Below are positions 1 through 64,000 of a stretch of DNA of 64,000 nt, in pieces (position 1 is the stretch's first letter; each line of letters starts with the position of its first letter). Below the pieces are notes generated by a model. The model saw nothing but the letters and a program-made list of their open reading frames with translations, had not been told where the DNA came from and did no database searches. This DNA is from Stutzerimonas stutzeri. Lineage in GTDB: Bacteria > Pseudomonadota > Gammaproteobacteria > Pseudomonadales > Pseudomonadaceae. The stretch covers positions 1,984,001 through 2,048,000 of the forward strand of contig NC_015740.1 in NCBI RefSeq assembly GCF_000219605.1, written 5' to 3'. The translations under genes were made by a program, and so were the position numbers.

Positions 1-1442
1 GCGAGCCGCTTTCCCTGCTGCGCTACTGGGTGGACCCGGCGGCCTGGACGCCGACCCTCGATGCGCAACGCGTGCGCCAAGGGCTCGAGGCGCTGGGCGA
101 GCAGCTGCACCGCAATCAGCCGCTGATCCTAACTGTCGATGACGAGGACGGAGACCTGTCTGAGCCTATCGAGCCGTCGCCGCAGGGTTTCGCTTTGCGG
201 CTGTCCATGGAACGCCTGGTGGTGCATGCAGCACCGGATTGGCAGTGGCGCCTGCCTTCACATAATCGCTGGTTGAGCGAACGGCTGCCGCCTCGCCGGG
301 TGACTGCGGAGAAAGCCGGGCTGCGCTGGCTTGCATATGGCGACGGCGAGGCCTCCGGAGGGCTGGGCGCGCTCTACCTGCGCTGGCGTTTCGCTGCGCA
401 GCAGCCGGTACCGGGACTCTGGTACGTGCTCCAGGCTGCCCTGCAGCCTTATACCCTGGCGGCCGAGCAGGCCGGCGTCGAGCTGCGCTTCGAGAACTAC
501 GGACGCAGCTGGTGCCTCGCGCTGTTCGGTTATGCCGAAGCGCTTCCCGTGATCCTGCGCGACCTGGTGGGGATCCTGGAACAGCCACCGGCAGCCGTGT
601 TCGACCAGGGCCGCCGTTTGCTGGCCGACGCCGTGCGGCCCGGTGCGGACGAAATCCTCATTCGCCAGCTGCTACGTCGCTTGCCCGTTCTGCTCGAGCC
701 ACCGGTGGCCGATGGGGGCGGGGAGCTGGATCAGTCGGCCCTCGCGCAGGCATGGCTTCTGTCACAGTGGGACGCACTGGCCGTCGGGTTGCCGATGCAC
801 CTGAGCGGCCCGCTGCATGATGTGCTGGATGAGCTGCCCGGCGTTGCCACGCCGCTCGTGCAGCGAGATGACGCCAATCCCGCTCCCTATCGCTGGTGCC
901 GCTTCGGCGACCCCGGAACGGAGACTGCACTGGTGCTGTTCTGCCCGCTGCCGTCTCGCACCCCTGCGGTCGAAGCCGCCTGGCGTCAGCTGGCGCGGCT
1001 AATGGAGGGCGCGTTCTTCCGCCGCCTGCGCAGCGAATTGCAGCTCGGTTATGCGGTGTTCTGCGGCTTCCGCCAGTTCGGCGGGCAGGGCGGGCTGGTC
1101 TTTGCGGTGCAATCACCCAGCGCGACGGCTGGCGAGCTCCTTGGCCATATTGAAGCCTTCCTCGAATCCTTTGCCGGTCAGCTGGACGACCAGCCCACCC
1201 GCGCTTCCCAAGCCAGCGGTGCGCCGCCAGGTGGCAGCGATATACGCCGTCATGCCGAGGCCAACTGGCAGGCGCTACTGGCAGGCTGCGATGCCGGCCA
1301 TCCGGTTGCGGTCGCCGCGGCGATGGCGCAACTCGACTCCGAGGCACTACGCCTGCAACTGCGGGCCCTAAGGGCGGCCGATGGCGGCTGGATCGTGGTC
1401 GCCAATGCCGACGCTGCGGATACGCGCTGGCACAGCCGCTGA
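1..1442 (+). CDS. pqqF: PqqF, C-terminal part (5' end outside window)
   Basis: The reading frame is open to the left edge (first full codon at base 3), so the N-terminal half is missing. The visible ~480 residues look like the C-terminal, catalytically degenerate half of an M16 (insulinase/pitrilysin) peptidase of the PqqF type: alternating alpha/beta text, a segment around LRSELQLGYAVFCGFR typical of the last M16 domain, and a terminal stretch on quality of the substrate-binding chamber. PqqF with PqqG cleaves the PqqA peptide during pyrroloquinoline quinone synthesis. The zinc-binding HxxEH motif would lie upstream of the window and cannot be checked. The porin and nosP/nahK downstream fit the Pseudomonas pqq/exa neighbourhood. 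Assignment to PqqF rather than another M16 protein is from recognition of the family style. Confidence 0.75.
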   Translation, partial: EPLSLLRYWVDPAAWTPTLDAQRVRQGLEALGEQLHRNQPLILTVDDEDGDLSEPIEPSPQGFALRLSMERLVVHAAPDWQWRLPSHNRWLSERLPPRRVTAEKAGLRWLAYGDGEASGGLGALYLRWRFAAQQPVPGLWYVLQAALQPYTLAAEQAGVELRFENYGRSWCLALFGYAEALPVILRDLVGILEQPPAAVFDQGRRLLADAVRPGADEILIRQLLRRLPVLLEPPVADGGGELDQSALAQAWLLSQWDALAVGLPMHLSGPLHDVLDELPGVATPLVQRDDANPAPYRWCRFGDPGTETALVLFCPLPSRTPAVEAAWRQLARLMEGAFFRRLRSELQLGYAVFCGFRQFGGQGGLVFAVQSPSATAGELLGHIEAFLESFAGQLDDQPTRASQASGAPPGGSDIRRHAEANWQALLAGCDAGHPVAVAAAMAQLDSEALRLQLRALRAADGGWIVVANADAADTRWHSR

Positions 1443-1699
1443 CCTCGTAACCGTCGCCCACTCCTTTCCGCTGCATTCACCCCAGTCATCGCAGGCGCGA
1501 CGGCTGGGCTGTGCGCTGCTTTGGGTGTACGACCTAAGCCTGGTCGATCAGCCGCAGGGAGGAGATGCTTTGCGGGCAAGACGGTCTGCGTGCCGAAAGT
1601 AGTAGCGTTTCGCCGCTATCGCAGCGTATGTGCGCCAGGAGGGCCTTTCGATAATCGCTCCCGACACGACTGCGAGTCGTCAATACAGCGGAGAGCGCC

Positions 1700-2887
1700 A
1701 TGCACAACAACAAGAAAGCCGTATCAACCCTGCTGCCACTGGCCCTGGCCAGTGCTGTTGCCATGACTGTCAGCCAGTCGGCCATGGCTGAGATCGTGCT
1801 CTATGACGAGAACGACACCACTTTCTCCACCGATGGTTATTTCAACACCTTCTACGTTCACAGCGACGTGGAGCGGGACGGCGAGCAGTTCGATCGCAAG
1901 CAGTCTCGGGTGAAGATGGGCTTCCTGCCCAACTGGATCGGCTTCAACTTCGGCAAGCAGGTCGGCGACCTCAAGCTGGGCGGCCGCTCCTCGTTCTGGG
2001 TCACCATCAACGATAGCGATACCAACGGTACCGAAACCGGCATCGACGTACGTCAGTTCTACGCCACCGCGGCCAACGAGCAATGGGGTGAAGTGCTGTT
2101 CGGTAAGGACTTCGGTCTGTTCGGTCGTTCCAACATCCTGCTCGACGAGATGCTCAGCGGCTACGGCCAGGTCAGCGACACCCTGGGGCTGGTCGATGGC
2201 GGCGGCGTCTCCTTCGGCAACATCGGTACCGGCTACCCGTACCCGTTCCCGACTTCGCAGATCACCTACCGCTCGCCGAAGATGAATGGTCTGCGTATCG
2301 CCGCGGGCATCATGGACCCTGTGGACACCACCGAGGACACCGATTCCGATCTGGACAAGGCCTACCAGGAAGCGCCACGTTTCGAAGCCGAGGTGACCTA
2401 CGAGTTCGAACTGGGCGGTACCCAGTTCTACACCTGGATCAACGGCATGCAGCAGAGCTCGGACAACACCGACAGCAGCATCGACAAGGTTGACTCCAAG
2501 GGCCTGGGTTACGGTGTGCAGGCCAAGATGGGCAACCTGTCGCTGACCGCTTCGGGCTTCCAGGCCGAGGGCATCAACCCGTTCTTCACCAACAATGCCG
2601 GCGAGGCGCTGCTGCGTGAAGTGGACAGCGACGGCTACCTGCTGCAGGGCTCCTACCGTTTCGGCAAGAACCGCGTGGCGCTGTCCTACGGCAAGACCAA
2701 GGACGACGGCAACGGTCTGGGCAGTGCAGCCGACTACGAAACCCGCGGCATCGCGCTGTTCCACAGCATCAACGACAACCTGACCCTGGTCGCCGAGCTG
2801 AACCAGTTCGAGATCGAAGGGCGCGACACTGCAGCGCTGGATGAAGAAACCCGTACCTTCGCAGTGGGTGCGGCACTCAGCTTCTAA
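1700..2887 (+). CDS. Outer-membrane porin, Gram-negative type
   Basis: A 395-residue protein with a signal peptide of about 30 residues ending SAMA, followed by alternating amphipathic beta strands and a C-terminal Phe (LSF), the usual signal for BAM-dependent outer-membrane insertion. The mature part has the layout of general trimeric porins of the Porin_4 group: an early STDGYFNTFY strand, FGKDFGLFG, and a final EETRTFAVGAAL strand. Loops are rich in Asp/Glu (DPVDTTEDTDSDLD), suggesting a cation-friendly or hydrophilic entrance. A Shine-Dalgarno-like GGAGAG sits just before the ATG. It is transcribed alone, 256 bp after pqqF; I found no convincing promoter in that gap. A rho-independent terminator follows about 120 bp downstream. 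The substrate cannot be told from sequence. Confidence 0.85.
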   Translation: MHNNKKAVSTLLPLALASAVAMTVSQSAMAEIVLYDENDTTFSTDGYFNTFYVHSDVERDGEQFDRKQSRVKMGFLPNWIGFNFGKQVGDLKLGGRSSFWVTINDSDTNGTETGIDVRQFYATAANEQWGEVLFGKDFGLFGRSNILLDEMLSGYGQVSDTLGLVDGGGVSFGNIGTGYPYPFPTSQITYRSPKMNGLRIAAGIMDPVDTTEDTDSDLDKAYQEAPRFEAEVTYEFELGGTQFYTWINGMQQSSDNTDSSIDKVDSKGLGYGVQAKMGNLSLTASGFQAEGINPFFTNNAGEALLREVDSDGYLLQGSYRFGKNRVALSYGKTKDDGNGLGSAADYETRGIALFHSINDNLTLVAELNQFEIEGRDTAALDEETRTFAVGAALSF

Positions 2888-3004
2888 GCCGAATACAGGG
2901 CGCGGATGGCAGCCGAACCGTAGGTCGCGCCATCCGTAGCGATGCAGTGGTGCGTACGTCGAGCGTCCCCACGCCCTGAACACAGCGCTCTGCGCTGTAA
3001 CCGC

Positions 3005-3036
3005 AAAGGCCGGCTCCCTCAGGGGCCGGCCTTTTC
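3005..3036 (+). terminator. Rho-independent terminator after the porin gene
   Basis: Inverted repeat AAAGGCCGGC / GCCGGCCTTT (3005-3014 and 3025-3034) with an inner CCC/GGG pairing, followed by T residues. It lies 118 bp after the porin stop. The stretch between (2888-3004) shows no gene. Confidence 0.8.
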
Positions 3037-3200
3037 GCCATCAGCGCCGCCGGCGTCGGTTCCGCACGCTAGGCACCGCCTGCGTTGTTTCGTCGCGATG
3101 CTACCTAGGCAGGCCTTTTCCGGTACTCAAGTAGCATTTTCGTGCCATATGCCCTGCCCAAGAATGGGGTCATCCGATTCAGGCTGTGCGGGGTGCGTGC

Positions 3201-4364
3201 GTGACCGAACATCAAGGCGAAGTGATCCGCACGGCGATGTCCGATGCACGGCTGGCCGAAACGGTGGCCCAGGATCTGGCCCGACAGCTGATGCATCCGC
3301 ATCTGGGCTTCGTGCTGTTCTTCTGCTCGGCCGAATACGACCTGCCCGCGCTGGGTGATGCGCTGCGCCAGTACTTCGGCGGCGTGCGCCTGGTGGGCTG
3401 CACCTCGGCTGGCGAGATCACGTCCCAGGGTTACGGACGCAGCTGCGTGACGGCGGTCGGCTTCGACCACCGCAGTTTTTCCATCGCCTGCGAGCTGATC
3501 GACGAGATGGACCGCTTCAGCCTGATCGAAGCACAGCAGCTGGTCGAACGCCTGGGCAGTGACTGTCGCAGCAACTCGCTGGCGCCGATCAAGGATCACA
3601 GCTTCGCGCTGACGCTGCTCGACGGCTTATCCAGCCGCGAGGAGCTGGTGCTGTCGGCCCTCAGCGCCGCCTTCGGCAGCATCCCGCACTTCGGCGGGTC
3701 GGCCGGTGACGACAATCATCTGAGCGACACCTACGTCTATTACGACGGCCGCTTCTACAGCGGCGCGGCAATCGTGGTGCTGATCAACACCTGGCTGGAT
3801 TTCGAGGTGTTCACCACTCATCACATCCTGCCGCGCGAGGAGAAGCTGGTGGTAACCCGCGCCGACAGTACCAGCCGTCGGGTCTACGAACTGAACGCCG
3901 AGCCGGCCGCCGAGGAGTATGCGCGGCTGATCGGTGTGCCTGTCAGTGACCTCGACCATCGACTGTTCGCCGCCCACCCGCTGGCGGTGCGTATCAACGA
4001 ACACTACTACGTGCGCTCGATCCAGAAGGTCAACGACGACCTGAGCCTGACCTTCTATTGCGCGGTGGAGAACGGCATCGTCCTCACCGCCATGCAGCCC
4101 GGTCCCTTGATGCCCAACCTGGAGGCGCTGTTCCAGCGACTGGAGCAGCGCCTCGGCCCGCCGCTGCTGACCATCGGCTGCGACTGCTTCCTGCGCCGGC
4201 TGGAAATCGAGGCCGATGGCAGCAGCGAGCAGACATCGGCCTTTCTCCGACGCCAGCAGGTGATCGGCTTCAACACCTACGGAGAGCAGTTCAATGGCAT
4301 GCACATCAACCAGACCTTCACCGGTGTCGCCATTGGCCGACCGGGAGGACGGGCGAGTCGCTGA
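3201..4364 (+). CDS. nosP: NosP, FIST-domain nitric oxide sensor
   Basis: A 387-residue protein with a FIST_N domain (about 20-220: VRLVGCTSAGEITSQGY, FGGSAGDDN) and a FIST_C domain (about 220-370, ending NQTFTGVAIGRP). FIST proteins are intracellular sensory domains; in Pseudomonas aeruginosa the one encoded just before the hybrid kinase NahK binds heme and nitric oxide and is called NosP. The direct pairing and overlap with a NahK-type kinase here is the main reason for the name. GTG at 3201 is preferred because a GGGG stretch lies about 7 bases upstream. In-frame GTG at 3186 and ATG at 3237 are alternatives. The end overlaps the next gene by 71 bases, indicating co-transcription. Heme binding itself cannot be read from the sequence. 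Confidence 0.85.
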   Translation: MTEHQGEVIRTAMSDARLAETVAQDLARQLMHPHLGFVLFFCSAEYDLPALGDALRQYFGGVRLVGCTSAGEITSQGYGRSCVTAVGFDHRSFSIACELIDEMDRFSLIEAQQLVERLGSDCRSNSLAPIKDHSFALTLLDGLSSREELVLSALSAAFGSIPHFGGSAGDDNHLSDTYVYYDGRFYSGAAIVVLINTWLDFEVFTTHHILPREEKLVVTRADSTSRRVYELNAEPAAEEYARLIGVPVSDLDHRLFAAHPLAVRINEHYYVRSIQKVNDDLSLTFYCAVENGIVLTAMQPGPLMPNLEALFQRLEQRLGPPLLTIGCDCFLRRLEIEADGSSEQTSAFLRRQQVIGFNTYGEQFNGMHINQTFTGVAIGRPGGRASR

Positions 4365-6933
4365 GCTGCTGGCGCGGCAGGCCGAACTCGAACGGGAGAA
4401 CCACAAGCTCAAGCGCATCAATGCGGCACTGATCGAGCGCGTGGAATCCAGCGGTGCCGGCCGCGATGCCTCCTACGCGGCCTTCCAGCACTCGGTGGAA
4501 CTGGCCGAGCAGGTGCGCGAGCGCACCGATGCCCTGAATCAGGCGATGGCTGAACTCAAGGGCAGCAACCAGCTGCTCAGCGATGCCCGCTTGCGCGCGG
4601 AAACCGCTCACCAGCATCTGGTGGACGCCATCGAGAGCATCTCCGACGCCTTCGTGCTGTTCGACCGCGATCAGCGCATCGTGCTGTTCAACCGCCGCTT
4701 CAAATCGCTCTGGACACGCACCCGCGCGCGCATCAATGCCGGCACGCGCCTGGCCGAGGTGCGGCGCATGGCCGAAAGCACCGGCCTAATCGTGGAGGAG
4801 CACCGTGGCAAGGGCGACGAACCCACGGTGTACCGGCTGAACAACGGTCGCTGGGTGCAGGTCAGCGAGCGGCCAACCCGCGAAGGCGGGCTGGTGATTC
4901 TCTACACCGATATCACCGAGGTGAAGGTCAGCGAGACCATGCGCCGCGAGCAAGCGCTGGCGCAGAAGTCGCGGCTGCTGCAGCGGGCGGTGGACAACCT
5001 GTCCCAGGGCGTGGCGATGGTCAGCGCCGAAGGCGCGCTGGAGCTGTGGAACCGACGCTTCCTCGAGCTCTGCGGGCTGGCGCCTATCGAGGCGCATCGA
5101 CCGTTCGAGGAAGTCATGGCCGACAGCGAGCTGACCCTGCTCACGCCCAACAGCCGTGACGCCCGCGGCCGGCCGATTCGCGAACTGGAACAGCGTCTGT
5201 TCGATGGTCGGGTGCTGGAGATTCGTACACACCCACTGCCCACCGGCGGTTTCGTCAATACCTTTACCGATATCACCGAGCGCTACCGTCATGCCGAGGC
5301 GCTGCGCGAGAGCGAGCGCTGGATCCGCCTGATCACCGACCATGTGCCGGCGCTGATCGCCTACGTGTCGGCCGATCTCACCTACGAGTTCACCAACAAG
5401 GTCTACGAGGAGTGGTACCGCTGGCCCAGCGACGGCATGCTCGGCCAGTCCCTGCGCGAGGTGCACAGCGGCGAGCACTGGCGGCAACTGGAGCCCTACA
5501 TCGATCGCGCGCTGTCCGGCGAAAGCGTCAGCTTCGAGATGGCCGAGCGCAACCATGCCGGCCAGCAGCGCTACATGCTGCGATCCTACGTGCCGAACCG
5601 GCAGGCCAACGGCGAAGTGGCCGGCATCTTCGTGCTGATCCAGGACATCACCGACCGCCGGCGCACCGCCGAGGCGCTGCATCAGGCCTACCAGAACCTT
5701 GAACAGCGGGTTCGCGAGCGCACCGCCGAACTCACCAGCCTCAACGACCAGCTATTGCGCGAGATCGACGAGCGCAGCCATGCCGAGGCGCGGTTGCGCG
5801 AAGCCAAGCGCGAAGCTGAATTGGCCAACCTGTCGAAAACCAAGTTCCTCGCGGCGGTCAGCCACGACCTGCTGCAGCCGCTCAATGCCGCGCGGCTGTT
5901 CACCAGCGCTCTGCTGGAGCAGCCTGGCGCGTCCAGCGGCGGGCTGATCCGCAATATCAGCAATTCACTGGAGGACGTGGAGAACCTGCTCGGCACACTG
6001 GTCGATATTTCCAAGCTGGATGCCGGCGTGATCAAACCGGATATCGCACCGTTCGCTGTCAGCGAGCTGCTTGAGAATCTGGCCATGGAGTTTCGCCAGA
6101 TTGCCGGTGCCGAACAGTTGCAGCTGGACTTCATTCCTTGCTCGGCGCTCGTGCGCAGCGATATCCAGCTGCTGGCGCGCATCCTGCGCAACCTGCTGAC
6201 CAACGCCATTCGCTACACGCCCAAGGGACGCGTGCTTCTAGGCTGCCGCCGGCGTCGGCAGAGCCTGTCCATCGAGGTCTGGGATACCGGCGTGGGCATC
6301 CCCGCGGACAAGCTTGAGGAAATCTTTCAGGAGTTCAAGCGCGGCGAGGGCGTGCGACCGAATCAGGATCGCGGCCTCGGTCTGGGTCTGGCCATCGTCG
6401 ACAAGATCGCCCGCATGCTCGGCCATCGCATCCGGGTCAGCTCGCATCCGGGCCGCGGTTCCTGCTTCGCCATCGACGTGCCGCTGGCCAAACGCGCGCC
6501 CAAGGCGCGGCCGGAGCCGAGCACCACCGAACTGGTGCTGCAGCGACTACAGGGCGCTCGGGTGTGGGTGCTGGACAACGACACGGCGATCTGCGCCGGC
6601 ATGCGTACGTTGCTCGAAGGCTGGGGCTGCAAGGTGATCACGGCACTGTCCGAAGAAGACCTGGCGCGGCAGGTGGACAACTTCCACGCCGAGGCCGATC
6701 TGATGATCGCCGACTACCACCTGGACAACGGCCACACCGGCATCGATGTGGTGGCCACCGTCAATGCGCGGCGCGCCAGCCCGCTCCCGGCCCTGATGAT
6801 CACCGCCAACTACAGCAACGAGCTCAAGCAGCAGGTCCGCGAGCTCGGCCATATGCTGATGCACAAGCCGGTGCGGCCGATGAAACTGAAGACTGCCATG
6901 TGCCATATGCTCGAGCACGGCAGCGCGGGCTAG
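4294..6933 (+). CDS. nahK: NahK-type hybrid sensor histidine kinase (PAS-HisKA-HATPase-REC)
   Basis: An 879-residue soluble hybrid kinase without membrane segments. Order: N-terminal coiled coil (about 20-105), three PAS domains (about 108-215, 225-330, 340-455; each ends in an ITD/ITE boundary such as YTDITEV), a second coiled coil, HisKA with phospho-acceptor His524 (AAVSHDLLQPLNAARL), a HATPase domain (NLLTNAIRYTPKG, DTGVGIP, GLGLGLAIVDK), and a C-terminal receiver with Asp807 (LMIADYHLDNG). ATG 4294 has GGAGAG seven bases upstream inside nosP, so it is kept despite the long overlap; GTG 4324 is the alternative. NahK of P. aeruginosa is controlled by NosP and feeds phosphate to HptB, affecting biofilm dispersal. 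That link is inferred by homology. Confidence 0.88.
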   Translation: MACTSTRPSPVSPLADREDGRVAELLARQAELERENHKLKRINAALIERVESSGAGRDASYAAFQHSVELAEQVRERTDALNQAMAELKGSNQLLSDARLRAETAHQHLVDAIESISDAFVLFDRDQRIVLFNRRFKSLWTRTRARINAGTRLAEVRRMAESTGLIVEEHRGKGDEPTVYRLNNGRWVQVSERPTREGGLVILYTDITEVKVSETMRREQALAQKSRLLQRAVDNLSQGVAMVSAEGALELWNRRFLELCGLAPIEAHRPFEEVMADSELTLLTPNSRDARGRPIRELEQRLFDGRVLEIRTHPLPTGGFVNTFTDITERYRHAEALRESERWIRLITDHVPALIAYVSADLTYEFTNKVYEEWYRWPSDGMLGQSLREVHSGEHWRQLEPYIDRALSGESVSFEMAERNHAGQQRYMLRSYVPNRQANGEVAGIFVLIQDITDRRRTAEALHQAYQNLEQRVRERTAELTSLNDQLLREIDERSHAEARLREAKREAELANLSKTKFLAAVSHDLLQPLNAARLFTSALLEQPGASSGGLIRNISNSLEDVENLLGTLVDISKLDAGVIKPDIAPFAVSELLENLAMEFRQIAGAEQLQLDFIPCSALVRSDIQLLARILRNLLTNAIRYTPKGRVLLGCRRRRQSLSIEVWDTGVGIPADKLEEIFQEFKRGEGVRPNQDRGLGLGLAIVDKIARMLGHRIRVSSHPGRGSCFAIDVPLAKRAPKARPEPSTTELVLQRLQGARVWVLDNDTAICAGMRTLLEGWGCKVITALSEEDLARQVDNFHAEADLMIADYHLDNGHTGIDVVATVNARRASPLPALMITANYSNELKQQVRELGHMLMHKPVRPMKLKTAMCHMLEHGSAG

Positions 6934-6963
6934 AGGCCTACGCTGCCTTCGCGGCTGGAGTGG

Positions 6964-7968
6964 TCAGCGCTGCGGCCGCGTCCAGATTCCACGCCCCGGC
7001 AGCCGCTCGCGGTCATGCGTGCGCTCCAGGCCCAGCGCGGGGCCCTTGGGGACGATTCCAGTGCCGTTGATCTGCCGATGGCTGGCGTAGTAGTGGTGCT
7101 TGATGTGGGTGAAGTCCACGGTCTCGGCGATTCCCGGCCACTGGTACAGCTCGCGCAGCCAGTTCGAGAGGTTCGGATAGTCCTCGATGCGGCGCAGGTT
7201 GCACTTGAAATGCCCGTGATACACCGCATCGAAGCGAATGGCAGTGGTGAACAGGCGCCAATCGGCCTCGGTCAGGTACTCCCCGGTCAGGTAGCGCTGC
7301 TTGCCCAGTCGCCGCTCCACCCAGTCGAGTTCGCGAAACAGCTCGTCGAAGGCTTCCTCGTAGGCGTCCTGGGTGGTGGCGAACCCGGCGCGGTAGACCC
7401 CGTTGTTGATCGCCGGATAGATCCGTGCGTTGAGCGCATCGATCTCGCCGCGTAGTGGCTCCGGATAGAAATCCAGCCGCGAGCCGGTGATGCCATCGAA
7501 GGCGGTATTGAGGATGCGGATGATCTCGGCGGACTCGTTGTTGACGATGCACTGGCGCTCGCGGTCCCACAGCACCGGCACGGTGACGCGGCCGGAATAG
7601 TCCGGATCGTCGCGGGTGTAGCGCTGGTGCAGAAATTCCAGATCGTCCAGCGCGTCGCCGCTGGAGCCGGTGGCCTTGTCGAAGGTCCAGCCGTTCTCGG
7701 CCATCAGCCAGCTGACCACCGAAACGTCGATGAGCGATTCCAGCTCCTTGAGCTTGCGGTAGATCAGCGTGCGGTGAGCCCAGGGGCAGGCAAGTGACAC
7801 GTATAGGTGATAACGACCGGCTTCGGCCGGATAGCCGGTCTTGCCCTTGGGGCCCGGTGAACCGTCTGCCGTGATCCAGTCATGGCGCTTGGATTGTTCG
7901 CGCTCGAATCTTCCGTCGCGGTTTGCATACCAGCGGTCATGCCACTGGCCATCGATCAGTAATCCCAT
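6964..7968 (-). CDS. Glutathionyl-hydroquinone reductase (Xi-class GST, YqjG/ECM4 type)
   Basis: A 334-residue protein with a thioredoxin-fold N-terminal domain carrying LACPWAH (nucleophilic Cys61) and an all-helical GST C-terminal domain (about 170-320). The CPWAH motif and length are diagnostic for Xi-class glutathione transferases, which use Cys to remove glutathione from glutathionyl-hydroquinones and return the free hydroquinone in the cytoplasm. The terminal NGTGIVPKGP segment is also characteristic. GGAGG lies a few bases before the ATG. It faces nahK convergently and is followed by an 84-base gap before the next minus-strand gene, so it is probably its own transcription unit. The physiological quinone is unknown. 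Confidence 0.9.
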   Translation of the reverse strand: MGLLIDGQWHDRWYANRDGRFEREQSKRHDWITADGSPGPKGKTGYPAEAGRYHLYVSLACPWAHRTLIYRKLKELESLIDVSVVSWLMAENGWTFDKATGSSGDALDDLEFLHQRYTRDDPDYSGRVTVPVLWDRERQCIVNNESAEIIRILNTAFDGITGSRLDFYPEPLRGEIDALNARIYPAINNGVYRAGFATTQDAYEEAFDELFRELDWVERRLGKQRYLTGEYLTEADWRLFTTAIRFDAVYHGHFKCNLRRIEDYPNLSNWLRELYQWPGIAETVDFTHIKHHYYASHRQINGTGIVPKGPALGLERTHDRERLPGRGIWTRPQR

Positions 7969-8052
7969 GATGCCCTCCTGTTACGGAATAGGAGGGCAGT
8001 CTAGGAAGCATCGTTCGATCGATGTGACCGAACGGCCGCTTAATCCTATCGC

Positions 8053-9036
8053 TTAAATCGATGAGTGGCGGCTCTGCCAGTAGTCATGCGCCTGCCCGAA
8101 AGCCGCGTCCCGCGTGGCGCCAAGGCCGCGCAGGGCCAGGGCCATGGTGGCGATCACGGCGAGTTCGCCGTAGGCATCTTCTTCCCGACCTTCCCAGACC
8201 GCCAGCAGATGCCGAGGGTCTAGCTGGGCCGGTTTCACATGACGGCGCTCGGACAATGCCGGCCATTCTTCATCCCAGGGCAGCCCGCCAGTGGTGCCGT
8301 AGAGGTGGGAAATATTGTCCGGATTCATCTCGACCTCGCCGCCTTCGCCCTTGATGACGATGGCATGGTCGCCGAGCAGGGTGCTGGCCTGGCGATGGGT
8401 GTCCTGATAGCCGGGATGGAAGATGCTCTGCAGCCCGCAACGCGCACCCAGCGGGTTGAGCAGGCGCGCCAGCGAGTGGATTGGCGAGCGCAGGCCGAGC
8501 AGGTTGCGCATGTCGATCATGCGTTGCAGCACCGGCATCCAGGCACCCAGTGGAATGAAGGCAAGGCGGTTCTCATCCAGCGCAGCACCGACCTCGGCCC
8601 AGTCGTCGCAGCGGCGGATACCGAGCAATTGCAGCTGCTGTTCGGTATAGATGCGCCCGGCGGTGTGGGCGCCGCCGCCGTGCATGACAATGCGCACGCC
8701 GTTGGCTGCCAGGCACCTGGCTGCGAGCAGGTACCAGGGCAGGTGGCGTTTCTTGCCTGCGTAGCTTGGCCAGTCCAAGTCGACAGCCGTCTTCGGCGCT
8801 TGCACCCGCTCGCGTACCGCTTCGGTGAATCCGGCCAGCTCTTCGGCACTTTCTTCCTTGTGCCGCAACAGCATGAGGAAGGCGCCGAGCTGGGCCTCCT
8901 CGACCTTGCCGTCGAGCAGCATGCCCATGGCTTCGCGGGCTTCTTCACGCGTCAGGTCGCGGGCGCCACGTTTGCCCTTGCCGAGGATGCGCACATACAC
9001 GGCGAAGGGGTGTTCGGCAGGAGTCTCGAGGATCAT
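8053..9036 (-). CDS. TrpD2/YbiB-like glycosyltransferase-family protein
   Basis: A 327-residue protein with the two-domain fold of anthranilate phosphoribosyltransferase: a helical N-terminal part (EEAREAMGMLLDGKV, QLGAFLMLLRHK) and an alpha/beta part with VMHGGGAH in place of the normal GTGGD phosphoribosyl-diphosphate loop. That changed loop places it with the TrpD2/YbiB group, DNA- or nucleic-acid-binding proteins that are not TrpD enzymes. The ATG at 9036 overlaps the tusE stop by four bases (ATGA), so it is the last gene of the tusDCBE operon, as in other Pseudomonas. Its role in sulfur relay is unknown; linkage suggests a part in tRNA modification. Confidence 0.82.
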   Translation of the reverse strand: MILETPAEHPFAVYVRILGKGKRGARDLTREEAREAMGMLLDGKVEEAQLGAFLMLLRHKEESAEELAGFTEAVRERVQAPKTAVDLDWPSYAGKKRHLPWYLLAARCLAANGVRIVMHGGGAHTAGRIYTEQQLQLLGIRRCDDWAEVGAALDENRLAFIPLGAWMPVLQRMIDMRNLLGLRSPIHSLARLLNPLGARCGLQSIFHPGYQDTHRQASTLLGDHAIVIKGEGGEVEMNPDNISHLYGTTGGLPWDEEWPALSERRHVKPAQLDPRHLLAVWEGREEDAYGELAVIATMALALRGLGATRDAAFGQAHDYWQSRHSSI

Positions 9037-9365
9037 AGGCAATTGCTCGGTTTCGGCAGCCCCGCCAGCTTGGCGGCCAGTTTGGCTGGGGTGCCGTTGA
9101 ACAGACGGTTGAGGTGCAGGCTGTTGCCTTTTTCCGCGCCGAGTTTGAGCGCGGCGTACTTGATCAGCGGTCGCGTGGCCGGGGAGAGCTGGAACTCGGC
9201 ATAGAAGGCGCGCAGCAGATGAATGATCTCCCAGTGCTCGGCTTCGAGGGCCAGTTCCTCCCGCGCCGCCAGGGCCTCGGCCACGGCTTCGCTCCAGTCC
9301 GCTAGATCGACGAGAAAACCGTCCTGGTCCAGCGCGATCTCGCGCCCTTCGACGATCAGGCTCAT
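9033..9365 (-). CDS. tusE: TusE, sulfur-relay protein (DsrC family)
   Basis: A 110-residue DsrC/TusE family protein. It has the family core (DGFLVDLADWSEAVAEALA, EHWEIIHLLRAFY) and the essential penultimate cysteine: the protein ends NCL, with Cys109. In E. coli TusE accepts sulfur from TusBCD and passes it to MnmA for 2-thiolation of the wobble uridine in tRNAs for Lys, Glu and Gln. Start and stop both overlap neighbours through ATGA sequences (tusB upstream, the TrpD2-like gene downstream), so translation is coupled along the operon. Confidence 0.93.
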   Translation of the reverse strand: MSLIVEGREIALDQDGFLVDLADWSEAVAEALAAREELALEAEHWEIIHLLRAFYAEFQLSPATRPLIKYAALKLGAEKGNSLHLNRLFNGTPAKLAAKLAGLPKPSNCL

Positions 9366-9664
9366 AACCAGCTGTTGACCCGCGGATAGCGACAGGTCAG
9401 CTCGACGAAGCCGGGATAGTCCAGCAGCTGGACGCGCGGCGGCAGGGCGGTGATCGAGCGTGCCTGAACGTCCTCTTGCAGGGCGAACAGCGCGACCTGC
9501 TCGGGAAGCTGGTGCAGCGCCAGGCACGGTTGGCTGCCGGGCTGTAACGCGTAGGTGGCGTCACCGGTCAACAGCAGGGCGTCGGCGTCGCCCAGCAGCG
9601 GCAGGCAACTGGCGAAGCGGCTGTCGCTGAACGGCGAATGAGAAAGCAGGTGCAGAGTGGCCAT
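9362..9664 (-). CDS. tusB: TusB, sulfurtransferase complex subunit (DsrH family)
   Basis: A 100-residue DsrH/TusB homologue (MATLHLLSHSPF start, GDALLLTGDATYAL core). It forms the TusBCD hexamer that receives persulfide sulfur from TusA; TusB itself usually lacks a conserved catalytic cysteine. Its ATG shares one base with the tusC stop (TGATG) and its stop overlaps tusE. Identity is strengthened by position, since small divergent subunits like this are hard to name alone. Confidence 0.9.
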   Translation of the reverse strand: MATLHLLSHSPFSDSRFASCLPLLGDADALLLTGDATYALQPGSQPCLALHQLPEQVALFALQEDVQARSITALPPRVQLLDYPGFVELTCRYPRVNSWL

Positions 9665-10023
9665 CAGAGGGTGATCACGTGGTCGTAGCGGTTGATCAGG
9701 GCGCGCAGGTCTGCATCGTCGAGGACCTCGACCGGCAGCGCCAGCGTCGATTCGGCGAGCTGGCGCTCGCTGAGGCTGCGTCGCGCAGCGAACAGGGCAT
9801 CGATACCGAACAGCGGCAGTGCCTGCAGATTCGCGGTCAGATCCTTCTGTTCGACGGATGCTGCCAGCTGCGTGGGGGCGAGCTGGAATACGCCATCGTC
9901 GAGGAACAGCAGCCCCAGCGGTAGCTCGAAGGCGCCGCCAGCCAGCACGATGTCCAGCGCTTCGCGGGCGGATGGGCCGGACCAGGGCGCCTGGCGGCTG
10001 ATGATGAGCAGGGAGCGCGCCAT
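9664..10023 (-). CDS. tusC: TusC, sulfurtransferase complex subunit (DsrF family)
   Basis: A 119-residue DsrE/F-fold protein (RSLLIISRQAPW start, AREALDIVLAGGAFELPLG, FLDDGVFQL). It is the structural partner in the TusBCD complex. It starts on the TGATG overlap with tusD and ends on a TGATG overlap with tusB. No catalytic cysteine is seen, as expected for TusC. Confidence 0.92.
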   Translation of the reverse strand: MARSLLIISRQAPWSGPSAREALDIVLAGGAFELPLGLLFLDDGVFQLAPTQLAASVEQKDLTANLQALPLFGIDALFAARRSLSERQLAESTLALPVEVLDDADLRALINRYDHVITL

Positions 10024-10415
10024 CAGTGACCTCCGAAGCAGACGAGGCGATCGGCTTGCTGTGCCGCCTCGTGCAGTTGGCCCAGCCCGGATAGCTCCCA
10101 GCCGGCGGCGAGGTTTGCCGCGGGTCGCCGATAGCGCTGCGCCTCGCCGGCATCCAGCACACCGCGACGCAAGCCGGCCGCGATGCAGACCACTCCATCC
10201 AGTTGGTTGGCGGTGACGAAGCGGCTCCATTGCGCCGCGACATCCAGTTCGTCCTGGGCCGCGACGATGTTCGCCGAGGCGCTGTGCACGCCGTCCTGGT
10301 AGAAGAACAGGCGACTGATCTCATGTCCGCCAGCCAGCGTGGCTTCGGCGAAGCGCAGCGCGCGACGCGCGGCCGGTGAGTGGGGCGGGGCGAACAGGGC
10401 GATTACGAATTTCAT
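10023..10415 (-). CDS. tusD: TusD, sulfurtransferase complex catalytic subunit (DsrE family)
   Basis: A 130-residue DsrE-family protein. The DGVVCIAAG motif holds Cys77, matching the catalytic cysteine of E. coli TusD (Cys78) that carries the persulfide between TusA and TusE. It is the first gene of the tusDCBE/TrpD2-like operon. The 228-base region upstream (10416-10643) is shared with the divergent MFS gene and must hold both promoters; I could not pick a clear -35/-10 pair in it. Confidence 0.93.
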   Translation of the reverse strand: MKFVIALFAPPHSPAARRALRFAEATLAGGHEISRLFFYQDGVHSASANIVAAQDELDVAAQWSRFVTANQLDGVVCIAAGLRRGVLDAGEAQRYRRPAANLAAGWELSGLGQLHEAAQQADRLVCFGGH

Positions 10416-10643
10416 CGGGGCACCATTGCGAAACAGCCGACATGATACGCCAGCCGGGCGTATGAAGAATCCGTCGTCGGCCATTCCGGTGCTCGTCCGT
10501 CGGCGACGGTGCCGCGGAAATGCCCGAGTCTGCGAGCGGGCAGGGAGGGGCGGTCGGGCGGGCCAGCATTGCTCGGGTCTTCGCCCCTCCGGTAGATTGG
10601 CCGGCTTTCTGCCCGGTACCGGGCCTGGCCGTCTGGATATCCC

Positions 10644-11912
10644 ATGTCTGTTGCCGACGCTTCCGCTTTGCCTGATTCCGTCTACCGTCAGCCTGGCTTT
10701 GTGCCATTTCTGATCAGTCGCGTGCTGGCCATGTTCGCCGTGCAGATCCTCGCCGTCGTGGTGGCCTGGCAGGTGTACGACATGACTCGCGATCCGCTGT
10801 CGCTGGCCTATGTCGGCCTGGCGCAGTTCGTCCCGATGTTCCTGCTGCTGATGCCTGCCGGCGACCTGATCGATCGCTACGATCGCAAGCGCATCCTCGC
10901 CCTGAGCTGGGCGCTCGAGGCAGTCTGCGCGGCGGCGCTGCTGTGGCTCTCGCTGAGCGGCGGGGCGGTGCTCAGCTTCTATATCGTGCTGGTGTTCTAC
11001 GGCTGCGCCCGTGCGTTCACCGGACCGGCGTTGTCCAGCCTGTTGCCGCAGATCGTGCCGCGCGAGCGTCTGGCTGCAGCCATCGCCGCCAACAGCATGA
11101 TCGTGCGCGGCTCCACTATCGCCGGCCCGGTGTTCGGCGGAGGCCTGTACGCAATGGGTGGCGGTGGGCTGACCTATGCGGCCTGCCTGCTGTTCTTCCT
11201 CGCGGCAATCGTGCTGTTGCAACGGGTACCGGTGCGCTACGGCGAGGCCATGCGGGCGCTGGAGGCTACCGCATGGCAGCGCTTCACCGCGGGCATCCGC
11301 TTCATTCGCTCGCGGCCGATCATCCTCGGCACCATCTCGCTGGACCTGTTCGCCGTGCTGCTCGGCGGCGTGGTCGCGCTGTTGCCGATCTACGCCCAGG
11401 AGGTGCTGGAAGTCGGCCCGACCGGCCTCGGTGCACTGCGCAGCGCCATGGCGCTGGGTGAGGTGATGGTGGGCTTCTACCTGAGCACGCGGCCGTTCAA
11501 CCGCCATGTCGGCATGACCATGTTCATTGCCGTGGCGGTGTTCGGTCTCGCCAACATGGTCTTCGCGCTGTCCAGCCTGTTCTGGCTGTCGTTCGCCGCG
11601 CTGTTCGTCGCCGGAGGTGCGGACATGGTGAGCATGTACATCCGCTCGTCGCTGATCCAGTTCTCCACGCCTGACGCCATGCGTGGACGCGTCAATGCCG
11701 TGAACATGCTGTTCATCGGTTCGTCCAACGAGCTCGGTGAGTTCCGCGCCGGCACCAGTGCCGCCTGGCTCGGTGCGGTACCGGCGGCACTGCTGGGCAG
11801 CTTCTGCACGCTGGCGGTGACCGGCGGCTGGATGCTCGGCTTCAGAAGCCTGCGACAGGTAGACCGCTTCGAGGATGCCTCGCCCGAGGCTCAGGCCTCG
11901 CGCGCCGGCTGA
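10644..11912 (+). CDS. MFS exporter, DHA3/EntS-like
   Basis: A 422-residue inner-membrane protein with about 10-12 hydrophobic helices and the MFS loop motif GDLIDRYDRKR between helices 2 and 3 (about 75-85). A GCARAFTGPALSSLLPQIVPRE stretch and a second-half loop SMYIRSSLIQFSTPDAMRGRV are typical of the MFS_3/DHA3 branch, which includes enterobactin exporter EntS and macrolide exporters. The substrate is unknown. It diverges from tusD and converges on yccA. No regulator is adjacent. Confidence 0.82.
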   Translation: MSVADASALPDSVYRQPGFVPFLISRVLAMFAVQILAVVVAWQVYDMTRDPLSLAYVGLAQFVPMFLLLMPAGDLIDRYDRKRILALSWALEAVCAAALLWLSLSGGAVLSFYIVLVFYGCARAFTGPALSSLLPQIVPRERLAAAIAANSMIVRGSTIAGPVFGGGLYAMGGGGLTYAACLLFFLAAIVLLQRVPVRYGEAMRALEATAWQRFTAGIRFIRSRPIILGTISLDLFAVLLGGVVALLPIYAQEVLEVGPTGLGALRSAMALGEVMVGFYLSTRPFNRHVGMTMFIAVAVFGLANMVFALSSLFWLSFAALFVAGGADMVSMYIRSSLIQFSTPDAMRGRVNAVNMLFIGSSNELGEFRAGTSAAWLGAVPAALLGSFCTLAVTGGWMLGFRSLRQVDRFEDASPEAQASRAG

Positions 11913-11941
11913 AACGCGACGTATTGAACGCCCAAACGAAA

Positions 11942-11974
11942 ACACCCTGCGAAAGCGTTGCCTTCGCAGGGTGT
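11942..11974 (-). terminator. Rho-independent terminator, mainly for yccA
   Basis: A perfect 12-bp inverted repeat (ACACCCTGCGAA / TTCGCAGGGTGT) with a 9-base loop. On the minus strand it is followed by TTTTCGTTT, so it ends yccA transcription. On the plus strand the U-tract is missing, so it is a weaker stop for the MFS gene. Confidence 0.8.
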
Positions 11975-12011
11975 CGGATTGCTCGCCGAGGCGGGCAGGT
12001 TCAGCGCTGAA

Positions 12012-12680
12012 TCAGTCGTCGCCGCCGAAGATGCCCAGCAGCTGCAGGAGGCTGATGAACAGGTTGTACAGCGACACGAACAGGCCGATGGTGGCCATGA
12101 TGTAGTTGCGCTCGCCACCATGGATGATCGCGCTGGTCTGGAACAGGATGCAGGCCGAGGAGAACAGCACGAAACCTGCGCTGATCGCCAGCTGCAGCCC
12201 GGTGACCTGGAAGAAGAAGCCCGCCAGCATCGCACCGATCAGCACGAAGAAACCCGCAGTGATGAAGCCGCTGAGAAAGCTCATGTCCTTGCGGGTGATC
12301 AGCACGTAGGCCGACAGCCCGAAGAACACCAGTGCGGTCATCGACAGCGCCGAGCTGATCAGCTCACCACCGTTGGCCAACCCCAGGTACATGTTGAGGA
12401 TCGGGCCGAGCGTATAGCCCATGAAGCCGGTCAGGGCGAAGGTGGACACCAGGCCCCATACCGAGTTGCGCAGTTTGGCGGTAAGGAAGAACAGGCCGTA
12501 GAAGCCGATCAGCACCACGAAGATATTCGGGTAGGCGGCGTTGGCCTGCATGGACAGGTATGCCACCAGGCCGCTGAACGCGAGCGTCATGGCCAGCAGC
12601 CCGTAGGTGTTGCGCAGGACCTTGCTGACCTCACGCTGTTCGACCTGCGTGTGGCTAAGCGCGTATTCGTGTTCGTGCAT
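12012..12680 (-). CDS. yccA: YccA, Bax inhibitor-1 family membrane protein
   Basis: A 222-residue protein with seven hydrophobic helices and a short charged N-terminus ([22 protein letters not shown]), the organisation of the bacterial BI-1/YccA family. E. coli YccA interacts with the FtsH protease complex and slows degradation of SecY; BI-1 homologues can act as calcium leak channels. An acidic C-terminus (GIFGGDD) is as expected for the family. AAGGAG lies eight bases before the ATG. In P. aeruginosa the same gene sits between the tus operon and a tRNA-Ser, as here. Confidence 0.9.
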
Positions 12681-12764
12681 GGCGACACTCCTTGGATGAA
12701 ATCAAGCCTGGGACGATTTGTCCCGGATCATAACAGAGGCAGTCCAGCTGCCTAGCATCAGTGT

Positions 12765-12792
12765 TTGACAGTGTATTTCTATCCGGTACTAT
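12765..12792 (+). promoter_or_regulatory. Sigma-70 promoter for tRNA-Ser with GC-rich discriminator
   Basis: Perfect -35 TTGACA (12765-12770), a 16-base spacer and -10 TACTAT (12787-12792). It is followed by TGCGCCCGC, a GC-rich discriminator of the kind found on stringently controlled stable-RNA promoters. Transcription should start near 12799, about ten bases before the mature tRNA. Confidence 0.8.
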
Positions 12793-12808
12793 TGCGCCCG
12801 CTTTATCC

Positions 12809-12898
12809 GGAAGTGTGGCCGAGTGGTTGAAGGCAGCGGTCTTGAAAACCGCCGAAGGGGAGACCCTTCCCAGAGTTCGAATCTCTGCGCTTCCGCCA
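12809..12898 (+). tRNA. tRNA-Ser (anticodon UGA)
   Basis: A 90-base class II tRNA. Acceptor stem GGAAGTG pairs with CGCTTCC (12888-12894), followed by discriminator G and encoded CCA. The anticodon loop CTTGAAA gives anticodon TGA, reading UCA and related serine codons. The long variable arm (GGGGAGACCC region) and the T loop GTTCGAATC are typical of serine tRNAs. Confidence 0.96.
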
Positions 12899-12907
12899 TC
12901 TGCAATC

Positions 12908-12940
12908 CTGAAGGCCCCGTACTCCGGGGCCTTCAGCGTT
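12908..12940 (+). terminator. Terminator of tRNA-Ser
   Basis: A 12-bp inverted repeat CTGAAGGCCCCG / CGGGGCCTTCAG with a 5-base loop, ten bases after the tRNA CCA, followed by a short weak T-run (CGTTTCT). Confidence 0.8.
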
Positions 12941-13170
12941 TCTGGGATGCGTATTCCTGCAGTCGGCGTTCCCATGTTGTTCCCATCCTCCAGCCTCTCA
13001 GCACCTGACTTTTGCTGGCCCCCTGGGTCAGGCCTGGCGTTCCGTTTGGTGCCTGTCCCACCGCGTACCCGTGATATCTCCATCCGGCTTGTGGCGCTGT
13101 TGGCAATCGGGCCGCCTGCGAGGCGGCCGCTGCTGCTAGAATCCGCGCCCCGACAAAAGGAGTTGTCGCC

Positions 13171-13443
13171 ATGAAACGATTCAGACAGCCGGAGGCCTTC
13201 GCTCTGGTCCAGCAACACTACGAACCGCTGGTGTTCAACGCACGGATGGACTCGCCAACTACGGTGCGCGTGATGTTGCTCGATGAGGCCACTGGCGAAT
13301 CCCTGCTGCTGACCGGACTGCCGTGCCGCATCTCGCTGTCGCGCGCTGAAATCGCTGGCTTGATCGCCTCCATTGATGCCGATGCCGCCGCGCTTCGGCC
13401 CGCTCTGCTGAACAAGCTCAAGCGTCCACGGCTACTCGGCTGA
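13171..13443 (+). CDS. Small conserved protein, DUF1652-like
   Basis: A 90-residue protein. The pattern FALVQQHYEPLVFNARMD..TVRVMLLDEATGESLLLTGLP..SLSRAEIAGLIASI matches the layout of the small Pseudomonas DUF1652 family: a short helix with a PL turn, two beta strands, a TGLP/SGL turn, then a helix starting at an SR dipeptide. The function of the family is unknown. AAGGAG lies eight bases before the ATG, supporting the start. Its last four codons overlap the end of the convergent TetR gene by 12 bases. The 230 bases between the tRNA terminator and this gene show no gene. Confidence 0.6.
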   Translation: MKRFRQPEAFALVQQHYEPLVFNARMDSPTTVRVMLLDEATGESLLLTGLPCRISLSRAEIAGLIASIDADAAALRPALLNKLKRPRLLG

Positions 13444-14073
13444 TCGACCCGTTCCGCTTGTCCCGCCTGCCATCTCCAAGCCCGGCGCCATGGAGCTCAA
13501 CAGACGTCTGGTGAGAAACGGTGCCTGTTCCCTCAGCGAAAAGAGCTTGGGCGACAGCAGCCAGGTATGGGTGATGCCCATCAGGCTCGAATAGAGCAGC
13601 AAGGCCAGTGATCGCGCCGATCCTTCATCTGCGTGCGCCTTGGCAATCAGGTCTTCCAGCAGCTGCACCATGGCACGGGTGAGCTTGCGTTCGCGTTTCA
13701 GGGTGCTCGCCATCTGCGCGGTGAGTTCGGTCTTGTTCAGCAGGATCTCGAAGGACTGCCGATACCAGCGCTCGTCCAGCAGCAGGCGAAACCATTCGCC
13801 GACGAAGTGCTCCAGCGCAGCCTGCGGGCTAGCGGCCAGCTGGCGACTCTGCTCGATCAGCTGCTCCAGCGGCTCCTGGGAGTAGGCCAGCACCGCTTCG
13901 TACAGCTCATCCTTGCTCTTGAAGTGCCAGTAGATCGGGCCACGGCTGAAGCCGGCGGCTTCGGCGATCATCGCCAGGGTGGTGTTCGAATAGCCGTTGC
14001 GGCTGAACAGCTCCAGCGCCGCGGCGATGATCTTGAGGCGGGTCTGTTCGGCGTCTTCTTTGGTACGGCGCAT
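13432..14073 (-). CDS. TetR-family transcriptional regulator
   Basis: A 213-residue repressor of the AcrR/TtgR style. An N-terminal helix-turn-helix lies at about residues 10-56 (LFSRNGYSNTTLAMIAEAAG, FSRGPIYWHFKSKDELYEAV), followed by an all-helical ligand domain. GAGGAG precedes the ATG. It lies 64 bases after the urea-carboxylase-type binding-protein gene and probably shares its transcript with that gene and the glutamine-synthetase-like gene. A 20-bp palindrome in front of that operon (16649-16668) is a good candidate operator. The ligand is unknown; context suggests an amine, amide or guanidino compound rather than a drug. Confidence 0.85.
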   Translation of the reverse strand: MRRTKEDAEQTRLKIIAAALELFSRNGYSNTTLAMIAEAAGFSRGPIYWHFKSKDELYEAVLAYSQEPLEQLIEQSRQLAASPQAALEHFVGEWFRLLLDERWYRQSFEILLNKTELTAQMASTLKRERKLTRAMVQLLEDLIAKAHADEGSARSLALLLYSSLMGITHTWLLSPKLFSLREQAPFLTRRLLSSMAPGLEMAGGTSGTGRSAE

Positions 14074-14137
14074 GAGGCTCCTCGAAATGCGCGGCGGCCA
14101 CGCAGCGTGCCGGCAAGGCCCGCTGCGTGGCAAGCCC

Positions 14138-15205
14138 TCACAGGGCGCCGTCGGCGGCCATCTGCATGTAGGTGGTGTCGAAGCGCAGCTTGAGATTGCC
14201 CTGATCACCGAGCGCGCCGGCCGGCATGGCGATACCGACGAAGTCCGCCGAATCGGCACCGTCGCCCAGCAGGCCGTGGTCGAAGGAGAACTTGCGCACG
14301 CTGTCCATCGCTTCGTGGGCCGGTTCGCCGGAGATGAAGGCGACCGCTTCGGCTGGCTGATAGAACATGTGGGTGCCCTTGAGTTGCGCCTCGTAGCCGG
14401 CCTGGTCGGTGCCGGAAGCTGCGCCCAGCTGGGCGCGCAACTCGGCGCCTTGCGGCGTGTCGCTGGCCATGATTGCCATTACCTCGTACCAGGCGCCGGT
14501 AACTGCCTTGCCGAACGCGGGGTTGTCGGCCAGCGTCTCGCTGTTGACGATCAGCAGGTCCTTGACATGGCCCGGCACGCTGGCCGAGTCGAAGACCTGA
14601 TGTGCATCCGGTGTGGCGGCGACTTCCTGCAGCAGCGGACTCCAGGTCGCCACGTTGCGTACATCGGCCGTACTGAAGGCAGCGACGATGTCGGCGTCCG
14701 AGGTGTTGACCACCTGCACGTCCTTCTCCGACAGGCCTACGCTGTCCAGCGCCTTGGCCAGGATGTAATGCGACACCGACAGTTCCACTAGGTGCACCTG
14801 CTGGCCCTTGATCTGTTTGAGATCGCTGGTGCCCTTCATCACCAGGCCGTCGTTGCCGTTGGAGTAGCTGCCGACGATCAGCGCGGTGGTGTCGACGCCA
14901 CCGGCCGCCGGAATCGACAGCGCATCCATGCTGGTGGCAACCACGCCGTCGAACTGGCCGGCGCTGTACTGGTTGATGGACTCGACGTAGTCGTTGATCT
15001 GGCTGATGTTCACCTCGATCCCGTACTTGTCGGCCCACTTCTTCATGATTCCCGACTCGTCGGCGTACTTCCAGGGCATCCAGCCGACGTAAATGGTCCA
15101 GGCCAGGTTGAAGGTCTTTTTCTCCTCCGCCTGGGCCAGCGGGGCGAGGGCGGCGAGGGCAATGGCCCCGGCGCAGAGCAGCTTTTTCATCATGGTGCCG
15201 TGCAT
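14138..15205 (-). CDS. ABC transporter substrate-binding protein, urea-carboxylase-region type
   Basis: A 355-residue periplasmic protein with a 26-residue signal peptide ending AQA. The mature start KTFNLAWTIYVGWMPWKYADESGIMKKWADKYGI is characteristic of the NitT/TauT-type binding proteins normally encoded next to urea/guanidine carboxylase (the TIGR03427 group). It probably delivers guanidine or a related compound to an ABC permease. Here it sits 14 bases after the GlnT-like gene, not beside the carboxylase, whose operon (33-36.6 kb) has permease and ATPase but no binding protein. It may therefore serve that distant transporter. ATG 15205 is chosen because GGGAG lies seven bases upstream; two further ATGs follow closely. 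Confidence 0.8.
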   Translation of the reverse strand: MHGTMMKKLLCAGAIALAALAPLAQAEEKKTFNLAWTIYVGWMPWKYADESGIMKKWADKYGIEVNISQINDYVESINQYSAGQFDGVVATSMDALSIPAAGGVDTTALIVGSYSNGNDGLVMKGTSDLKQIKGQQVHLVELSVSHYILAKALDSVGLSEKDVQVVNTSDADIVAAFSTADVRNVATWSPLLQEVAATPDAHQVFDSASVPGHVKDLLIVNSETLADNPAFGKAVTGAWYEVMAIMASDTPQGAELRAQLGAASGTDQAGYEAQLKGTHMFYQPAEAVAFISGEPAHEAMDSVRKFSFDHGLLGDGADSADFVGIAMPAGALGDQGNLKLRFDTTYMQMAADGAL

Positions 15206-15220
15206 GGCGGTACTCCCGGT

Positions 15221-16585
15221 TCAGAAGAACTTCAGATAGCGCTGGATTTCCCAGTCGGAAACATGGGTGTGGTAGGCATTCCATTCGTCGCGCTTGAACT
15301 CGACAAAGGCCTGGTACATGGCATCGCCGAACACCTGGCGCGACAGCGGGTCGGCCTCGAAGGCGTCGATGGCTTCGCTGAGGGTGCGCGGCAGGGTCTC
15401 GATACCCATCTGCGCGACCTCCCGTTCGCTGTAGTGATACATGTTCTCGCGGTGCGGCTGGCCGGGATCGAGCTTGTCGCGGATGCCCTCCAGGCCGGCG
15501 GCGAGGATCATCGCGGCACCGAGGTAGGGGTTGCAGCCGATGTCGGCGGCGCGGCATTCGACCCGCGCACCCTGGGACGGAATGCGCAGCATGTTGGTAC
15601 GGTTGTTGTTGCCGTAGCAGCAGAACACCGGCGCCCAGGTCGAGCCGGACATGGCGCCCTTGCGGATCAGTCGCTTGTAGCTGTTGACCGTAGGCGCGAT
15701 GACCGCGCAGATGGCCTTGGCGTGTTTCAGCACCCCGGCGATGAAGTGATAGGCCAGCGGGGTCACGCCGCAGCCGTAGGGGTCTTCGCCATCGACTTCG
15801 AACAGGTTCTTGCCGGTCTCGATGTCGGCGAGCGACATGTTGTAGTGCGCGCCGCTGCCGGTGCGGTTGGCCGAGGGCTTGGGCATGAAGGTGGCGAAAG
15901 CGCCGTGCTTGCGGGCGATCTCGTTGGCCATCATGCGGAAGAACACGAAGCGGTCGGCCATGCCGAGGGCGTCGCTGTACTTGAAATCGGTTTCGAACTG
16001 GCCGTTGGCGTCCTCGTGGTCGAAGGAGTAGACACCCCAGCCCATCTCGTTCATCGCCTGCACCAGTTCGTCGACGATGGGCAGGTTGTCCATCAGCAGG
16101 CGCGGGTCGTAGCAGGGCTTGGCCATGTCGTCGCGCTCGGAAATGGGCGCGAAGCCGCCATCCGGGGTGTCCTTGAACAGGAAGAACTCGGTCTCGATGC
16201 CCAGGTTGAAGGTGTAGCCCAGCGCTGCAGCGGCTTCGGTCTGGCGCTTGAGGATGCCGCGCGAGCAGGCGTCGAAGGGCTTGCCGTCCAGGTAGAGGTC
16301 ACTGGCGAACCAGGCGAGATCGCGGTTCCAGCTGCACTGGGTGGCGGTCGCCGGGTCTGGCATCGCGGCCACCTCGTTGTCGCTGATCTCCTGCGGGACG
16401 CCGTCCAGCGCCGCACCGGTGTAGAGCTCGGAGCCGCGGAGCATCTGGCCGAGATGGGCGATGGGGACGAACTTGCCCTTGATCACGCCGTGGATGTCGA
16501 CGTAGCTGGCCATCGCGTACTTCACACCCTTGTCCTGCAACTGCTGTTTCAACTCCTCGACGGAGGAGAGGGGAAAGCTGGTCAT
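15221..16585 (-). CDS. glnT: GlnT / gamma-glutamylmethylamide-synthetase-like glutamine synthetase
   Basis: A 454-residue glutamine-synthetase-fold enzyme. An N-terminal beta-grasp part (ASYVDIHGVIKGKFVP) precedes the catalytic barrel with NLGIETEFFLF, FDHEDANGQFETDF, FATFMPKP, GAHYNMSL, PTVNSYKR and NNNRTNMLRIP. The DHEDANGQFE wording and the ending HVSDWEIQRYLKFF are those of the GlnT branch, which includes rhizobial GlnT and gamma-glutamylmethylamide synthetase. It joins glutamate with ammonia or a small amine using ATP. Given the neighbours, likely roles are assimilating ammonium released from guanidino compounds, or capturing methylamine. AAGGAG lies nine bases before the ATG. It is first in an operon with the binding protein and TetR. 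Confidence 0.82.
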   Translation of the reverse strand: MTSFPLSSVEELKQQLQDKGVKYAMASYVDIHGVIKGKFVPIAHLGQMLRGSELYTGAALDGVPQEISDNEVAAMPDPATATQCSWNRDLAWFASDLYLDGKPFDACSRGILKRQTEAAAALGYTFNLGIETEFFLFKDTPDGGFAPISERDDMAKPCYDPRLLMDNLPIVDELVQAMNEMGWGVYSFDHEDANGQFETDFKYSDALGMADRFVFFRMMANEIARKHGAFATFMPKPSANRTGSGAHYNMSLADIETGKNLFEVDGEDPYGCGVTPLAYHFIAGVLKHAKAICAVIAPTVNSYKRLIRKGAMSGSTWAPVFCCYGNNNRTNMLRIPSQGARVECRAADIGCNPYLGAAMILAAGLEGIRDKLDPGQPHRENMYHYSEREVAQMGIETLPRTLSEAIDAFEADPLSRQVFGDAMYQAFVEFKRDEWNAYHTHVSDWEIQRYLKFF

Positions 16586-16648
16586 CGGCTTGCGCTCCTT
16601 GGAGTCATGAATGGCGGCCGGGGCCGCTGGCACGATTCCTTCATCCAA

Positions 16649-16668
16649 TATACATGCCAGCGTGTATA
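16649..16668. promoter_or_regulatory. Palindromic operator candidate between glnT-like gene and hydrolase
   Basis: TATACATG-CCAG-CGTGTATA, an imperfect 8-bp inverted repeat (one mismatch) with a 4-base spacer, about 60 bp upstream of both divergent start codons. Its size, AT-rich ends and placement fit a TetR-family operator; the TetR gene is third in the leftward operon. Confidence 0.55.
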
Positions 16669-16727
16669 GAAACGGGCCGACGCTGGTGCCGCCTGGCGCC
16701 CTCTGCGCCACTGCAGGAGTCACGCAG

Positions 16728-17750
16728 ATGATTGAAATAAAAAGGGAAAAGAAATTTTTTGCGCTGGGCGAAATGAGCCTCGAAAACGGCGAACGCCTGC
16801 GCAATGCGCGGCTCTGCTATCAGGTAGTGGGCACGCCGAACCGCGCGCGGGACAACCTGGTGCTGATTCCGAGCTACTACGGCGGCACACATTGGGGCAG
16901 CCTGCCCCTGCTTGGTGCGGATGGCCCGCTGGCAGGTGGCGATTACTGCGTGGTGCTGACAAACCTGTTCGGCGCAGGCTGGTCGACTTCGCCGAGCAAC
17001 GCTGCGCCCGGTCAGGGCGCAGCGGACTTCCCGCGGGTCGGCCTGCTGGACAACGTGAGGGCGCAGAAGGCGTTGCTCGATCGGTTGTATGGCGACGACT
17101 GGCAGCTCGCCCTGGTCAGCGGCTGGTCCATGGGCGGCATGCAGACGCTGTTCTGGGCAATGGCCTATCCGGAACGGATGCGTGCCATCCTGCCGTTCTG
17201 CTGTACGGCACGCTGCTGGCCGCACAATCGGGTGTTTCTCGAAGGGGTGAAGGCGGCGCTGTGCGCCGACGCCGCCTGGCTGGGAGGGCGCTACAGCGTG
17301 CCGCCGGAACGTGGTTTGCGGGCTTTCGGCCGTGCCTATGCCGGCTGGGCCTATTCGCAGGCGTTCTATCGTCATGAGCTGTGGCGCGAGATGGGTTTCG
17401 AGAGCCTTGAGGCGCTGCTCGACTACTGGGAACAGGATCATCTGGAGCAGGACGCCAACGACCTGCTCTGCGTGCTGCATACCTGGCAATCGGCCGACCC
17501 GGCCCGCAGTTTCGCTGCCGGCTCGCTGGCCGAAGCGCTGGGGCGCATCCGTGCGCGGACCATCCTTATGCCCGGCAGCAGCGATCTGTATTTCACCGTC
17601 GAGGATGCCCGCCACGAGGCCGCGCTGATTCCGGGTGCCGAGCTGCGGGTGCTCGAATCGGACTGGGGCCATTGTGCCGGTGGGCCGGGCCGCAGCGCGC
17701 CGGCCATGCGCCAGGTGTTCGCGGCAATGGCCGAACTGCTTGGCCGCTAG
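16728..17750 (+). CDS. Alpha/beta-hydrolase, MetX (homoserine acetyltransferase)-like
   Basis: A 340-residue alpha/beta-hydrolase of the MetX branch. An N-terminal strand set (LRNARLCYQVVG, LVLIPSYYGGTHW) precedes the nucleophile elbow GWSMGGMQ. A lid region rich in aromatic residues follows, then the acid in PGSSDLYFT and the histidine in DWGHCAGGPG. All three triad residues are present. True MetX enzymes are longer and have a different oxyanion region (LNGGCRGTTGP), absent here, so an acyltransferase role in methionine synthesis is unlikely; amidase or esterase activity is more plausible. AGGAG is nine bases before the ATG. It diverges from the GlnT-like operon across the palindrome and may be co-regulated. 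Confidence 0.75.
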   Translation: MIEIKREKKFFALGEMSLENGERLRNARLCYQVVGTPNRARDNLVLIPSYYGGTHWGSLPLLGADGPLAGGDYCVVLTNLFGAGWSTSPSNAAPGQGAADFPRVGLLDNVRAQKALLDRLYGDDWQLALVSGWSMGGMQTLFWAMAYPERMRAILPFCCTARCWPHNRVFLEGVKAALCADAAWLGGRYSVPPERGLRAFGRAYAGWAYSQAFYRHELWREMGFESLEALLDYWEQDHLEQDANDLLCVLHTWQSADPARSFAAGSLAEALGRIRARTILMPGSSDLYFTVEDARHEAALIPGAELRVLESDWGHCAGGPGRSAPAMRQVFAAMAELLGR

Positions 17751-17753
17751 CCT

Positions 17754-18593
17754 TCAGCCGGCCACGGCGCTGAGTTTGGCCAGCTGCTCGAGGTCGGTGT
17801 GCATGCCGGAGGTTTCGCGGATGCGGGCGAGGATCTCGCGCTTGAGCTCAGTGAATTCCGGCGCGAGCTTCATGTCCTGGTGGCGCTGGGCCGGCAGCGG
17901 TACCTCGTAGATGGAATCGATGCGCCCGGGGCGTGGCGCCATCAGCACGATGCGGCTGCCCAGATAGATGGCTTCTTCGACATCGTGGGTGACGAACAGG
18001 ATGGTGCTCTTCTCCAGCCGGTGTACGTGACGGATCAGGTCATGCATGACTTCGCGGGTTTGCGCATCCAGCGCGCCGAAGGGCTCGTCCATCAGCAGTG
18101 TCGCGGGTCTGGGCAGCAGGGCGCGGGCAATGGCAACGCGTTGCTGCATGCCGCCGGAGAGCTGGCTGGGGTAGGCATCGGCGAAGCGCGTCAGACCCAT
18201 CAGGTTGAGCAGGGCATCGGCGCGGCCGGCGGCGGACTCCACGTCTCCATCGTGGCGCACGGTATCGCCGATCACCTTGAGCTGGCGGCAGAACTTGATG
18301 TTCTGCATCACCGTCAGCCAGGGGTAGAGGCTGTAGTGCTGGAAGACCATGGCACGGTCGACGCCGGGGCCGTCGATGGGCCTGCCGTCGAGCAGGATCT
18401 CGCCGCGACTCAGCGTCTCCAGGCCGGCGATGATGCGCAGCAGGGTGGACTTGCCGCAGCCCGAGGCGCCGACGAAGGTGACGAACTCGTTGGGCTGGAT
18501 GTCCAGGTCGATCGACTGCAGCGCCTGCACCTCACGGCGCTCGCTGACGAAGGTCTTGCCGACCTGGCGTACACGAATCTTGGCATCGGACAT
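17754..18593 (-). CDS. ABC transporter ATPase, NitT/TauT type
   Basis: A 279-residue ABC ATPase. Walker [10 protein letters not shown] (about 40-48), Q-loop [10 protein letters not shown], signature LSGGMQQR, Walker [12 protein letters not shown], and H-loop VTHD are all intact. The family is that of SsuB/TauB/NrtD. It is the last gene of the 26.3-to-17.7 kb riboswitch operon and directly follows its permease; together with the binding protein at the other end they make a full importer. ATG 18593 is used because GAGGA lies seven bases upstream; ATG 18599 would overlap the permease stop. Confidence 0.88.
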
Positions 18594-18595
18594 GG

Positions 18596-19474
18596 TCATT
18601 TCCTCATCCAGGGAAAGGCGCGGCGGTGCAACCAGCGGAAGGCCTGATCGGTGATCAGGCCGATGAGACCGATGAGCAGGATGCCCGCGAAGATCTTGTC
18701 GGTGTGCATGTAACGCTGCGCCTTGAGGATGGCGTAGCCGAGGCCGGAGTTGGCCGCGACCAGTTCGGCTACCACCAGGTAGGTCCAGGCCCAGCCACAG
18801 GTGATGCGCAGGGTGTCGAGCAGCGCCGGCTTGGCCGAAGGCAGGATCACCAGCTTGACGATCTCGCTGCGGTTGGCGCCCATGGTCTGCGCCGCCTCGA
18901 TCTGCGCCATGGGTACGCGGCGCACATCCTCGGCGACCATCAGCACCATCTGGAAAAAGGTGCCGATGAAGATGATCAGCACCTTGGAACCTTCGTCGAT
19001 GCCGACCCAGAGCATCACCAGCGGAATGAAGGCCACGGCCGGCATATAACGGATGAAGTCGGTTAGCGGTTCGAGAAAGGCCTGCACCGGCCGGTACGTG
19101 CCGATGTACAGCCCCAGCGGCAGGGCGATCAGTGCCGAGGCGCCGAAGCCGGCCATGACACGCCAGACGCTGATGCCGATGTCTCCCAGCAGCCCCTCGC
19201 TGGTCCACCAGCGGCCGATGCGCTCGAGCACTGCGCCGGGGCTGGGCATGAACATCGGGTCGGCCAGACCAAGGGCGGTCCACAGCCACCAGACGACGAA
19301 GGGCAGGCTCAGCCCGGCGCCGGTGAGCAGCCAGGCGCTGCGCCGCGAGAGCTCGCCGCGAATGCGCCAGAAACTGCCTCTGCGGACCACCGGTTCGGCT
19401 CGTGCGACGGGTGCTGTGGTGTGTCGTTGTTGAGCGGCGGGGGCAGTGGAGGGAATGCTGATCTGTGCGGTCAT
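18596..19474 (-). CDS. ABC transporter permease, NitT/TauT type
   Basis: A 292-residue inner-membrane protein with about six hydrophobic helices and the BPD_transp_1 EAA-type cytoplasmic loop (IEAAQTMGANRSEIVKLVILPSA). A long polar N-terminus (about 45 residues) precedes the first helix. Ending QAFRWLHRRAFPWMRK is usual for SsuC/TauC relatives. Its start overlaps the preceding gene by four bases. Confidence 0.88.
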   Translation of the reverse strand: MTAQISIPSTAPAAQQRHTTAPVARAEPVVRRGSFWRIRGELSRRSAWLLTGAGLSLPFVVWWLWTALGLADPMFMPSPGAVLERIGRWWTSEGLLGDIGISVWRVMAGFGASALIALPLGLYIGTYRPVQAFLEPLTDFIRYMPAVAFIPLVMLWVGIDEGSKVLIIFIGTFFQMVLMVAEDVRRVPMAQIEAAQTMGANRSEIVKLVILPSAKPALLDTLRITCGWAWTYLVVAELVAANSGLGYAILKAQRYMHTDKIFAGILLIGLIGLITDQAFRWLHRRAFPWMRK

Positions 19475-20280
19475 GCGGGGACCTCCTCTGTAGCGGTAGG
19501 CACATCCAGTTCGACGCGTTGCCAGCCGCCGGCCGCCGGATAACGGCCCAGCGCGGCGAGGTCCGCGGCGGGCAGACTGGCGGGGTCGGCGAAGTTCCAG
19601 TAGCTCGACAGCAGCGCGTCGCCGACGCGGCCGGGCAGCGTCGAATGGGTGATCTGCCAGGGTGTGGCGCCGTTGCGGTGGCGGCCGAAGGACAGCTCGC
19701 AGGCCAGCAGCTGCGGCCGCAACGCGGGCCCGACGGCGGCCAGCTGTTCACGCAGATGCCCCGAGCTGGCCGGCAGCAGAATCGGCCGCTCGGCGGCGAA
19801 CAGGAAGTAGTCGCCCGCTACCAGCAGGCAGGCCTGGCGGGCTGGCTGCTCCGCCGCGCGCAGCCAGATACCCCAGTTGCGCCCCTGCGATTCCGGCAGG
19901 CGCTGCCAGATTTCGTGATAGCTGCCGTCCAGCCCGTCTTCCAGCAGCCGTTCCGAGGTCTCGAAGCGCATCAGGCCGATATCCGCAGGCCCGCCCGGCG
20001 GCTGGAAGTCGATCAGGCGATGCCACTGGCAGATATCGCCGTTGACCTCGGTGATGCCGGCAAAGCCGGCCTGTTCACTCAGCGCCAACTGCTGGGCATG
20101 GCTGCAGGTTTCAAGCGAAGCTGCCGGTGCCACGGGTTGACCCCCCGGCAGACGCAGGTCGGCGTGCAGGCAGGCGGTCTGCAGCCAGTAGACTTCGCTG
20201 GTTTCGTCGCGCAGGCCGGCCGTGGTGGTCAGCAGGCGGCGGCGCCAGACGCCGAGATAGGCATCGGGAACGGTTTTCAT
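19471..20280 (-). CDS. Unrecognised protein in the riboswitch operon
   Basis: A 269-residue protein without signal peptide or membrane helices. I do not recognise the family with confidence. It is rich in Trp, Gln and Leu with repeated short beta-like stretches: VYWLQTACLHADLRLPGG, FAGITEVNGDICQWHRLIDFQPPGGPADIGLMRF, a YHEIWQRLP segment and AACELSFGR-type strands. That pattern looks like a beta-barrel (lipocalin-like) small-molecule-binding or isomerase protein, possibly related to proteins annotated HRI1-like. GGAG lies eight bases upstream of the ATG. It overlaps the permease gene by four bases, so it belongs to the guanidine-I riboswitch operon. No catalytic residues can be assigned. Confidence 0.7.
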   Translation of the reverse strand: MKTVPDAYLGVWRRRLLTTTAGLRDETSEVYWLQTACLHADLRLPGGQPVAPAASLETCSHAQQLALSEQAGFAGITEVNGDICQWHRLIDFQPPGGPADIGLMRFETSERLLEDGLDGSYHEIWQRLPESQGRNWGIWLRAAEQPARQACLLVAGDYFLFAAERPILLPASSGHLREQLAAVGPALRPQLLACELSFGRHRNGATPWQITHSTLPGRVGDALLSSYWNFADPASLPAADLAALGRYPAAGGWQRVELDVPTATEEVPA

Positions 20281-20329
20281 GGGTAATGCTCCGCAAATGA
20301 CGTGCTTCGGGCGCGATCAGGCTGGGGGG

Positions 20330-20989
20330 TCATGGCGATCCCTCCAGTTGGCTCAGCAGCTCTTGGCTGTCGATCACGCTGCCGAACAGGCCGCCTTCCA
20401 CCTCGATCATCGCCAGCGCAGCCGCATGCAGTTGCGGGTCGGCCGAGGCGCAGGCGTCGCGGACGGTCAGGCAGTCGAAGCCAAGGTCGATGGCCTGGCG
20501 CAGCGTCGAGGCCACGCAGACCTCGGTGGTCACGCCGGTCAGGATCAGCCGCTCGATGCCGCGGCGGCGCAGGATCAGTTCGAGATCGGTATGGGCGAAG
20601 GCGCTGTAGCCCGGCTTGTCGATCACCGGCTCGCCGGCGCGCGGTTGCAGCTCGTCGATCAGGTCATGGCCGAATTCGCCGCGCACCAGCAGGCGGCCGA
20701 GGGGGCCAGGGCTGCCGATGGCAGCGCCGGTGGCCTGGGCGCGGCGGCGTTTGGGCTCGGGCAGGTCGGAAAGATCCGGTCGATGGCCTTCACGGGTGTG
20801 CACCACCAGCATGCCCACGCCGCGCGCGCAATCCAGCAGCGCCTGGATCGCCGCGATCGGTGCGCGCAGGCGGCTAACGTCCATGCCGGCCTGGTCGGCG
20901 TATCCACCCAGCGCGCAGAAGTCGCGCTGCATGTCGATCACCAGCAGCGCCGTGTGCTCGAGGAGCAGCGGATGCGTCGTCAGGCTCAC
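20330..20989 (-). CDS. Isochorismatase-fold amidohydrolase, biuret/guanylurea-hydrolase-like
   Basis: A 219-residue cysteine hydrolase of the isochorismatase superfamily with the complete triad Asp19 (VIDMQRDF), Lys125 (IDKPGYSAF) and Cys158 (GVTTEVCVASTLR). The triad spacing, and text such as HTREGHRPDLSDLP, IGSPGPLGRLLVRGEFG and DLIDELQP, closely follow biuret hydrolase as I remember it (Asp36, Lys142, Cys175, a constant offset of 17). Biuret hydrolase makes allophanate; the related guanylurea hydrolase feeds guanidine metabolism. Both products are handled by enzymes encoded nearby. The GTG start shares GTGA with the creatininase stop and has AAGGAG eight bases upstream. The exact substrate is not readable. 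Confidence 0.85.
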   Translation of the reverse strand: MSLTTHPLLLEHTALLVIDMQRDFCALGGYADQAGMDVSRLRAPIAAIQALLDCARGVGMLVVHTREGHRPDLSDLPEPKRRRAQATGAAIGSPGPLGRLLVRGEFGHDLIDELQPRAGEPVIDKPGYSAFAHTDLELILRRRGIERLILTGVTTEVCVASTLRQAIDLGFDCLTVRDACASADPQLHAAALAMIEVEGGLFGSVIDSQELLSQLEGSP

Positions 20990-21747
20990 AGCGCAAACTC
21001 CTTGCACACCGCGGCGGCGATGCCTTCGACGATGTCGTGGGCCAGCCGCTGGCCTTTCGCCGCGCTGGAGCCTCTGGCCGAGGACAGCACCCCGGAGGGC
21101 GGCACCCATTCGGTACGGGTGGGGTACATGTCGTAGGGCGGAAAGTCGGCCGGGGCGTCGTCGGGAATCTTCTCCAGCGCGACCAGTTGCGGATGGAAAT
21201 GCAGCATCAGCGAGGTCTCGATCACCGCGGCATGCTCCAGCGCGAAACCGGGGAAGCCTTCCGGGAAGATGTCGGTCAGGGTCTGCTCGTGGCAGAAATC
21301 CCAGTGCTCCAGGCGCATTACCTCCAGCCCGGCGTCCGGCCCGAGGTCGCGCAGCGCCAGCTGGATGCCCTCGGCGACGAACCACTGGTTCTCGTAATGC
21401 CCGAGCACCAGCACCAGGCGGCGCACACCGTGGCGATGGAACTCACGCACGGCGTCGCGCACCAGGGCGCTCAAGGTTGCGCCATCCAGGCTGGTGGTAC
21501 CGCAGAAGTGCTGGCCGCCGCCGCATTTCGGTTGCGACTTGTAGCCGTATGACAGCGCCGGTGCCACCAGCCCGCCGACTCGTGCCGCCACGTCGGCGCT
21601 GATGGCACTGGCCAGTAGCGCGTCGGTGCCCAGCGGCAGGTGCGGGCCATGTTGCTCGGTGGCGCCGCAGGGCAGAAAGACCACGGCGCCTTCGCGCACG
21701 CGGCGTTCGTAATCGACCCAGCTCAGTTGATCCATGTGCACGGTCAT
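20986..21747 (-). CDS. Creatininase-family amidohydrolase
   Basis: A 253-residue protein with all five metal ligands of Pseudomonas creatininase at a constant offset of three: Glu31, His33 and Asp42 (ATEQHGPHLPLGTD), His117 and Glu119 (LGHYENQW). The surrounding text (GGGQHFCGTTSLDGATLS, IEAEGI-type helix, IETSLML, PPYDMYP) is closer to true creatininase than to the wider family. Creatininase opens creatinine to creatine. In the remembered P. putida enzyme a Trp (Trp174) closes over the substrate; the equivalent position appears to be Phe168 here, so the substrate may differ. No creatinase gene is present in the window. Four-base overlaps link it to both neighbours. Confidence 0.85.
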   Translation of the reverse strand: MTVHMDQLSWVDYERRVREGAVVFLPCGATEQHGPHLPLGTDALLASAISADVAARVGGLVAPALSYGYKSQPKCGGGQHFCGTTSLDGATLSALVRDAVREFHRHGVRRLVLVLGHYENQWFVAEGIQLALRDLGPDAGLEVMRLEHWDFCHEQTLTDIFPEGFPGFALEHAAVIETSLMLHFHPQLVALEKIPDDAPADFPPYDMYPTRTEWVPPSGVLSSARGSSAAKGQRLAHDIVEGIAAAVCKEFAL

Positions 21748-22628
21748 GCGCAGGTGCTCCTTGTCGCGATTGAAAGGGGACGTTCCGGCCAGCCGGCGAT
21801 CAGCGCGGCGGTGGTGATCAGGGCGGCGCCGAGCCATTCGTTCGGGCCGATGGCGTGGCTGCCGAACCAGGCGGACGACAGCACCGCGGCGATCAGCTCG
21901 AACACCACCAGCACCGCGGCGCGGCCGGCTTCCAGATGAGTCAGGCCGTACTGTACGGCGGCCATGCTGACCAGCCAGCCGAGGGCGAGCAGGGCGATCT
22001 GCCAGCTCAGGGTCAGATCCAGGGGCGGAAGTGGCTGGCGCAGCAGCAGGCAGAACAGCCCACCGAGCAGCGCGCTGCCGACGAAACTGACCAGCGCCTT
22101 GCTCGCCAGCGGCACCCGGTCGGCGGCGCGAGTGGCGAGGTTGTTGAGGCTGAAGGCGAGGCCGGCGGAAAGCGCCAGCCAGTCGTTTGCGCCGGGCGCG
22201 GCCAGCGCTTCGCTCGTGACGCCGAGGGTCAGGCCGATGCCGAGCATCGCCAGCCCCAGGGCGAACAGCCGCGTGCCGTTGAGGCGTTCGCCCAGCAGCA
22301 GCCAGCCGCCGACCATCGCCCACACCGGTGCCAGGTAGAACAGCAGCATCACCCGCACCACGTTGCCCTCCGCCAGGGCGGTAACCAGGGCGGCGGTGGC
22401 CCAGCCACCGCACAGGCCCATGGTGAGCACCTGGCGATACTGGCTCGCCCACTGGCGGCGCTGCTGCCAGAGCACCGGCAGCGCCAGCAGGCTGAGCAGC
22501 GAATAGGTCAGCAGCACCAGCGGCATGCCGGCCAGGCCGCGGGCGGCGAAGAACTGCAGCGGCAGCCAGCCCAGCCCCCACATGATGGCGCCGCCGATCA
22601 GCATGCCCTGTGGCATCAGGCTGTTCAT
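21744..22628 (-). CDS. EamA/DMT-family transporter
   Basis: A 294-residue membrane protein with ten hydrophobic helices in two EamA repeats (about 5-135 and 150-285). Repeat hallmarks are LLFYLAPVWAMVGGWLLLGERLNG in the first half and VLVVFELIAAVLSSAWFGSHAIGPNEWLGAALI in the second. Such transporters export or exchange amino acids and metabolites. In guanidine-I riboswitch operons, exporters of the SMR class are common; an EamA carrier could export guanidinium, an amine or an acid by-product. It overlaps SDR and creatininase genes by four bases at each end. Confidence 0.82.
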   Translation of the reverse strand: MNSLMPQGMLIGGAIMWGLGWLPLQFFAARGLAGMPLVLLTYSLLSLLALPVLWQQRRQWASQYRQVLTMGLCGGWATAALVTALAEGNVVRVMLLFYLAPVWAMVGGWLLLGERLNGTRLFALGLAMLGIGLTLGVTSEALAAPGANDWLALSAGLAFSLNNLATRAADRVPLASKALVSFVGSALLGGLFCLLLRQPLPPLDLTLSWQIALLALGWLVSMAAVQYGLTHLEAGRAAVLVVFELIAAVLSSAWFGSHAIGPNEWLGAALITTAALIAGWPERPLSIATRSTCA

Positions 22629-23380
22629 GCGCCCATCCAGGAGCCGCCGTTGGGCCCGAGCAGCTGTCCGGTGAAATAGCTCGCCTGCGGCGAAAGCAGG
22701 AAGACGATGGCCGCCGCGACTTCCTCCGGCGTACCCAGGCGCGCCATGGGGATCGCCAGCTCCTTGGCCATCCACTCGTCGCTCATGTGCTCCGGGCTGA
22801 CCATCGCCGTGGCGATGGGGCCGGGTGCGACGCCATTGATGCGGATGCCGTCTGCAGCGAACTCGCGGGCCAGTGAGCGGGTCAGGCCGATCACCCCGGC
22901 CTTGGCCGTGCAGTAGGCGGCGTACTGTTCGCGGCCGAGAAATCCGAGGTCCGAGGCGACATTGACGATGGCGCCGCTGCGCCGCGGCTGCATCTGTGCC
23001 AGTGCATGGCGGCAGCAGCGGTAGACGCCGGCGAGATCGACGCCCAGCACCCTTGCCCAGTCGGCCTCGCTGGTTTCGAGAAAGGGCTTTTCCAGGATCA
23101 CCCCGGCGTTGTTGACCAGCAGATCCAGCGGTCCCTGTGCCTCGATGGTCTCGAACATTGCCGCCACCGCAACCGGATCGCTGACATCGGCCTCGATGGC
23201 CCAGGCGCAGCCGCCGCTGGCGATGATCTGCTCGACCATTCGTTCCGCCAGGTCGTGTTGATCGCGATGATTGATCCAGACCCGCGCGCCTTCGGCGGCC
23301 AGCGCGAGTGCGGTGGCACGGCCGATGCCGGTCGCTGCGCCGGTGACCAGAGCGGTCAGCCCGGTAAGGATGGCAGCCAT
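22625..23380 (-). CDS. SDR-family dehydrogenase/reductase
   Basis: A 251-residue classical short-chain dehydrogenase. It has the cofactor motif TGAATGIG, NNAG, catalytic Ser in NVASDLG, and YCTAK with Tyr and Lys. A basic NHRDQHD segment after beta-2 hints at NADP preference. The rest resembles FabG/glucose-dehydrogenase-like enzymes (PGPIATAMVSPEH). It starts on a TGATG overlap with the previous SDR gene. Its substrate is unknown; two successive SDRs after a membrane oxygenase-like protein suggest stepwise oxidation of a hydroxylated intermediate. Confidence 0.85.
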   Translation of the reverse strand: MAAILTGLTALVTGAATGIGRATALALAAEGARVWINHRDQHDLAERMVEQIIASGGCAWAIEADVSDPVAVAAMFETIEAQGPLDLLVNNAGVILEKPFLETSEADWARVLGVDLAGVYRCCRHALAQMQPRRSGAIVNVASDLGFLGREQYAAYCTAKAGVIGLTRSLAREFAADGIRINGVAPGPIATAMVSPEHMSDEWMAKELAIPMARLGTPEEVAAAIVFLLSPQASYFTGQLLGPNGGSWMGA

Positions 23381-24168
23381 CAGTGCATCACCTCGCCGTG
23401 GCTGACCGACAGCGCCTGGCCGGTCAGGGCGGCGGCCAGCGGTGAGCCGAGGAACAGGAAGGTGCCGCCCAGATCGGCCGGTGTCAGCAGCTCCGGAATG
23501 GCCTGGTTGGCGAGTATCGCCGCGAGCTCGGCGCTGTCGCTGCGGCCGTTGGCGTCCGCCATCACCTTCAGCGAGCGCATGGCCGCATCGGTGCCGATCC
23601 AGCCGGGGCACACCGCGTTCACCCGGATGCGCCGCGGGCCCAGCTCCCAGGCCAGCGAGCGGGTCAGGCCGACCACCGCGTGCTTGCTGGCGACATAGGC
23701 GGAAAAGCCCGGCACGCCTTTCAGACCCCAGATGGAGGCCTGGTTGATCACGCTGGCGCCGGCGCGCAGGCGTGGCAGCAATGCGCGGGTCAGGCGCTGC
23801 ATGGAACCGACGTTGTTCTCCAGCAGGGCCGACCAGCGCTGATCGGCCTCGAAGCTGCACTCGCCCAGCGGCGTGGCGTACTCGACGCCGGCGTTGTTGA
23901 TCAGCACATCGGCGTTGAGGCCGCGGCAGGCGAGGTCATCGGCGTACTGCTGCACCGCCTGCCGATCACCCAGGTCCAGTGCGGTGCAGTGCAGCAGCGT
24001 CTCGCCAGCGAGTTCGTCGGCGAGCCGGGCGAGGGCGTCGGCGTCACGGTCCAGCAGCTCCAGGGTGGCGCCGGCAGCGGCGAAGCTCTGCGCCAGGCCC
24101 CGGCCGATGCCCCCGGCGGCGCCGGTGATGACCACGCAACGGCCTCGGTAATCCAGTGCCTTGTGCAT
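23380..24168 (-). CDS. SDR-family dehydrogenase/reductase
   Basis: A 262-residue classical SDR: cofactor loop TGAAGGIG, acidic ELLDRDAD after beta-2 (NAD preference), NNAG, catalytic Ser in NQASIWG, and YVASK. Compared with the next gene it has a longer substrate loop (MRSLKVMADANGRSDSAELAAILANQ). The start lies two bases after the desaturase-like gene. Likely works in series with it and the second SDR. Confidence 0.85.
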   Translation of the reverse strand: MHKALDYRGRCVVITGAAGGIGRGLAQSFAAAGATLELLDRDADALARLADELAGETLLHCTALDLGDRQAVQQYADDLACRGLNADVLINNAGVEYATPLGECSFEADQRWSALLENNVGSMQRLTRALLPRLRAGASVINQASIWGLKGVPGFSAYVASKHAVVGLTRSLAWELGPRRIRVNAVCPGWIGTDAAMRSLKVMADANGRSDSAELAAILANQAIPELLTPADLGGTFLFLGSPLAAALTGQALSVSHGEVMH

Positions 24169-24169
24169 G

Positions 24170-25192
24170 TCACACCGCCGTCAGGAACGAGACGCCCACG
24201 GCGCCGTAGAAGTTGTCGGCCTTGTTCGGTCCTTCGCTGACCACCCCGTAGTCATCGTCCAGCACGCGGCGTACGCGGTAGCGGTGGAAGCTGCCGAGCA
24301 GCTTGCGCATCGGGATGACCTGGTTGTAGGTGCTGCCGTACAGCTCGGCGTGGAGCTTGGGCAGGCGATACCAGGGCGCCACCGGCTTCTCGTGGTGGGC
24401 GTTGTGGAAGGAAAAGTTGAGCAGCAGCAGGTTCAGCGCCGGCCAGCGCTCGGAAACCACGTTGCTGTAGGTGTTCTGCTGCTCGTAGCTGCGGTCGCGG
24501 CGCTTGTCCTCCGGCAGCTTGCCACCGTCCTCCAGCACGGCGAAGGCCTCGTAGGTGTGCTGATAGGCATCGGCGAAACGCAGCACGCTGAGCATGATCA
24601 TCCAGGCCACGGCGTAGAGCAGCACGGCCTTCAGCGAGAGCACCGCGAGCCCGGCAAAGAGTAGTGTGCGAATGGCCAGCACCGCGGCGACCTTGCCGCG
24701 CCGGGCGCGGTGCTTGTCGTTGTCGGTGATGAAGGGAAGGGCGATCACATAGAAATGCATGATCAGCTCCACCGCCGGCACATAGGCCCATTCCAGCGCC
24801 AGCACCAGCTTCTGGAACCACAGCGGGCGTGCCTTGAGGAAGGCCTTGCTGTCGAAGGTGATCACGTCGGCGCGGTCGACGTGGTGGCGCATGTGCTTCT
24901 TGCGCAGGTCCTGGAATTCGGCGTAGCAGCTGCCGCACAGCCAGCTGCAGACATTGCCGGCCCATTCGTTGTGCTTGGGCACGCTGAAGATGGCGCCGTG
25001 GGCGAATTCGTGGACCAGGTAGGCGGCGATGATCATGCCGTGGGCCAGCAGCAGCGTGCCCAGCACGTTCAGCCAGCCGTTACCGACGAACAGCAGAGCC
25101 AGGCCGCCGCCGTAGGCGAGCGCGGTATAGAGGATCGCCAGCGTGTTGGGCAGGCGGCCATCGGCGTAACGGTACAGAGGTTTGGCAGTCAT
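24170..25192 (-). CDS. Membrane di-iron fatty-acid-desaturase-family protein (desaturase/hydroxylase)
   Basis: A 340-residue integral membrane protein with four to six hydrophobic helices and the three histidine boxes of the membrane di-iron superfamily: HEFAHG (His61, His65), HMRHH (His100, 103, 104) and HNAHHEKP (His263, 266, 267), plus a further DAYQHTYE (His212). These residues bind the two irons that activate oxygen for desaturation or hydroxylation. The family is mostly lipid-acting, but relatives hydroxylate alkanes and small polar molecules. Location under a guanidine-I riboswitch, with a small-molecule importer, dehydrogenases and amidohydrolases, argues for a soluble nitrogen compound as substrate. 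An electron donor (rubredoxin/ferredoxin) is not encoded nearby. Confidence 0.82.
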   Translation of the reverse strand: MTAKPLYRYADGRLPNTLAILYTALAYGGGLALLFVGNGWLNVLGTLLLAHGMIIAAYLVHEFAHGAIFSVPKHNEWAGNVCSWLCGSCYAEFQDLRKKHMRHHVDRADVITFDSKAFLKARPLWFQKLVLALEWAYVPAVELIMHFYVIALPFITDNDKHRARRGKVAAVLAIRTLLFAGLAVLSLKAVLLYAVAWMIMLSVLRFADAYQHTYEAFAVLEDGGKLPEDKRRDRSYEQQNTYSNVVSERWPALNLLLLNFSFHNAHHEKPVAPWYRLPKLHAELYGSTYNQVIPMRKLLGSFHRYRVRRVLDDDYGVVSEGPNKADNFYGAVGVSFLTAV

Positions 25193-25209
25193 GGTTTTTC
25201 TCCAGCACA

Positions 25210-25227
25210 GGCGGGCGACGGCCCGCC
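25210..25227 (-). other. Hairpin between binding-protein and desaturase-like genes
   Basis: GGCGGGC / GCCCGCC, 7-bp stem with a 4-base loop, in the 45-base gap after the binding-protein stop. On the minus strand no U-tract follows, and a GGAGAAAAACC ribosome site comes next. It probably works as an mRNA stability or partial termination element that keeps the binding protein in excess. Confidence 0.5.
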
Positions 25228-25237
25228 CGGCGTCGGC

Positions 25238-26239
25238 TTACTGGGCGAGCGCTTCGGTGAACTGGGCGTCGTAGGTCTGGCTGAAATCCGGGATGGTCGG
25301 GATCTGCCCGTTGTCCTTGAGCAGCTTGGCGATGATCGCGCCGCTGCCATGGAAGGAATGGGTGTCGTCGCCTGGGGTGAAGCTCTTGCCCATCTCCGCA
25401 AGGGGGATGTTGTAGGCGCCGGCCATCTGCTCGACGGCTTCTTCGGCGCTGACGCCGAGCACCTCGCCGATGATCTTCGCCGACTCCTCGGGGTGCGCCT
25501 GCATGTAGGCCAGGCCGTCGAGATAGCCCTGGATCATCGCCTTGATGGCGGCGGGCTTTTTGGCGATCACCGCCTCGTCGAAGACCAGCACGTCGGTGAT
25601 CAGCCCTGGTGCGTCCTTGGACGAATAGACCACCTTGAATTTGTCGCCGCCGCCCATGGAGAGGATCTGCGAAACGTTGGGCTCGTAGGTCACGCCGACC
25701 GGCAGGTTGCCCGAGGCCATGGCGCCGGGGATGCCTTCCGGAGTCATGTTGACGGCGTCGATGTCCTTGTCGCTCATGCCGTTCTGCTGCAGCGCGTAGG
25801 CCAGCAGGAAGTCGGAGGGCGACAGCGGGTTGAAGCCGACCTTCTTGCCCTTGAAGTCGGCGATGGACTGGATCGACGCGTCGGCAACGATGGCGTCACC
25901 GCCGTTGGAGAAGTCGATGGGCATCACCACGCGGTGCTTCAAGCCCTTGGCGACCGAGGCCACTACCTGATCGTAGGTGAGCATGCCACCGTCCAGCGCG
26001 CGGCTGAGCATGGCGGTGGGGATCAGCGCCGGGTCGTTGAAGAACTGCAGGTCCACGTCCAGGCCGTGGGGCTTGAACAGGTCTTTCTTGTCGGCGACGT
26101 AGAAGGGGCCATAGCCGGCCCAGACCACGGTGCCGATCTTCAGCTTCTCGGCGGCCTGGCTGGCCAGCGGTGAAAACAACGTCGCGACGGCCAGGCCGGC
26201 GGCGAGGAGGGTCTTGTTCAGCGAGCGCAGTGTGGACAT
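25238..26239 (-). CDS. ABC transporter substrate-binding protein, NMT1/TauA type
   Basis: A 333-residue periplasmic binding protein with a 29-residue signal peptide ending SQA and a mature start EKLKIGTVVWAGYGPFYVADKKDLFKPHGLDV, typical of the NitT/TauT (NMT1-like) group. It is the first gene after the 26.3 kb guanidine-I riboswitch. The cognate permease and ATPase are the last two genes of the same operon. The ligand is unknown; it differs strongly from the urea-carboxylase-type binding protein at 14.1 kb, so the two systems should take up different compounds. Confidence 0.88.
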   Translation of the reverse strand: MSTLRSLNKTLLAAGLAVATLFSPLASQAAEKLKIGTVVWAGYGPFYVADKKDLFKPHGLDVDLQFFNDPALIPTAMLSRALDGGMLTYDQVVASVAKGLKHRVVMPIDFSNGGDAIVADASIQSIADFKGKKVGFNPLSPSDFLLAYALQQNGMSDKDIDAVNMTPEGIPGAMASGNLPVGVTYEPNVSQILSMGGGDKFKVVYSSKDAPGLITDVLVFDEAVIAKKPAAIKAMIQGYLDGLAYMQAHPEESAKIIGEVLGVSAEEAVEQMAGAYNIPLAEMGKSFTPGDDTHSFHGSGAIIAKLLKDNGQIPTIPDFSQTYDAQFTEALAQ

Positions 26240-26288
26240 GGCGTGATTTCCCTACACATTGGAATGACAGGCACGGGATGACATCGCG

Positions 26289-26379
26289 TCTCCCGGGCTT
26301 TTATCCCTCCGTGTAGTCCCGTCCCTGGGACCGGAGAACTCTCGGACCAGCGCCCACTCCCTGTGAGCCGGAACCCTAG
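26289..26379 (-). promoter_or_regulatory. Guanidine-I (ykkC) riboswitch, unit 1
   Basis: Read on the minus strand, the element has the conserved ykkC blocks in order: CTAGGGTTCCG (from 26379), TGGTCCGAGAG, and ACACGG followed by GGGATAAAAGCCCGGGAGA at the 3' end. These are the signature parts of the guanidine-I aptamer, which binds free guanidinium. It ends about 50 bases before the ATG of the binding-protein gene. No U-run terminator lies between, so control may be at translation or by a structure I cannot fold by eye. It should switch on the ten-gene operon 26239 to 17754. Confidence 0.93.
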
Positions 26380-26686
26380 TTCTCCTTGAAGTTGCTCCTG
26401 ATTGTGCCAAGCATCATGAGTGCCGGAGGCGACTCATCCCGTGCAAGGGGGATAGAGCAGGTTGCGTGCCAGATGCGATGGCTGGCAGCGAACTCGCGGA
26501 GTTTCAATGAGTTGCAGCTAGCGCCGGAGCCAACACGGGTGGCGCGCCCGGCACGGCGCTGCTCACTAATGGGGAGGCTTGCTCCGCGATAGTGCGGATG
26601 GTGCAGCTGATGACACCGTTCCGGCCGACCGCCGCCACGGGCCAGGCGGCGCATGGGGCGGTCAGCCCGTTACGGCTTGGCAGAGG
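26380..26686. other. Intergenic region upstream of riboswitch 1
   Basis: No gene seen. It must hold the promoter of the riboswitch-1 operon and the end of the aldo/keto reductase transcript. On the minus strand TTGGCAC (26410-26404) is followed by GC after 11 bases rather than the required 10, a near-miss to a sigma-54 promoter placed just before the aptamer. No clear terminator for the upstream gene was found. Confidence 0.4.
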
Positions 26687-27658
26687 TCAGATTGGCACCG
26701 GCGCATCCTCGCGCAGCAGGCCGTCGCGCTTGAGGGTCTGCCAGAACTCGCGGGGCACCTGGGTGTTGAAGTATTCCATGTACTGCCGAGGACGCTCGGG
26801 ATTGGCCGTGCCCGGGATGACCGAGGCGACCACCGGGTTGGCCAGGCAGAAGTGCAGGACGGCGGCCCGCAGATCGACGCCGCAGCGCTCGGCAGCGGCC
26901 TTGAGCTGCTCCCTGCGCTGGGCGACCTGTGGTGGGATCTGGTCGTACTCATAGTGATCGCCACCGGCCAGGACGCCGGAGTTGAACGGTCCCCCAACGA
27001 CGACGCCAACGTCGCGTGCCTGGCAGGTCGGGAACAGGGTGTCCAGCGCCTCGTCGTGCTCCAGCAGCGAGTAGCGGCCGGCCAGCAGGAACACGTTCGG
27101 GTCGCTCTGCTCCAGAGCCAGGCGGCATGGCTCGACCAGGTTGACCCCCAGGCCCCAGCCGCGAATCACGCCTTCATCGCGCAGCTGGGTCAGCGCCTTC
27201 GCCGCGCCGTTCATGGCCTGCTGGAAGTACTCGCGCCATTGCGGGCCCCATTGGTCTTCGGAAACGTCGTGGATGAACACCACATCGAGGCGATCGACGC
27301 CCATGCGCTCCAGACTGTCCTCGATGGAGCGGCGTGCGCCGTCGGCCGAATAATCCGGCACGCGCTTGTTGGGCAGCTCGTCGACGAAGGGCTTGGCGTT
27401 TTCCGGCTGGCTGGCCGGCTGCAGCAGGCGCCCGACCTTGGTGCTCAGGACGTACTCGTCACGCGGCTTGCCACTCAGCAGGCGCCCGAAGCGCTGCTCG
27501 GCCAGGCCCGCGCCGTAGTGCGGCGACACGTCGTAATAGCGAAAGCCGGCGTCCCAGGCGGCATTGAGGGTGGCGTCGGCGGTTTCTTCGCTGAGCGGAT
27601 GGAACATGTTTCCCAGCGGTGCGCCGCCGAGACCGATGCGTGGCAGGGTGATACGCAT
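26687..27658 (-). CDS. Aldo/keto reductase
   Basis: A 323-residue (alpha/beta)8 NADPH-dependent reductase. The AKR residues are visible: Asp and Tyr in YYDVSPHYGAG, Lys in STKVGR, His in FIHDV. The terminal PGTANPERPRQYMEYFN is the usual cofactor-binding end of the D-threo-aldose/L-fucose/pyridoxal dehydrogenase branch. AAGGAGG lies five bases before the ATG. It is 132 bases downstream of allophanate hydrolase on the same strand, so it may be a tail gene of the guanidine operon, without an obvious step to fill in guanidine breakdown. Confidence 0.85.
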   Translation of the reverse strand: MRITLPRIGLGGAPLGNMFHPLSEETADATLNAAWDAGFRYYDVSPHYGAGLAEQRFGRLLSGKPRDEYVLSTKVGRLLQPASQPENAKPFVDELPNKRVPDYSADGARRSIEDSLERMGVDRLDVVFIHDVSEDQWGPQWREYFQQAMNGAAKALTQLRDEGVIRGWGLGVNLVEPCRLALEQSDPNVFLLAGRYSLLEHDEALDTLFPTCQARDVGVVVGGPFNSGVLAGGDHYEYDQIPPQVAQRREQLKAAAERCGVDLRAAVLHFCLANPVVASVIPGTANPERPRQYMEYFNTQVPREFWQTLKRDGLLREDAPVPI

Positions 27659-27790
27659 GGAGTCCTCCTTCGGATGCAGATGGCGCCGACCGGAGTCGGC
27701 GTGGCTCTGCATCGGAGGTCGGTCCGGCGCTGGATGTTCCGACAATGCGACGGGATGGCCGCAGTGCAACCCCGTCGCTCCTCGTCTGCC

Positions 27791-29593
27791 TCAGCTGCGA
27801 CGCTTCAGATAGGTGCGCCAGCCGCCAAGCTCGGTTATGTCCTGGGCGCCGTCCAGGCCGTAGGGCTCGCAGATGAAGCCTGTTTCCCTGCGGCCGTCGG
27901 CGAGCTGCACCTTGCCCAGGCCGAGCGGTGCCGGAATGCCGGTGAGAAAGGAGCCGAGTTCCTGGCTCGGCAGCTCCCAGACTTCAACCTCGACGGCCGC
28001 TCCGCCTTCGGCGACGCGAACCATGCCCGGGCGCAGCGGTGGCCCGCCGGCCAGCGCGTAGAGCTTGTAGTCCGGCGAGCTGCGGGTGGTTTCCAGCAGC
28101 CGTCCGCCACGCTGCCTGAGTTGCCAGTTCAGCGGCAGGCCGTCCAGGTGCGCTCCGCAGACCACCAGGCGGGCGCGGTCGTTGCGGGCCGGATTCCGGG
28201 GCGGCGGGGTAATGAGCGCGTTGCCGCCGATCAACTTCAGCCCTGTCTGATGCTGCAGCGCATCGGCCAGGCTCAGCAGGTACTGGTCGGTGAACACCCG
28301 GCCGAACAGCGTCACGCCCCAGGGCAGGCCGTTGTGCATGGTGGCGGCCGGCACCGCGACAGCGGCGTAGTCGAGCATGTTCATGAAGTTGGTGTAGTAG
28401 CCCAGGTCCGAATTGCGCTTGACCGGCTCGGCGTGAAGTTCGGCGAGCGTCACTGGGCGCGGGTAGGCGGGCGTCAGCACACAATCGACCTCGGCCATGG
28501 TGCGGTCGCAGACGGCCTTGAGTTGCTGCAGGCGGTATTGCGCCTGGAACAGCTGCACGGCGGTTGTACCGGGGGCTTTCTCCAGAACGGCTTTTATTAC
28601 CGGCAGCACGGCGTCGGGCTGCTGCTCGATCAGCGCTCCCGCCACGCTGTAGCGTTCGGCCACCCAGGGGCCTTCGTAGAGCAGGCGTGCAGCTTCGAGG
28701 AAGGGGGCGAAGTCCACTTCCACCGGCTCGCCGCCGAGGGCTTTCAGCTGTTCGATGGTGGCGGCGAACAACGCCGCGCTTTCCGCGCAGCCGAGAAATT
28801 CCAGGTGCTGGGGTATGCCGAAGCGGAAGGTCTTGATCTGGCCGAAGGCCGAGCCGTCATTCCACAGCGGGTTGCTACGGCTGTACTCGTCGCGCGCATC
28901 GAGCCTGGCGGTGAGCGCCAGCAGCTGACTGGCTTCGGCCGCCGTGGCGGTGAAGAAGGTCACGCAGTCCAGCGTACGGCAGGCCGGGACAACGCCGGCG
29001 GTGGAGATCAGCCCTTTGCTCGCTTTCAGGCCCACCAGGTTGTTCAGCGCCGCCGGCACCCGGCCGGAACCGGCGGTATCGGTGCCCAGCGCGAAGGAAC
29101 AGAGCCCGAGCGCAACGGCTAGCGAGGAGCCAGCGCTGGAGCCGCCGGAGGGGTAGTCCGGGTGCACCGAGTTGCGGCATTCGCCATAGGGCGAGCGGGT
29201 GCCGTTGAGGCCGGTGGCGAACTGGTCGAGGTTGGTCTTGCCCAGCGGCACCGCGCCGAGGGCGATCAACTGATCGACGACGGTGGCGCTGGTCTCCGGT
29301 GTGTAGGCATACGCGGGACAGGCGGCGGTGGTGGGTACGCCGACGAGATCGATGTTGTCCTTGATGGCGAAGGGAATGCCGTAGAGCGGCAGCTCGGCGG
29401 GCGTCTTGCCGTCGAGGGCGGCCAGATACGGCTCGAGCTCCGCGGCCGTCATCAGGTGGATGAATGCGTTGAACTCAGGGTTGAGTTCCGCAGCCTTGTC
29501 GCGCAGTGCAATGAACAGCTGGCGCGGGGTGATGTCCCCGGCGGTGTAGGCGGCGCTCAGGGTGGTGAGGCGCAGGTCGAATGTCGTGGTCAT
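27791..29593 (-). CDS. atzF: Allophanate hydrolase
   Basis: A 600-residue amidase-signature enzyme. Catalytic Lys78 (AIKDNID), cis-Ser152 (SGGSSAGSS) and Ser176 (GTDTAGSGR) have the same spacing, 74 and 24 residues, as Lys91/Ser165/Ser189 of characterised AtzF. The C-terminal part (about 440-600) matches the AtzF C-terminal domain seen in stand-alone allophanate hydrolases. It splits allophanate to carbon dioxide and two ammonia, the last step of guanidine breakdown. It lies 129 bases after the carboxylase gene, a gap that holds repeat hairpins. Confidence 0.94.
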   Translation of the reverse strand: MTTTFDLRLTTLSAAYTAGDITPRQLFIALRDKAAELNPEFNAFIHLMTAAELEPYLAALDGKTPAELPLYGIPFAIKDNIDLVGVPTTAACPAYAYTPETSATVVDQLIALGAVPLGKTNLDQFATGLNGTRSPYGECRNSVHPDYPSGGSSAGSSLAVALGLCSFALGTDTAGSGRVPAALNNLVGLKASKGLISTAGVVPACRTLDCVTFFTATAAEASQLLALTARLDARDEYSRSNPLWNDGSAFGQIKTFRFGIPQHLEFLGCAESAALFAATIEQLKALGGEPVEVDFAPFLEAARLLYEGPWVAERYSVAGALIEQQPDAVLPVIKAVLEKAPGTTAVQLFQAQYRLQQLKAVCDRTMAEVDCVLTPAYPRPVTLAELHAEPVKRNSDLGYYTNFMNMLDYAAVAVPAATMHNGLPWGVTLFGRVFTDQYLLSLADALQHQTGLKLIGGNALITPPPRNPARNDRARLVVCGAHLDGLPLNWQLRQRGGRLLETTRSSPDYKLYALAGGPPLRPGMVRVAEGGAAVEVEVWELPSQELGSFLTGIPAPLGLGKVQLADGRRETGFICEPYGLDGAQDITELGGWRTYLKRRS

Positions 29594-29609
29594 CTCATGT
29601 CCCTCGTAG

Positions 29610-29695
29610 GGTGGAAAACGGCGAAGCCTTTTCCACCGCGATGTTCGTTGCCGGCCCGCTGGGCCGGTTGGTGGATCGATAAAGCGCGATCCACC
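29610..29695. repeat. Cluster of three hairpin repeats (REP-like) between carboxylase and atzF
   Basis: Three inverted repeats in 86 bases: GGTGGAAAA / TTTTCCACC (29610-29618, 29629-29637, with an inner GGC/GCC pairing), CCGGCCC / GGGCCGG (29651-29657, 29661-29667), and GGTGGATCG / CGATCCACC (29670-29678, 29687-29695). The GGTGGA...TCCACC pair looks like a dispersed intergenic repeat family of this Pseudomonas group. Likely effects are transcript stabilisation or differential expression. Confidence 0.6.
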
Positions 29696-29722
29696 CGACG
29701 TTGCTTCGGGTGCCGAGGGGCC

Positions 29723-32700
29723 TCACGCCTCCTCGATCACCACCACCCGCTGGCCTGCGCGCACCGGCGAGCCGGGCTGGGCGCGGACTTCCTTGACCAC
29801 GCCGGCGACCGGCGCGGTGAGCGGGATTTCCATCTTCATGCTCTCGAGGATCACCAGCACGTCGCCGGCCTCGACCCGCGTGCCCTCGGCCACCGACACC
29901 TGCCAGAGGTTGCCGGCAATGTGGCTTTCGATGCCGTGCTGGCCGGCGCCGAGCGGGGCGTCCTCGCCGAGGTCGGCGGCGACTTCCTCGCTCTCGAAGT
30001 GCGCCTGGCCCGATTCGATCCAGCGCTGGCGCTCGGCGTCGAAGGCGCCGCGCTGCTGGCGACGGAAGGCGTCGATGCTGTCGGCCTCGGCGGCAAGAAA
30101 GTCCTGGTAGTCGGACAGGCGCAGCTCGGTGTTCTCGATCTTCAGCGGGTAGCGGCCCAGCGGGAAATCGCGGCGGATCCTCACAAGCTCCTCCGCCGAG
30201 ACCGGGTAGAAGCGGATCTGGTCGAAGAAGCGCAGCAGCCACGGCAGGCCGCCGAACGCCTCGACCGCGCGGTAGCGGTTCCACATCTGCAGGGTGCGGC
30301 CGACGAACTGGTAGCCGCCCGGGCCTTCCATGCCGTAGATGCACATGTAGGCGCCGCCGATGCCCACCGAGTTCTCCGCGGTCCAGGTGCGCGCCGGGTT
30401 GTACTTGGTGGTGACCAGGCGGTGGCGCGGGTCCAGCGGGGTGGCCACCGGCGCACCGAGGTAGACGTCGCCCAGGCCCATCACCAGATAGCTGGCGTCG
30501 AACACCGTGCGGTACACCGCCTCGAGATTCGGGAGGTCGTTGATGCGGCGGATGAACTCCAGGTTGCTCGGGCACCAGGGCGCGTCCTTGCGCACCGTGG
30601 TCATGTACTTCTCGATGGCCAACTGGCAGGCCGGGTCGTCCCAGGACAGCGGCAGGTGGACGATGCGCGAGGGCACCTTCAGGTCCTGCGCGGCGCACAC
30701 GGCATCCCACAGGCCGGCGACAATCTCCAACAGATTCTCCAGCGCCAGGGTCTCGGGCTGGTAGTGCACCTGCAGGGAGCGGATGCCGGGCGTCAGGTCG
30801 ATGACGCCGTCGAGCTGCTTGGCTTCGAGGGCCTGCATCAGCGCATGGCCACGGAAGCGCAGCACCAGGTCCAGCTCCGGCGCGCCGATTTCCAGCAACA
30901 GGTGGGTGTCGCCGGAGAGGCGGGCGACCAGGCGGCTGTCCGCTTCACCGATATCGAGCACGATGGGCGACTGCAGCGCCACCGGCGTGGCGACCACGGC
31001 CGCCGGCGCGAGGCTGGCGCACTCGGCATCGGCGGCCTTGGCCAGCTGGCGTGCGGTCAGCACGTCCACCGGCACGAAGCGCACCTTGTCGCCGGCCTTG
31101 AGCTGGCCGAGCTGCCACAGATCCGCCTCGATGATGGTCACCGGGCAGACGAAGCCGCCCAGGCTCGGGCCGTCCGGGCCGAGGATCACCGGCATGTCGC
31201 CGGTGAAGTCCACCGCGCCGATGGCGTAGGGGTTGTCGTGGATGTTCGATGGGTGCAGGCCGGCCTCGCCGCCGCTCTCGCGCACCCACTCGGGTTTCGG
31301 GCCGATCAGGCGCACCCCGGTGCGGCTGGAGTTGAAGTGCACTTCCCAGTCGGTGGCGAAGAACTTGTCGATATAGCCTTCGGTGAAGTATTCCGGCGCG
31401 CCGTGCGGGCCGTAGATCACCCGCAGCTCGCGCACCGCCGGCAGGGCGCTGCACAGCTCGGCGGCGAGCCTGGCGCCGGCCGACGAGTCGCTCAGCGGTG
31501 CCAGGTGCAGCACGTCGCCGGCGCGCAGGGCGCGGCCACCGTGGCCGCCGAACTGGCCGAGGGTGAAGGTGCTCTTGCTGCCCAGATACTCCGGCACCTG
31601 CACCCCGCCGCGCACGGCCAGGTAGGAGCGCGCACCGGCGCCGGCAATAGTGCCGATGGTCAGGGTGCGGCCGGCCGGGACGAAAATGGCGGTGCACATC
31701 GGCTGTTCGACGTCATCGAGCTTCACGGGGATCGCGGCGCCGGTCAGCGCCACCACCGCGTCGGTGTTGAAGCGCAGGATCGGCCCGCTCATGGTGATTT
31801 CCAGCCCGGCAGCGTCCTCGGGGTTGCCGAGCAGGGCGTTGCCCAGGCGCAGCGCGCGTCTGTCCATCGGGCCGGACGGCGGCACGCCCACCGCCCAGTA
31901 GCCGAGGCGGCCGGGGAAGTCCTGCACGGTGGTCTGGGTGCCGGCGCTGATCACCTCGAAGGTGCTGGCCGAATAGCGCAGACCTTCCAGGCAGCGGGTC
32001 CAGGGCGTGCCGAGGGCGAAGGGGGCAAAGCCGAGGATCTGGCGCAGATAATCGCGGTTGGTTTCCACGCCGTAGAGCAGGGTGTCGCCGAGGGCGGCGT
32101 CCAGCGCGACGCGGGCCGCTTCGCGGCTCGGCGCGCAGCTGATGACCTTGGCGATCATCGGGTCGAAATACGGCGGGATCTCGCAGCCGGCTTCGACCCA
32201 GGTGTCGATGCGCAGGCTCTTGCCGTCAGCGGCCGGGAAGGCCACGGCGGTCAACAGGCCCGGGCTCGGCTGGAAGTCGCGGCCCGGGTCCTCGGCGTAG
32301 ACGCGCGCCTGGATCGCGTGGCCGCTCGGCTTGAGATCCTTCACCAGCTCGGCCAACGGCGGCAGGTCGCCGGCGGCCAGCTCGATCATCCAGCGCACCA
32401 GGTCCACGCCCCAGACCTGCTCGGTGACGCCGTGCTCCACCTGCAGGCGGGTGTTTACCTCGAGGAAGTAGAAACGCTCGGCTTCGGCGTCGTAGACGAA
32501 CTCCACGGTGCCGGCGCTGCGATAGCTGACCGCCTTGGCCAGGGTGATCGCCGCCTGGCACAGGGCCGCGGCCATGCCGACCGGCAGGTTCGGCGCCGGG
32601 GTTTCCTCCAGCACCTTCTGGTTGCGCCGCTGTACCGAGCAGTCGCGCACGCCCAAGGCAATGACTTCGCCGGCGCCGTCGCCGAACACCTGCACCTCCA

Positions 32701-33322
32701 GGTGGCGGGCGCGCTCGATGTATTTCTCGATGAACACGCCCGAATCGCTGAAGTTGTTCTGCCCCAGACGCTTGACCGCGTCGAAGGCATCAGTGAGTTC
32801 CGCCGCCGAGCGGCACACGCGCATCCCGATACCGCCACCGCCGGCGGTGCTTTTCAGCATCACCGGGTAGCCGACCTGCTCGGCTGCGCCGAGGGCATCG
32901 GCGAGGCTGTCGAGCAGCTCGGTGCCCTCCAGCATCGGTACGCCGCGTTGTTTGGCCAAGGCGCGGGCGGTGTGCTTGAGGCCAAACACCCGCAGCTGTT
33001 CCGGCGTCGGGCCGACGAAGGCGATCCCGGCGGCCTCGCAGGCTTCGGCAAACGCCGCGTTCTCGGAGAGAAACCCGTAGCCGGGGTGGATGGCTTTCGC
33101 GCCGGTTTCACGGGCGATGCGGAGAATCTTCTGCGCGTCCAGATAGGTCTGTGTGGCCGGGCCTTCGCCCAGGCTGTGGGCCTCGTCGGCCTGCTGCAGA
33201 TGCAGGCTGGCGGCGTCGGCCTCGGAGTAGACGGCCACGCCGTTCACATTCAGGTTGCGCAGCGTACGCAGGATGCGGCAGGCAATGGCGCCGCGGTTGG
33301 CGATCAGCAGTTTGTCGAACAT
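29723..33322 (-). CDS. Urea/guanidine carboxylase (biotin-dependent)
   Basis: A 1199-residue biotin enzyme. Biotin carboxylase domain (1-450: STAGGGGIGMRV, FLEVNTRLQVEHGVTEQVW), KipA/AHS2-like half (about 455-770: VQDFPGRLGYWAVGVPPSGPM), KipI/AHS1-like half (about 780-1095: MCIYGMEGPGGYQFVGRT), then a biotinyl domain with ESMKM and target Lys1163. Annotated widely as urea carboxylase, enzymes of this kind next to ykkC riboswitches and CgdAB carboxylate guanidine to carboxyguanidine. The riboswitch, CgdAB and AtzF here strongly favour guanidine. The ribosome site GAGGG lies nine bases before the ATG, inside a preceding small frame. Confidence 0.93.
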   Translation of the reverse strand: MFDKLLIANRGAIACRILRTLRNLNVNGVAVYSEADAASLHLQQADEAHSLGEGPATQTYLDAQKILRIARETGAKAIHPGYGFLSENAAFAEACEAAGIAFVGPTPEQLRVFGLKHTARALAKQRGVPMLEGTELLDSLADALGAAEQVGYPVMLKSTAGGGGIGMRVCRSAAELTDAFDAVKRLGQNNFSDSGVFIEKYIERARHLEVQVFGDGAGEVIALGVRDCSVQRRNQKVLEETPAPNLPVGMAAALCQAAITLAKAVSYRSAGTVEFVYDAEAERFYFLEVNTRLQVEHGVTEQVWGVDLVRWMIELAAGDLPPLAELVKDLKPSGHAIQARVYAEDPGRDFQPSPGLLTAVAFPAADGKSLRIDTWVEAGCEIPPYFDPMIAKVISCAPSREAARVALDAALGDTLLYGVETNRDYLRQILGFAPFALGTPWTRCLEGLRYSASTFEVISAGTQTTVQDFPGRLGYWAVGVPPSGPMDRRALRLGNALLGNPEDAAGLEITMSGPILRFNTDAVVALTGAAIPVKLDDVEQPMCTAIFVPAGRTLTIGTIAGAGARSYLAVRGGVQVPEYLGSKSTFTLGQFGGHGGRALRAGDVLHLAPLSDSSAGARLAAELCSALPAVRELRVIYGPHGAPEYFTEGYIDKFFATDWEVHFNSSRTGVRLIGPKPEWVRESGGEAGLHPSNIHDNPYAIGAVDFTGDMPVILGPDGPSLGGFVCPVTIIEADLWQLGQLKAGDKVRFVPVDVLTARQLAKAADAECASLAPAAVVATPVALQSPIVLDIGEADSRLVARLSGDTHLLLEIGAPELDLVLRFRGHALMQALEAKQLDGVIDLTPGIRSLQVHYQPETLALENLLEIVAGLWDAVCAAQDLKVPSRIVHLPLSWDDPACQLAIEKYMTTVRKDAPWCPSNLEFIRRINDLPNLEAVYRTVFDASYLVMGLGDVYLGAPVATPLDPRHRLVTTKYNPARTWTAENSVGIGGAYMCIYGMEGPGGYQFVGRTLQMWNRYRAVEAFGGLPWLLRFFDQIRFYPVSAEELVRIRRDFPLGRYPLKIENTELRLSDYQDFLAAEADSIDAFRRQQRGAFDAERQRWIESGQAHFESEEVAADLGEDAPLGAGQHGIESHIAGNLWQVSVAEGTRVEAGDVLVILESMKMEIPLTAPVAGVVKEVRAQPGSPVRAGQRVVVIEEA

Positions 33323-33324
33323 GG

Positions 33325-33480
33325 TCAGTAACCCTCGAAGGGCTGGCGGGCCGTCCCGCCTTTATTCATCAGTGCCACGGCCGTCCGTGGTTGGGGAGGG
33401 TTCTTCGTTGCCGGTCGCTGGGGTCGCTGCCCGGCGCGCGCCTGCAGCAGCGGCAGCAGGTAGCGACGTAACAGCGGCAT
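33325..33480 (-). CDS. Small frame filling the cgdB-carboxylase gap (51 codons)
   Basis: The ATG overlaps the cgdB stop by one base (TGATG) and the stop lies two bases before the carboxylase ATG, so the frame fills the whole 150-base gap exactly. The peptide starts [19 protein letters not shown], a basic amphipathic Leu/Pro segment, and ends in GTARQPFEGY. I do not recognise it. The end also encodes the carboxylase ribosome site. In high-GC DNA an open frame of this length can occur by chance, but the double coupling is notable. It could be a real small protein or only a translational bridge. Confidence 0.4.
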   Translation of the reverse strand: MPLLRRYLLPLLQARAGQRPQRPATKNPPQPRTAVALMNKGGTARQPFEGY

Positions 33481-34115
33481 CAGTTCCACACCAGCACCTC
33501 GGCGGGCGTCGGGTTCCAGCCGTTGCAGGGGTTGTTCAGCTGCGGGCAGTTGGAGATCAGCACGATCACGTCCTGCTCGGCCTTCAGCTCCACATACTTG
33601 CCTGGCGCGGAGATGCCGTCGGCGAACGTCAGGCCGCCTTCGGGGGTCACCGGCACGTTCATGAAGAAGTTGATGTTGGCGCCAATGTCGCGCTTGGTCA
33701 GGCGACCGTCGTTGAGGCTCGCGCGCAGGAAGTTGTCACGGCAGCTGTGCATGTAGCGCTTGTCCAGCGCGTAGCGCACCACGTTGCTCTCCTGGGCGCA
33801 GGCCCCGCCGAGGGTGTCATGGCGGCCGCAGGTGTCGGCGGTGATGGTCAGAAGCGGATTGCCGAGGTTCGAATAGAGCACCGTGCCGGTGGTGAGGTAG
33901 ACGCGGTTCTGCCGGCGCAGAGTGCGCTGCGGGTCGTAGCGCTCGCGCGGGTTTTTCGCGCTGAAGAACAGCGTGTCCACCGCCTGGTTGCCTTCGAGAT
34001 CGAGCAGGCGCAGGGTCTGTCCGGCCTTGACTTCGAACAGGTACGGTTCGCCGGCCGGGATCACATGGCGGAACGCGGCGGTTTCGGGGTGCAGGCTGCT
34101 TTCGGTAAGGCTCAT
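33480..34115 (-). CDS. cgdB: Carboxyguanidine deiminase subunit CgdB (urea-amidolyase-associated protein 2)
   Basis: A 211-residue protein of the UAAP2 family: [38 protein letters not shown], and a C-terminal cysteine cluster [18 protein letters not shown]. Together with UAAP1 it forms the enzyme that deiminates carboxyguanidine to allophanate, between the carboxylase and AtzF steps. The older label connects it with urea amidolyase. GGAGG lies eight bases before the ATG, 13 bases after cgdA. The Cys/His residues in TCGRHD are likely metal or catalytic ligands. Confidence 0.92.
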
Positions 34116-34128
34116 CGCGGCCACCTCC

Positions 34129-34857
34129 TCAGATGTACAGACGTTCGGTGTTGTGAAAGGCACGGCCGTTTTCCGGGCGCGAGGTGCGGCAGAGCACGCT
34201 GATGCCATCGCTCTCGACCTTGTGCCAGCTCAGCTGCACCGGTTTGGGTGCGTACAGCGGATTGGGGTCCAGCGGATGCTGCAGGGCGGTGAGGATCACC
34301 AGGGTGTCCATCGGTGCGTACAGTTCTATGTAATCGCCGGCTTTGGAGTGGCCCTGGTGGAAGGCGAAGGCACCGTCGGCGGTGACGTCCACGCGACTGA
34401 ACAGATTGAGCACCATGAGCAGGTCCTGCAGGTTCAGGTTCCACTTGCCCATTTCCACCAGCAGGTTGTCGGTGCCATTGCGGAAGAAGCCGTTGCGCAG
34501 TTCCTGATAGCGGCCCTGGCCGTACTTCTCGGCGACTTCATCGGCGTTCAGCACACCGCCGAAGCTGTCGTGCCAGCCGCAGGTGTCGGCCGTGATGGCG
34601 GCGAGTACGCGCCCCATGTCCGAGTACAGGCAATGCCCCGCGGTGAGCTTGGCGGTGTGCTGGCCCTTGAGGGTATCCGGCAGGTTCAGCCGCTCGCTCT
34701 TCTCCTGGGCGTTGAGCAGCATCAGGCTGACGTTGGCGCCGCCTTCGAGATCGGTCAGACGCAGCAGTTGACCGCGCTTGAGGATGAAGGAGGTGTGGCC
34801 GCCGCCGGGAACGGTTTCCTCGTACAGCGTGGGGCGGATCGCGAGTGAAGCACTCAT
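34129..34857 (-). CDS. cgdA: Carboxyguanidine deiminase subunit CgdA (urea-amidolyase-associated protein 1)
   Basis: A 242-residue UAAP1-family protein homologous to Cgd[79 protein letters not shown]. It forms a heteromer with CgdB. AAGGAG lies six bases before the ATG, directly after the ABC ATPase gene. Both subunits keep the TADTCG-HD motif, so each may contribute to the active site. Confidence 0.92.
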
Positions 34858-34858
34858 G

Positions 34859-35746
34859 TCAGGCTCCTTGATAGGCAGTGCGAAAAGAGTCGGCGAGGGC
34901 GGTCGGCAGGCCTGCGGACGCGCCGGGAGCATGGCGGCCCTCGTGCAGCGGAATGTCGTAGGTCACCCGTGCGCCATAGGCACCCGGGGCGTGGGGATCG
35001 ATGCGCGGTTTGTCGAAGACCAGAATGCGGCTGCCGAGGGTGAAGCCTTCCGAGAGGTCATGGGTGACCATGAACACCGTCAGCCGGGTTTCCCGCCACA
35101 GCTCCAGCAGCAGCTCATGCATGTCCTTGCGAATGCCGGGGTCGAGGGCGCCGAAGGGCTCGTCGAGCAACAGGACGCGGGGCTTCATCACCAGCGCCTG
35201 GGCGATGGCCAGGCGCTGCTGCATGCCGCCGGAGAGCTGTGCCGGGTACTTGTCCAGCGCATGGCCGAGGCCGACCTTGTGCAGCATCTGCGCAGGCTGC
35301 TCACGGGCATCGCGCTTGCGGCGTCCGAGCAGACGACCCAGCAGCGGGGCGCGCGGCAGTTCCAGGCCGAGGGCGACGTTGTCCAGCACCGTCAGGTGCG
35401 GAAATACCGAGTAGCGCTGAAAAACCACGCCGCGACTGGCGTCCGGTTCGTCTGCCAATGGCTGGCCATCCAGCAGGATCTCGCCACGGCTGGGCGCTTC
35501 CTGGCCGAGCAGCAGCCGCAGGAAGGTCGACTTGCCGCAACCGGAGGCACCGACCAGGGTGCAGAACTCACCTTCGGCAATCTTCAGGTTCAGGCGCTCC
35601 AGCACCACCTGGTCGCCATACTGCTGCCAGACATTCCTGACCTGGATGAACGGTCTGGCATCGCCTGCGCTGCGGCTTATAGGTGCGTCGTGCTCCAGGT
35701 GGGCGACGGATCCGCCCGCAACGGCTGCGCTCTTTCTGTCGCTCAT
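34859..35746 (-). CDS. ABC transporter ATPase of the guanidine operon
   Basis: A 295-residue NitT/TauT-type ATPase with Walker [11 protein letters not shown]-loop FQRYSVFPHL, signature LSGGMQQR, Walker [12 protein letters not shown] and H-loop VTHD. A polar N-terminal extension of about 30 residues precedes the domain, and a longer C-terminal tail (YDIPLHEGRHAPG) is as in urea-carboxylase-linked transporters. Its ATG overlaps the permease stop by four bases. Confidence 0.9.
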   Translation of the reverse strand: MSDRKSAAVAGGSVAHLEHDAPISRSAGDARPFIQVRNVWQQYGDQVVLERLNLKIAEGEFCTLVGASGCGKSTFLRLLLGQEAPSRGEILLDGQPLADEPDASRGVVFQRYSVFPHLTVLDNVALGLELPRAPLLGRLLGRRKRDAREQPAQMLHKVGLGHALDKYPAQLSGGMQQRLAIAQALVMKPRVLLLDEPFGALDPGIRKDMHELLLELWRETRLTVFMVTHDLSEGFTLGSRILVFDKPRIDPHAPGAYGARVTYDIPLHEGRHAPGASAGLPTALADSFRTAYQGA

Positions 35747-36558
35747 GCCTTGGCTCCTTCATACCAGGGGAACAGCAGCTGGGTCAGGCGCCGCAGCGAG
35801 AAATCCATGGCCCACGCCAGCAGGGTGATCCAGGCGACGTAGGGCAGGATCACGTCCATGGCCATGTAGCGGCGTACGAGGAAGATGCGGTAGCCGAGCC
35901 CGTCCGTGGAGGCGATGGCTTCGGCGGCGATGAGGAACAGCCAGGCCGAGCCGAGCACCAGGCGCAGGCTGATGAGCAGGCGCGGCAGCAGCTGCGGCAA
36001 CACCAGGCGCAGGATCAGCGTCCAGGTGTTGGCGCCGAGGGTCTGCGCCTTGATCAGCAGTTCGCGGGGTATCTCGCGAGCACGCTGCTCGAGGTCGCGG
36101 GCGAGGATCGGGGTGATGCCGATGACGATCAGCATCACCTTGGACAGCTCGCCCAGCCCGAACACGATGAACAGGATCGGCAGGATCGCCAGCGGTGGCA
36201 CCATCGACAGCACGGTCAGCAGGGGCGACAGCGGCGCACCGAACAGCGGCAGGGTGCCAGCGGCGACGCCCAGGCAGAGGCCGGCCACGGCGGCGATGGC
36301 CAGTCCGCTACCGAGGCGCTTGAGACTCGAGGCGGTGTCCTGCCAGAACAGGTAGTCGCCCGAGCGCTTGTCCGGGGTGAAGGCGAGGCGTTCGACAGCC
36401 GCGCTCATCTGGCCGAAGCTGGGCAGCAGCTTGTCGTTGGGATTGATCTCCAGGCGCTGGGTAGAGCTGGTCAGGTACAGCGCCAGCAACAGGGCGAAGG
36501 GCAGTATGGCCAGAGCAAGCCAGCCGCTGCGGCTCGGCGTTCGATTGATCAGGCGCAT
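35743..36558 (-). CDS. ABC transporter permease of the guanidine operon
   Basis: A 271-residue permease with six hydrophobic helices and the EAA loop LLIKAQTLGANTWTLILRLVLPQ. The periplasmic insert NPNDKLLPSF...DKRSGDYLFWQDT is typical of the permeases beside urea/guanidine carboxylase. ATG 36558 (MRLINRT) is chosen as the family start; the frame is open upstream to GTG 36633, which lies behind a GGAGG site and would add 25 unlikely residues. It is the first gene behind riboswitch 2, and no binding-protein gene is in the operon, which is unusual. Confidence 0.87.
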   Translation of the reverse strand: MRLINRTPSRSGWLALAILPFALLLALYLTSSTQRLEINPNDKLLPSFGQMSAAVERLAFTPDKRSGDYLFWQDTASSLKRLGSGLAIAAVAGLCLGVAAGTLPLFGAPLSPLLTVLSMVPPLAILPILFIVFGLGELSKVMLIVIGITPILARDLEQRAREIPRELLIKAQTLGANTWTLILRLVLPQLLPRLLISLRLVLGSAWLFLIAAEAIASTDGLGYRIFLVRRYMAMDVILPYVAWITLLAWAMDFSLRRLTQLLFPWYEGAKA

Positions 36559-36635
36559 GGGCAGGTGCCCCGGTTTGCGACAGCTGCTAGAACGGGCGGG
36601 GCGGTGAACGGCAGAGCCGATACGAGCGGGCACAT
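36549..36635 (-). CDS. Possible leader peptide upstream of the permease (28 codons)
   Basis: ATG 36635 lies six bases after a strong GGAGGG site, and its frame ends at a TGA that overlaps the permease start by ten bases. The permease's own ATG has only a weak site, so translation may be coupled through this leader. The peptide (MCPLVSALPFTAPPVL...) has no recognisable feature. The same GGAGG could instead serve GTG 36633 in the permease frame. Confidence 0.35.
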   Translation of the reverse strand: MCPLVSALPFTAPPVLAAVANRGTCPCA

Positions 36636-36690
36636 GGCAAACCCTCCAGTATTTGGGGATGGCGCAGGAGCTGCGTGCGGATCACGCTGT

Positions 36691-36776
36691 TCTCCCGGGC
36701 TTTTATCCCGCCGTGTAACCTCACTGGAGGTCGCCAACTCTCGGACCAGCCACTCGCGAGCGAGTCGGAACCCTAG
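36691..36776 (-). promoter_or_regulatory. Guanidine-I (ykkC) riboswitch, unit 2
   Basis: On the minus strand CTAGGGTTCCG (from 36776), TGGTCCGAGAG, then ACACGG and GGGATAAAAGCCCGGGAGA occur in the order of the guanidine-I aptamer. The middle stem differs from unit 1, with the conserved blocks kept, showing two independent copies rather than a recent duplication. It precedes the permease-ATPase-cgdAB-carboxylase-atzF operon and should activate it when guanidine accumulates. Confidence 0.94.
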
Positions 36777-36823
36777 TCGGCTATTTCGAATTGTCGCAGC
36801 AGCTTCGCCTGCAGGATCGACAA

Positions 36824-36840
36824 AGCAAGAGCGGTGCCAA
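36824..36840 (-). promoter_or_regulatory. Sigma-54 promoter of the guanidine catabolic operon
   Basis: Minus-strand TTGGCACCGCTCTTGCT: GG at -24 and GC at -12 separated by exactly ten bases, close to the consensus TGGCACG-N4-TTGCA. Initiation near 36813 would place the aptamer about 37 bases into the transcript. This suggests nitrogen-limitation (NtrC-type) control on top of the riboswitch. Confidence 0.75.
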
Positions 36841-36979
36841 GGCGCGATGGACAGGTGTCAGCGGCTTTTGCGCTGAACCAAGGCTGGCGAGACGCCCCTT
36901 CATGGGGCATGAGACGGGGTGCTGCCTGTTTATCGGGCAGGCCGCGCCGCGTTGTGGTGCACGCGGCGCGAAGCGTACC

Positions 36980-38449
36980 TCAGAGCCTGAGCTGGCCGAT
37001 GGCACGACTGAGGTCGGTGGAGAGCGCGGCGAGTTCGGCGCTGGTGCTGGCGGAGCTGACGGTTTGCTCCACGGTGCGCTCGGTGACGTCGCGAATGCCG
37101 GTAACCGAGCGGTTGAGCTCCTCGGCGACCTGGCTCTGCTGCTCGGCGGCCACGGCGATCTGCGTGTTGCTTTCGCGCATCTGCGCCACGGCTTCGGCGA
37201 TGGCTTCCAGGGCCTGGGCGGCCTCGTGGGCCTCACGCACGCAATCGTCGGCCTTGAGCGAGCTCTCCTGCATGAATTCCACGGCATCGCGGGTCATCGA
37301 TTGCAGTCCGGTGATCATCTGGGTGATCTCGTCGGTGGAGTCCTGAACGCGTTTGGCCAGGTTGCGTACTTCGTCGGCCACCACCGCGAACCCGCGACCC
37401 TGCTCACCGGCGCGGGCGGCTTCGATCGCAGCGTTGAGCGCCAGCAGGTTGGTCTGCTCGGCGATGCTGTGAATCACGCTGACCACACCGTTGATCTTCT
37501 GGCTGTCGGCAGCGAGCTGCTCGATCATCTCGCCGGTCTGCTGCACGCCCTGGGACAGGCTGGAAATGGATTTCTCCACCCGCCCGACCACCCGATGGCC
37601 GTCGCCTGCGAGGCGATCGGCATTCTGCGACAGGTCGCGGGTTTCGCGGGCATGTTCGGCAATCTGATGCACCGTCGCGCTCATCTCGTTGATCGCCGTG
37701 GCGGCCTGGTCGGTTTCGCCCTGCTGGCCGCGCATGCCGCTATGCACATCGTTCATGCTCGAGGCCAGCCGGCTGGCGCCCTGATCCAGGCGCGCGGCGG
37801 CCTGGGCGACGGTGCTGACGACGCGCTGATAGCCGCCCTGCATCGCATTGAATGCGCCGGCCATCTGACCGACTTCGTCACGGCTGTCCAGCGGCACGCG
37901 TGCCTGCAGGTCGCCGCTGCGCTCGACGTGCAGCATGACGTCCTTGAGCGTGTTCAGGTGGCTGAGCAGGAAACGGATCAGCATCTGCGAGGCGCCGAGC
38001 AGACCGAGCATCAGCACGGCGACGGCGGCGGCATAGCTGAAGAAATGTTGCCCCAGCACCTGGATCACGCTGGGCGCGCGAGCCATAACCGCGAGCTTCT
38101 GACCGTCGGGTCGGGACAGCATTTCCACACCGATCAGCGGATGGGTGGAAAACAGGCGGTCGTGGTCCAGTGCTGTCCAGCCGGAGTCGGCCAGTGACTG
38201 ACGTCCGATCACGGCACGCTGCCCCGCGGGATAGAGGGTCAGATCAGCGGCCTGCGGCAATGCCGCGTCATTCGGCCAGGCTGCCAGCACGCTTGCGCGC
38301 GCCTGGGCGGCACTGCGGGCATCGGCACTGCGTGCGCTCTGCTCCAACTGCACGGCGTAAAGCACCAGCAACAGGGCGATGACGAAGCTCACCATGTTGA
38401 GCGCCCAGAACTTGTACTTGAGCGACAGATCGCGAATCCAAACGGCCAT
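36980..38449 (-). CDS. Methyl-accepting chemotaxis protein
   Basis: A 489-residue chemoreceptor. Membrane helix 1 (about 14-34), a short periplasmic domain of roughly 100 residues, helix 2 (about 136-160), HAMP (about 160-215), then the cytoplasmic signalling domain with the conserved hairpin [35 protein letters not shown]. The small periplasmic part does not match a named ligand-binding fold by eye. In P. aeruginosa an MCP gene lies near mltF and lipase, as here. Next to the guanidine operon it might sense a related compound, but no sequence feature shows this. Confidence 0.9.
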
Positions 38450-38555
38450 GGCTGCTCTTCTTCTATTTGAGGGTTCCCGGAGCGCGGCTTGGCGCTTTCG
38501 GCACGACGGGATAATTAACGGCCGCCGGGCGCGGAGCTTGAGTGCAATCTGCGAA

Positions 38556-39362
38556 TCAATCGATGTCCGGCAGGCCGAAGAACTGGCGCGCCGTCAGGGT
38601 TGTATGCGCGGCCAGCTGAGCTTCGCTTTCGCCACGATGGCGGGCCACCTCGCGCAGCACTTCCGGCAGATACGCCGGTTCGTTATGTCCGCTTTTCGGC
38701 TTTGGTCGCAGGCTGCGAGGCAGCAGGTAGGGGGCGTCGCTTTCCAGCATCAGCCGGTCCGCACGGATGTCCCGCACCAGAGGATGCAGATGGGTGCCTC
38801 GCCGCTCATCGCAGATCCAGCCGGTGATACCGATGTGCAGATCAAGGTCGAGATAGGCATACAGCGCCCGCTTGTCGCCGGTGAAGCAATGCACGACCGC
38901 TGCACTCAGCCGATCACGGAATGGTTTCAGGATCGCTACCAGTCGTTCGCTGGCGTCCCGTTCGTGGAGGAACACCGGCATTGCGCTTTCCACTGCGAGT
39001 TGCAGCTGCTCTTCCAGGGCGCGTTCCTGTTGCGGTCGGGGCGAGAAGTCGCGGTTGAAGTCCAGCCCGCACTCACCGACGGCACGCACCTCGGGCTCGG
39101 CCAGAAGAGCGCGCAGCTGGCTGGCGCTGTCTCCGGTCCACTGGCTGGCGTCATGCGGGTGCACGCCGGCGGTGCTGAACAGGTGCTGGCGGGATTCGTC
39201 GAGTTCACGGCACAAGGTCAGGGCGGCTTCGCTTTCCGCGAGGCTCGTGCCAGTCAGCATCATCTGGGTCACACCGGCGGCTCTCGCGCGCTCCACCACC
39301 GCGGAGGGGGCGGAGGCGAACGAGCGGTGAGTCAGGTTGACGCCGATATCCACGAGTTGCAT
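38556..39362 (-). CDS. tatD: TatD-family metal-dependent hydrolase
   Basis: A 268-residue TIM-barrel nuclease. Motifs [44 protein letters not shown] and [10 protein letters not shown] are in family order. The DIGVNL start instead of DxHxH is that of E. coli TatD proper, a 3'-5' exonuclease involved in DNA repair, not a Tat-export component. It stands alone and diverges from mltF over an AT-rich 172-base region. Confidence 0.9.
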
Positions 39363-39534
39363 GAGAACCTCTAAAACGTAAATGTTATTTAAATCATATA
39401 GATAGGAAATATAGCTAAACCAGTTTTTCAGGCGAAACTGGCGCATTCGTTCGAGCTGTGCGAATCTTTGCCACCTTTTGCGGGCAGGGAGCACCGCATC
39501 AGCGTTCTTCGTGTCCCAAACCGGTACATCTTCG

Positions 39535-40950
39535 ATGTCACGATTGCTGCCACTTCTGCTCTGTCTGTTGCTGGGTTCGCTGCCGCTCACGGCAAGCGCC
39601 CGCATGGCCGGACCGGAGGCCTGGCAATCGAGCGACAAGGTACGTGATCTCGCCGAAATCCGCCGCAGCGGCGTGTTGCGGGTGCTGGTCAACCAGAGCC
39701 GCAACAGCTCCGGTGAGATCAAGGGCGAGGCGATCGGCGTGGAGTACGCCCGCTTGCGCGCCTTCGAACAGTACCTGAATCGCAACGCCACATCCGGAAA
39801 GGCCATCACCCTCAAGATCGTTCCCAAGGCTAAGGACCAGTTGCTCGGAGCGCTGCAGCGCGGCGAAGGGGATCTGGTTGCACCCGGGGAGCTGCTTCCA
39901 CTGTCCGGCATGAAGGGCATCAGCCGCAGCCGACCGGTGGTCAGCGACGTTGCCCTGGTGCTGGTCAGCCGCCAGGGTGGGCCGCGCTACCAGCGCCTCG
40001 AACAGCTCTCCGGGCGCAGCCTGGCGCTGCCGCCGGGCAGCGCGGCCGGGCCTGCACTGGCGCAGCTGAACAAGCAGCTGATGGAGCGCAAGCTGGCCCC
40101 CATTGTCGCCGAGTGGGTCGACCCGACGCTGGCGGTGGAGGATGTGCTGGAGATGGTGCAGGCCGGGGTCTACCCGGCGACAGTCGTCGAGCAGACCATC
40201 GCCCAGCGCTGGGCCAAGGTCATGCCGAAGCTGCGCATCGAGCAGCACCTGAGTCTTGGCGAGAAGACCAGCATGCACTGGTTCGTGCGCAAGGAGGCCA
40301 GCATGCTCCGGGCCAGTGCCGATCGGTTCCTGAAGGACTATGACCTCCCCGACAATCAGGATGCAGCCTTCGAACGGGTCTACCGGCGGCTGTACAAGGT
40401 GCAGTATCCGCTGGATCGGGTTGGCCGCCAGCGCCTGGAAAAGGTCCGTCCGACCCTGCAGCGCTACGCCGAGCAGATCGAGCTGGACTGGCTGAATCTG
40501 GCCGCGCTGGCGTTCAAGGAGTCGACGCTCAACCCCGCCGCACGAGGCGCAGGCGGTGCCACCGGCCTGATGCAGGTGACGCCGGCGACCGCGCGCGCAA
40601 TGGGCGTGAGCAACGTCCAGCAGCTGGACAACAATGTGCAGGCCAGCGCCAGGTACCTGGCCAATATCCGTCGCAACCATTTCGCCAGCCCGCGGTTGAA
40701 CGAGCGCGAGCGCATGGCGTTCATCCTCGCTGCCTACAACCTGGGCCCGCAGCGCGTGCAGAGCATGCGCGCCGAAGCCAGGCGGCGCGGCCTCAACCCG
40801 GACCAGTGGTTCTTCCAGGTCGAGCGCATCGCCATGGAAACGGTCGGCATGGGAGTCGTGGCCTACGTCAACAGCGTCAACAAGTACTACCTGGCCTACC
40901 GGCGCGAACGCTATCTGCTGGAGGCGGACCGCAAGACCGCCGCCAACTGA
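39535..40950 (+). CDS. mltF: MltF-like membrane-bound lytic transglycosylase
   Basis: A 471-residue protein with an N-terminal signal sequence ([22 protein letters not shown]), a periplasmic solute-binding-type regulatory domain (about 40-270) and a C-terminal family 1 lytic transglycosylase domain with catalytic Glu329 ([27 protein letters not shown]). It cleaves peptidoglycan glycan strands to 1,6-anhydro products. The regulatory domain of MltF homologues binds muropeptides. No lipobox is seen. The position beside the lipase/foldase pair matches the second MltF paralogue of P. aeruginosa. ATG 39535 is chosen for the signal peptide, although the ribosome site is weak. Confidence 0.88.
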
Positions 40951-40955
40951 CCCGC

Positions 40956-41963
40956 TCAGCGAGTCCGATCCTCCTGCACAACCGCGAGCAGACGCAGGCG
41001 CTCACTGTCGCTGAAGCGCTGTGCTTCAAGCCGTTCGACGGCGGCACGGCGTTCGACCTCATCCAGCCCGCGGGCGGTTTCGATACGGGTACGCTCCTGC
41101 TGGTAGCTGGCGACGCGCTGCTGCCACTGCCGCCGTTGCAGATCCAGTGCCTCCAACCGATCCGCTGCCTCGCTGCCGACCAGCTGTTGGCGCAGCTGCC
41201 GCAGCTGCTGTGGACCCGCTCCGTTCGCCAGCAGGGCGGTGGTCTGCTCACGCAGTTCGGTCTGCAGCTGGGGCATCAGCAGGTCCTGCAGTTCAGCGGG
41301 CAGCCCGGCTCGCAGCTGGTCGATCGCGCGACCCTTGGCATCGCTGTCCAGCGCGGGATCGAAGCGGATGGCCAACCGCTCCAGACTGAAATGGTCATAG
41401 GCTTCTTCCAGGCCGAAGAACGCCTGGTGAGTCGCCGGATCGAGCGCGTGCGCGCGCAGCGCTCGTACGGCGCTCAACCGGTCCCGCATCGAGGCGAGGT
41501 CCGCAACCCGAGGATGCTGCGCTTCGAAATCAACGAGTTGGCGCTTGTAGTTGAGATATTGGTTGAGCACGGCAAGTGCCTGCGCCTGGGCAGGCTCCGG
41601 CAATTGCGCAGCGATATGGCGCCGCAGGCGCTCGATGCTCTGTTTGAGCGGCTCCTCGCCAATGGCGCTGAGGAAGTAGTCGAACAGTTGACGCAGCTCT
41701 GGACCGATGATCAGGTTGCCGGCGGCGTCCAGCTGGAACTGGCCGTCGACCTCGGTGCCCTTGAAGGAGGCGGGCAGCTTCGCCATGACCTGCGGCGCCG
41801 CGCCGGTCGTTGTGCGCTGGGCAGGACGAGCGGCAGTGAGGTTGGCGGCGGGAGACGATGCGGGTGCTTCTGCCACCGGCGTCACGGTGGATTCGGGCCG
41901 GGCGATAAAGAAGCCCAGGCCCAGCGCGATGGCCAGCGGCAACAAAAGGATGGATCTGCTCAT
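40956..41963 (-). CDS. lifO: Lipase-specific foldase (LipB/Lif)
   Basis: A 335-residue steric chaperone. One N-terminal membrane anchor ([16 protein letters not shown]), an Ala/Pro-rich linker, then the all-helical foldase domain with the RxxFDYFLSAxGE-type motif ([14 protein letters not shown]). It folds the class I lipase in the periplasm before type II secretion. The gene follows its lipase by 63 bases. It converges on mltF with only five bases between the stops and no evident terminator. Confidence 0.94.
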
Positions 41964-42026
41964 GGACTCGCCTTTCGGTAGCGGCCGGGATCGATGATCC
42001 CGGCCTGGTTCAAGGAAACGGCTGCG

Positions 42027-43274
<1,248 letters not shown>

Positions 43275-43772
43275 TCATGGGTAATCGATGGCGACGACGT
43301 ACCAGAGCTTTGTTCCGGTCGGCGTCTGCACCTGCACCTCGGCGTCCAGCGCCTTGCCGACCAGTGCGCGGGCGAGGGGTGAATCGATGCTGATCATGCC
43401 CTGGCGCAGGTCCAGCTCATCGGGACCGACGATGCGGTAGCGCGCCTGCTCACCGTCTTCATCCTCGAGCGTCACCCAGGCACCGAAGTACACCTTGTTG
43501 GGGTCGCTGGGTCGTTCGCTGACGACTTTCAGCTTTTCCAGACGCTTGGTTAGAAAGCGGACACGGCTGTCGATCTCGCGCAGCATCTTCTTGCCGTAGG
43601 TGTACTCGGCGTTTTCCGAACGGTCGCCCTGGGCGGCGGCTTCGCTGACCGACTGGGTAACCTGTGGTCGCCTGACATGCCACAGTTCGTGCAATTCGGC
43701 GCGCAGCCGGGCCTCGCCTTCTGGTGTGATCAGCGGCGTGCCGGCCGGGCGGGGTGGGCGATAACGGCTCAT
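43275..43772 (-). CDS. greB: GreB transcript cleavage factor
   Basis: A 165-residue Gre factor. It has an N-terminal coiled coil with the acidic tip ([30 protein letters not shown]) and a C-terminal FKBP-like domain ([22 protein letters not shown]). The start [18 protein letters not shown] is typical of GreB rather than GreA. It stimulates cleavage of backtracked RNA in RNA polymerase. The gene runs alone after lipA. Confidence 0.93.
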
Positions 43773-43812
43773 TGAATTCCGACCTCGCTGCAAAAGCGCC
43801 GATTGTAGCGCT

Positions 43813-46305
43813 TCAGTTCTCGCGCAGTACGCTCAGCGGGCTCGCGTTGAGGGCGCGACGCGTGCCGATCAGCCCGGCGCTGCCGACCAGCAGCGCGCCG
43901 ATCAGCGGCATTAACAACAGCCAGGGATGCGGCTGCCAGCGTAGGTCGAACGCATAGTGATAGAGCAGGGCGCTCACCAGTTCGCAGCCAAGCGCGGCAA
44001 GCAGGCCGCTGGCAGCGCCGAGCAATCCGAACTCGGCCCGGCGCGCCCTCAGCAGCAGACGCCGTTCGGCCCCTAGCGCACGCAGTAGCGCACCCTGGCG
44101 GATGCGTTCGTCCAGTGTCGCTTGCAGACCGGCGAAGAGCACGGCCAGCCCCGCCGCCAGCACGAACAGCAGTACGTACTCCACCGCCAGCGAGACCTGC
44201 GCGAGGATGCTGCGCAGCTGGGCCAGCAGCGCCTCCACCTGGAGCAGGGTCACCGACGGGAACGCCCGCGCCAGCTCCACCAGTTCGCGCTCGTTGCCGG
44301 GTGGCAGGTGAAAGCTGGTCATGTAGGTGGCCGGCATGCCCTGCAGGGTGTCGGGCTCGAAGATCATGTAGAAGTTGGGCTGGAAGCTGTCCCAGTTGAC
44401 CTCGCGCAGGCTGGTGACGCGAGCGTCACGCGTCAGCCCGCCTATGGTGAAACTCAGCTGGTCGCCGAGCTTCAGCTGCAGGCTTTCGGCCAGTTCGGCC
44501 TCGACGGACACGCCTGGCAGCTCCGCCTCGGCCCGCTCATGCCACCACTGGCCAGCCACCAGATGATTGTCCTTGGGCAGGTCGGCCGACCAGGTCAGGC
44601 TGAGATCGCGACGAATCGCGCGTTCGCCCTGGGACTCCTTGCTGACCAGCTCGCCATTGATCGCCACGAGTCGGCCCGGCACCACCGGATACAGCGGCGC
44701 GGCATGGCTGGAGAGTGCGTCGATTCGCTCGGCGAAGGCATCCTTTTCTGCAGGCAAGACGTTGAGTACGAAATGGTTGGGTGCGTCGTCCGGCAACTGG
44801 TCCTGCCAGGTGTCGAGCAGCTCGCCGCGCAACAGGGCGATTAGTGCCATCGCCAACAGGATCAGGCCGAAGGCAAGCGCCTGTCCCGCCGCTGCAAGCG
44901 GATGCCGCAGCAGCTGACCCAGACCCAACCGCCAGCTCAGCGAAGCGCCGGCAAGCAGGCGACGCATACCCTTCAGGCCGAGCAGCAACAGGCCTCCCAG
45001 CACCAGTGTGGCAAGCAGGCCGCCGCCCAGCAGAGCCAGGGTGATCTTCAGGTCCAGGCTCAGCCGCCACATGATCAGGCCGAGGGCCAGGATCGCCGTG
45101 CCGTACACCAGCCAGGCGCTGGGTGGCACCGGCAGCAGGTCGCGGCGCAGTACCCGCAATGGTGGTACGCGACCCAGTCCTGCCAATGGCGGAAGGGCAA
45201 AGCCCGCCAGCGCCACCAGACCCGTGGCCACACCGGCTGCAGCGGGCCAGATGCCGCCGGGGGGAATCTCCTGCGCCAGCAGATCGCGCAGGAGGTAGAA
45301 CAGTCCGTGCTGTGCGGTCCAGCCGAGCAGGGCGCCGACAAGGCTGGCCAGTAGGCCAAGCATGCCCAGTTGCAAGGTGTAGAGCAGCAGCGCGTCATGG
45401 CGGGAAAGGCCCAGACAGCGGAGCAGCGCACTGGCATCAAAGCGGCGTGTGGCGAAGCGGGCAGCCGACAGCGCGACGGCAACGCCCGCCAACAGAATCG
45501 CAGCCAGGCTCGCAAGGTTCAGATAGCGTTCCGCACGGCCCAGTGCGCCCCCTATCTGCCGGTTGCTGTCGCCGGCGGTTTCGATGCGTTGATGGGCTTG
45601 CAGCCCGGGCTGCAGTGCCTGCTGGTAAGCCGCCAGTGCGGCGCTTTCGCCGCGCCAGAGCTCCCGGTAGCGCACTCGGCTGCCAGGCTGGACGACACCG
45701 GTCGCGGCAAGATCGTCCAGGTGCATCAGCACGCGTGGCGTCAGGCTGTAGAAATCACCGACCCGATCGGGCTCGTAGGTCAACACGCGGGTCAGGCGCA
45801 GCAGCTTGTTGCCGACTTCGATGTCGTCACCGATTGCCAGGTCCAGGGCGGCGAACAGTCTGGCCTCGGCCCAGGCTTCACCCGGGGCCGGACCGGTGCC
45901 GGCTTCTTCGGCGCCGTAGGGTTGCGCAGCACTGCGCAAGGCGCCGCGCAGGGGATAGCTGCTGCTGGCCGCTTTGACACTGGCGAGCTGCAAGTCCTGG
46001 TCGGTGGCGATGACGCTGGAGAATTCGACCACCTGGGCGTGTTCCAGCCCCTGTGCCTTGCCGGCGTCGATCTGTTGCGCCGAGGCGGGTGCGCTGCCGC
46101 CCAGCACCAGGTCGGCGCCAAGGAACTCGCTGGCCCGCAGCAGCATGGCGTCGTTCAGGCGTGCACCGAAATAGCCGATGGCGGTGCTGGCGGCGACGGC
46201 GATCAACAGGGCGAAAAACAGCACGCGCAACTCGCCGGCGCGAGCGTCGCGCAGCAACTGCCGGTAAGCCAGAGCGAACAGGCGCGCCTTGGGTAGGCCC
46301 ATCAT
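43813..46305 (-). CDS. ybbP: ABC transporter permease, YbbP/FtsX type
   Basis: An 830-residue membrane protein with two FtsX-like repeats (about 260-380 and 700-820), a large periplasmic domain after the first helix and another in the middle ([17 protein letters not shown]). Ten helices are expected. It partners the YbbA ATPase. Proteins of this pair act mechanically, like MacB or Lol, rather than as transport channels; their substrate is uncertain. The ATG overlaps the ybbA stop by four bases. Confidence 0.9.
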
Positions 46306-46988
46306 TCGCTCGTCTCGCTGGCGATCTGGCGCCCGCCCTCGAGGCGAAGCACGCGATGGCAGCGCCTGGCCAGGCGCTCGTCGTGGGTGACCAGCACCAA
46401 GGTCGTGCCGCGTTCGCGGTTAAGCTCGAACAACAGTTCAGTGATATGCGCGCCAGTATGGGTGTCGAGGTTGCCGGTGGGTTCGTCGGCAAACAGCACC
46501 TCGGGCTCGGCGGCGAAGGCGCGGGCCAGTGCGACGCGTTGCTGCTCGCCACCGGATAGCTGGCGGGGATAATGCTGCAGGCGCTCGCCCAGGCCGACGC
46601 GAGAGAGCAGCTCGGTGGCGCGCTCGCGAGCGTCGCGGCGCCCGTCCAGTTCCAGCGGCAGCATGACATTCTCCAGGGCGTTGAGGCTGTCGAGCAGCTG
46701 GAACGATTGAAAGACGAAGCCGACGTGTTCGGCACGCACCCGCGCCCGCTGGTCTTCGTCGAGCGCTGCCAGCGCATGGCCGGCCAGATGAACTTCGCCC
46801 GAGCTCGGCAGATCGAGCCCGGCCAGCAGGCCGAGCAGCGTCGACTTGCCCGACCCTGAGGTGCCGACAATGGCCAGGCTGTCGCCCTTGGCCAGCTGCA
46901 AAGAGAGGTCGGCCAGGATGCTCAGCTCGCCTTCCTCGCTGGGTACCACTTTGTTAAGGTTCCGGGCGTCGAGAATATTGCCGCTCAT
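46302..46988 (-). CDS. ybbA: ABC transporter ATPase YbbA
   Basis: A 228-residue LolD/MacB-type ATPase: Walker A GTSGSGKST, signature LSGGEQQR, Walker B VLFADEPTGNLD, H-loop VTHDE. It sits 11 bases from the divergent tesA, the same arrangement as in E. coli. Its gene is co-translated with ybbP. Confidence 0.93.
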   Translation of the reverse strand: MSGNILDARNLNKVVPSEEGELSILADLSLQLAKGDSLAIVGTSGSGKSTLLGLLAGLDLPSSGEVHLAGHALAALDEDQRARVRAEHVGFVFQSFQLLDSLNALENVMLPLELDGRRDARERATELLSRVGLGERLQHYPRQLSGGEQQRVALARAFAAEPEVLFADEPTGNLDTHTGAHITELLFELNRERGTTLVLVTHDERLARRCHRVLRLEGGRQIASETSE

Positions 46989-46999
46989 GAGGGAATCCG

Positions 47000-47605
47000 A
47001 TGCGAAGGTGGCTGAAATGCGGGGCCCTGGCGCTGCTGTGCTGGACTCAGGGAGCCCTGGCCGGAACCGTACTGGTGGTCGGCGATAGTATCAGCGCCGC
47101 TTTCGGGCTGGAAACCAGCCAGGGCTGGGTGCATCTGCTGCAGGAACGCCTCGTCGAGGGCGATGAATCCTGGCGTGTGGTGAACGCCTCCATCAGTGGC
47201 GATACCACGGCTGGCGGGCTTGCCAGGCTCGATCCCCTGCTTGAGGAACATACCCCTGAAGTGGTCATTCTGGAGCTGGGCGGCAATGACGGATTGCGTG
47301 GGCAATCACCTGTGCAATTGAAACAGAATCTTGCCGACATGATCGATCGCAGCCGCGAAGCCGGTGCTGAAGTGTTGCTGCTGGGCATGCGGATGCCGCC
47401 GAATCTGGGGCAGCGCTATACCCGTGCATTCGCCGATGCGTTCGACTCGCTTGCGCAGGAAAAGAGCGTCGCCTACGTGCCGTTCCTGCTGGAGGGTGTA
47501 GGGGGTGTTGCCGGGATGATGCAGGCCGACGGCATCCATCCGACTGCCGAGGCGCAGAGCCAGTTGCTCGAGACGGTCTGGCCGGCACTCGAGCCCTTGC
47601 TTTGA
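47000..47605 (+). CDS. tesA: TesA, arylesterase/thioesterase I (SGNH hydrolase)
   Basis: A 201-residue periplasmic SGNH hydrolase with a 21-residue signal peptide (ALLCWTQGALA), nucleophile Ser30 in VVGDSISAAFGL, Gly and Asn blocks (LGGNDGLRG), and Asp177/His180 (DGIHPTAEA). It hydrolyses acyl-CoA, aryl esters and lysophospholipids. It diverges from ybbA. Confidence 0.93.
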   Translation: MRRWLKCGALALLCWTQGALAGTVLVVGDSISAAFGLETSQGWVHLLQERLVEGDESWRVVNASISGDTTAGGLARLDPLLEEHTPEVVILELGGNDGLRGQSPVQLKQNLADMIDRSREAGAEVLLLGMRMPPNLGQRYTRAFADAFDSLAQEKSVAYVPFLLEGVGGVAGMMQADGIHPTAEAQSQLLETVWPALEPLL

Positions 47606-47648
47606 GGCGTGGCCGCAGCTACTGTCGCGCCCTCGATTGGAGCCTCAG

Positions 47649-47930
47649 ATGTCGCGCTCAGCCAGGACCCTTTACGCTTATCGACTCATCGTGCCGGACG
47701 AACAGTACGACATGTTCGCCTGCCGCGAGAATCGACTGCACCTGGCGCTGCGGCAACTGGAACTGAGCGGAAATGCCGACCGCACGTTGTGCGGCGGCTT
47801 GCTGCCGGCTCAGCCCCGTTGGCGGGAACTCGAGCGGGCCACGCTGAAGGACCGTCAATTGTGTCCCAGCTGCCGTCAGCTGCTCGAGGCGCGCCGCAAG
47901 GGCCTTCCGTCTGCCACTGCGGCCTGGTAG
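47649..47930 (+). CDS. Conserved small protein with CxxC, unknown function
   Basis: A 93-residue protein between tesA and the L,D-transpeptidase. It has Cys in FACREN, in RTLCGG, and a CPSC pair (LKDRQLCPSCRQLLEARR) that could bind zinc. The position matches a hypothetical gene in P. aeruginosa between the same neighbours, which supports it as real. No family recognised. It overlaps nothing and lies 43 bases after tesA. Confidence 0.6.
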   Translation: MSRSARTLYAYRLIVPDEQYDMFACRENRLHLALRQLELSGNADRTLCGGLLPAQPRWRELERATLKDRQLCPSCRQLLEARRKGLPSATAAW

Positions 47931-47998
47931 CTCACGTTTCGGTCGGTTCAAGTACAATCGCATCTATCCTTCTACTCTGGATTCTCAAGGACTCTTCA

Positions 47999-48964
47999 AT
48001 GGTCTCGCGCGCGTTTGCGGTCGCCTCCTGTTTGTCATTCGCTGCTTTGCTTTCGGCGGGCCCCAGCGCGGCGCTCGAACTGCCGCTGCCGCCGGAAGGC
48101 GAAGACATCGTCGGCCAGATTCAGGTCATCAAGGCGAAGTACGAAGATACCTTCGCTGCCATCGGTGAAGCCCACGATCTCGGCTATCTGGAGTTGGTCG
48201 CGGCCAACCCGGGTGTCGACCCGTGGCTGCCGGGCGAGGGCACCGACATCATTCTGCCGACCCGGTTCATCCTCCCTCCGGGCCCGCGCGAGGGCATTGT
48301 GATCAACATTGCCGAGTACCGGATGTACTACTACCCGGAAGGCAAGAACGTGGTGCATACCTTCCCGCTGGGCATCGGCCGGGAAGGCTGGGGCTCTCCG
48401 GTGGGCAATGCCCGGATCACGGCTATGACCAGCAACCCGGCCTGGTACCCGCCGAAGTCCATTCGTGAAGAGCACGCCGCCGATGGCGATCCGCTGCCGA
48501 CGGTCGTGCCGCCAGGTCCGGATAATCCCCTCGGCCCTTACAAGATGACCCTTTCGCTTCCGGGCTACCTGATCCATGGCTCGAACAAGAAGTTCGGTAT
48601 CGGCATGCGGGTGAGCCACGGTTGCTTCCGTATGCTCAACCACAACGTGCTCGAACTGGCGAAGATGGTGAAAGTCGGAACGCCGGTGCGTATCGTCGAC
48701 GAGCCCTACAAGTTCGGCGTCAGCGAGGGCAAGGTCTATCTAGAAGCCCATGCGCCGCTGGAAGACGGTGATCAAAAGACGCTGACACTGATGGACAAGC
48801 ACGCCGTCGTCATCAATACCCTGCTCAAGCGTGACGAGGCCGCGGGCAAGTTGCACCTGGACTGGGAAATGGTGCGCGAGATCATTGCTGGCGAAGACGG
48901 CTTGCCGATCCAGATCGCCGAGCAGCGGACCGAAGTCGCCGTCCATGAAGAGCAGTTGTTCTGA
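47999..48964 (+). CDS. L,D-transpeptidase, YkuD family (ErfK/YbiS-like)
   Basis: A 321-residue periplasmic enzyme. It has a signal peptide of about 25 residues, a LysM-like segment (IGEAHDLGYLELVAANPGVDPWLPGEG, about 55-82), then the YkuD catalytic domain with HGSNKKFGIGMRVSHGCFRM and nucleophile Cys209. The family attaches Braun-type lipoprotein to peptidoglycan or makes 3-3 cross-links. The neighbouring oprI encodes the Pseudomonas Braun lipoprotein, so anchoring OprI is an attractive role. AAGGA lies seven bases before the ATG. Confidence 0.92.
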   Translation: MVSRAFAVASCLSFAALLSAGPSAALELPLPPEGEDIVGQIQVIKAKYEDTFAAIGEAHDLGYLELVAANPGVDPWLPGEGTDIILPTRFILPPGPREGIVINIAEYRMYYYPEGKNVVHTFPLGIGREGWGSPVGNARITAMTSNPAWYPPKSIREEHAADGDPLPTVVPPGPDNPLGPYKMTLSLPGYLIHGSNKKFGIGMRVSHGCFRMLNHNVLELAKMVKVGTPVRIVDEPYKFGVSEGKVYLEAHAPLEDGDQKTLTLMDKHAVVINTLLKRDEAAGKLHLDWEMVREIIAGEDGLPIQIAEQRTEVAVHEEQLF

Positions 48965-48978
48965 CTGCTTTTTCGCAT

Positions 48979-49009
48979 AAAAAAGCCGACCTTGAAGGTC
49001 GGCTTTTTT
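48979..49009. terminator. Bidirectional terminator between L,D-transpeptidase and oprI
   Basis: Self-complementary AAGCCGACCTT and AAGGTCGGCTT flanked by runs of A and T on both sides (48979-49009), so it can stop both convergent transcripts. The effective stem is 9-10 bp with a short loop. Confidence 0.93.
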
Positions 49010-49021
49010 GCTTTTACAAGC

Positions 49022-49276
49022 TTACTTGCGGCTGGCGCGTTCCAGCATACGCAGAGCACGCTCGTTGGCTTCGTCAGCAGTCTGCTGAGCCTTCTGAGCG
49101 GCGGCCAGAGCTTCGTCGGCCTTGCTGTACGCTTCGTCAGCGCGAGCCTGGGCGCGAGCAGCGGCGTCTTCGGTCGCGGTCAGGCGAGCTTCGCTTTCTT
49201 TGGTCATGCTGTTGCTGCAACCGGTAGCCAGAACTGCGGCCAGAGCCAGAGCAGAGAATTTCAGAACGTTGTTCAT
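49022..49276 (-). CDS. oprI: OprI, major outer-membrane lipoprotein (Lpp type)
   Basis: An 84-residue lipoprotein with lipobox LATGC (Cys20), followed by heptad-repeat coiled coil ([18 protein letters not shown]...) and a C-terminal ASRK whose Lys is the site for peptidoglycan linkage. Nearly the length of P. aeruginosa OprI (83 residues). GGGGA lies before the ATG. It is one of the most abundant proteins; its own strong promoter and terminator frame it. Confidence 0.96.
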
Positions 49277-49337
49277 CTTGTTCCCCTTAAGGTGGAAATC
49301 CATAAAGCAACTTCCGTTATGGAAAGTTTGCGCGCAC

Positions 49338-49365
49338 ATACTACCTATAACTTAGCTTAAGTAAA
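49338..49365 (-). promoter_or_regulatory. Probable oprI promoter
   Basis: Minus strand -35 TTTACT (49365-49360), 16-base spacer, -10 TAGTAT (49343-49338), in an AT-rich block. The leader to the ATG would be about 55 bases. Confidence 0.55.
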
Positions 49366-49667
49366 CTGAGTGGGCGCAGGCGCTACAGGTTTTTTTTCAA
49401 ACTGCCTTTGCTTTGTCTCTCATCCCGGCAAGTTGGATAAAAAACATCCAGCGCTGGTTCCCCAAAGACCCATCATAGTTGCCTGATTGCATCACGCATC
49501 GAAAGTTCCGGTGCAGGGCGTGCAAATAATGATCAACGCAAGGCTGGTCGAACGACTTCGAAAGAGGTAGAAAAGACGTCTGTGAATGTATGCGGCTGCC
49601 GACGACACGTCCCTGGTGCAGCCACCCGAAAACAAGAAGACAGGACAATCCTGCTGAAGGAGTCACG
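49366..49667. other. Gene-free stretch between oprI promoter and GNAT gene
   Basis: About 300 AT-richer bases. No supported gene, repeat or clear promoter; a T8 run near 49389 has no matching stem. It presumably contains the GNAT promoter. Confidence 0.4.
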
Positions 49668-49961
49668 ATGAGCGACACGGTGCGCGTCCATCACGACCTG
49701 GCTGGCCATCGCTTCGAGGCGATGATCGAAGGTCACTGCGCCTACCTTGCCTACATGGATCTTGGCAAGCAGACACTGGATATGTATCGCACCTTCGTTC
49801 CGGACGCATTGCGTGGGCGAGGCATCGCAGCGGCCCTGGCGCAGCATGCGCTCGAATACGCCGAGCGCGAGGGCTATCAGGTCATCCCTTCATGCTCATA
49901 TGTGGAACGCTACATCGAACGCAATCGAACGGGCTCTGGCCAGGCCACGCCAGAGCCATAA
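49668..49961 (+). CDS. Small GNAT-family N-acetyltransferase (YjdJ type)
   Basis: A 97-residue short GNAT domain: YLAYMDLGKQTLDMYRTFVPDALRGRGIAAALAQHALEYAERE, with RGRGIA as acetyl-CoA loop, followed by CSYVERYIERN. Full GNATs are longer; this short form is a known separate family of unknown substrate. GAAGGAG lies before the ATG. Its last codons form an inverted repeat and a terminator follows. Confidence 0.88.
   Translation: MSDTVRVHHDLAGHRFEAMIEGHCAYLAYMDLGKQTLDMYRTFVPDALRGRGIAAALAQHALEYAEREGYQVIPSCSYVERYIERNRTGSGQATPEP
49932..49957 (+). repeat. Inverted repeat in the GNAT 3' end
   Basis: Perfect GGCTCTGGC / GCCAGAGCC, 9-bp arms with an 8-base loop, ending just before the stop codon and followed by A8. 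Could add an RNA hairpin ahead of the terminator. Confidence 0.6.
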
Positions 49962-49989
49962 AAAAAACGCCGGGAGACCGGCGTTTTTT
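49961..49989. terminator. Bidirectional terminator between GNAT and DAHP synthase genes
   Basis: ACGCCGG / CCGGCGT stem with GAGA tetraloop, flanked by A7 and T6 runs, so it functions for both convergent genes. Confidence 0.93.
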
Positions 49990-49993
49990 CTTC

Positions 49994-51070
49994 CTAGCCG
50001 CGCTGCCGTTTGGGCAGCACGTCCTTGAGCTTGTCATGCATGCTCAGCACGGCTTTCTCGGTGGTGTCCCAGTCGATACAGGCGTCGGTAATGGACACGC
50101 CGTACTTGAGATCGCACAGGTTCTTCGGAATGGCCTGATTGCCCCAGCCAAGGTGGCTTTCGACCATGAGACCGACAATGGAATTGTTGCCTTCGAGGAT
50201 CTGGTTGGCGACGTTGTCCATCACCAGCGGCTGCAGGGCAGGGTCCTTATTGGAGTTTGCATGGCTGCAGTCGATCATGATGTTCGGGCGAATGCCCGCC
50301 TTGTGCAGCTCCTGCTCGCAGAGCGCGACGCTGACCGAGTCGTAGTTGGGCTTGCCGTTACCACCGCGCAGCACCACATGGCCGTAGTTATTGCCCTTGG
50401 TGGTGACGATGGACACGCCGCCAGACTGGTTGATGCCAAGGAAACGGTGCGGGCTGGAAACCGACTGCAGCGCGTTGATGGCCACGGTCAGGCTGCCGTC
50501 GGTGCCATTCTTGAAGCCGACAGCCGAGGACAGCCCGGACGCCATCTCACGGTGCGTCTGCGATTCGGTGGTGCGCGCGCCGATCGCCGACCAGCTGATC
50601 AGATCCTGCAGATACTGCGGAGAGATGGGGTCGAGTGCCTCGGTGGCGGTGGGCAGGCCCATCTCCGCCAGATCGAGCAGCAGCTTGCGGCCGATGTGCA
50701 GACCGTCCTGGATCTTGAACGAGTCGTCCATGTAGGGATCGTTGATCAGGCCTTTCCAGCCGACAGTGGTACGGGGCTTCTCGAAATACACGCGCATGAC
50801 GAGGAACAGGCTGTCGGACACCTTTTCCGCCAGGACCTTGAGGCGCTCGGCGTACTCGTGGGCGGCTTTCAGGTCATGGATTGAGCAGGGGCCGATCACC
50901 AGGAACAGGCGGTGATCCTTGCCGTCGAGAATGTCGCGTACGACCTGACGACCATGGGAGACGGTCTGCAATGCCGAGGCGGTCAGCGGGATTTCACGCT
51001 TCAGTTGCTCCGGCGTGATCAGGGTCACGTTGGACGCAACGTTGAGGTCGTCGATTGGTAAATCAGCCAT
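49994..51070 (-). CDS. 3-deoxy-7-phosphoheptulonate (DAHP) synthase, class I
   Basis: A 358-residue class I (AroFGH-type) DAHP synthase: VIGPCSIHD (metal-binding Cys), MRVYFEKPRTTVGWKG, GARTTESQTHREMASG, VVLRGG and MIDCSHANS with metal ligands. It condenses phosphoenolpyruvate and erythrose 4-phosphate, the first shikimate step. Which aromatic amino acid feedback-inhibits it cannot be read reliably. The order DAHP synthase, PanE-like reductase, cysB is as in P. aeruginosa. Confidence 0.94.
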   Translation of the reverse strand: MADLPIDDLNVASNVTLITPEQLKREIPLTASALQTVSHGRQVVRDILDGKDHRLFLVIGPCSIHDLKAAHEYAERLKVLAEKVSDSLFLVMRVYFEKPRTTVGWKGLINDPYMDDSFKIQDGLHIGRKLLLDLAEMGLPTATEALDPISPQYLQDLISWSAIGARTTESQTHREMASGLSSAVGFKNGTDGSLTVAINALQSVSSPHRFLGINQSGGVSIVTTKGNNYGHVVLRGGNGKPNYDSVSVALCEQELHKAGIRPNIMIDCSHANSNKDPALQPLVMDNVANQILEGNNSIVGLMVESHLGWGNQAIPKNLCDLKYGVSITDACIDWDTTEKAVLSMHDKLKDVLPKRQRG

Positions 51071-51334
51071 TTGTCACTCGTCAGGAATCACGGGAGCCGT
51101 CCGCCAGCGATCCCGGTGCGGCGGAACTGGACTTGAGGGCGCAGCGGGGAAACGGAACCTTAGCGCTAAAGGGCTTAATCGACAACGAGATTGATGGCGT
51201 ATTGAGTCGATCCGCCTGTCGATCTTCGCAACGCCAAGCGGGACGCTGTGATGTGCATCGTCGGGCTGCTATCGTTCGGCTTTTTTCAATCGGTTGGCGC
51301 GGGTATCCCGCCGGCCACATGACCTGGAGTGCTT

Positions 51335-52291
51335 ATGTCTGCAGCCAATCCACGTATAGGCATCATCGGCACGGGTGCCATCGGAGGCTTCTACGGCTTG
51401 ATGCTAGCGCGCGCCGGCTTCGATGTGCATTTCCTGTTGCGCAGCGAATACGATGCCGTCCTCGCCCGTGGCCTGCAGGTCAATAGCGCGGTGCATGGGC
51501 CATTGCTGCTGGAGCAACCGCAGATTTACCGCGATGCCACCCAGATGCCTCCCTGCGACTGGCTACTGGTGGGGGCTAAAAGCACCAGCAACCGGGAGCT
51601 GGCGCCGCTCATCGCTCAGGTCGCAGCACCCGATTGCAAGGTGGTGGTACTGCAGAACGGGCTGGGTGTGGAGGATGTGCTCAGGCCGTTTCTGCCGGCC
51701 AGCGTCCACCTGCTGGGCGGCCTGTGTGCGATCTGTGCACATCGTTCCGCGCCCGGCGTGGTCGAGCATCAGGCCCTTGGCGGGGTCAACCTTGGCTACC
51801 ATTCCGGGCCAGCCGGGCATGACCCGCAGGCACAACAGGCATTACTGGGCGCGATGGTCGAGATGTTCCGTCGGGCCGGGGTGGATTCTTCACCGATGCC
51901 CAGCCTGGCACAGGCGCGCTGGATGAAGCTGGTGTGGAACGTGCCGTTCAACGGCCTCTCGGCTCTGCTCGACGCTGGTACCGAGTCGCTGCTCGCCAGC
52001 GACGACACGCGGGCGCAGATCAAGGCCATCATGCAGGAGGTCTGCGCCGCGGCGCCGGCGCTGGGTTGTGCGCTGCCAGAGGATTTCCCGGAGAAGTTGC
52101 TGATGGGAACGGCACGCATGCCCGACTACCTGCCCAGCATGTATCACGACAGGCATCACAACCGGCCGATGGAGCTGGAGGCGATCTATGCCGCACCGCT
52201 TGCCGCAGCTGCGCAGCAGGGCGTATCGATGCCCCGTACCGAAATGATCTATCGCCTGTTGCGCTTCCTGGAGCAGCGTAACGGCGCCTGA
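51335..52291 (+). CDS. Putative 2-dehydropantoate 2-reductase (PanE/ApbA family)
   Basis: A 318-residue NADP-dependent reductase. It has the Rossmann loop GTGAIGGFYG, a conserved Lys in LVGAKSTSN, QNGLG, and in the helical half MKLVWNVPFNGLSAL with the catalytic Lys. Pseudomonas has several PanE homologues, so a role in pantothenate synthesis is not certain. ATG 51335 has GGAG five bases upstream. Confidence 0.85.
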   Translation: MSAANPRIGIIGTGAIGGFYGLMLARAGFDVHFLLRSEYDAVLARGLQVNSAVHGPLLLEQPQIYRDATQMPPCDWLLVGAKSTSNRELAPLIAQVAAPDCKVVVLQNGLGVEDVLRPFLPASVHLLGGLCAICAHRSAPGVVEHQALGGVNLGYHSGPAGHDPQAQQALLGAMVEMFRRAGVDSSPMPSLAQARWMKLVWNVPFNGLSALLDAGTESLLASDDTRAQIKAIMQEVCAAAPALGCALPEDFPEKLLMGTARMPDYLPSMYHDRHHNRPMELEAIYAAPLAAAAQQGVSMPRTEMIYRLLRFLEQRNGA

Positions 52292-52458
52292 CACAAACGC
52301 CGGCCCGGTTTTCGCCGCACTGCTAAGCTCAACGGCAGTCACGGCGAGTCAGACCAAAGGTCGCACAGCAAAAGCCAGGCGGAACATCTATCATCCGTTG
52401 GCGCACCGTTCATAAGGTTATAAGTGTTGCGGCAGGCGCAGTGGTGCCATTGCCTTGA

Positions 52459-53442
<984 letters not shown>

Positions 53443-53452
53443 TCATTCGAGA

Positions 53453-53481
53453 CACGGGTTCGGCGCTGGCGCCAACCCGTG
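53453..53481. terminator. Hairpin between convergent cysB and cysH
   Basis: CACGGGTT / AACCCGTG outer stem (53453-53460, 53474-53481) with an inner GGCGC/GCGCC. No U-tract, so efficiency is uncertain. Confidence 0.55.
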
Positions 53482-53510
53482 AGTGCACTGTCTACCGCAT
53501 GAGTGTGCGG

Positions 53511-54245
53511 TCAGCTCTTGGCGATCAGATTGCCGGCGTGCAGCCCGCATTCCTTGTGGGTGGCTTCCTCCCACCACCAGCGACCTTCACGCTCGTGCTG
53601 GTTCGGTAGCACCGGCCGAGTGCAGGGCTCACAGCCGATACTGATGAACCCGCGCTCGTGCAGGCTGTTGTAGGGAATTTCCAGCATGCGGATGTAGCCC
53701 CAGACTTCCTCGCTGGTCATCTGTGCCAGCGGGTTGAACTTGTACAGCGGGTGGTCCGGTGTCGAGAACGCGGTATCCAGTTCCAGTACTGCAACCTGGC
53801 TACGGGTGCCAGGGCTCTGGTCACGCCGCTGGCCGGTGGCCCAGGCGCGCACTGTCGACAGTTTGCGGCGCAGCGGCTCGATCTTGCGGATACCGCAGCA
53901 TTCGCCATGACCGTCGCGGTAGAAACTGAACAGGCCCTTTTCGTTGACCAGCGGCTGCAGCAACGCCGGGTCCGGGGTCATGATCTCGATGGCGATGCCG
54001 TAGTGATCACGGACCTGCTCGATGAAACGATAGGTCTCGCTGTGCAGGCGCCCGGTATCGAGGGTGAACACCTTGACGCTCTTGTTCAGCTTCCAGGCCA
54101 TATCCAGCAGTACCACGTCTTCGGCGCCACTGAAGGAGATCCACAGGTCATCGCCGAACAGATCGAAGGCGAGCTTAAGAACGTCTTGCGGCGATTTCTC
54201 GGCGTAGGCTGTAGCCAACGCGGCGACGTCGATGGAGGTGCTCAT
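53511..54245 (-). CDS. cysH: CysH, adenylylsulfate (APS) reductase
   Basis: A 244-residue reductase. It has the PP-loop-like [14 protein letters not shown], the Cys-Cys pair [14 protein letters not shown] and CEPC ([10 protein letters not shown]), which together bind a 4Fe-4S cluster, plus catalytic KECGLH near the end. The cluster cysteines mark it as the APS-using, assimilatory type, as in P. aeruginosa, not the cluster-free PAPS reductase of E. coli. It reduces activated sulfate to sulfite. Confidence 0.95.
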
Positions 54246-54436
54246 CAGGCGGCTTCCTTATAAATGTCCACGGCGCTTCGGCGCTCTGAGGCGGCGGATG
54301 GTAGCAAAAGGGGTTTATGCCGCTAAATAACGTTTAGATACGCGTATCAGCCTTTTCGGGTATAAGCGCTGCGTTGCTTCGGCTGCGAGCTGCCGTTAGA
54401 GTGCCGCCTTCAATTTTCTGCATTGAGGAGTGGCCC

Positions 54437-55054
54437 GTGGAAATAGCCTGTCTCGACCTGGAAGGTGTGCTGGTTCCGGAAATCTGGATCGCCTTTGCCG
54501 AGGCCACCGGAATCGAATCGCTCCGGGCGACCACACGGGACATTCCCGACTATGACGTGCTGATGAAGCAGCGCCTGCGCATCCTCGACGAGCACGGCCT
54601 GAAGCTCGCCGATATCCAGAAGGTCATCGCAACGCTGAAGCCGCTGGAAGGCGCGCCGGAGTTCATCGACTGGCTGCGTGAGCGTTTCCAGGTGGTGATC
54701 CTGTCCGACACCTTCTACGAGTTCTCCCAGCCGCTGATGCGCCAGCTGGGCTTCCCGACGCTGCTCTGCCATCGCCTGATCACCGACGAGACCGACCGCG
54801 TGGTGGACTATCAGCTGCGCCAGAAGGACCCCAAGCGCCAGTCGGTCATCGCGCTGAAGAGCCTGTACTACCGTGTCATCGCTGCGGGTGACTCTTACAA
54901 CGACACCACCATGCTCAGCGAAGCCCATGCCGGCATCCTGTTCCATGCGCCGGACAATGTCATCGCCGAGTTCCCGCAATTCCCGGCAGTGCATACCTTC
55001 GATGCGCTCAAGCAGGAGTTCCTCAAGGCGTCGAACCGCAAACTGACGCTCTGA
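54437..55054 (+). CDS. thrH: ThrH, phosphoserine phosphatase/homoserine phosphotransferase
   Basis: A 205-residue HAD enzyme, same length as P. aeruginosa ThrH. Motif I is CLDLEGVLVPE (Asp7, Glu9), motif II ILSDTFYEFSQP, motif III KDPKRQ, motif IV AAGDSYNDTTML. It dephosphorylates phosphoserine and can pass the phosphate to homoserine. The start is GTG, with GAGGAG seven bases upstream. Confidence 0.95.
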   Translation: MEIACLDLEGVLVPEIWIAFAEATGIESLRATTRDIPDYDVLMKQRLRILDEHGLKLADIQKVIATLKPLEGAPEFIDWLRERFQVVILSDTFYEFSQPLMRQLGFPTLLCHRLITDETDRVVDYQLRQKDPKRQSVIALKSLYYRVIAAGDSYNDTTMLSEAHAGILFHAPDNVIAEFPQFPAVHTFDALKQEFLKASNRKLTL

Positions 55055-55094
55055 TCTGTCCGGATCGAGGCGGCCGTTCCGTTGACCGGTCGCC

Positions 55095-56441
55095 TCAGCC
55101 TGGTAGCTGCTCCAGCGTTTCCAGCAGCACCTTCACCTTGTCGATCGACTCCTGGTATTCCGCCTGCCAGTCCGAGTCGGCGACGATGCCGCCACCGCCC
55201 CAGCAGCTGGCTTGTCCGTCACGGACGAGCAGGGTACGGATGGCGATGGAGCTGTCCATTTCCCCCCTGACATCGACATACAGCAGCGACCCGCAGTAAA
55301 TCGAGCGGCGGGTAGGTTCCAGCTCGTCGATGATCTGCATGGCGCGGATCTTCGGCGCTCCGGTAATGGACCCGCCAGGAAAGCTGCCGGCCAGCAGATC
55401 GAATGCGTCCAGCCGGTCGGCGAGCTCGCCGGTGACACAGCTCACCAGGTGATGGACATTGGGGTAGCTTTCCAGCGCGAACAGCTGCGGGACGCGCACG
55501 CTGCCGATGCGACAGCTGCGGCCGAGATCGTTGCGCAGCAAATCGACAATCATCAGGTTCTCGGCACGATCCTTCTCGCTGGCCAGTAGTGCCTGCGCCT
55601 GTGCGGCATCGCTCTGCTCGTCATGCCCGCGGGGCCGCGTACCCTTGATCGGCCGCGTCTCCACCCGGCCGCCCTGCAGCCGCAGGAAGCGTTCCGGCGA
55701 AAGGCTGACGATGGCGCCATCGCCAAGCCCTACGAACCCGGCGAATGGTGTCGGGCAAGCCTTGCGCAGGGCGCTATAGGCACTCCATGCATCACCCGAG
55801 CAGGCGGCGCGAAAACGCTGGGTGAAGTTCACCTGGTAGCAGTCGCCCGCCTGGATATAGGCCTGGATGCGCTCGATGCCGCGGCGATAATCATCCTGCG
55901 AGATATCCGGAGTGAACCGCCCATGCAGCCTGAATGGCTCGGGTGCGGCAGGGGAGCCCGTTTCGAACAGGCGGACCAGGCGTTCACGTTCGGGCCGGGC
56001 GGTGGCCGGATGAAACAGCAGCTGGCTGGTCCGACGCTGGTGATCCGTGATCAACGCCCAGCCATACAGCCCCAGGCGCGCCAGCGGCAAACGACTGTCA
56101 TCGCGGGCGCGCTGTGGAAGTCGTTCCAGCCGCGTGCCGAAGTCATAAGTCAGCAGGCCGATCAGTCCGCCCGCGAAGGGCAGCTCGCAACCGTCGGGCA
56201 GCGTGGCCGGCCCCAGGTCGCGCAATGCCTGGCGCAAACGCTGGAAAAAATCACGCCCTGATTCGCTCCGGGCAGGCTCGAAGATCGCCGATGGCCAGGC
56301 GCTGAGGATGTCGAAGCGGCCGCGCTCGGCTACCGGCCGGCCGGAATCCAGCAGAACGGCGCCGGGCGCATGACGAATGCGTTCGAACCACTGAGTAGGA
56401 TCGGCCTTATAGGGCAGGGGGTGCAGCGTGCAGAGGGGCAT
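55095..56441 (-). CDS. pabB: PabB, aminodeoxychorismate synthase component I
   Basis: A 448-residue chorismate-binding enzyme: N-terminal FAGGLIGLLTYDFGTRLE, then YIQAGDCYQVNFTQRF, RPIKGTRPRG (the Lys typical of PabB), DLLRNDLGR, GGSITGAPKIRAM and the ending YCGSLLYVDVRGEMDSSIAIRT. With a PabA glutaminase it makes 4-amino-4-deoxychorismate for folate. It faces thrH convergently with 40 bases between stops. Confidence 0.94.
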   Translation of the reverse strand: MPLCTLHPLPYKADPTQWFERIRHAPGAVLLDSGRPVAERGRFDILSAWPSAIFEPARSESGRDFFQRLRQALRDLGPATLPDGCELPFAGGLIGLLTYDFGTRLERLPQRARDDSRLPLARLGLYGWALITDHQRRTSQLLFHPATARPERERLVRLFETGSPAAPEPFRLHGRFTPDISQDDYRRGIERIQAYIQAGDCYQVNFTQRFRAACSGDAWSAYSALRKACPTPFAGFVGLGDGAIVSLSPERFLRLQGGRVETRPIKGTRPRGHDEQSDAAQAQALLASEKDRAENLMIVDLLRNDLGRSCRIGSVRVPQLFALESYPNVHHLVSCVTGELADRLDAFDLLAGSFPGGSITGAPKIRAMQIIDELEPTRRSIYCGSLLYVDVRGEMDSSIAIRTLLVRDGQASCWGGGGIVADSDWQAEYQESIDKVKVLLETLEQLPG

Positions 56442-56491
56442 GGTCGGATCGATAGGGGCCGGCCCGCGAGATGCACGGGCCGGCCAATGGG

Positions 56492-57475
56492 TCAGTCGTG
56501 CGGCGGAACGTGGCCGAAGAGCTCCTGGGAGAACTTTACGCGTTCCTCGACGGTTTCCTGGATGCCCTTTGCCTTGAGCTCTTCCAGACGGTTCTCCACG
56601 GCATGGGCGCGGTGGGTCAGCCCGCAGTCGTTGGCGATCTGGATGTTCAGGCCCGGGCGTGCATTCAACTCCAGGATCAGCGGTCCCTTGTCCTGATCGA
56701 GCACCATGTCGACACCGATATAGCCGAGCCCGCAGAGCTCGTAACAGCCGGCGGCCAGCTTCATGAAGCCGTCCCAGTTCGGCAGCTGTACGCCGTCCAC
56801 AGCATTGGTGGTGTCGGGGTGCTTGGTGATCTTGTTGTTCAGCCAGGTGCCGCGAAGGGTGATACCGGTCGCCAGATCCACGCCGACGCCGATTGCACCC
56901 TGGTGCAGGTTGGCCTTGCCGCCGGACTGGCGGGTGGGCAGGCGCAGCATGGCCATGATCGGATAACCCATCAGCACGATGATGCGGATGTCCGGCACCC
57001 CTTCGTAACTGATGCTCTTGAAGATCGGATCAGGCGTGACGCGGTACTCGATCAGCGCACGGTCGCGGTGACCGCCGAGAGAATACAGACCAGTGAGGAT
57101 GTTGGAGATCTGATGCTCGATCTCCTCATGGGTCATGATCTTTCCGGATACGGTCTTGTAGCGACCCTCGAAACGGTCCGCGATCACCAGAATGCCGTCG
57201 CCGCCAGCACCCTGGGCCGGTTTGACGACGAAGTCGGTGTGGTCCTTGACGATGTCCTTGAGCTTGTCGATGTCCTTCTCGGTCTCGATGATCCCGTACA
57301 TCTCCGGCACATGAATGCCGGCCTCGATCGCGCGCTGCTTGGTGATGATCTTGTCATCGACGATCGGGTACAGGCTGCGCTTGTTGTACTTGAGCACGTA
57401 GTCCGCGTTGCGGCGGTTGATGCCCATGATGCCCTTGGCTTCCAGGGCCTTCCACGTCTTGATCAGACCGAACAT
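56492..57475 (-). CDS. RimK-like ATP-grasp ligase (alpha-L-glutamate ligase-like)
   Basis: A 327-residue ATP-grasp enzyme: NRRNADYVLKYNKR start, VVKPAQGAGGDGILVI (ATP phosphate loop), GVGVDLATG, GLGYIGVDMVLDQDKGPLILELNARPG with the metal-binding Glu/Asn. Related to RimK, which adds glutamates to peptides. It is the last gene of a three-gene module with an inactive transglutaminase/7TM protein and a retropepsin-like protease, three bases after its neighbour. The module is predicted to make and trim a peptide or tag at the cell envelope; its target is not known to me. Confidence 0.88.
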   Translation of the reverse strand: MFGLIKTWKALEAKGIMGINRRNADYVLKYNKRSLYPIVDDKIITKQRAIEAGIHVPEMYGIIETEKDIDKLKDIVKDHTDFVVKPAQGAGGDGILVIADRFEGRYKTVSGKIMTHEEIEHQISNILTGLYSLGGHRDRALIEYRVTPDPIFKSISYEGVPDIRIIVLMGYPIMAMLRLPTRQSGGKANLHQGAIGVGVDLATGITLRGTWLNNKITKHPDTTNAVDGVQLPNWDGFMKLAAGCYELCGLGYIGVDMVLDQDKGPLILELNARPGLNIQIANDCGLTHRAHAVENRLEELKAKGIQETVEERVKFSQELFGHVPPHD

Positions 57476-57478
57476 GGC

Positions 57479-59005
57479 TCAATCCTTCAGAAAGGCTTTG
57501 AAGCGGAACAGCTCGGTCAGGCGGTAGCCGCGGTAGCGACCCATCGCCAGCATGAAGCCCACCATGATCAGCAGCACGGCCGGGAAGGTGAAGATGAAGT
57601 AGGTCAGCTCCCGGATGTTCATCAGCATGAAGGCCAGGCTTGCGGCGATCAGCGTGCCGACCGCGACCTTGAAGGCATGGCCGCCGCCACGCTCTTCCCA
57701 GGTGATGGACAGGCGTTCGATGGTCATGGTCAGGATCACCATCGGGAACAGCGATACCGACAATCCGCGCTCGAGGCCGAGCTTGTGGCTGAGCAGGCTG
57801 ATCACTGCAATCAGCACCACAACGAAGGTCAGCACGACCGACAGGCGCGGCAGCATCTGCAGTTTCAGATGTTCCAGGTACGAGCGCAGCGACAGGCCGA
57901 GCGCGGTAATCAGGGTGAACAGGATGATGCCGAAACCGATCTGGGTTTCGCGGAATGCCAGGGCGATCAGCACCGGGGTGAAGGTGCCGAGGGTCTGCAG
58001 GCCGCCGAGGTTACGCAGGATCAGGATCACCAGCACGCCGATCGGGATCATGATCATGATCTGGTAGGTCTGCTGAGTCTGCAGGGGCAGGCCGTACAGC
58101 GAATACTCCAGGAATCCGGCCTCGGTGTTCTCGTCTGTCAGCTTGGCGAGGCGGATGGCGTTCATCTCGCTGTTGTTCAGGGTAAAGGTCACCTGCGGGT
58201 TGCGGCCACCTTCCAGGTTGATCAGCGGCTCGTCACCGGTCCACCAGACCAGACGGTCACCCGGCAGGCCCTGTTCGCCAGTGCCGGGGTTGAAGAACAG
58301 CCACTTGTCGCCATTGAAGCTGCGCAGCCAGAGTTCGGGCGTTTGCGGCTGATCGGCATTCAGGCGGATGGTATGCACACGCTCCATCGGCACGTGGGCG
58401 ATGGACAGCAGCAGCTCGATGACGCGTGCCTTGTTCGGGATGGAGGTATCGCCCCCGAGCAGCAACTTGACGTTGTCATCGTTGGGATTGTTGACGCGCT
58501 TGATCGCTTCGCTGATGAAGGTCTCGACGTCGGCCGAATGCTGGCGAATGGGAGAGAGCAGGGCCTCGGCGGCAATCTTCTCCGGGCCTTCGACCGGGAT
58601 GCTGTCGCGGAAGATCGGGCCGGTGGGCTTGCTCTGCTCGCCGCTGTAGCGCTTGGTCAGCACCAGGCGGTAATAGAGTGTCTGGTTGCCGCTGGCGCGA
58701 CGCGCGGACCAGGTGACGCGGCGGTTGCCATCGACGCGGTTGACGCTGACACCGTAGTTGTTGGAGATGAAGCTCTCGTTGAGGCTGACGAACTCCTGAT
58801 TCAGTGGCGGCACGTACATCTGCAGCTTCACTGGCTCGCGCGGATTGGCCTGGAACTCGACCTTGGCGTCGATATTCCACAGGTCATCGGTTTCGTCTTC
58901 GGTAACCGGAATGCCGAGGATGAAGATCTGGTAGGCAGTAATCGAAATTCCCAGTGCGACGAGCAGGAAGATCAGGACTTTCAGATGCAGAGTGAGAGCG
59001 CGCAT
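57479..59005 (-). CDS. Inactive transglutaminase fused to 7TM (UUP1 family)
   Basis: A 508-residue protein. It has one N-terminal membrane helix (about 8-31), a periplasmic domain with transglutaminase fold but no catalytic triad seen (about 35-330: ELLLSIAHVPMERVHTIRL, LWLRSFNGDKWLFFNPGTG), then seven membrane helices (about 345-495). The periplasmic part probably binds a peptide and the 7TM part passes information or substrate to the ATP-grasp ligase inside. It lies five bases after the protease gene. Confidence 0.88.
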   Translation of the reverse strand: MRALTLHLKVLIFLLVALGISITAYQIFILGIPVTEDETDDLWNIDAKVEFQANPREPVKLQMYVPPLNQEFVSLNESFISNNYGVSVNRVDGNRRVTWSARRASGNQTLYYRLVLTKRYSGEQSKPTGPIFRDSIPVEGPEKIAAEALLSPIRQHSADVETFISEAIKRVNNPNDDNVKLLLGGDTSIPNKARVIELLLSIAHVPMERVHTIRLNADQPQTPELWLRSFNGDKWLFFNPGTGEQGLPGDRLVWWTGDEPLINLEGGRNPQVTFTLNNSEMNAIRLAKLTDENTEAGFLEYSLYGLPLQTQQTYQIMIMIPIGVLVILILRNLGGLQTLGTFTPVLIALAFRETQIGFGIILFTLITALGLSLRSYLEHLKLQMLPRLSVVLTFVVVLIAVISLLSHKLGLERGLSVSLFPMVILTMTIERLSITWEERGGGHAFKVAVGTLIAASLAFMLMNIRELTYFIFTFPAVLLIMVGFMLAMGRYRGYRLTELFRFKAFLKD

Positions 59006-59010
59006 GGGTA

Positions 59011-59547
59011 TTACTCGTCAGCGTCAGATTCGTTGAGGCAACCGGGCTTGCCGGCAATAAAGGTGCGACTTGGGTCCACCAGGGCACCGAAGCGGGTGAG
59101 CGCATCGGAACCGATCAAAAGTGGGTATTGGAAAGCCGTACGGTCGGTGAGGTTCACTTCGATGGTGCGTTTGACCTTGCCCATGCACAGATCGAGCTCG
59201 ATGACCGGTCGTGCGGTATAGGTCTTTTCCTCTTCCGGATCGAAGTCGCCGGCGCGACGTTTGATCTTGCTGATCCGCGCCAGGGGGCGTTCGATGGGCT
59301 GCGCATGGGCGCTGTCGACGGCCAGGTAGAAGCGCACCCAGGATTCGCCCTTGCGCTTGAAGCGAGTGATGTCGCGCGCGCTAAGCGATGCCGTCTGCGC
59401 GCCGGTGTCGAGTTTCGCTTCCACTTCCAGATTGAAGTCGGGAATGCCGACGTGTTCGTTCAGACCGTAGATCGCCTTTTCGGCAGCCACGCCGATGGCG
59501 GGCAGGATCAGTACGCAGAGCAGCAGAAGGTAGGCTTTAACTCTCAT
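59011..59547 (-). CDS. Retropepsin-like protease (annotated ATP-dependent zinc protease)
   Basis: A 178-residue secreted protein with a signal peptide of about 22 residues and the aspartic protease motif AKLDTGAQTASLSARDI. LLIGSDALTRFGALVDPS forms the other part of a retropepsin fold. The common label 'zinc protease' is likely wrong; the DTGA motif points to an aspartic mechanism. First gene of the three-gene module. Confidence 0.88.
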   Translation of the reverse strand: MRVKAYLLLLCVLILPAIGVAAEKAIYGLNEHVGIPDFNLEVEAKLDTGAQTASLSARDITRFKRKGESWVRFYLAVDSAHAQPIERPLARISKIKRRAGDFDPEEEKTYTARPVIELDLCMGKVKRTIEVNLTDRTAFQYPLLIGSDALTRFGALVDPSRTFIAGKPGCLNESDADE

Positions 59548-59726
59548 GGAACCTGAAATCTAAGGGAAGGGAAGAATGGCCGGCTGGCCTGCGCCGAAAG
59601 GTCCGGCGAGCGGCCTGGACGCGAAAGGCTGGCATTCTAGCATGCTGATTTCTTGGCGCTACAACGGCCACCAGCGCTTTGACACCCCTTGATACAGACC
59701 ATGCCGAGCGTACGACTTTAGTAAAG

Positions 59727-59738
59727 GTGTCGACAATC
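59727..59738. promoter_or_regulatory. GntR operator copy 1 upstream of prpR
   Basis: GTGTCGACAATC, containing the palindrome TGTCGACA (59728-59735). A second copy lies 75 bp further on. Confidence 0.5.
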
Positions 59739-59753
59739 GGCGGACTGCGTCAG

Positions 59754-59782
59754 TTGACTGTTAGGTTTTGCAGGCGTAGTTT
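59754..59782 (+). promoter_or_regulatory. Candidate promoter of the prp operon
   Basis: -35 TTGACT (59754-59759), 17-base spacer, -10 TAGTTT (59777-59782), placed between the two TGTCGACA palindromes. Start expected near 59790. Confidence 0.5.
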
Positions 59783-59800
59783 CGCCGTACTGTCTTTCGG

Positions 59801-59812
59801 ATTGTCGACAAT
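59801..59812. promoter_or_regulatory. GntR operator copy 2, overlapping the prpR start region
   Basis: Perfect palindrome ATTGTCGACAAT, one base before the prpR ATG and just after the candidate start of transcription. Its position would allow autorepression of the whole operon. Confidence 0.6.
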
Positions 59813-59813
59813 C

Positions 59814-60539
59814 ATGCTGGATACCGTTGAGCTACCCCCATCAGTACAGCAGCTTGATAGCGGCACACTTGCCGAGAACGTGTTCCGCCTGATCCAGGCT
59901 GCGATCGTCAAGGGTGAAATTGCGCCGGGCAGCAAGATTTCCGAGCCCGAACTGGCGCGTACCTACGGCATCAGCCGCGGGCCGCTGCGCGAGGCTATCC
60001 ACCGGCTGGAGGGCCAGAAACTGCTTGTCCGCGTTCCCCATGTGGGCGCGCGCGTGGTTTCGCTGAGCCATGCCGAGCTGATCGAACTCTACGAAATTCG
60101 TGAGTCCCTGGAAGGCATGGCCTGTCGCCTGGCCGCCGAACGCATGAGCGAGGCGGAGATCGATGAGCTGCGTCGGGTGCTCAGCACTCACGAACGCGAT
60201 GAGGCGTTTCAGGCTGGCGTCGGTTACTACCAGCAGGAAGGCGACTTCGACTTCCACTACCGGATCATCCAGGGCAGCGGCAACCGCACGCTGGCCAAGC
60301 TGCTGTGCGACGAGCTCTACCAGCTGGTGCGCATGTACCGCATCCAGTTCTCCACCACGCCGAATCGGCCGCATCAGGCCTTCGCCGAACACCACCGAAT
60401 CCTGGACGCCATCGCCGAGCGCGATGGCGAACTGGCGGAGCTGCTGATGCGCCGCCATATCGCCGCTTCCAAGCGCAATGTCGAGCGCCATTTCAAAGGT
60501 GCTCTTGAGCAAACACCACAACCAAGAGGTGAGGCATGA
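59814..60539 (+). CDS. prpR: GntR/FadR-family regulator of the prp operon
   Basis: A 241-residue GntR protein. The winged helix lies at about 20-85 ([20 protein letters not shown]), followed by an FCD ligand domain ([36 protein letters not shown]) whose Asp/His residues bind a metal and an organic acid. Likely senses 2-methylcitrate or a related acid and represses prpBC-acnD. ATG 59814 is chosen by fit to the family; no good ribosome site precedes it because the operator sits there. The stop overlaps prpB by four bases. Confidence 0.87.
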
Positions 60540-61423
60540 CACTCCCAACCCCCGGTCAGCGTTTTCGCGACGCGGTCGCCAGCGAACATCCCCTGCAGGT
60601 GGTCGGTGCGATCAACGCCAATCATGCGCTGCTGGCCAAGCGCGCCGGCTTCAAGGCGATCTACCTGTCCGGCGGTGGCGTCGCCGCGGGCTCGCTGGGT
60701 CTGCCTGACCTGGGAATCACCGGGCTCGACGATGTGCTGACCGACGTCCGTCGCATCACCGACGTCTGCGACCTGCCGCTGCTGGTGGATGTCGACACCG
60801 GCTTCGGCTCCTCGGCGTTCAACGTGGCCCGCACCGTGAAGTCGATGATCAAGTTCGGCGCTGCCGCGATCCACATCGAGGACCAGGTCGGCGCCAAGCG
60901 TTGCGGCCATCGGCCGAACAAGGAAATCGTTTCCCAGCAGGAAATGGTCGATCGCATCAAGGCGGCGGTCGACGCGCGCACTGACGACAGCTTCGTGATC
61001 ATGGCGCGTACCGATGCGCTGGCGGTGGAAGGACTGAACTCCGCGCTGGATCGTGCTGCAGCCTGCATCGAGGCCGGTGCTGACATGATCTTCCCAGAGG
61101 CGATCACCGAGCTGGCCATGTACAAGACCTTCGCCGACCGCGTGAAGGCACCGATCCTGGCCAACATCACCGAGTTCGGCGCCACGCCGCTGTACACCAC
61201 CGAGGAGCTGGCCAGCGTCGACGTTTCCCTGGTGCTCTATCCGCTGTCGGCGTTCCGCGCCATGAACAAGGCGGCCGAGAATGTCTACACCGCGCTGCGC
61301 CGTGATGGCACCCAGAAGAATGTGATCGACACCATGCAGACCCGCATGGAGCTCTACGATCGCATCAACTACCACGCGTTCGAGCAGCATCTCGACGCGC
61401 TGTTCGCCCAGAAGAAGAGCTGA
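60536..61423 (+). CDS. prpB: 2-methylisocitrate lyase PrpB
   Basis: A 295-residue member of the isocitrate lyase superfamily. [12 protein letters not shown] binds magnesium and [13 protein letters not shown] carries the catalytic Cys loop (KRCGH). It cleaves 2-methylisocitrate to pyruvate and succinate. Translation is coupled to prpR through ATGA. Confidence 0.95.
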
Positions 61424-61429
61424 CGAGCA

Positions 61430-61460
61430 GGTCCCGCCGGGATTTGCCAGCGGGACCTTT
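61430..61460 (+). other. Hairpin between prpB and prpC
   Basis: GGTCCCGC / GCGGGACC, 8-bp stem with a 12-base loop, followed by TTT. It may reduce or segment transcription between the two genes. Confidence 0.6.
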
Positions 61461-61519
61461 GCGATCCATTTTTCAACGTGATTTGCAGTATCCAGAACAA
61501 ATCCAAGAAGGAGATAGCA

Positions 61520-62647
61520 ATGGCTGAAGCAAAAGTATTGAGCGGTGCGGGGCTGCGCGGACAGATCGCCGGGCAGACCGCCCTGTGCACCGTCGGCAAG
61601 ACCGGCGCCGGTCTGACCTACCGTGGCTATGACGTACGCGACCTGGCGGCTGAGTGCGACTTCGAAGAAGTGGCCTATCTGCTGTTCTACGGCGAGCTGC
61701 CCACCACTGCGCAACTGGCCGACTACAAAAAGCGCCTGAAGACCATGCGCGACCTGCCGCAGCCGCTGAAGGATGTGCTCGAGCGCATCCCGGCCAGCGC
61801 GCATCCGATGGATGTGATGCGCACCGGTTCGTCGGTGCTCGGCACCCTTGAGCCCGAACTCAGCTTCGATCAGCAGCGCGACGTGGCCGAGCGCCTGATG
61901 GCCGCCTTCCCGGCCATCATGTGTTACTGGTACCGCTTCACCCATGACGGTGTGCGCATCGACTGCACCAGCGACGAAGACACCCTGGGTGGTCATTTCC
62001 TCGCGCTGCTGCACGGCAAGAAGCCGAGCGACCTGCACGTCAAGGTGATGAACGTCTCGCTGATCCTCTACGCCGAGCACGAGTTCAACGCCTCGACCTT
62101 CACCGCCCGTGTCTGCGCTTCGACGCTGTCCGACCTCTATTCCTGCGTGACCGGTGCCATCGGTTCGCTGCGCGGCCCGCTGCATGGCGGCGCCAACGAA
62201 GCGGCGATGGACATGATCGAGCAGTGGAAGAGCCCGGAAGAGGCCCGCGAAGCGATCCTCGGCATGCTCGAGCGCAAGGACAAGATCATGGGCTTCGGCC
62301 ACGCGATCTACAGCGTCTCCGACCCGCGCAACGAGGTGATCAAGGTCTGGGCCAAGAAGCTCGCTGACGAAGTGGGCGATACCGTGCTCTACCCGGTCTC
62401 GGTAGCCGTCGACGAAACCATGTGGGAGCAGAAGAAGCTGTTCCCCAACGCCGACTTCTACCATGCCTCCGCTTATCACTTCATGGGCATCCCCACCAAG
62501 CTGTTCACGCCGATCTTCGTCTGCTCGCGCGTCACCGGTTGGGCGTCCCATGTGTTCGAACAACGCAGCAACAACCGGATCATTCGGCCGAGTGCCGAGT
62601 ACATCGGTCCGGAACAGCGCAAGGTAGTACCGATCGCCCAGCGCTGA
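61520..62647 (+). CDS. prpC: 2-methylcitrate synthase PrpC
   Basis: A 375-residue citrate-synthase-type enzyme: TYRGYDVRDLA, GSLRGPLHGGANEAAM (substrate His), MGFGHAIYSVSDPRN, and the ending RPSAEYIGPEQRKVVPI. It joins propionyl-CoA and oxaloacetate. AAGGAG lies before the ATG, 96 bases after prpB. Confidence 0.95.
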   Translation: MAEAKVLSGAGLRGQIAGQTALCTVGKTGAGLTYRGYDVRDLAAECDFEEVAYLLFYGELPTTAQLADYKKRLKTMRDLPQPLKDVLERIPASAHPMDVMRTGSSVLGTLEPELSFDQQRDVAERLMAAFPAIMCYWYRFTHDGVRIDCTSDEDTLGGHFLALLHGKKPSDLHVKVMNVSLILYAEHEFNASTFTARVCASTLSDLYSCVTGAIGSLRGPLHGGANEAAMDMIEQWKSPEEAREAILGMLERKDKIMGFGHAIYSVSDPRNEVIKVWAKKLADEVGDTVLYPVSVAVDETMWEQKKLFPNADFYHASAYHFMGIPTKLFTPIFVCSRVTGWASHVFEQRSNNRIIRPSAEYIGPEQRKVVPIAQR

Positions 62648-62656
62648 TCGGGATGG

Positions 62657-62677
62657 GGAGCCCGCCGTGCGGGTTCC
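62657..62677 (+). other. Hairpin between prpC and acnD
   Basis: GGAGCCCGC pairs with GCGGGTTCC (9 pairs, one G-U) around a 3-base loop. No U-tract. Confidence 0.45.
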
Positions 62678-62723
62678 TCCAGGCCTTGCCCCTCGGAACA
62701 TTACTGGATTGAGTTCTTCCGGC

Positions 62724-64000
62724 ATGAATACAGAACACCGCAAACCGCTGCCAGGCACCGGGCTTGACTACTTCGACACCCGCGAGGCGATCGAAGCCAT
62801 TCAGCCGGGCGCCTATGACAAGCTGCCCTATACCTCCCGCGTGCTGGCCGAGCAGCTGGTGCGCCGCTGCGAACCGGCAGCGCTGACCGATTCGCTCAAG
62901 CAGATCATCGAGCGCAAGCGCGATCTGGACTTTCCCTGGTATCCGGCGCGCGTGGTCTGCCATGACATCCTCGGCCAGACCGCGCTGGTCGATCTCGCCG
63001 GCCTGCGTGACGCGATCGCGGAGCAGGGCGGCGACCCGGCCAAGGTCAACCCGGTGGTGCCGACCCAGCTGATCGTCGACCATTCGCTGGCCGTCGAGTA
63101 CGCCGGCTTCGATCCGGACGCCTTCGAGAAGAACCGTGCCGTCGAGGAGCGCCGCAACGAGGATCGTTTCCACTTCATCGAGTGGACCAAGACGGCGTTC
63201 AAGAACGTCGACGTGATCCCCGCCGGCAACGGCATCATGCACCAGATCAACCTGGAGAAGATGTCCCCGGTGATCCAGGCCCGCGGCGGCGTAGCCTTCC
63301 CGGACACCTGCGTGGGCACCGATTCACACACGCCCCACGTCGATGCACTGGGCGTCATCGCCATCGGCGTCGGCGGCCTGGAGGCAGAGACCGTGATGCT
63401 CGGCCTGCCTTCGATGATGCGCCTGCCCGACATCGTCGGGGTCAAGCTCACCGGCAAGCGTCAGCCAGGCATCACCGCCACCGATATCGTCCTCGCGCTG
63501 ACCGAGTTCCTGCGCAAGGAACGTGTCGTCGGAGCCTGGGTCGAGTTCTTCGGCGAGGGCGCCGACAGTCTGTCCATCGGTGACCGCGCCACCATTTCCA
63601 ACATGTGCCCGGAGTACGGCGCCACCGCTGCGATGTTCTACATCGACCAGCAGACCATCGAGTACCTCAAACTGACCGGCCGCGAACCGGAGCAGGTTGC
63701 CCTGGTCGAGCAGTACGCCAAGGAAACCGGCCTGTGGGCGACAGCTCTGGAAGGCGCCGAGTACGAACGCGTGCTCGAATTCGACCTGTCCAGCGTGGTG
63801 CGCAACATGGCCGGTCCGAGCAACCCGCACAAGCGTCTGCCGACGTCGGCACTGCACGAGCGTGGGATCGCCGACGAGGCCAAGCTGGCCGCCGCACGTG
63901 CCGAGGAGGCCGAAGGCCTGTTGCCGGATGGCGCGGTGATCATCGCCGCCATCACCAGCTGCACCAATACCTCCAACCCGCGCAACGTGGTCGCGGCGGG
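62724..64000 (+). CDS. acnD: AcnD, 2-methylcitrate dehydratase (Fe/S), 3' end outside window
   Basis: The frame opens MNTEHRKPLPGTGLDYFDTREAI and stays open to the right edge (425 codons). It has the aconitase fold with GVAFPDTCVGTDSHTPHVDALGV and SCTNTSNPRN, whose Cys residues bind the 4Fe-4S cluster. Placement after prpC marks it as AcnD, which dehydrates 2-methylcitrate and needs PrpF to isomerise the product. PrpF should lie just beyond the window. Confidence 0.93.
   Translation, partial: MNTEHRKPLPGTGLDYFDTREAIEAIQPGAYDKLPYTSRVLAEQLVRRCEPAALTDSLKQIIERKRDLDFPWYPARVVCHDILGQTALVDLAGLRDAIAEQGGDPAKVNPVVPTQLIVDHSLAVEYAGFDPDAFEKNRAVEERRNEDRFHFIEWTKTAFKNVDVIPAGNGIMHQINLEKMSPVIQARGGVAFPDTCVGTDSHTPHVDALGVIAIGVGGLEAETVMLGLPSMMRLPDIVGVKLTGKRQPGITATDIVLALTEFLRKERVVGAWVEFFGEGADSLSIGDRATISNMCPEYGATAAMFYIDQQTIEYLKLTGREPEQVALVEQYAKETGLWATALEGAEYERVLEFDLSSVVRNMAGPSNPHKRLPTSALHERGIADEAKLAAARAEEAEGLLPDGAVIIAAITSCTNTSNPRNVVAA

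Follow-up and report, generated by a model that had tools for sequence, protein, structure and literature searches.

The lyase MgdL, which cleaves N-(hydroxymethyl)guanidine, was described in 2025 from Vreelandella boliviensis; the account in PMC12508155 gives Asp49 and Arg51 as its catalytic residues, places a Trp/Glu/Asp pocket inside a beta-barrel, and states that hydroxymethylguanidine also breaks down slowly unaided. As described there, the MgdH/MgdL operon is under Guanidine-I control, encodes an importer, and has the guanidine carboxylase pathway adjoining. All of these features recur at the locus reported here, together with a homologous lyase bearing the same catalytic Asp and Arg. 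However, hydroxylation in V. boliviensis is assigned to a 2-oxoglutarate dioxygenase, whereas we propose a membrane di-iron protein that belongs to a different family, and our locus differs further in its separate riboswitch operon and in an extra SDR-creatininase-amidase-EamA module. The guanidine carboxylase operon (carboxylase, CgdAB and AtzF), which degrades free guanidine, adjoins this locus in the window (the whole 64,000-nucleotide stretch of Stutzerimonas stutzeri DNA that was analyzed) and has the same riboswitch class and a related ABC importer, but there it is without di-iron oxygenase, lyase and creatininase. The classical creatinine pathway (creatininase, creatinase and sarcosine oxidase) likewise uses a creatininase-family ring amidohydrolase; in contrast, the operon in the window has no creatinase, a changed Trp-Asp pair in its enzyme, and a coupling to dehydrogenases and an oxygenase. 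With the guanylurea/biuret hydrolase pathway of metformin breakdown it shares an isochorismatase-fold amidase close to biuret hydrolase, although this amidase scores below the biuret-hydrolase cut-off and is set in an oxidative operon.

Layout and conservation of the riboswitch operon

A Guanidine-I aptamer was found at 26390-26288 on the minus strand using the Rfam covariance model RF00442 (86.4 bits; gathering threshold, 63). The match is full-length (positions 1-107 of 107), and the end coordinate in the initial annotation, 26379, leaves out 11 bases of it. The aptamer is predicted to bind guanidine and to control the ten minus-strand open reading frames downstream. At six of their nine junctions, neighboring frames share 1 or 4 bases, at one they lie 1 base apart, and at the remaining two the spacing is 45 and 49 bases. 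The initial annotation had described an aptamer followed by ten packed genes with mostly 1- to 4-base overlaps, a description borne out by the Rfam match and the reading frames, and its gene labels agreed with our Pfam and NCBIfam results. The predicted importer consists of a periplasmic substrate-binding protein (SBP; NMT1/SsuA-like, 25238..26239, PF09084, 95.5 bits), a core gene found in 68 of 70 distinct complete loci, an ABC permease (18596..19474, PF00528, 96.2 bits) and an ABC ATPase (17754..18599, PF00005, 110.3 bits).

The adjoining guanidine carboxylase operon (26687..36787, minus strand) is the predicted taker of released guanidine. It is preceded by its own Guanidine-I element (36787-36690), behind which lie genes for a permease, an ATPase, CgdB and CgdA, an internal Guanidine-II element (33392-33346), and genes for the carboxylase (33322-29723), an allophanate hydrolase (29593-27791) and an aldo/keto reductase (27769-26687). 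Between the importers of the two operons, the ATPases are 44% and the permeases 34% identical; identity to the counterparts in certain betaproteobacterial carboxylase operons (L095 and L103) is 66 to 71%.

Of 77 distinct related loci whose 5' end is intact, 72 carry a Guanidine-I element directly in front of this gene set, in genomes ranging across Pseudomonas, Paraburkholderia, Thiomonas and Acidithiobacillus. The set that the initial annotation had proposed to look for behind ykkC aptamers elsewhere was thus found there, and the opposite outcome, in which the genes would be dispersed and unconnected with such elements, did not arise. Since both RF00442 elements of the genome lie inside this island and the arrangement recurs in other genera, it is more than chance. 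Moreover, CgdA scored above the cut-off in all 50 genomes tested that have the di-iron gene, compared to 7 of 29 without it, and within the genus in 29 of 29 compared to 2 of 20 (Fisher p of 8e-14 and 2e-11, respectively, in statistics that ignore kinship). Judged by gene content and order, the set is a conserved guanidine-I regulon beside, and co-occurring with, guanidine breakdown genes.

Minimal operons, consisting of Guanidine-I, SBP, di-iron enzyme, lyase, permease and ATPase, were present in two distinct genomes (L085 and L161), whose di-iron enzymes fell in the same clade of the tree as that of the window. These operons are without SDR, creatininase, amidase and EamA genes; on this comparison, we regard the SDR, creatininase and amidase genes as a module accessory to the core. 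The initial proposal that a substituted guanidine is imported and oxidized fits the gene content and the adjoining guanidine breakdown genes, but the predicted core is now an oxygenase with a lyase, and the hydrolases become accessory.

The lyase and its oxygenase partners

The gene at 19471..20280 had been labeled an unknown protein. As a reference for MgdL we used the proteins of two loci, L136 and L137, which stand in for V. boliviensis MgdL by gene order and residue numbering. L136 reads gca-mgdH-mgdL-atzF, its mgdL being a relative of the lyase gene in the window, and L137 reads gca-mgdH-mgdL with ABC transporter genes interposed before atzF, in line with the V. boliviensis order given in PMC12508155. 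The window protein was picked up by our lyase profile (A2) and is 32% identical to the protein at the MgdL position of L137 (E 1e-22), in which D49 and R51 bear the published catalytic residue numbers and align with D41 and R43 of the window protein. D41, R43, D25, Q34, W86, E114, Y121 and E123 (window numbering) were invariant in all 49 aligned rows, selected from the 87 lyases found and that of the window, and a D-x-R motif near the N terminus was present in 87 of 87 lyases. The predicted structure is all-beta (pLDDT 92), with beta-barrels as its top structural matches. The catalytic Asp/Arg pair and the W/E/D set in a modeled beta-barrel, the features expected of the family, are both present, the latter as candidate pocket residues. 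By homology, the product is an MgdL-family hydroxymethylguanidine lyase, and activity on N-(hydroxymethyl)guanidine is predicted for it. In the lyase tree MgdL falls within the di-iron-linked group, and approximately unbiased (AU) tests rejected neither alternative grouping (p 0.122 and 0.058).

The membrane di-iron enzyme (24170..25192) belongs to the fatty-acid-desaturase family (PF00487, 125.4 bits; cut-off, 29.7), and its HxxxH, HxxHH and HxxHH histidine motifs were invariant in the di-iron alignment (A1). Enzymes of this kind usually use lipids or alkanes. No electron-donor gene was seen within the operon. Sampling 398 genomes across the phylum at E 1e-6, we found 15 lyase genes in 14 of them; every one of these genes lay near one of two oxygenases and none near both, 10 being partnered by an MgdH-like dioxygenase with no di-iron gene and 5 by the di-iron enzyme with no MgdH-like gene. 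A search of the whole window at E 1e-4 gave no match to an MgdH-like 2OG/Fe(II) dioxygenase, and only 1 of 80 di-iron loci (L096) had an MgdH match anywhere on the locus. We infer that hydroxylation falls to the di-iron enzyme, with N-alkylguanidines as its putative substrates.

Several observations weigh against this scheme of hydroxylase and lyase. The genome does encode, outside the operon, a 2OG oxygenase with 42% identity to MgdH. Homologues of this oxygenase occur in 17 of 20 genomes that carry the di-iron enzyme and in 11 of 23 without it; this distribution leans towards operon carriers, yet three carriers are without it. In five of the 70 distinct complete loci (L082, L093, L097, L099 and L104), the profile detected no lyase to accompany the di-iron gene, and a looser order-wide search at E 1e-3 turned up two remote relatives of the lyase (L150 and L151) with neither oxygenase nearby. 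In L187, about 2.4 kb separates dioxygenase and lyase. Paralogues 43 to 50% identical to the di-iron enzyme were found in eight loci without the riboswitch pattern or a lyase (L152 to L159); therefore, specificity for guanidine does not extend to the entire di-iron family.

The creatininase module

Between the di-iron and lyase genes lie those for two short-chain dehydrogenases, SDR1 (23380..24168) and SDR2 (22625..23380; both PF13561/PF00106), an accessory EamA-family carrier (21744..22628, PF00892, 68.8 bits), a creatininase-family ring amidohydrolase (20986..21747) and an isochorismatase-fold amidase (20330..20989, PF00857, 160.8 bits). The creatininase homologue, a relative of PDB 1q3k/3a6e, passed the TIGR04448 equivalog cut-off (387.8 versus 235 bits). 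The Trp-Asp pair near the active site of the Pseudomonas putida creatininase probably matters for substrate; the window protein has F168/A169 at these positions, which were Phe/Tyr and Ala/Ser in all 65 orthologue rows, and the residues that we take to be metal ligands and catalytic residues were kept in 64 or 65 of the 65. The amidase is nearest to biuret amidohydrolase but below the NF050097 cut-off (272.4 versus 370 bits). Its nearest PDB chains are 6azo ("putative amidase") and 6xjm ("biuret hydrolase"), and D19, K125 and C158, presumably catalytic, were conserved across 61 rows. Neither dehydrogenase gene was ever found without creatininase, in 54 of 54 complete loci having SDR1 and 57 of 57 having SDR2.

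Proposed pathway and alternatives

Because the formerly unknown gene encodes an MgdL-family lyase, the core chemistry is most likely hydroxylation followed by lyase cleavage, that is, N-dealkylation. The operon would be a guanidine-induced system that imports a methylated or otherwise N-alkylated guanidine through the binding protein, permease and ATPase and strips off the alkyl group. The di-iron enzyme would hydroxylate the carbon beside the guanidine nitrogen, turning methylguanidine into N-(hydroxymethyl)guanidine, and the lyase would cleave this hemiaminal, releasing guanidine together with formaldehyde or a different aldehyde. The guanidine may then enter the adjacent carboxylase/CgdAB/AtzF route and also hold the Guanidine-I switch on. 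The SDR1-SDR2-creatininase-amidase(-EamA) module probably feeds this core from a creatinine-like ring, most likely one such as creatinine, converted to methylguanidine by C5 hydroxylation, oxidation to a 5-oxo ring, opening by the creatininase homologue and hydrolysis of the acyl-guanidine bond. We consider this reading as a whole, with a non-homologous hydroxylase, an MgdL-family lyase, delivery of guanidine to the carboxylase route and a creatinine-like ring module, reasonably probable. Sequence comparison establishes the gene content, riboswitch, lyase family with conserved catalytic residues, exclusivity of oxygenase partners and co-occurrence of CgdA; which compound is the substrate, and each reaction proposed for creatinine, are our proposals. 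Only tentatively do we suggest that enzymes cover the whole way from creatinine to guanidine. On this scheme, one desaturase/AlkB-type di-iron oxygenase (or a pair) would attack the C-H beside the guanidine nitrogen, both at C5 of creatinine and in methylguanidine; dehydrogenases, a repurposed creatininase and the amidase would free methylguanidine; and the HRI1-fold lyase would free guanidine, the end product, which through Guanidine-I would switch on the whole set. A single di-iron enzyme serving both compounds would be unusually broad; five loci (L092, L100, L103, L106 and L108) have a second copy.

The core could be right while the module handles glycocyamidine, another cyclic or acylated guanidine, or a carbon fragment from the lyase. 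The exchanged Trp-Asp pair may indeed mean an altered substrate, the amidase scores under its cut-off, and carriers include bacteria of sulfur and metal environments, such as Thiomonas (L087), that may seldom meet creatinine; however, the creatininase score, its retained active-site residues and the review report that P. stutzeri makes methylguanidine from creatinine (PMC11764249) make this doubtful. An ordinary creatininase yielding creatine, and then sarcosine and urea via creatinase, with the remaining operon serving another compound, is improbable. TIGR04448 membership would fit it, and the window's genome does carry a creatinase (PDB 1chm, 605 bits), but this lies 1.9 Mb from the operon, and the SDR genes always accompany creatininase. 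The classical creatine route is also unlikely because, at E 1e-100, creatinase was absent from 46 of the 50 tested genomes with the di-iron gene (present in 4); at least 2 of the 50 (G124 and G198) have minimal operons without creatininase. The exclusive pairing of SDR1 and SDR2 with creatininase, the missing creatinase and the P. stutzeri report thus lend support to the initially proposed creatinine-to-methylguanidine branch, for which oxalate would be a putative co-product. For this bacterial conversion, another review (PMC11970497) leaves it undecided whether enzymes carry out the oxidation.

Guanidine-I elements often control exporters, and the EamA and desaturase annotations could suggest a guanidine stress response in which membrane lipids are altered and guanidine or its derivatives exported. 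We regard this as very unlikely, since the conserved core is an importer with an MgdL-family lyase, minimal operons are without EamA, and every carrier genome tested also encodes CgdA, an enzyme of guanidine catabolism. It is equally hard to credit that the oxygenase and hydrolases, as first proposed, merely release methylguanidine to be used as such: oxygenase, SDR, creatininase and amidase are all present, but so is a hydroxymethylguanidine lyase homologue with catalytic residues, and the Guanidine-I switch of V. boliviensis is described as binding guanidine, not methylguanidine (PMC12508155).

Returning to oxidative N-dealkylation, the analysis ties to guanidine a gene set annotated piecemeal in many Pseudomonadota ("fatty acid desaturase," "hypothetical protein," "creatininase"). 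It suggests that guanidine demethylation by hydroxylase plus lyase is wider than the halophile example, with two unrelated oxygenases recruited, and makes two questions testable, namely, the source of environmental guanidine and the bacterial enzymes leading from creatinine to methylguanidine. If the creatinine route is true, it would supply the missing enzymes of that bacterial conversion, together with a membrane enzyme of the desaturase type whose substrate is a small cation, and would help explain how bacteria turn waste creatinine into usable nitrogen.

Guanidine riboswitches and gene content of the window

The ten minus-strand genes (26239-17754) that the initial annotation had placed behind a riboswitch were present as described, downstream of a Guanidine-I element found by Rfam at 26390-26288 on the minus strand. 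Pfam and NCBIfam matched the products to an NMT1/SsuA-type binding protein, an FA_desaturase-family membrane protein (25192-24170, minus strand; the di-iron enzyme), two SDRs, an EamA protein, a creatininase above the TIGR04448 cut-off, an isochorismatase-fold enzyme whose best model was biuret hydrolase with a score below the cut-off, and an ABC permease and ATPase. The protein initially annotated as unknown (20280-19471, minus strand), an MgdL-family lyase by its sequence, matched no Pfam or NCBIfam model at the thresholds applied. The di-iron protein shares 98% identity with its S. chloritidismutans counterpart (L033; L numbers denote loci in related genomes and G numbers genomes), and the lyase shares 93-94% identity with the S. 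chloritidismutans and S. frequens (L036) proteins.

Three guanidine riboswitches were detected in the window by Rfam, all on the minus strand. A second Guanidine-I element (36787-36690, minus strand) precedes the carboxylase operon, where it is followed by permease, ATPase, CgdB, CgdA, a Guanidine-II element (33392-33346, minus strand), a urea/guanidine-type carboxylase, allophanate hydrolase and, last, an aldo/keto reductase. Rfam found no Guanidine-I elements in the 4.55-Mb genome other than these two. Immediately upstream of the second, 36980-38449 (minus strand) encodes a methyl-accepting chemotaxis protein that scored below the CtpM cut-off and is possibly a guanidine sensor. Downstream of the ten-gene operon, 14138-16804 (minus strand) codes for a glutamine synthetase of type III (579.6 bits against the TIGR03105 cut-off of 469.6) and for a second binding protein (511.7 bits against the TIGR03427 cut-off of 333.9), the latter 58% identical to the binding protein adjoining the carboxylase operon of L138. 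Since no binding-protein gene was seen within the window's carboxylase operon, the TIGR03427 protein may serve that operon.

Among the publications listed as matches, PMC10535843 apart, we found none in which a desaturase-like gene or a creatininase is tied to a guanidine riboswitch. For Ectopseudomonas guguanensis, the accessible text of PMC13296017 reports guanidine-I riboswitches in a carboxylase operon and does not mention the genes of the ten-gene operon.

Conservation of the operon and its link to guanidine breakdown

An alignment of the di-iron enzyme was scanned against one genome per species, and the best 80 of 275 relatives were kept. Addition of four further loci gave 84 rows. L160 was treated as a duplicate of L085, leaving 83 distinct loci, 70 of them complete (84 and 71 with L160); many are close kin within Stutzerimonas and Pseudomonas, and the counts are not independent. 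Neighbour mapping of the best 80 of 275 relatives gave the usual order binding protein, di-iron enzyme, SDR1, SDR2, EamA, creatininase, amidase, (lactonase-like), lyase, permease, ATPase. Across the 70 distinct complete loci (best 80 of 275 plus four), the lyase was present in 65, creatininase in 60, SDR2 in 57, amidase in 55, SDR1 and EamA in 54 each, permease and ATPase in 53, and the lactonase-like gene, of the metallo-beta-lactamase fold and situated between amidase and lyase, in 48 (including L033:14524-15306). In these loci, SDR1 and SDR2 never occurred without the creatininase. Two distinct loci of this collection, L085 and L161, are minimal operons, with only binding protein, di-iron enzyme, lyase, permease and ATPase behind the riboswitch.

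A Guanidine-I pattern was observed within 900 bases upstream of the first gene, in practice at 55-180 bases, in 71 of the 77 distinct rows whose 5' end is intact (best 80 of 275 plus four). The pattern was verified by Rfam in all seven loci checked, and Rfam found a further element at L086, bringing the total to 72 of 77. The gene set thus recurs behind ykkC elements in other genomes, and the main inference of the initial annotation, a guanidine-linked catabolic operon, was upheld. No Guanidine-I element above the Rfam cut-off was found at L045, L090, L097, L099 or L112, the last four of which adjoin carboxylase-pathway genes.

Of the 70 genomes that gave a di-iron match, we compared 50 with 29 genomes that gave none; the 50 omit low-completeness genomes, those with a distant paralogue only and some others. 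CgdA (TIGR03424, above cut-off) was found in 50/50 genomes with the di-iron gene versus 7/29 without it and, within the window's genus, in 29/29 versus 2/20; Fisher values for this co-occurrence overstate the evidence, since the genomes are related.

Several loci depart from the usual arrangement. The Paraburkholderia operons L094, L101 and L107 lack SDR genes, and an SDR2-like gene (44-46%) near 7.8 kb is divergent from the riboswitch; L101 and L107 also have a divergent amidase gene adjoining CgdB. The di-iron paralogues at L155 and L158 have no riboswitch pattern and adjoin, by eye, a rubredoxin reductase-like gene. Five betaproteobacterial operons (L092, L100, L103, L106 and L108) carry a second di-iron enzyme that forms its own clade, and the first four have extra binding proteins, a combination that suggests two substrates.

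The creatininase branch

The window creatininase is a clear family member by TIGR04448 score and structure relatives. The residues that we take to be metal ligands and catalytic were kept in 64 or 65 of 65 rows, and the position of the Trp-Asp pair was occupied by Phe/Tyr and Ala/Ser in all 65. The nearest models to the lactonase-like gene were 4-pyridoxolactonase and AiiA, with scores below their cut-offs. The loci that lack this gene include the window, L036 and L162, and no clear remnant was seen by eye in the window's 49-base gap between amidase and lyase. In Acidithiobacillus (L086 and L090) it is kept, with SDR and creatininase absent.

Creatinine could be passed on by way of creatine, and the window's genome does encode a creatinase (PDB 1chm match, 605 bits). 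At E 1e-100, creatinase was detected in 4/50 genomes with the di-iron gene and 0/29 without it. Its absence from 46 of the 50 argues against the creatinase route as the main purpose of the module and indicates that the usual next step does not lead to creatine. The gene itself (G000:C1:135259-136467, L167, in the window's own genome) is rare (4/79 genomes searched) and adjoins, by eye, a LysR-type regulator-like gene.

According to a review (PMC11764249), methylguanidine and acetic acid are what P. stutzeri makes from creatinine, and a figure legend there marks one enzyme as still uncharacterised, which we infer to be that of the creatinine-to-methylguanidine step. Acetic acid is not the product that the oxidative scheme predicts. 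An oxidative chain from creatinine through creatol and creatone A or B to methylguanidine is given in another review (PMC11970497), which leaves undecided whether enzymes carry it out. The chain would be matched by a set made up of an oxygenase, dehydrogenases, a ring hydrolase and an acyl-guanidine amidase, and a creatinine branch of the operon is plausible.

Two oxygenases and one lyase family

In Vreelandella boliviensis, methylguanidine is demethylated by the 2OG dioxygenase MgdH and the lyase MgdL (PMC12508155). Among 17 loci with lyase relatives outside di-iron operons, an MgdH-like dioxygenase adjoined the lyase in 15 (L135-L149); none adjoined it in L150 and L151, the most distant relatives. 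Within the di-iron loci (best 80 of 275), an MgdH-like gene occurred in one, L096, where no lyase was found. A phylum-wide sample of 398 genomes (E 1e-6), which shares some genomes with the order-wide lyase sample, yielded 15 lyase genes in 14 genomes. Five were di-iron linked with no MgdH-like match on the locus (G000, the window; G008, L190; G038, L057; G102, L060; G787, L184), and ten were dioxygenase linked with no di-iron match (G005, G042, G453, G468 twice, G799, where about 2.4 kb separates the two genes, G866, G1052, G1105 and G1106). Since each of the 15 lyases lies near one oxygenase type and never both, the simplest interpretation is that the di-iron enzyme would take the place of MgdH in function.

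An unlinked MgdH homologue might instead be the true hydroxylase, as the window's genome encodes three 2OG oxygenases with 31-42% identity to MgdH. Relatives of the best one (E 1e-60) were found in 17/20 genomes with the di-iron gene versus 11/23 without it. At the same threshold, they were absent from G124, a minimal-operon genome, and from G021 and G038, all of which carry the di-iron gene, and this possibility is disfavoured.

In other Pseudomonadaceae (L138, L141 and L144), the guanidine carboxylase region carries an inserted lyase-MgdH pair, encoded on the opposite strand, with the ATPase gene on one side and a Guanidine-I element on the other. Creatininases of at least 55% identity were found in di-iron loci only and in none of the dioxygenase loci. 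In the lyase tree, Vreelandella-type lyases are nested in the di-iron group, and AU tests rejected neither alternative grouping and so favour no order of partner evolution. The alignment of lyase residues omits two partial sequences (L052, L109) and two distant ones (L150, L151), and close relatives were thinned.

Replacement of MgdH by the di-iron enzyme is the preferred reading. We have fair confidence, from gene neighbourhoods and homology, that the core mechanism would be hydroxylation followed by MgdL-type cleavage, with a non-homologous hydroxylase, and the operon is classed, on sequence grounds, as a putative new form of methylguanidine demethylation system.
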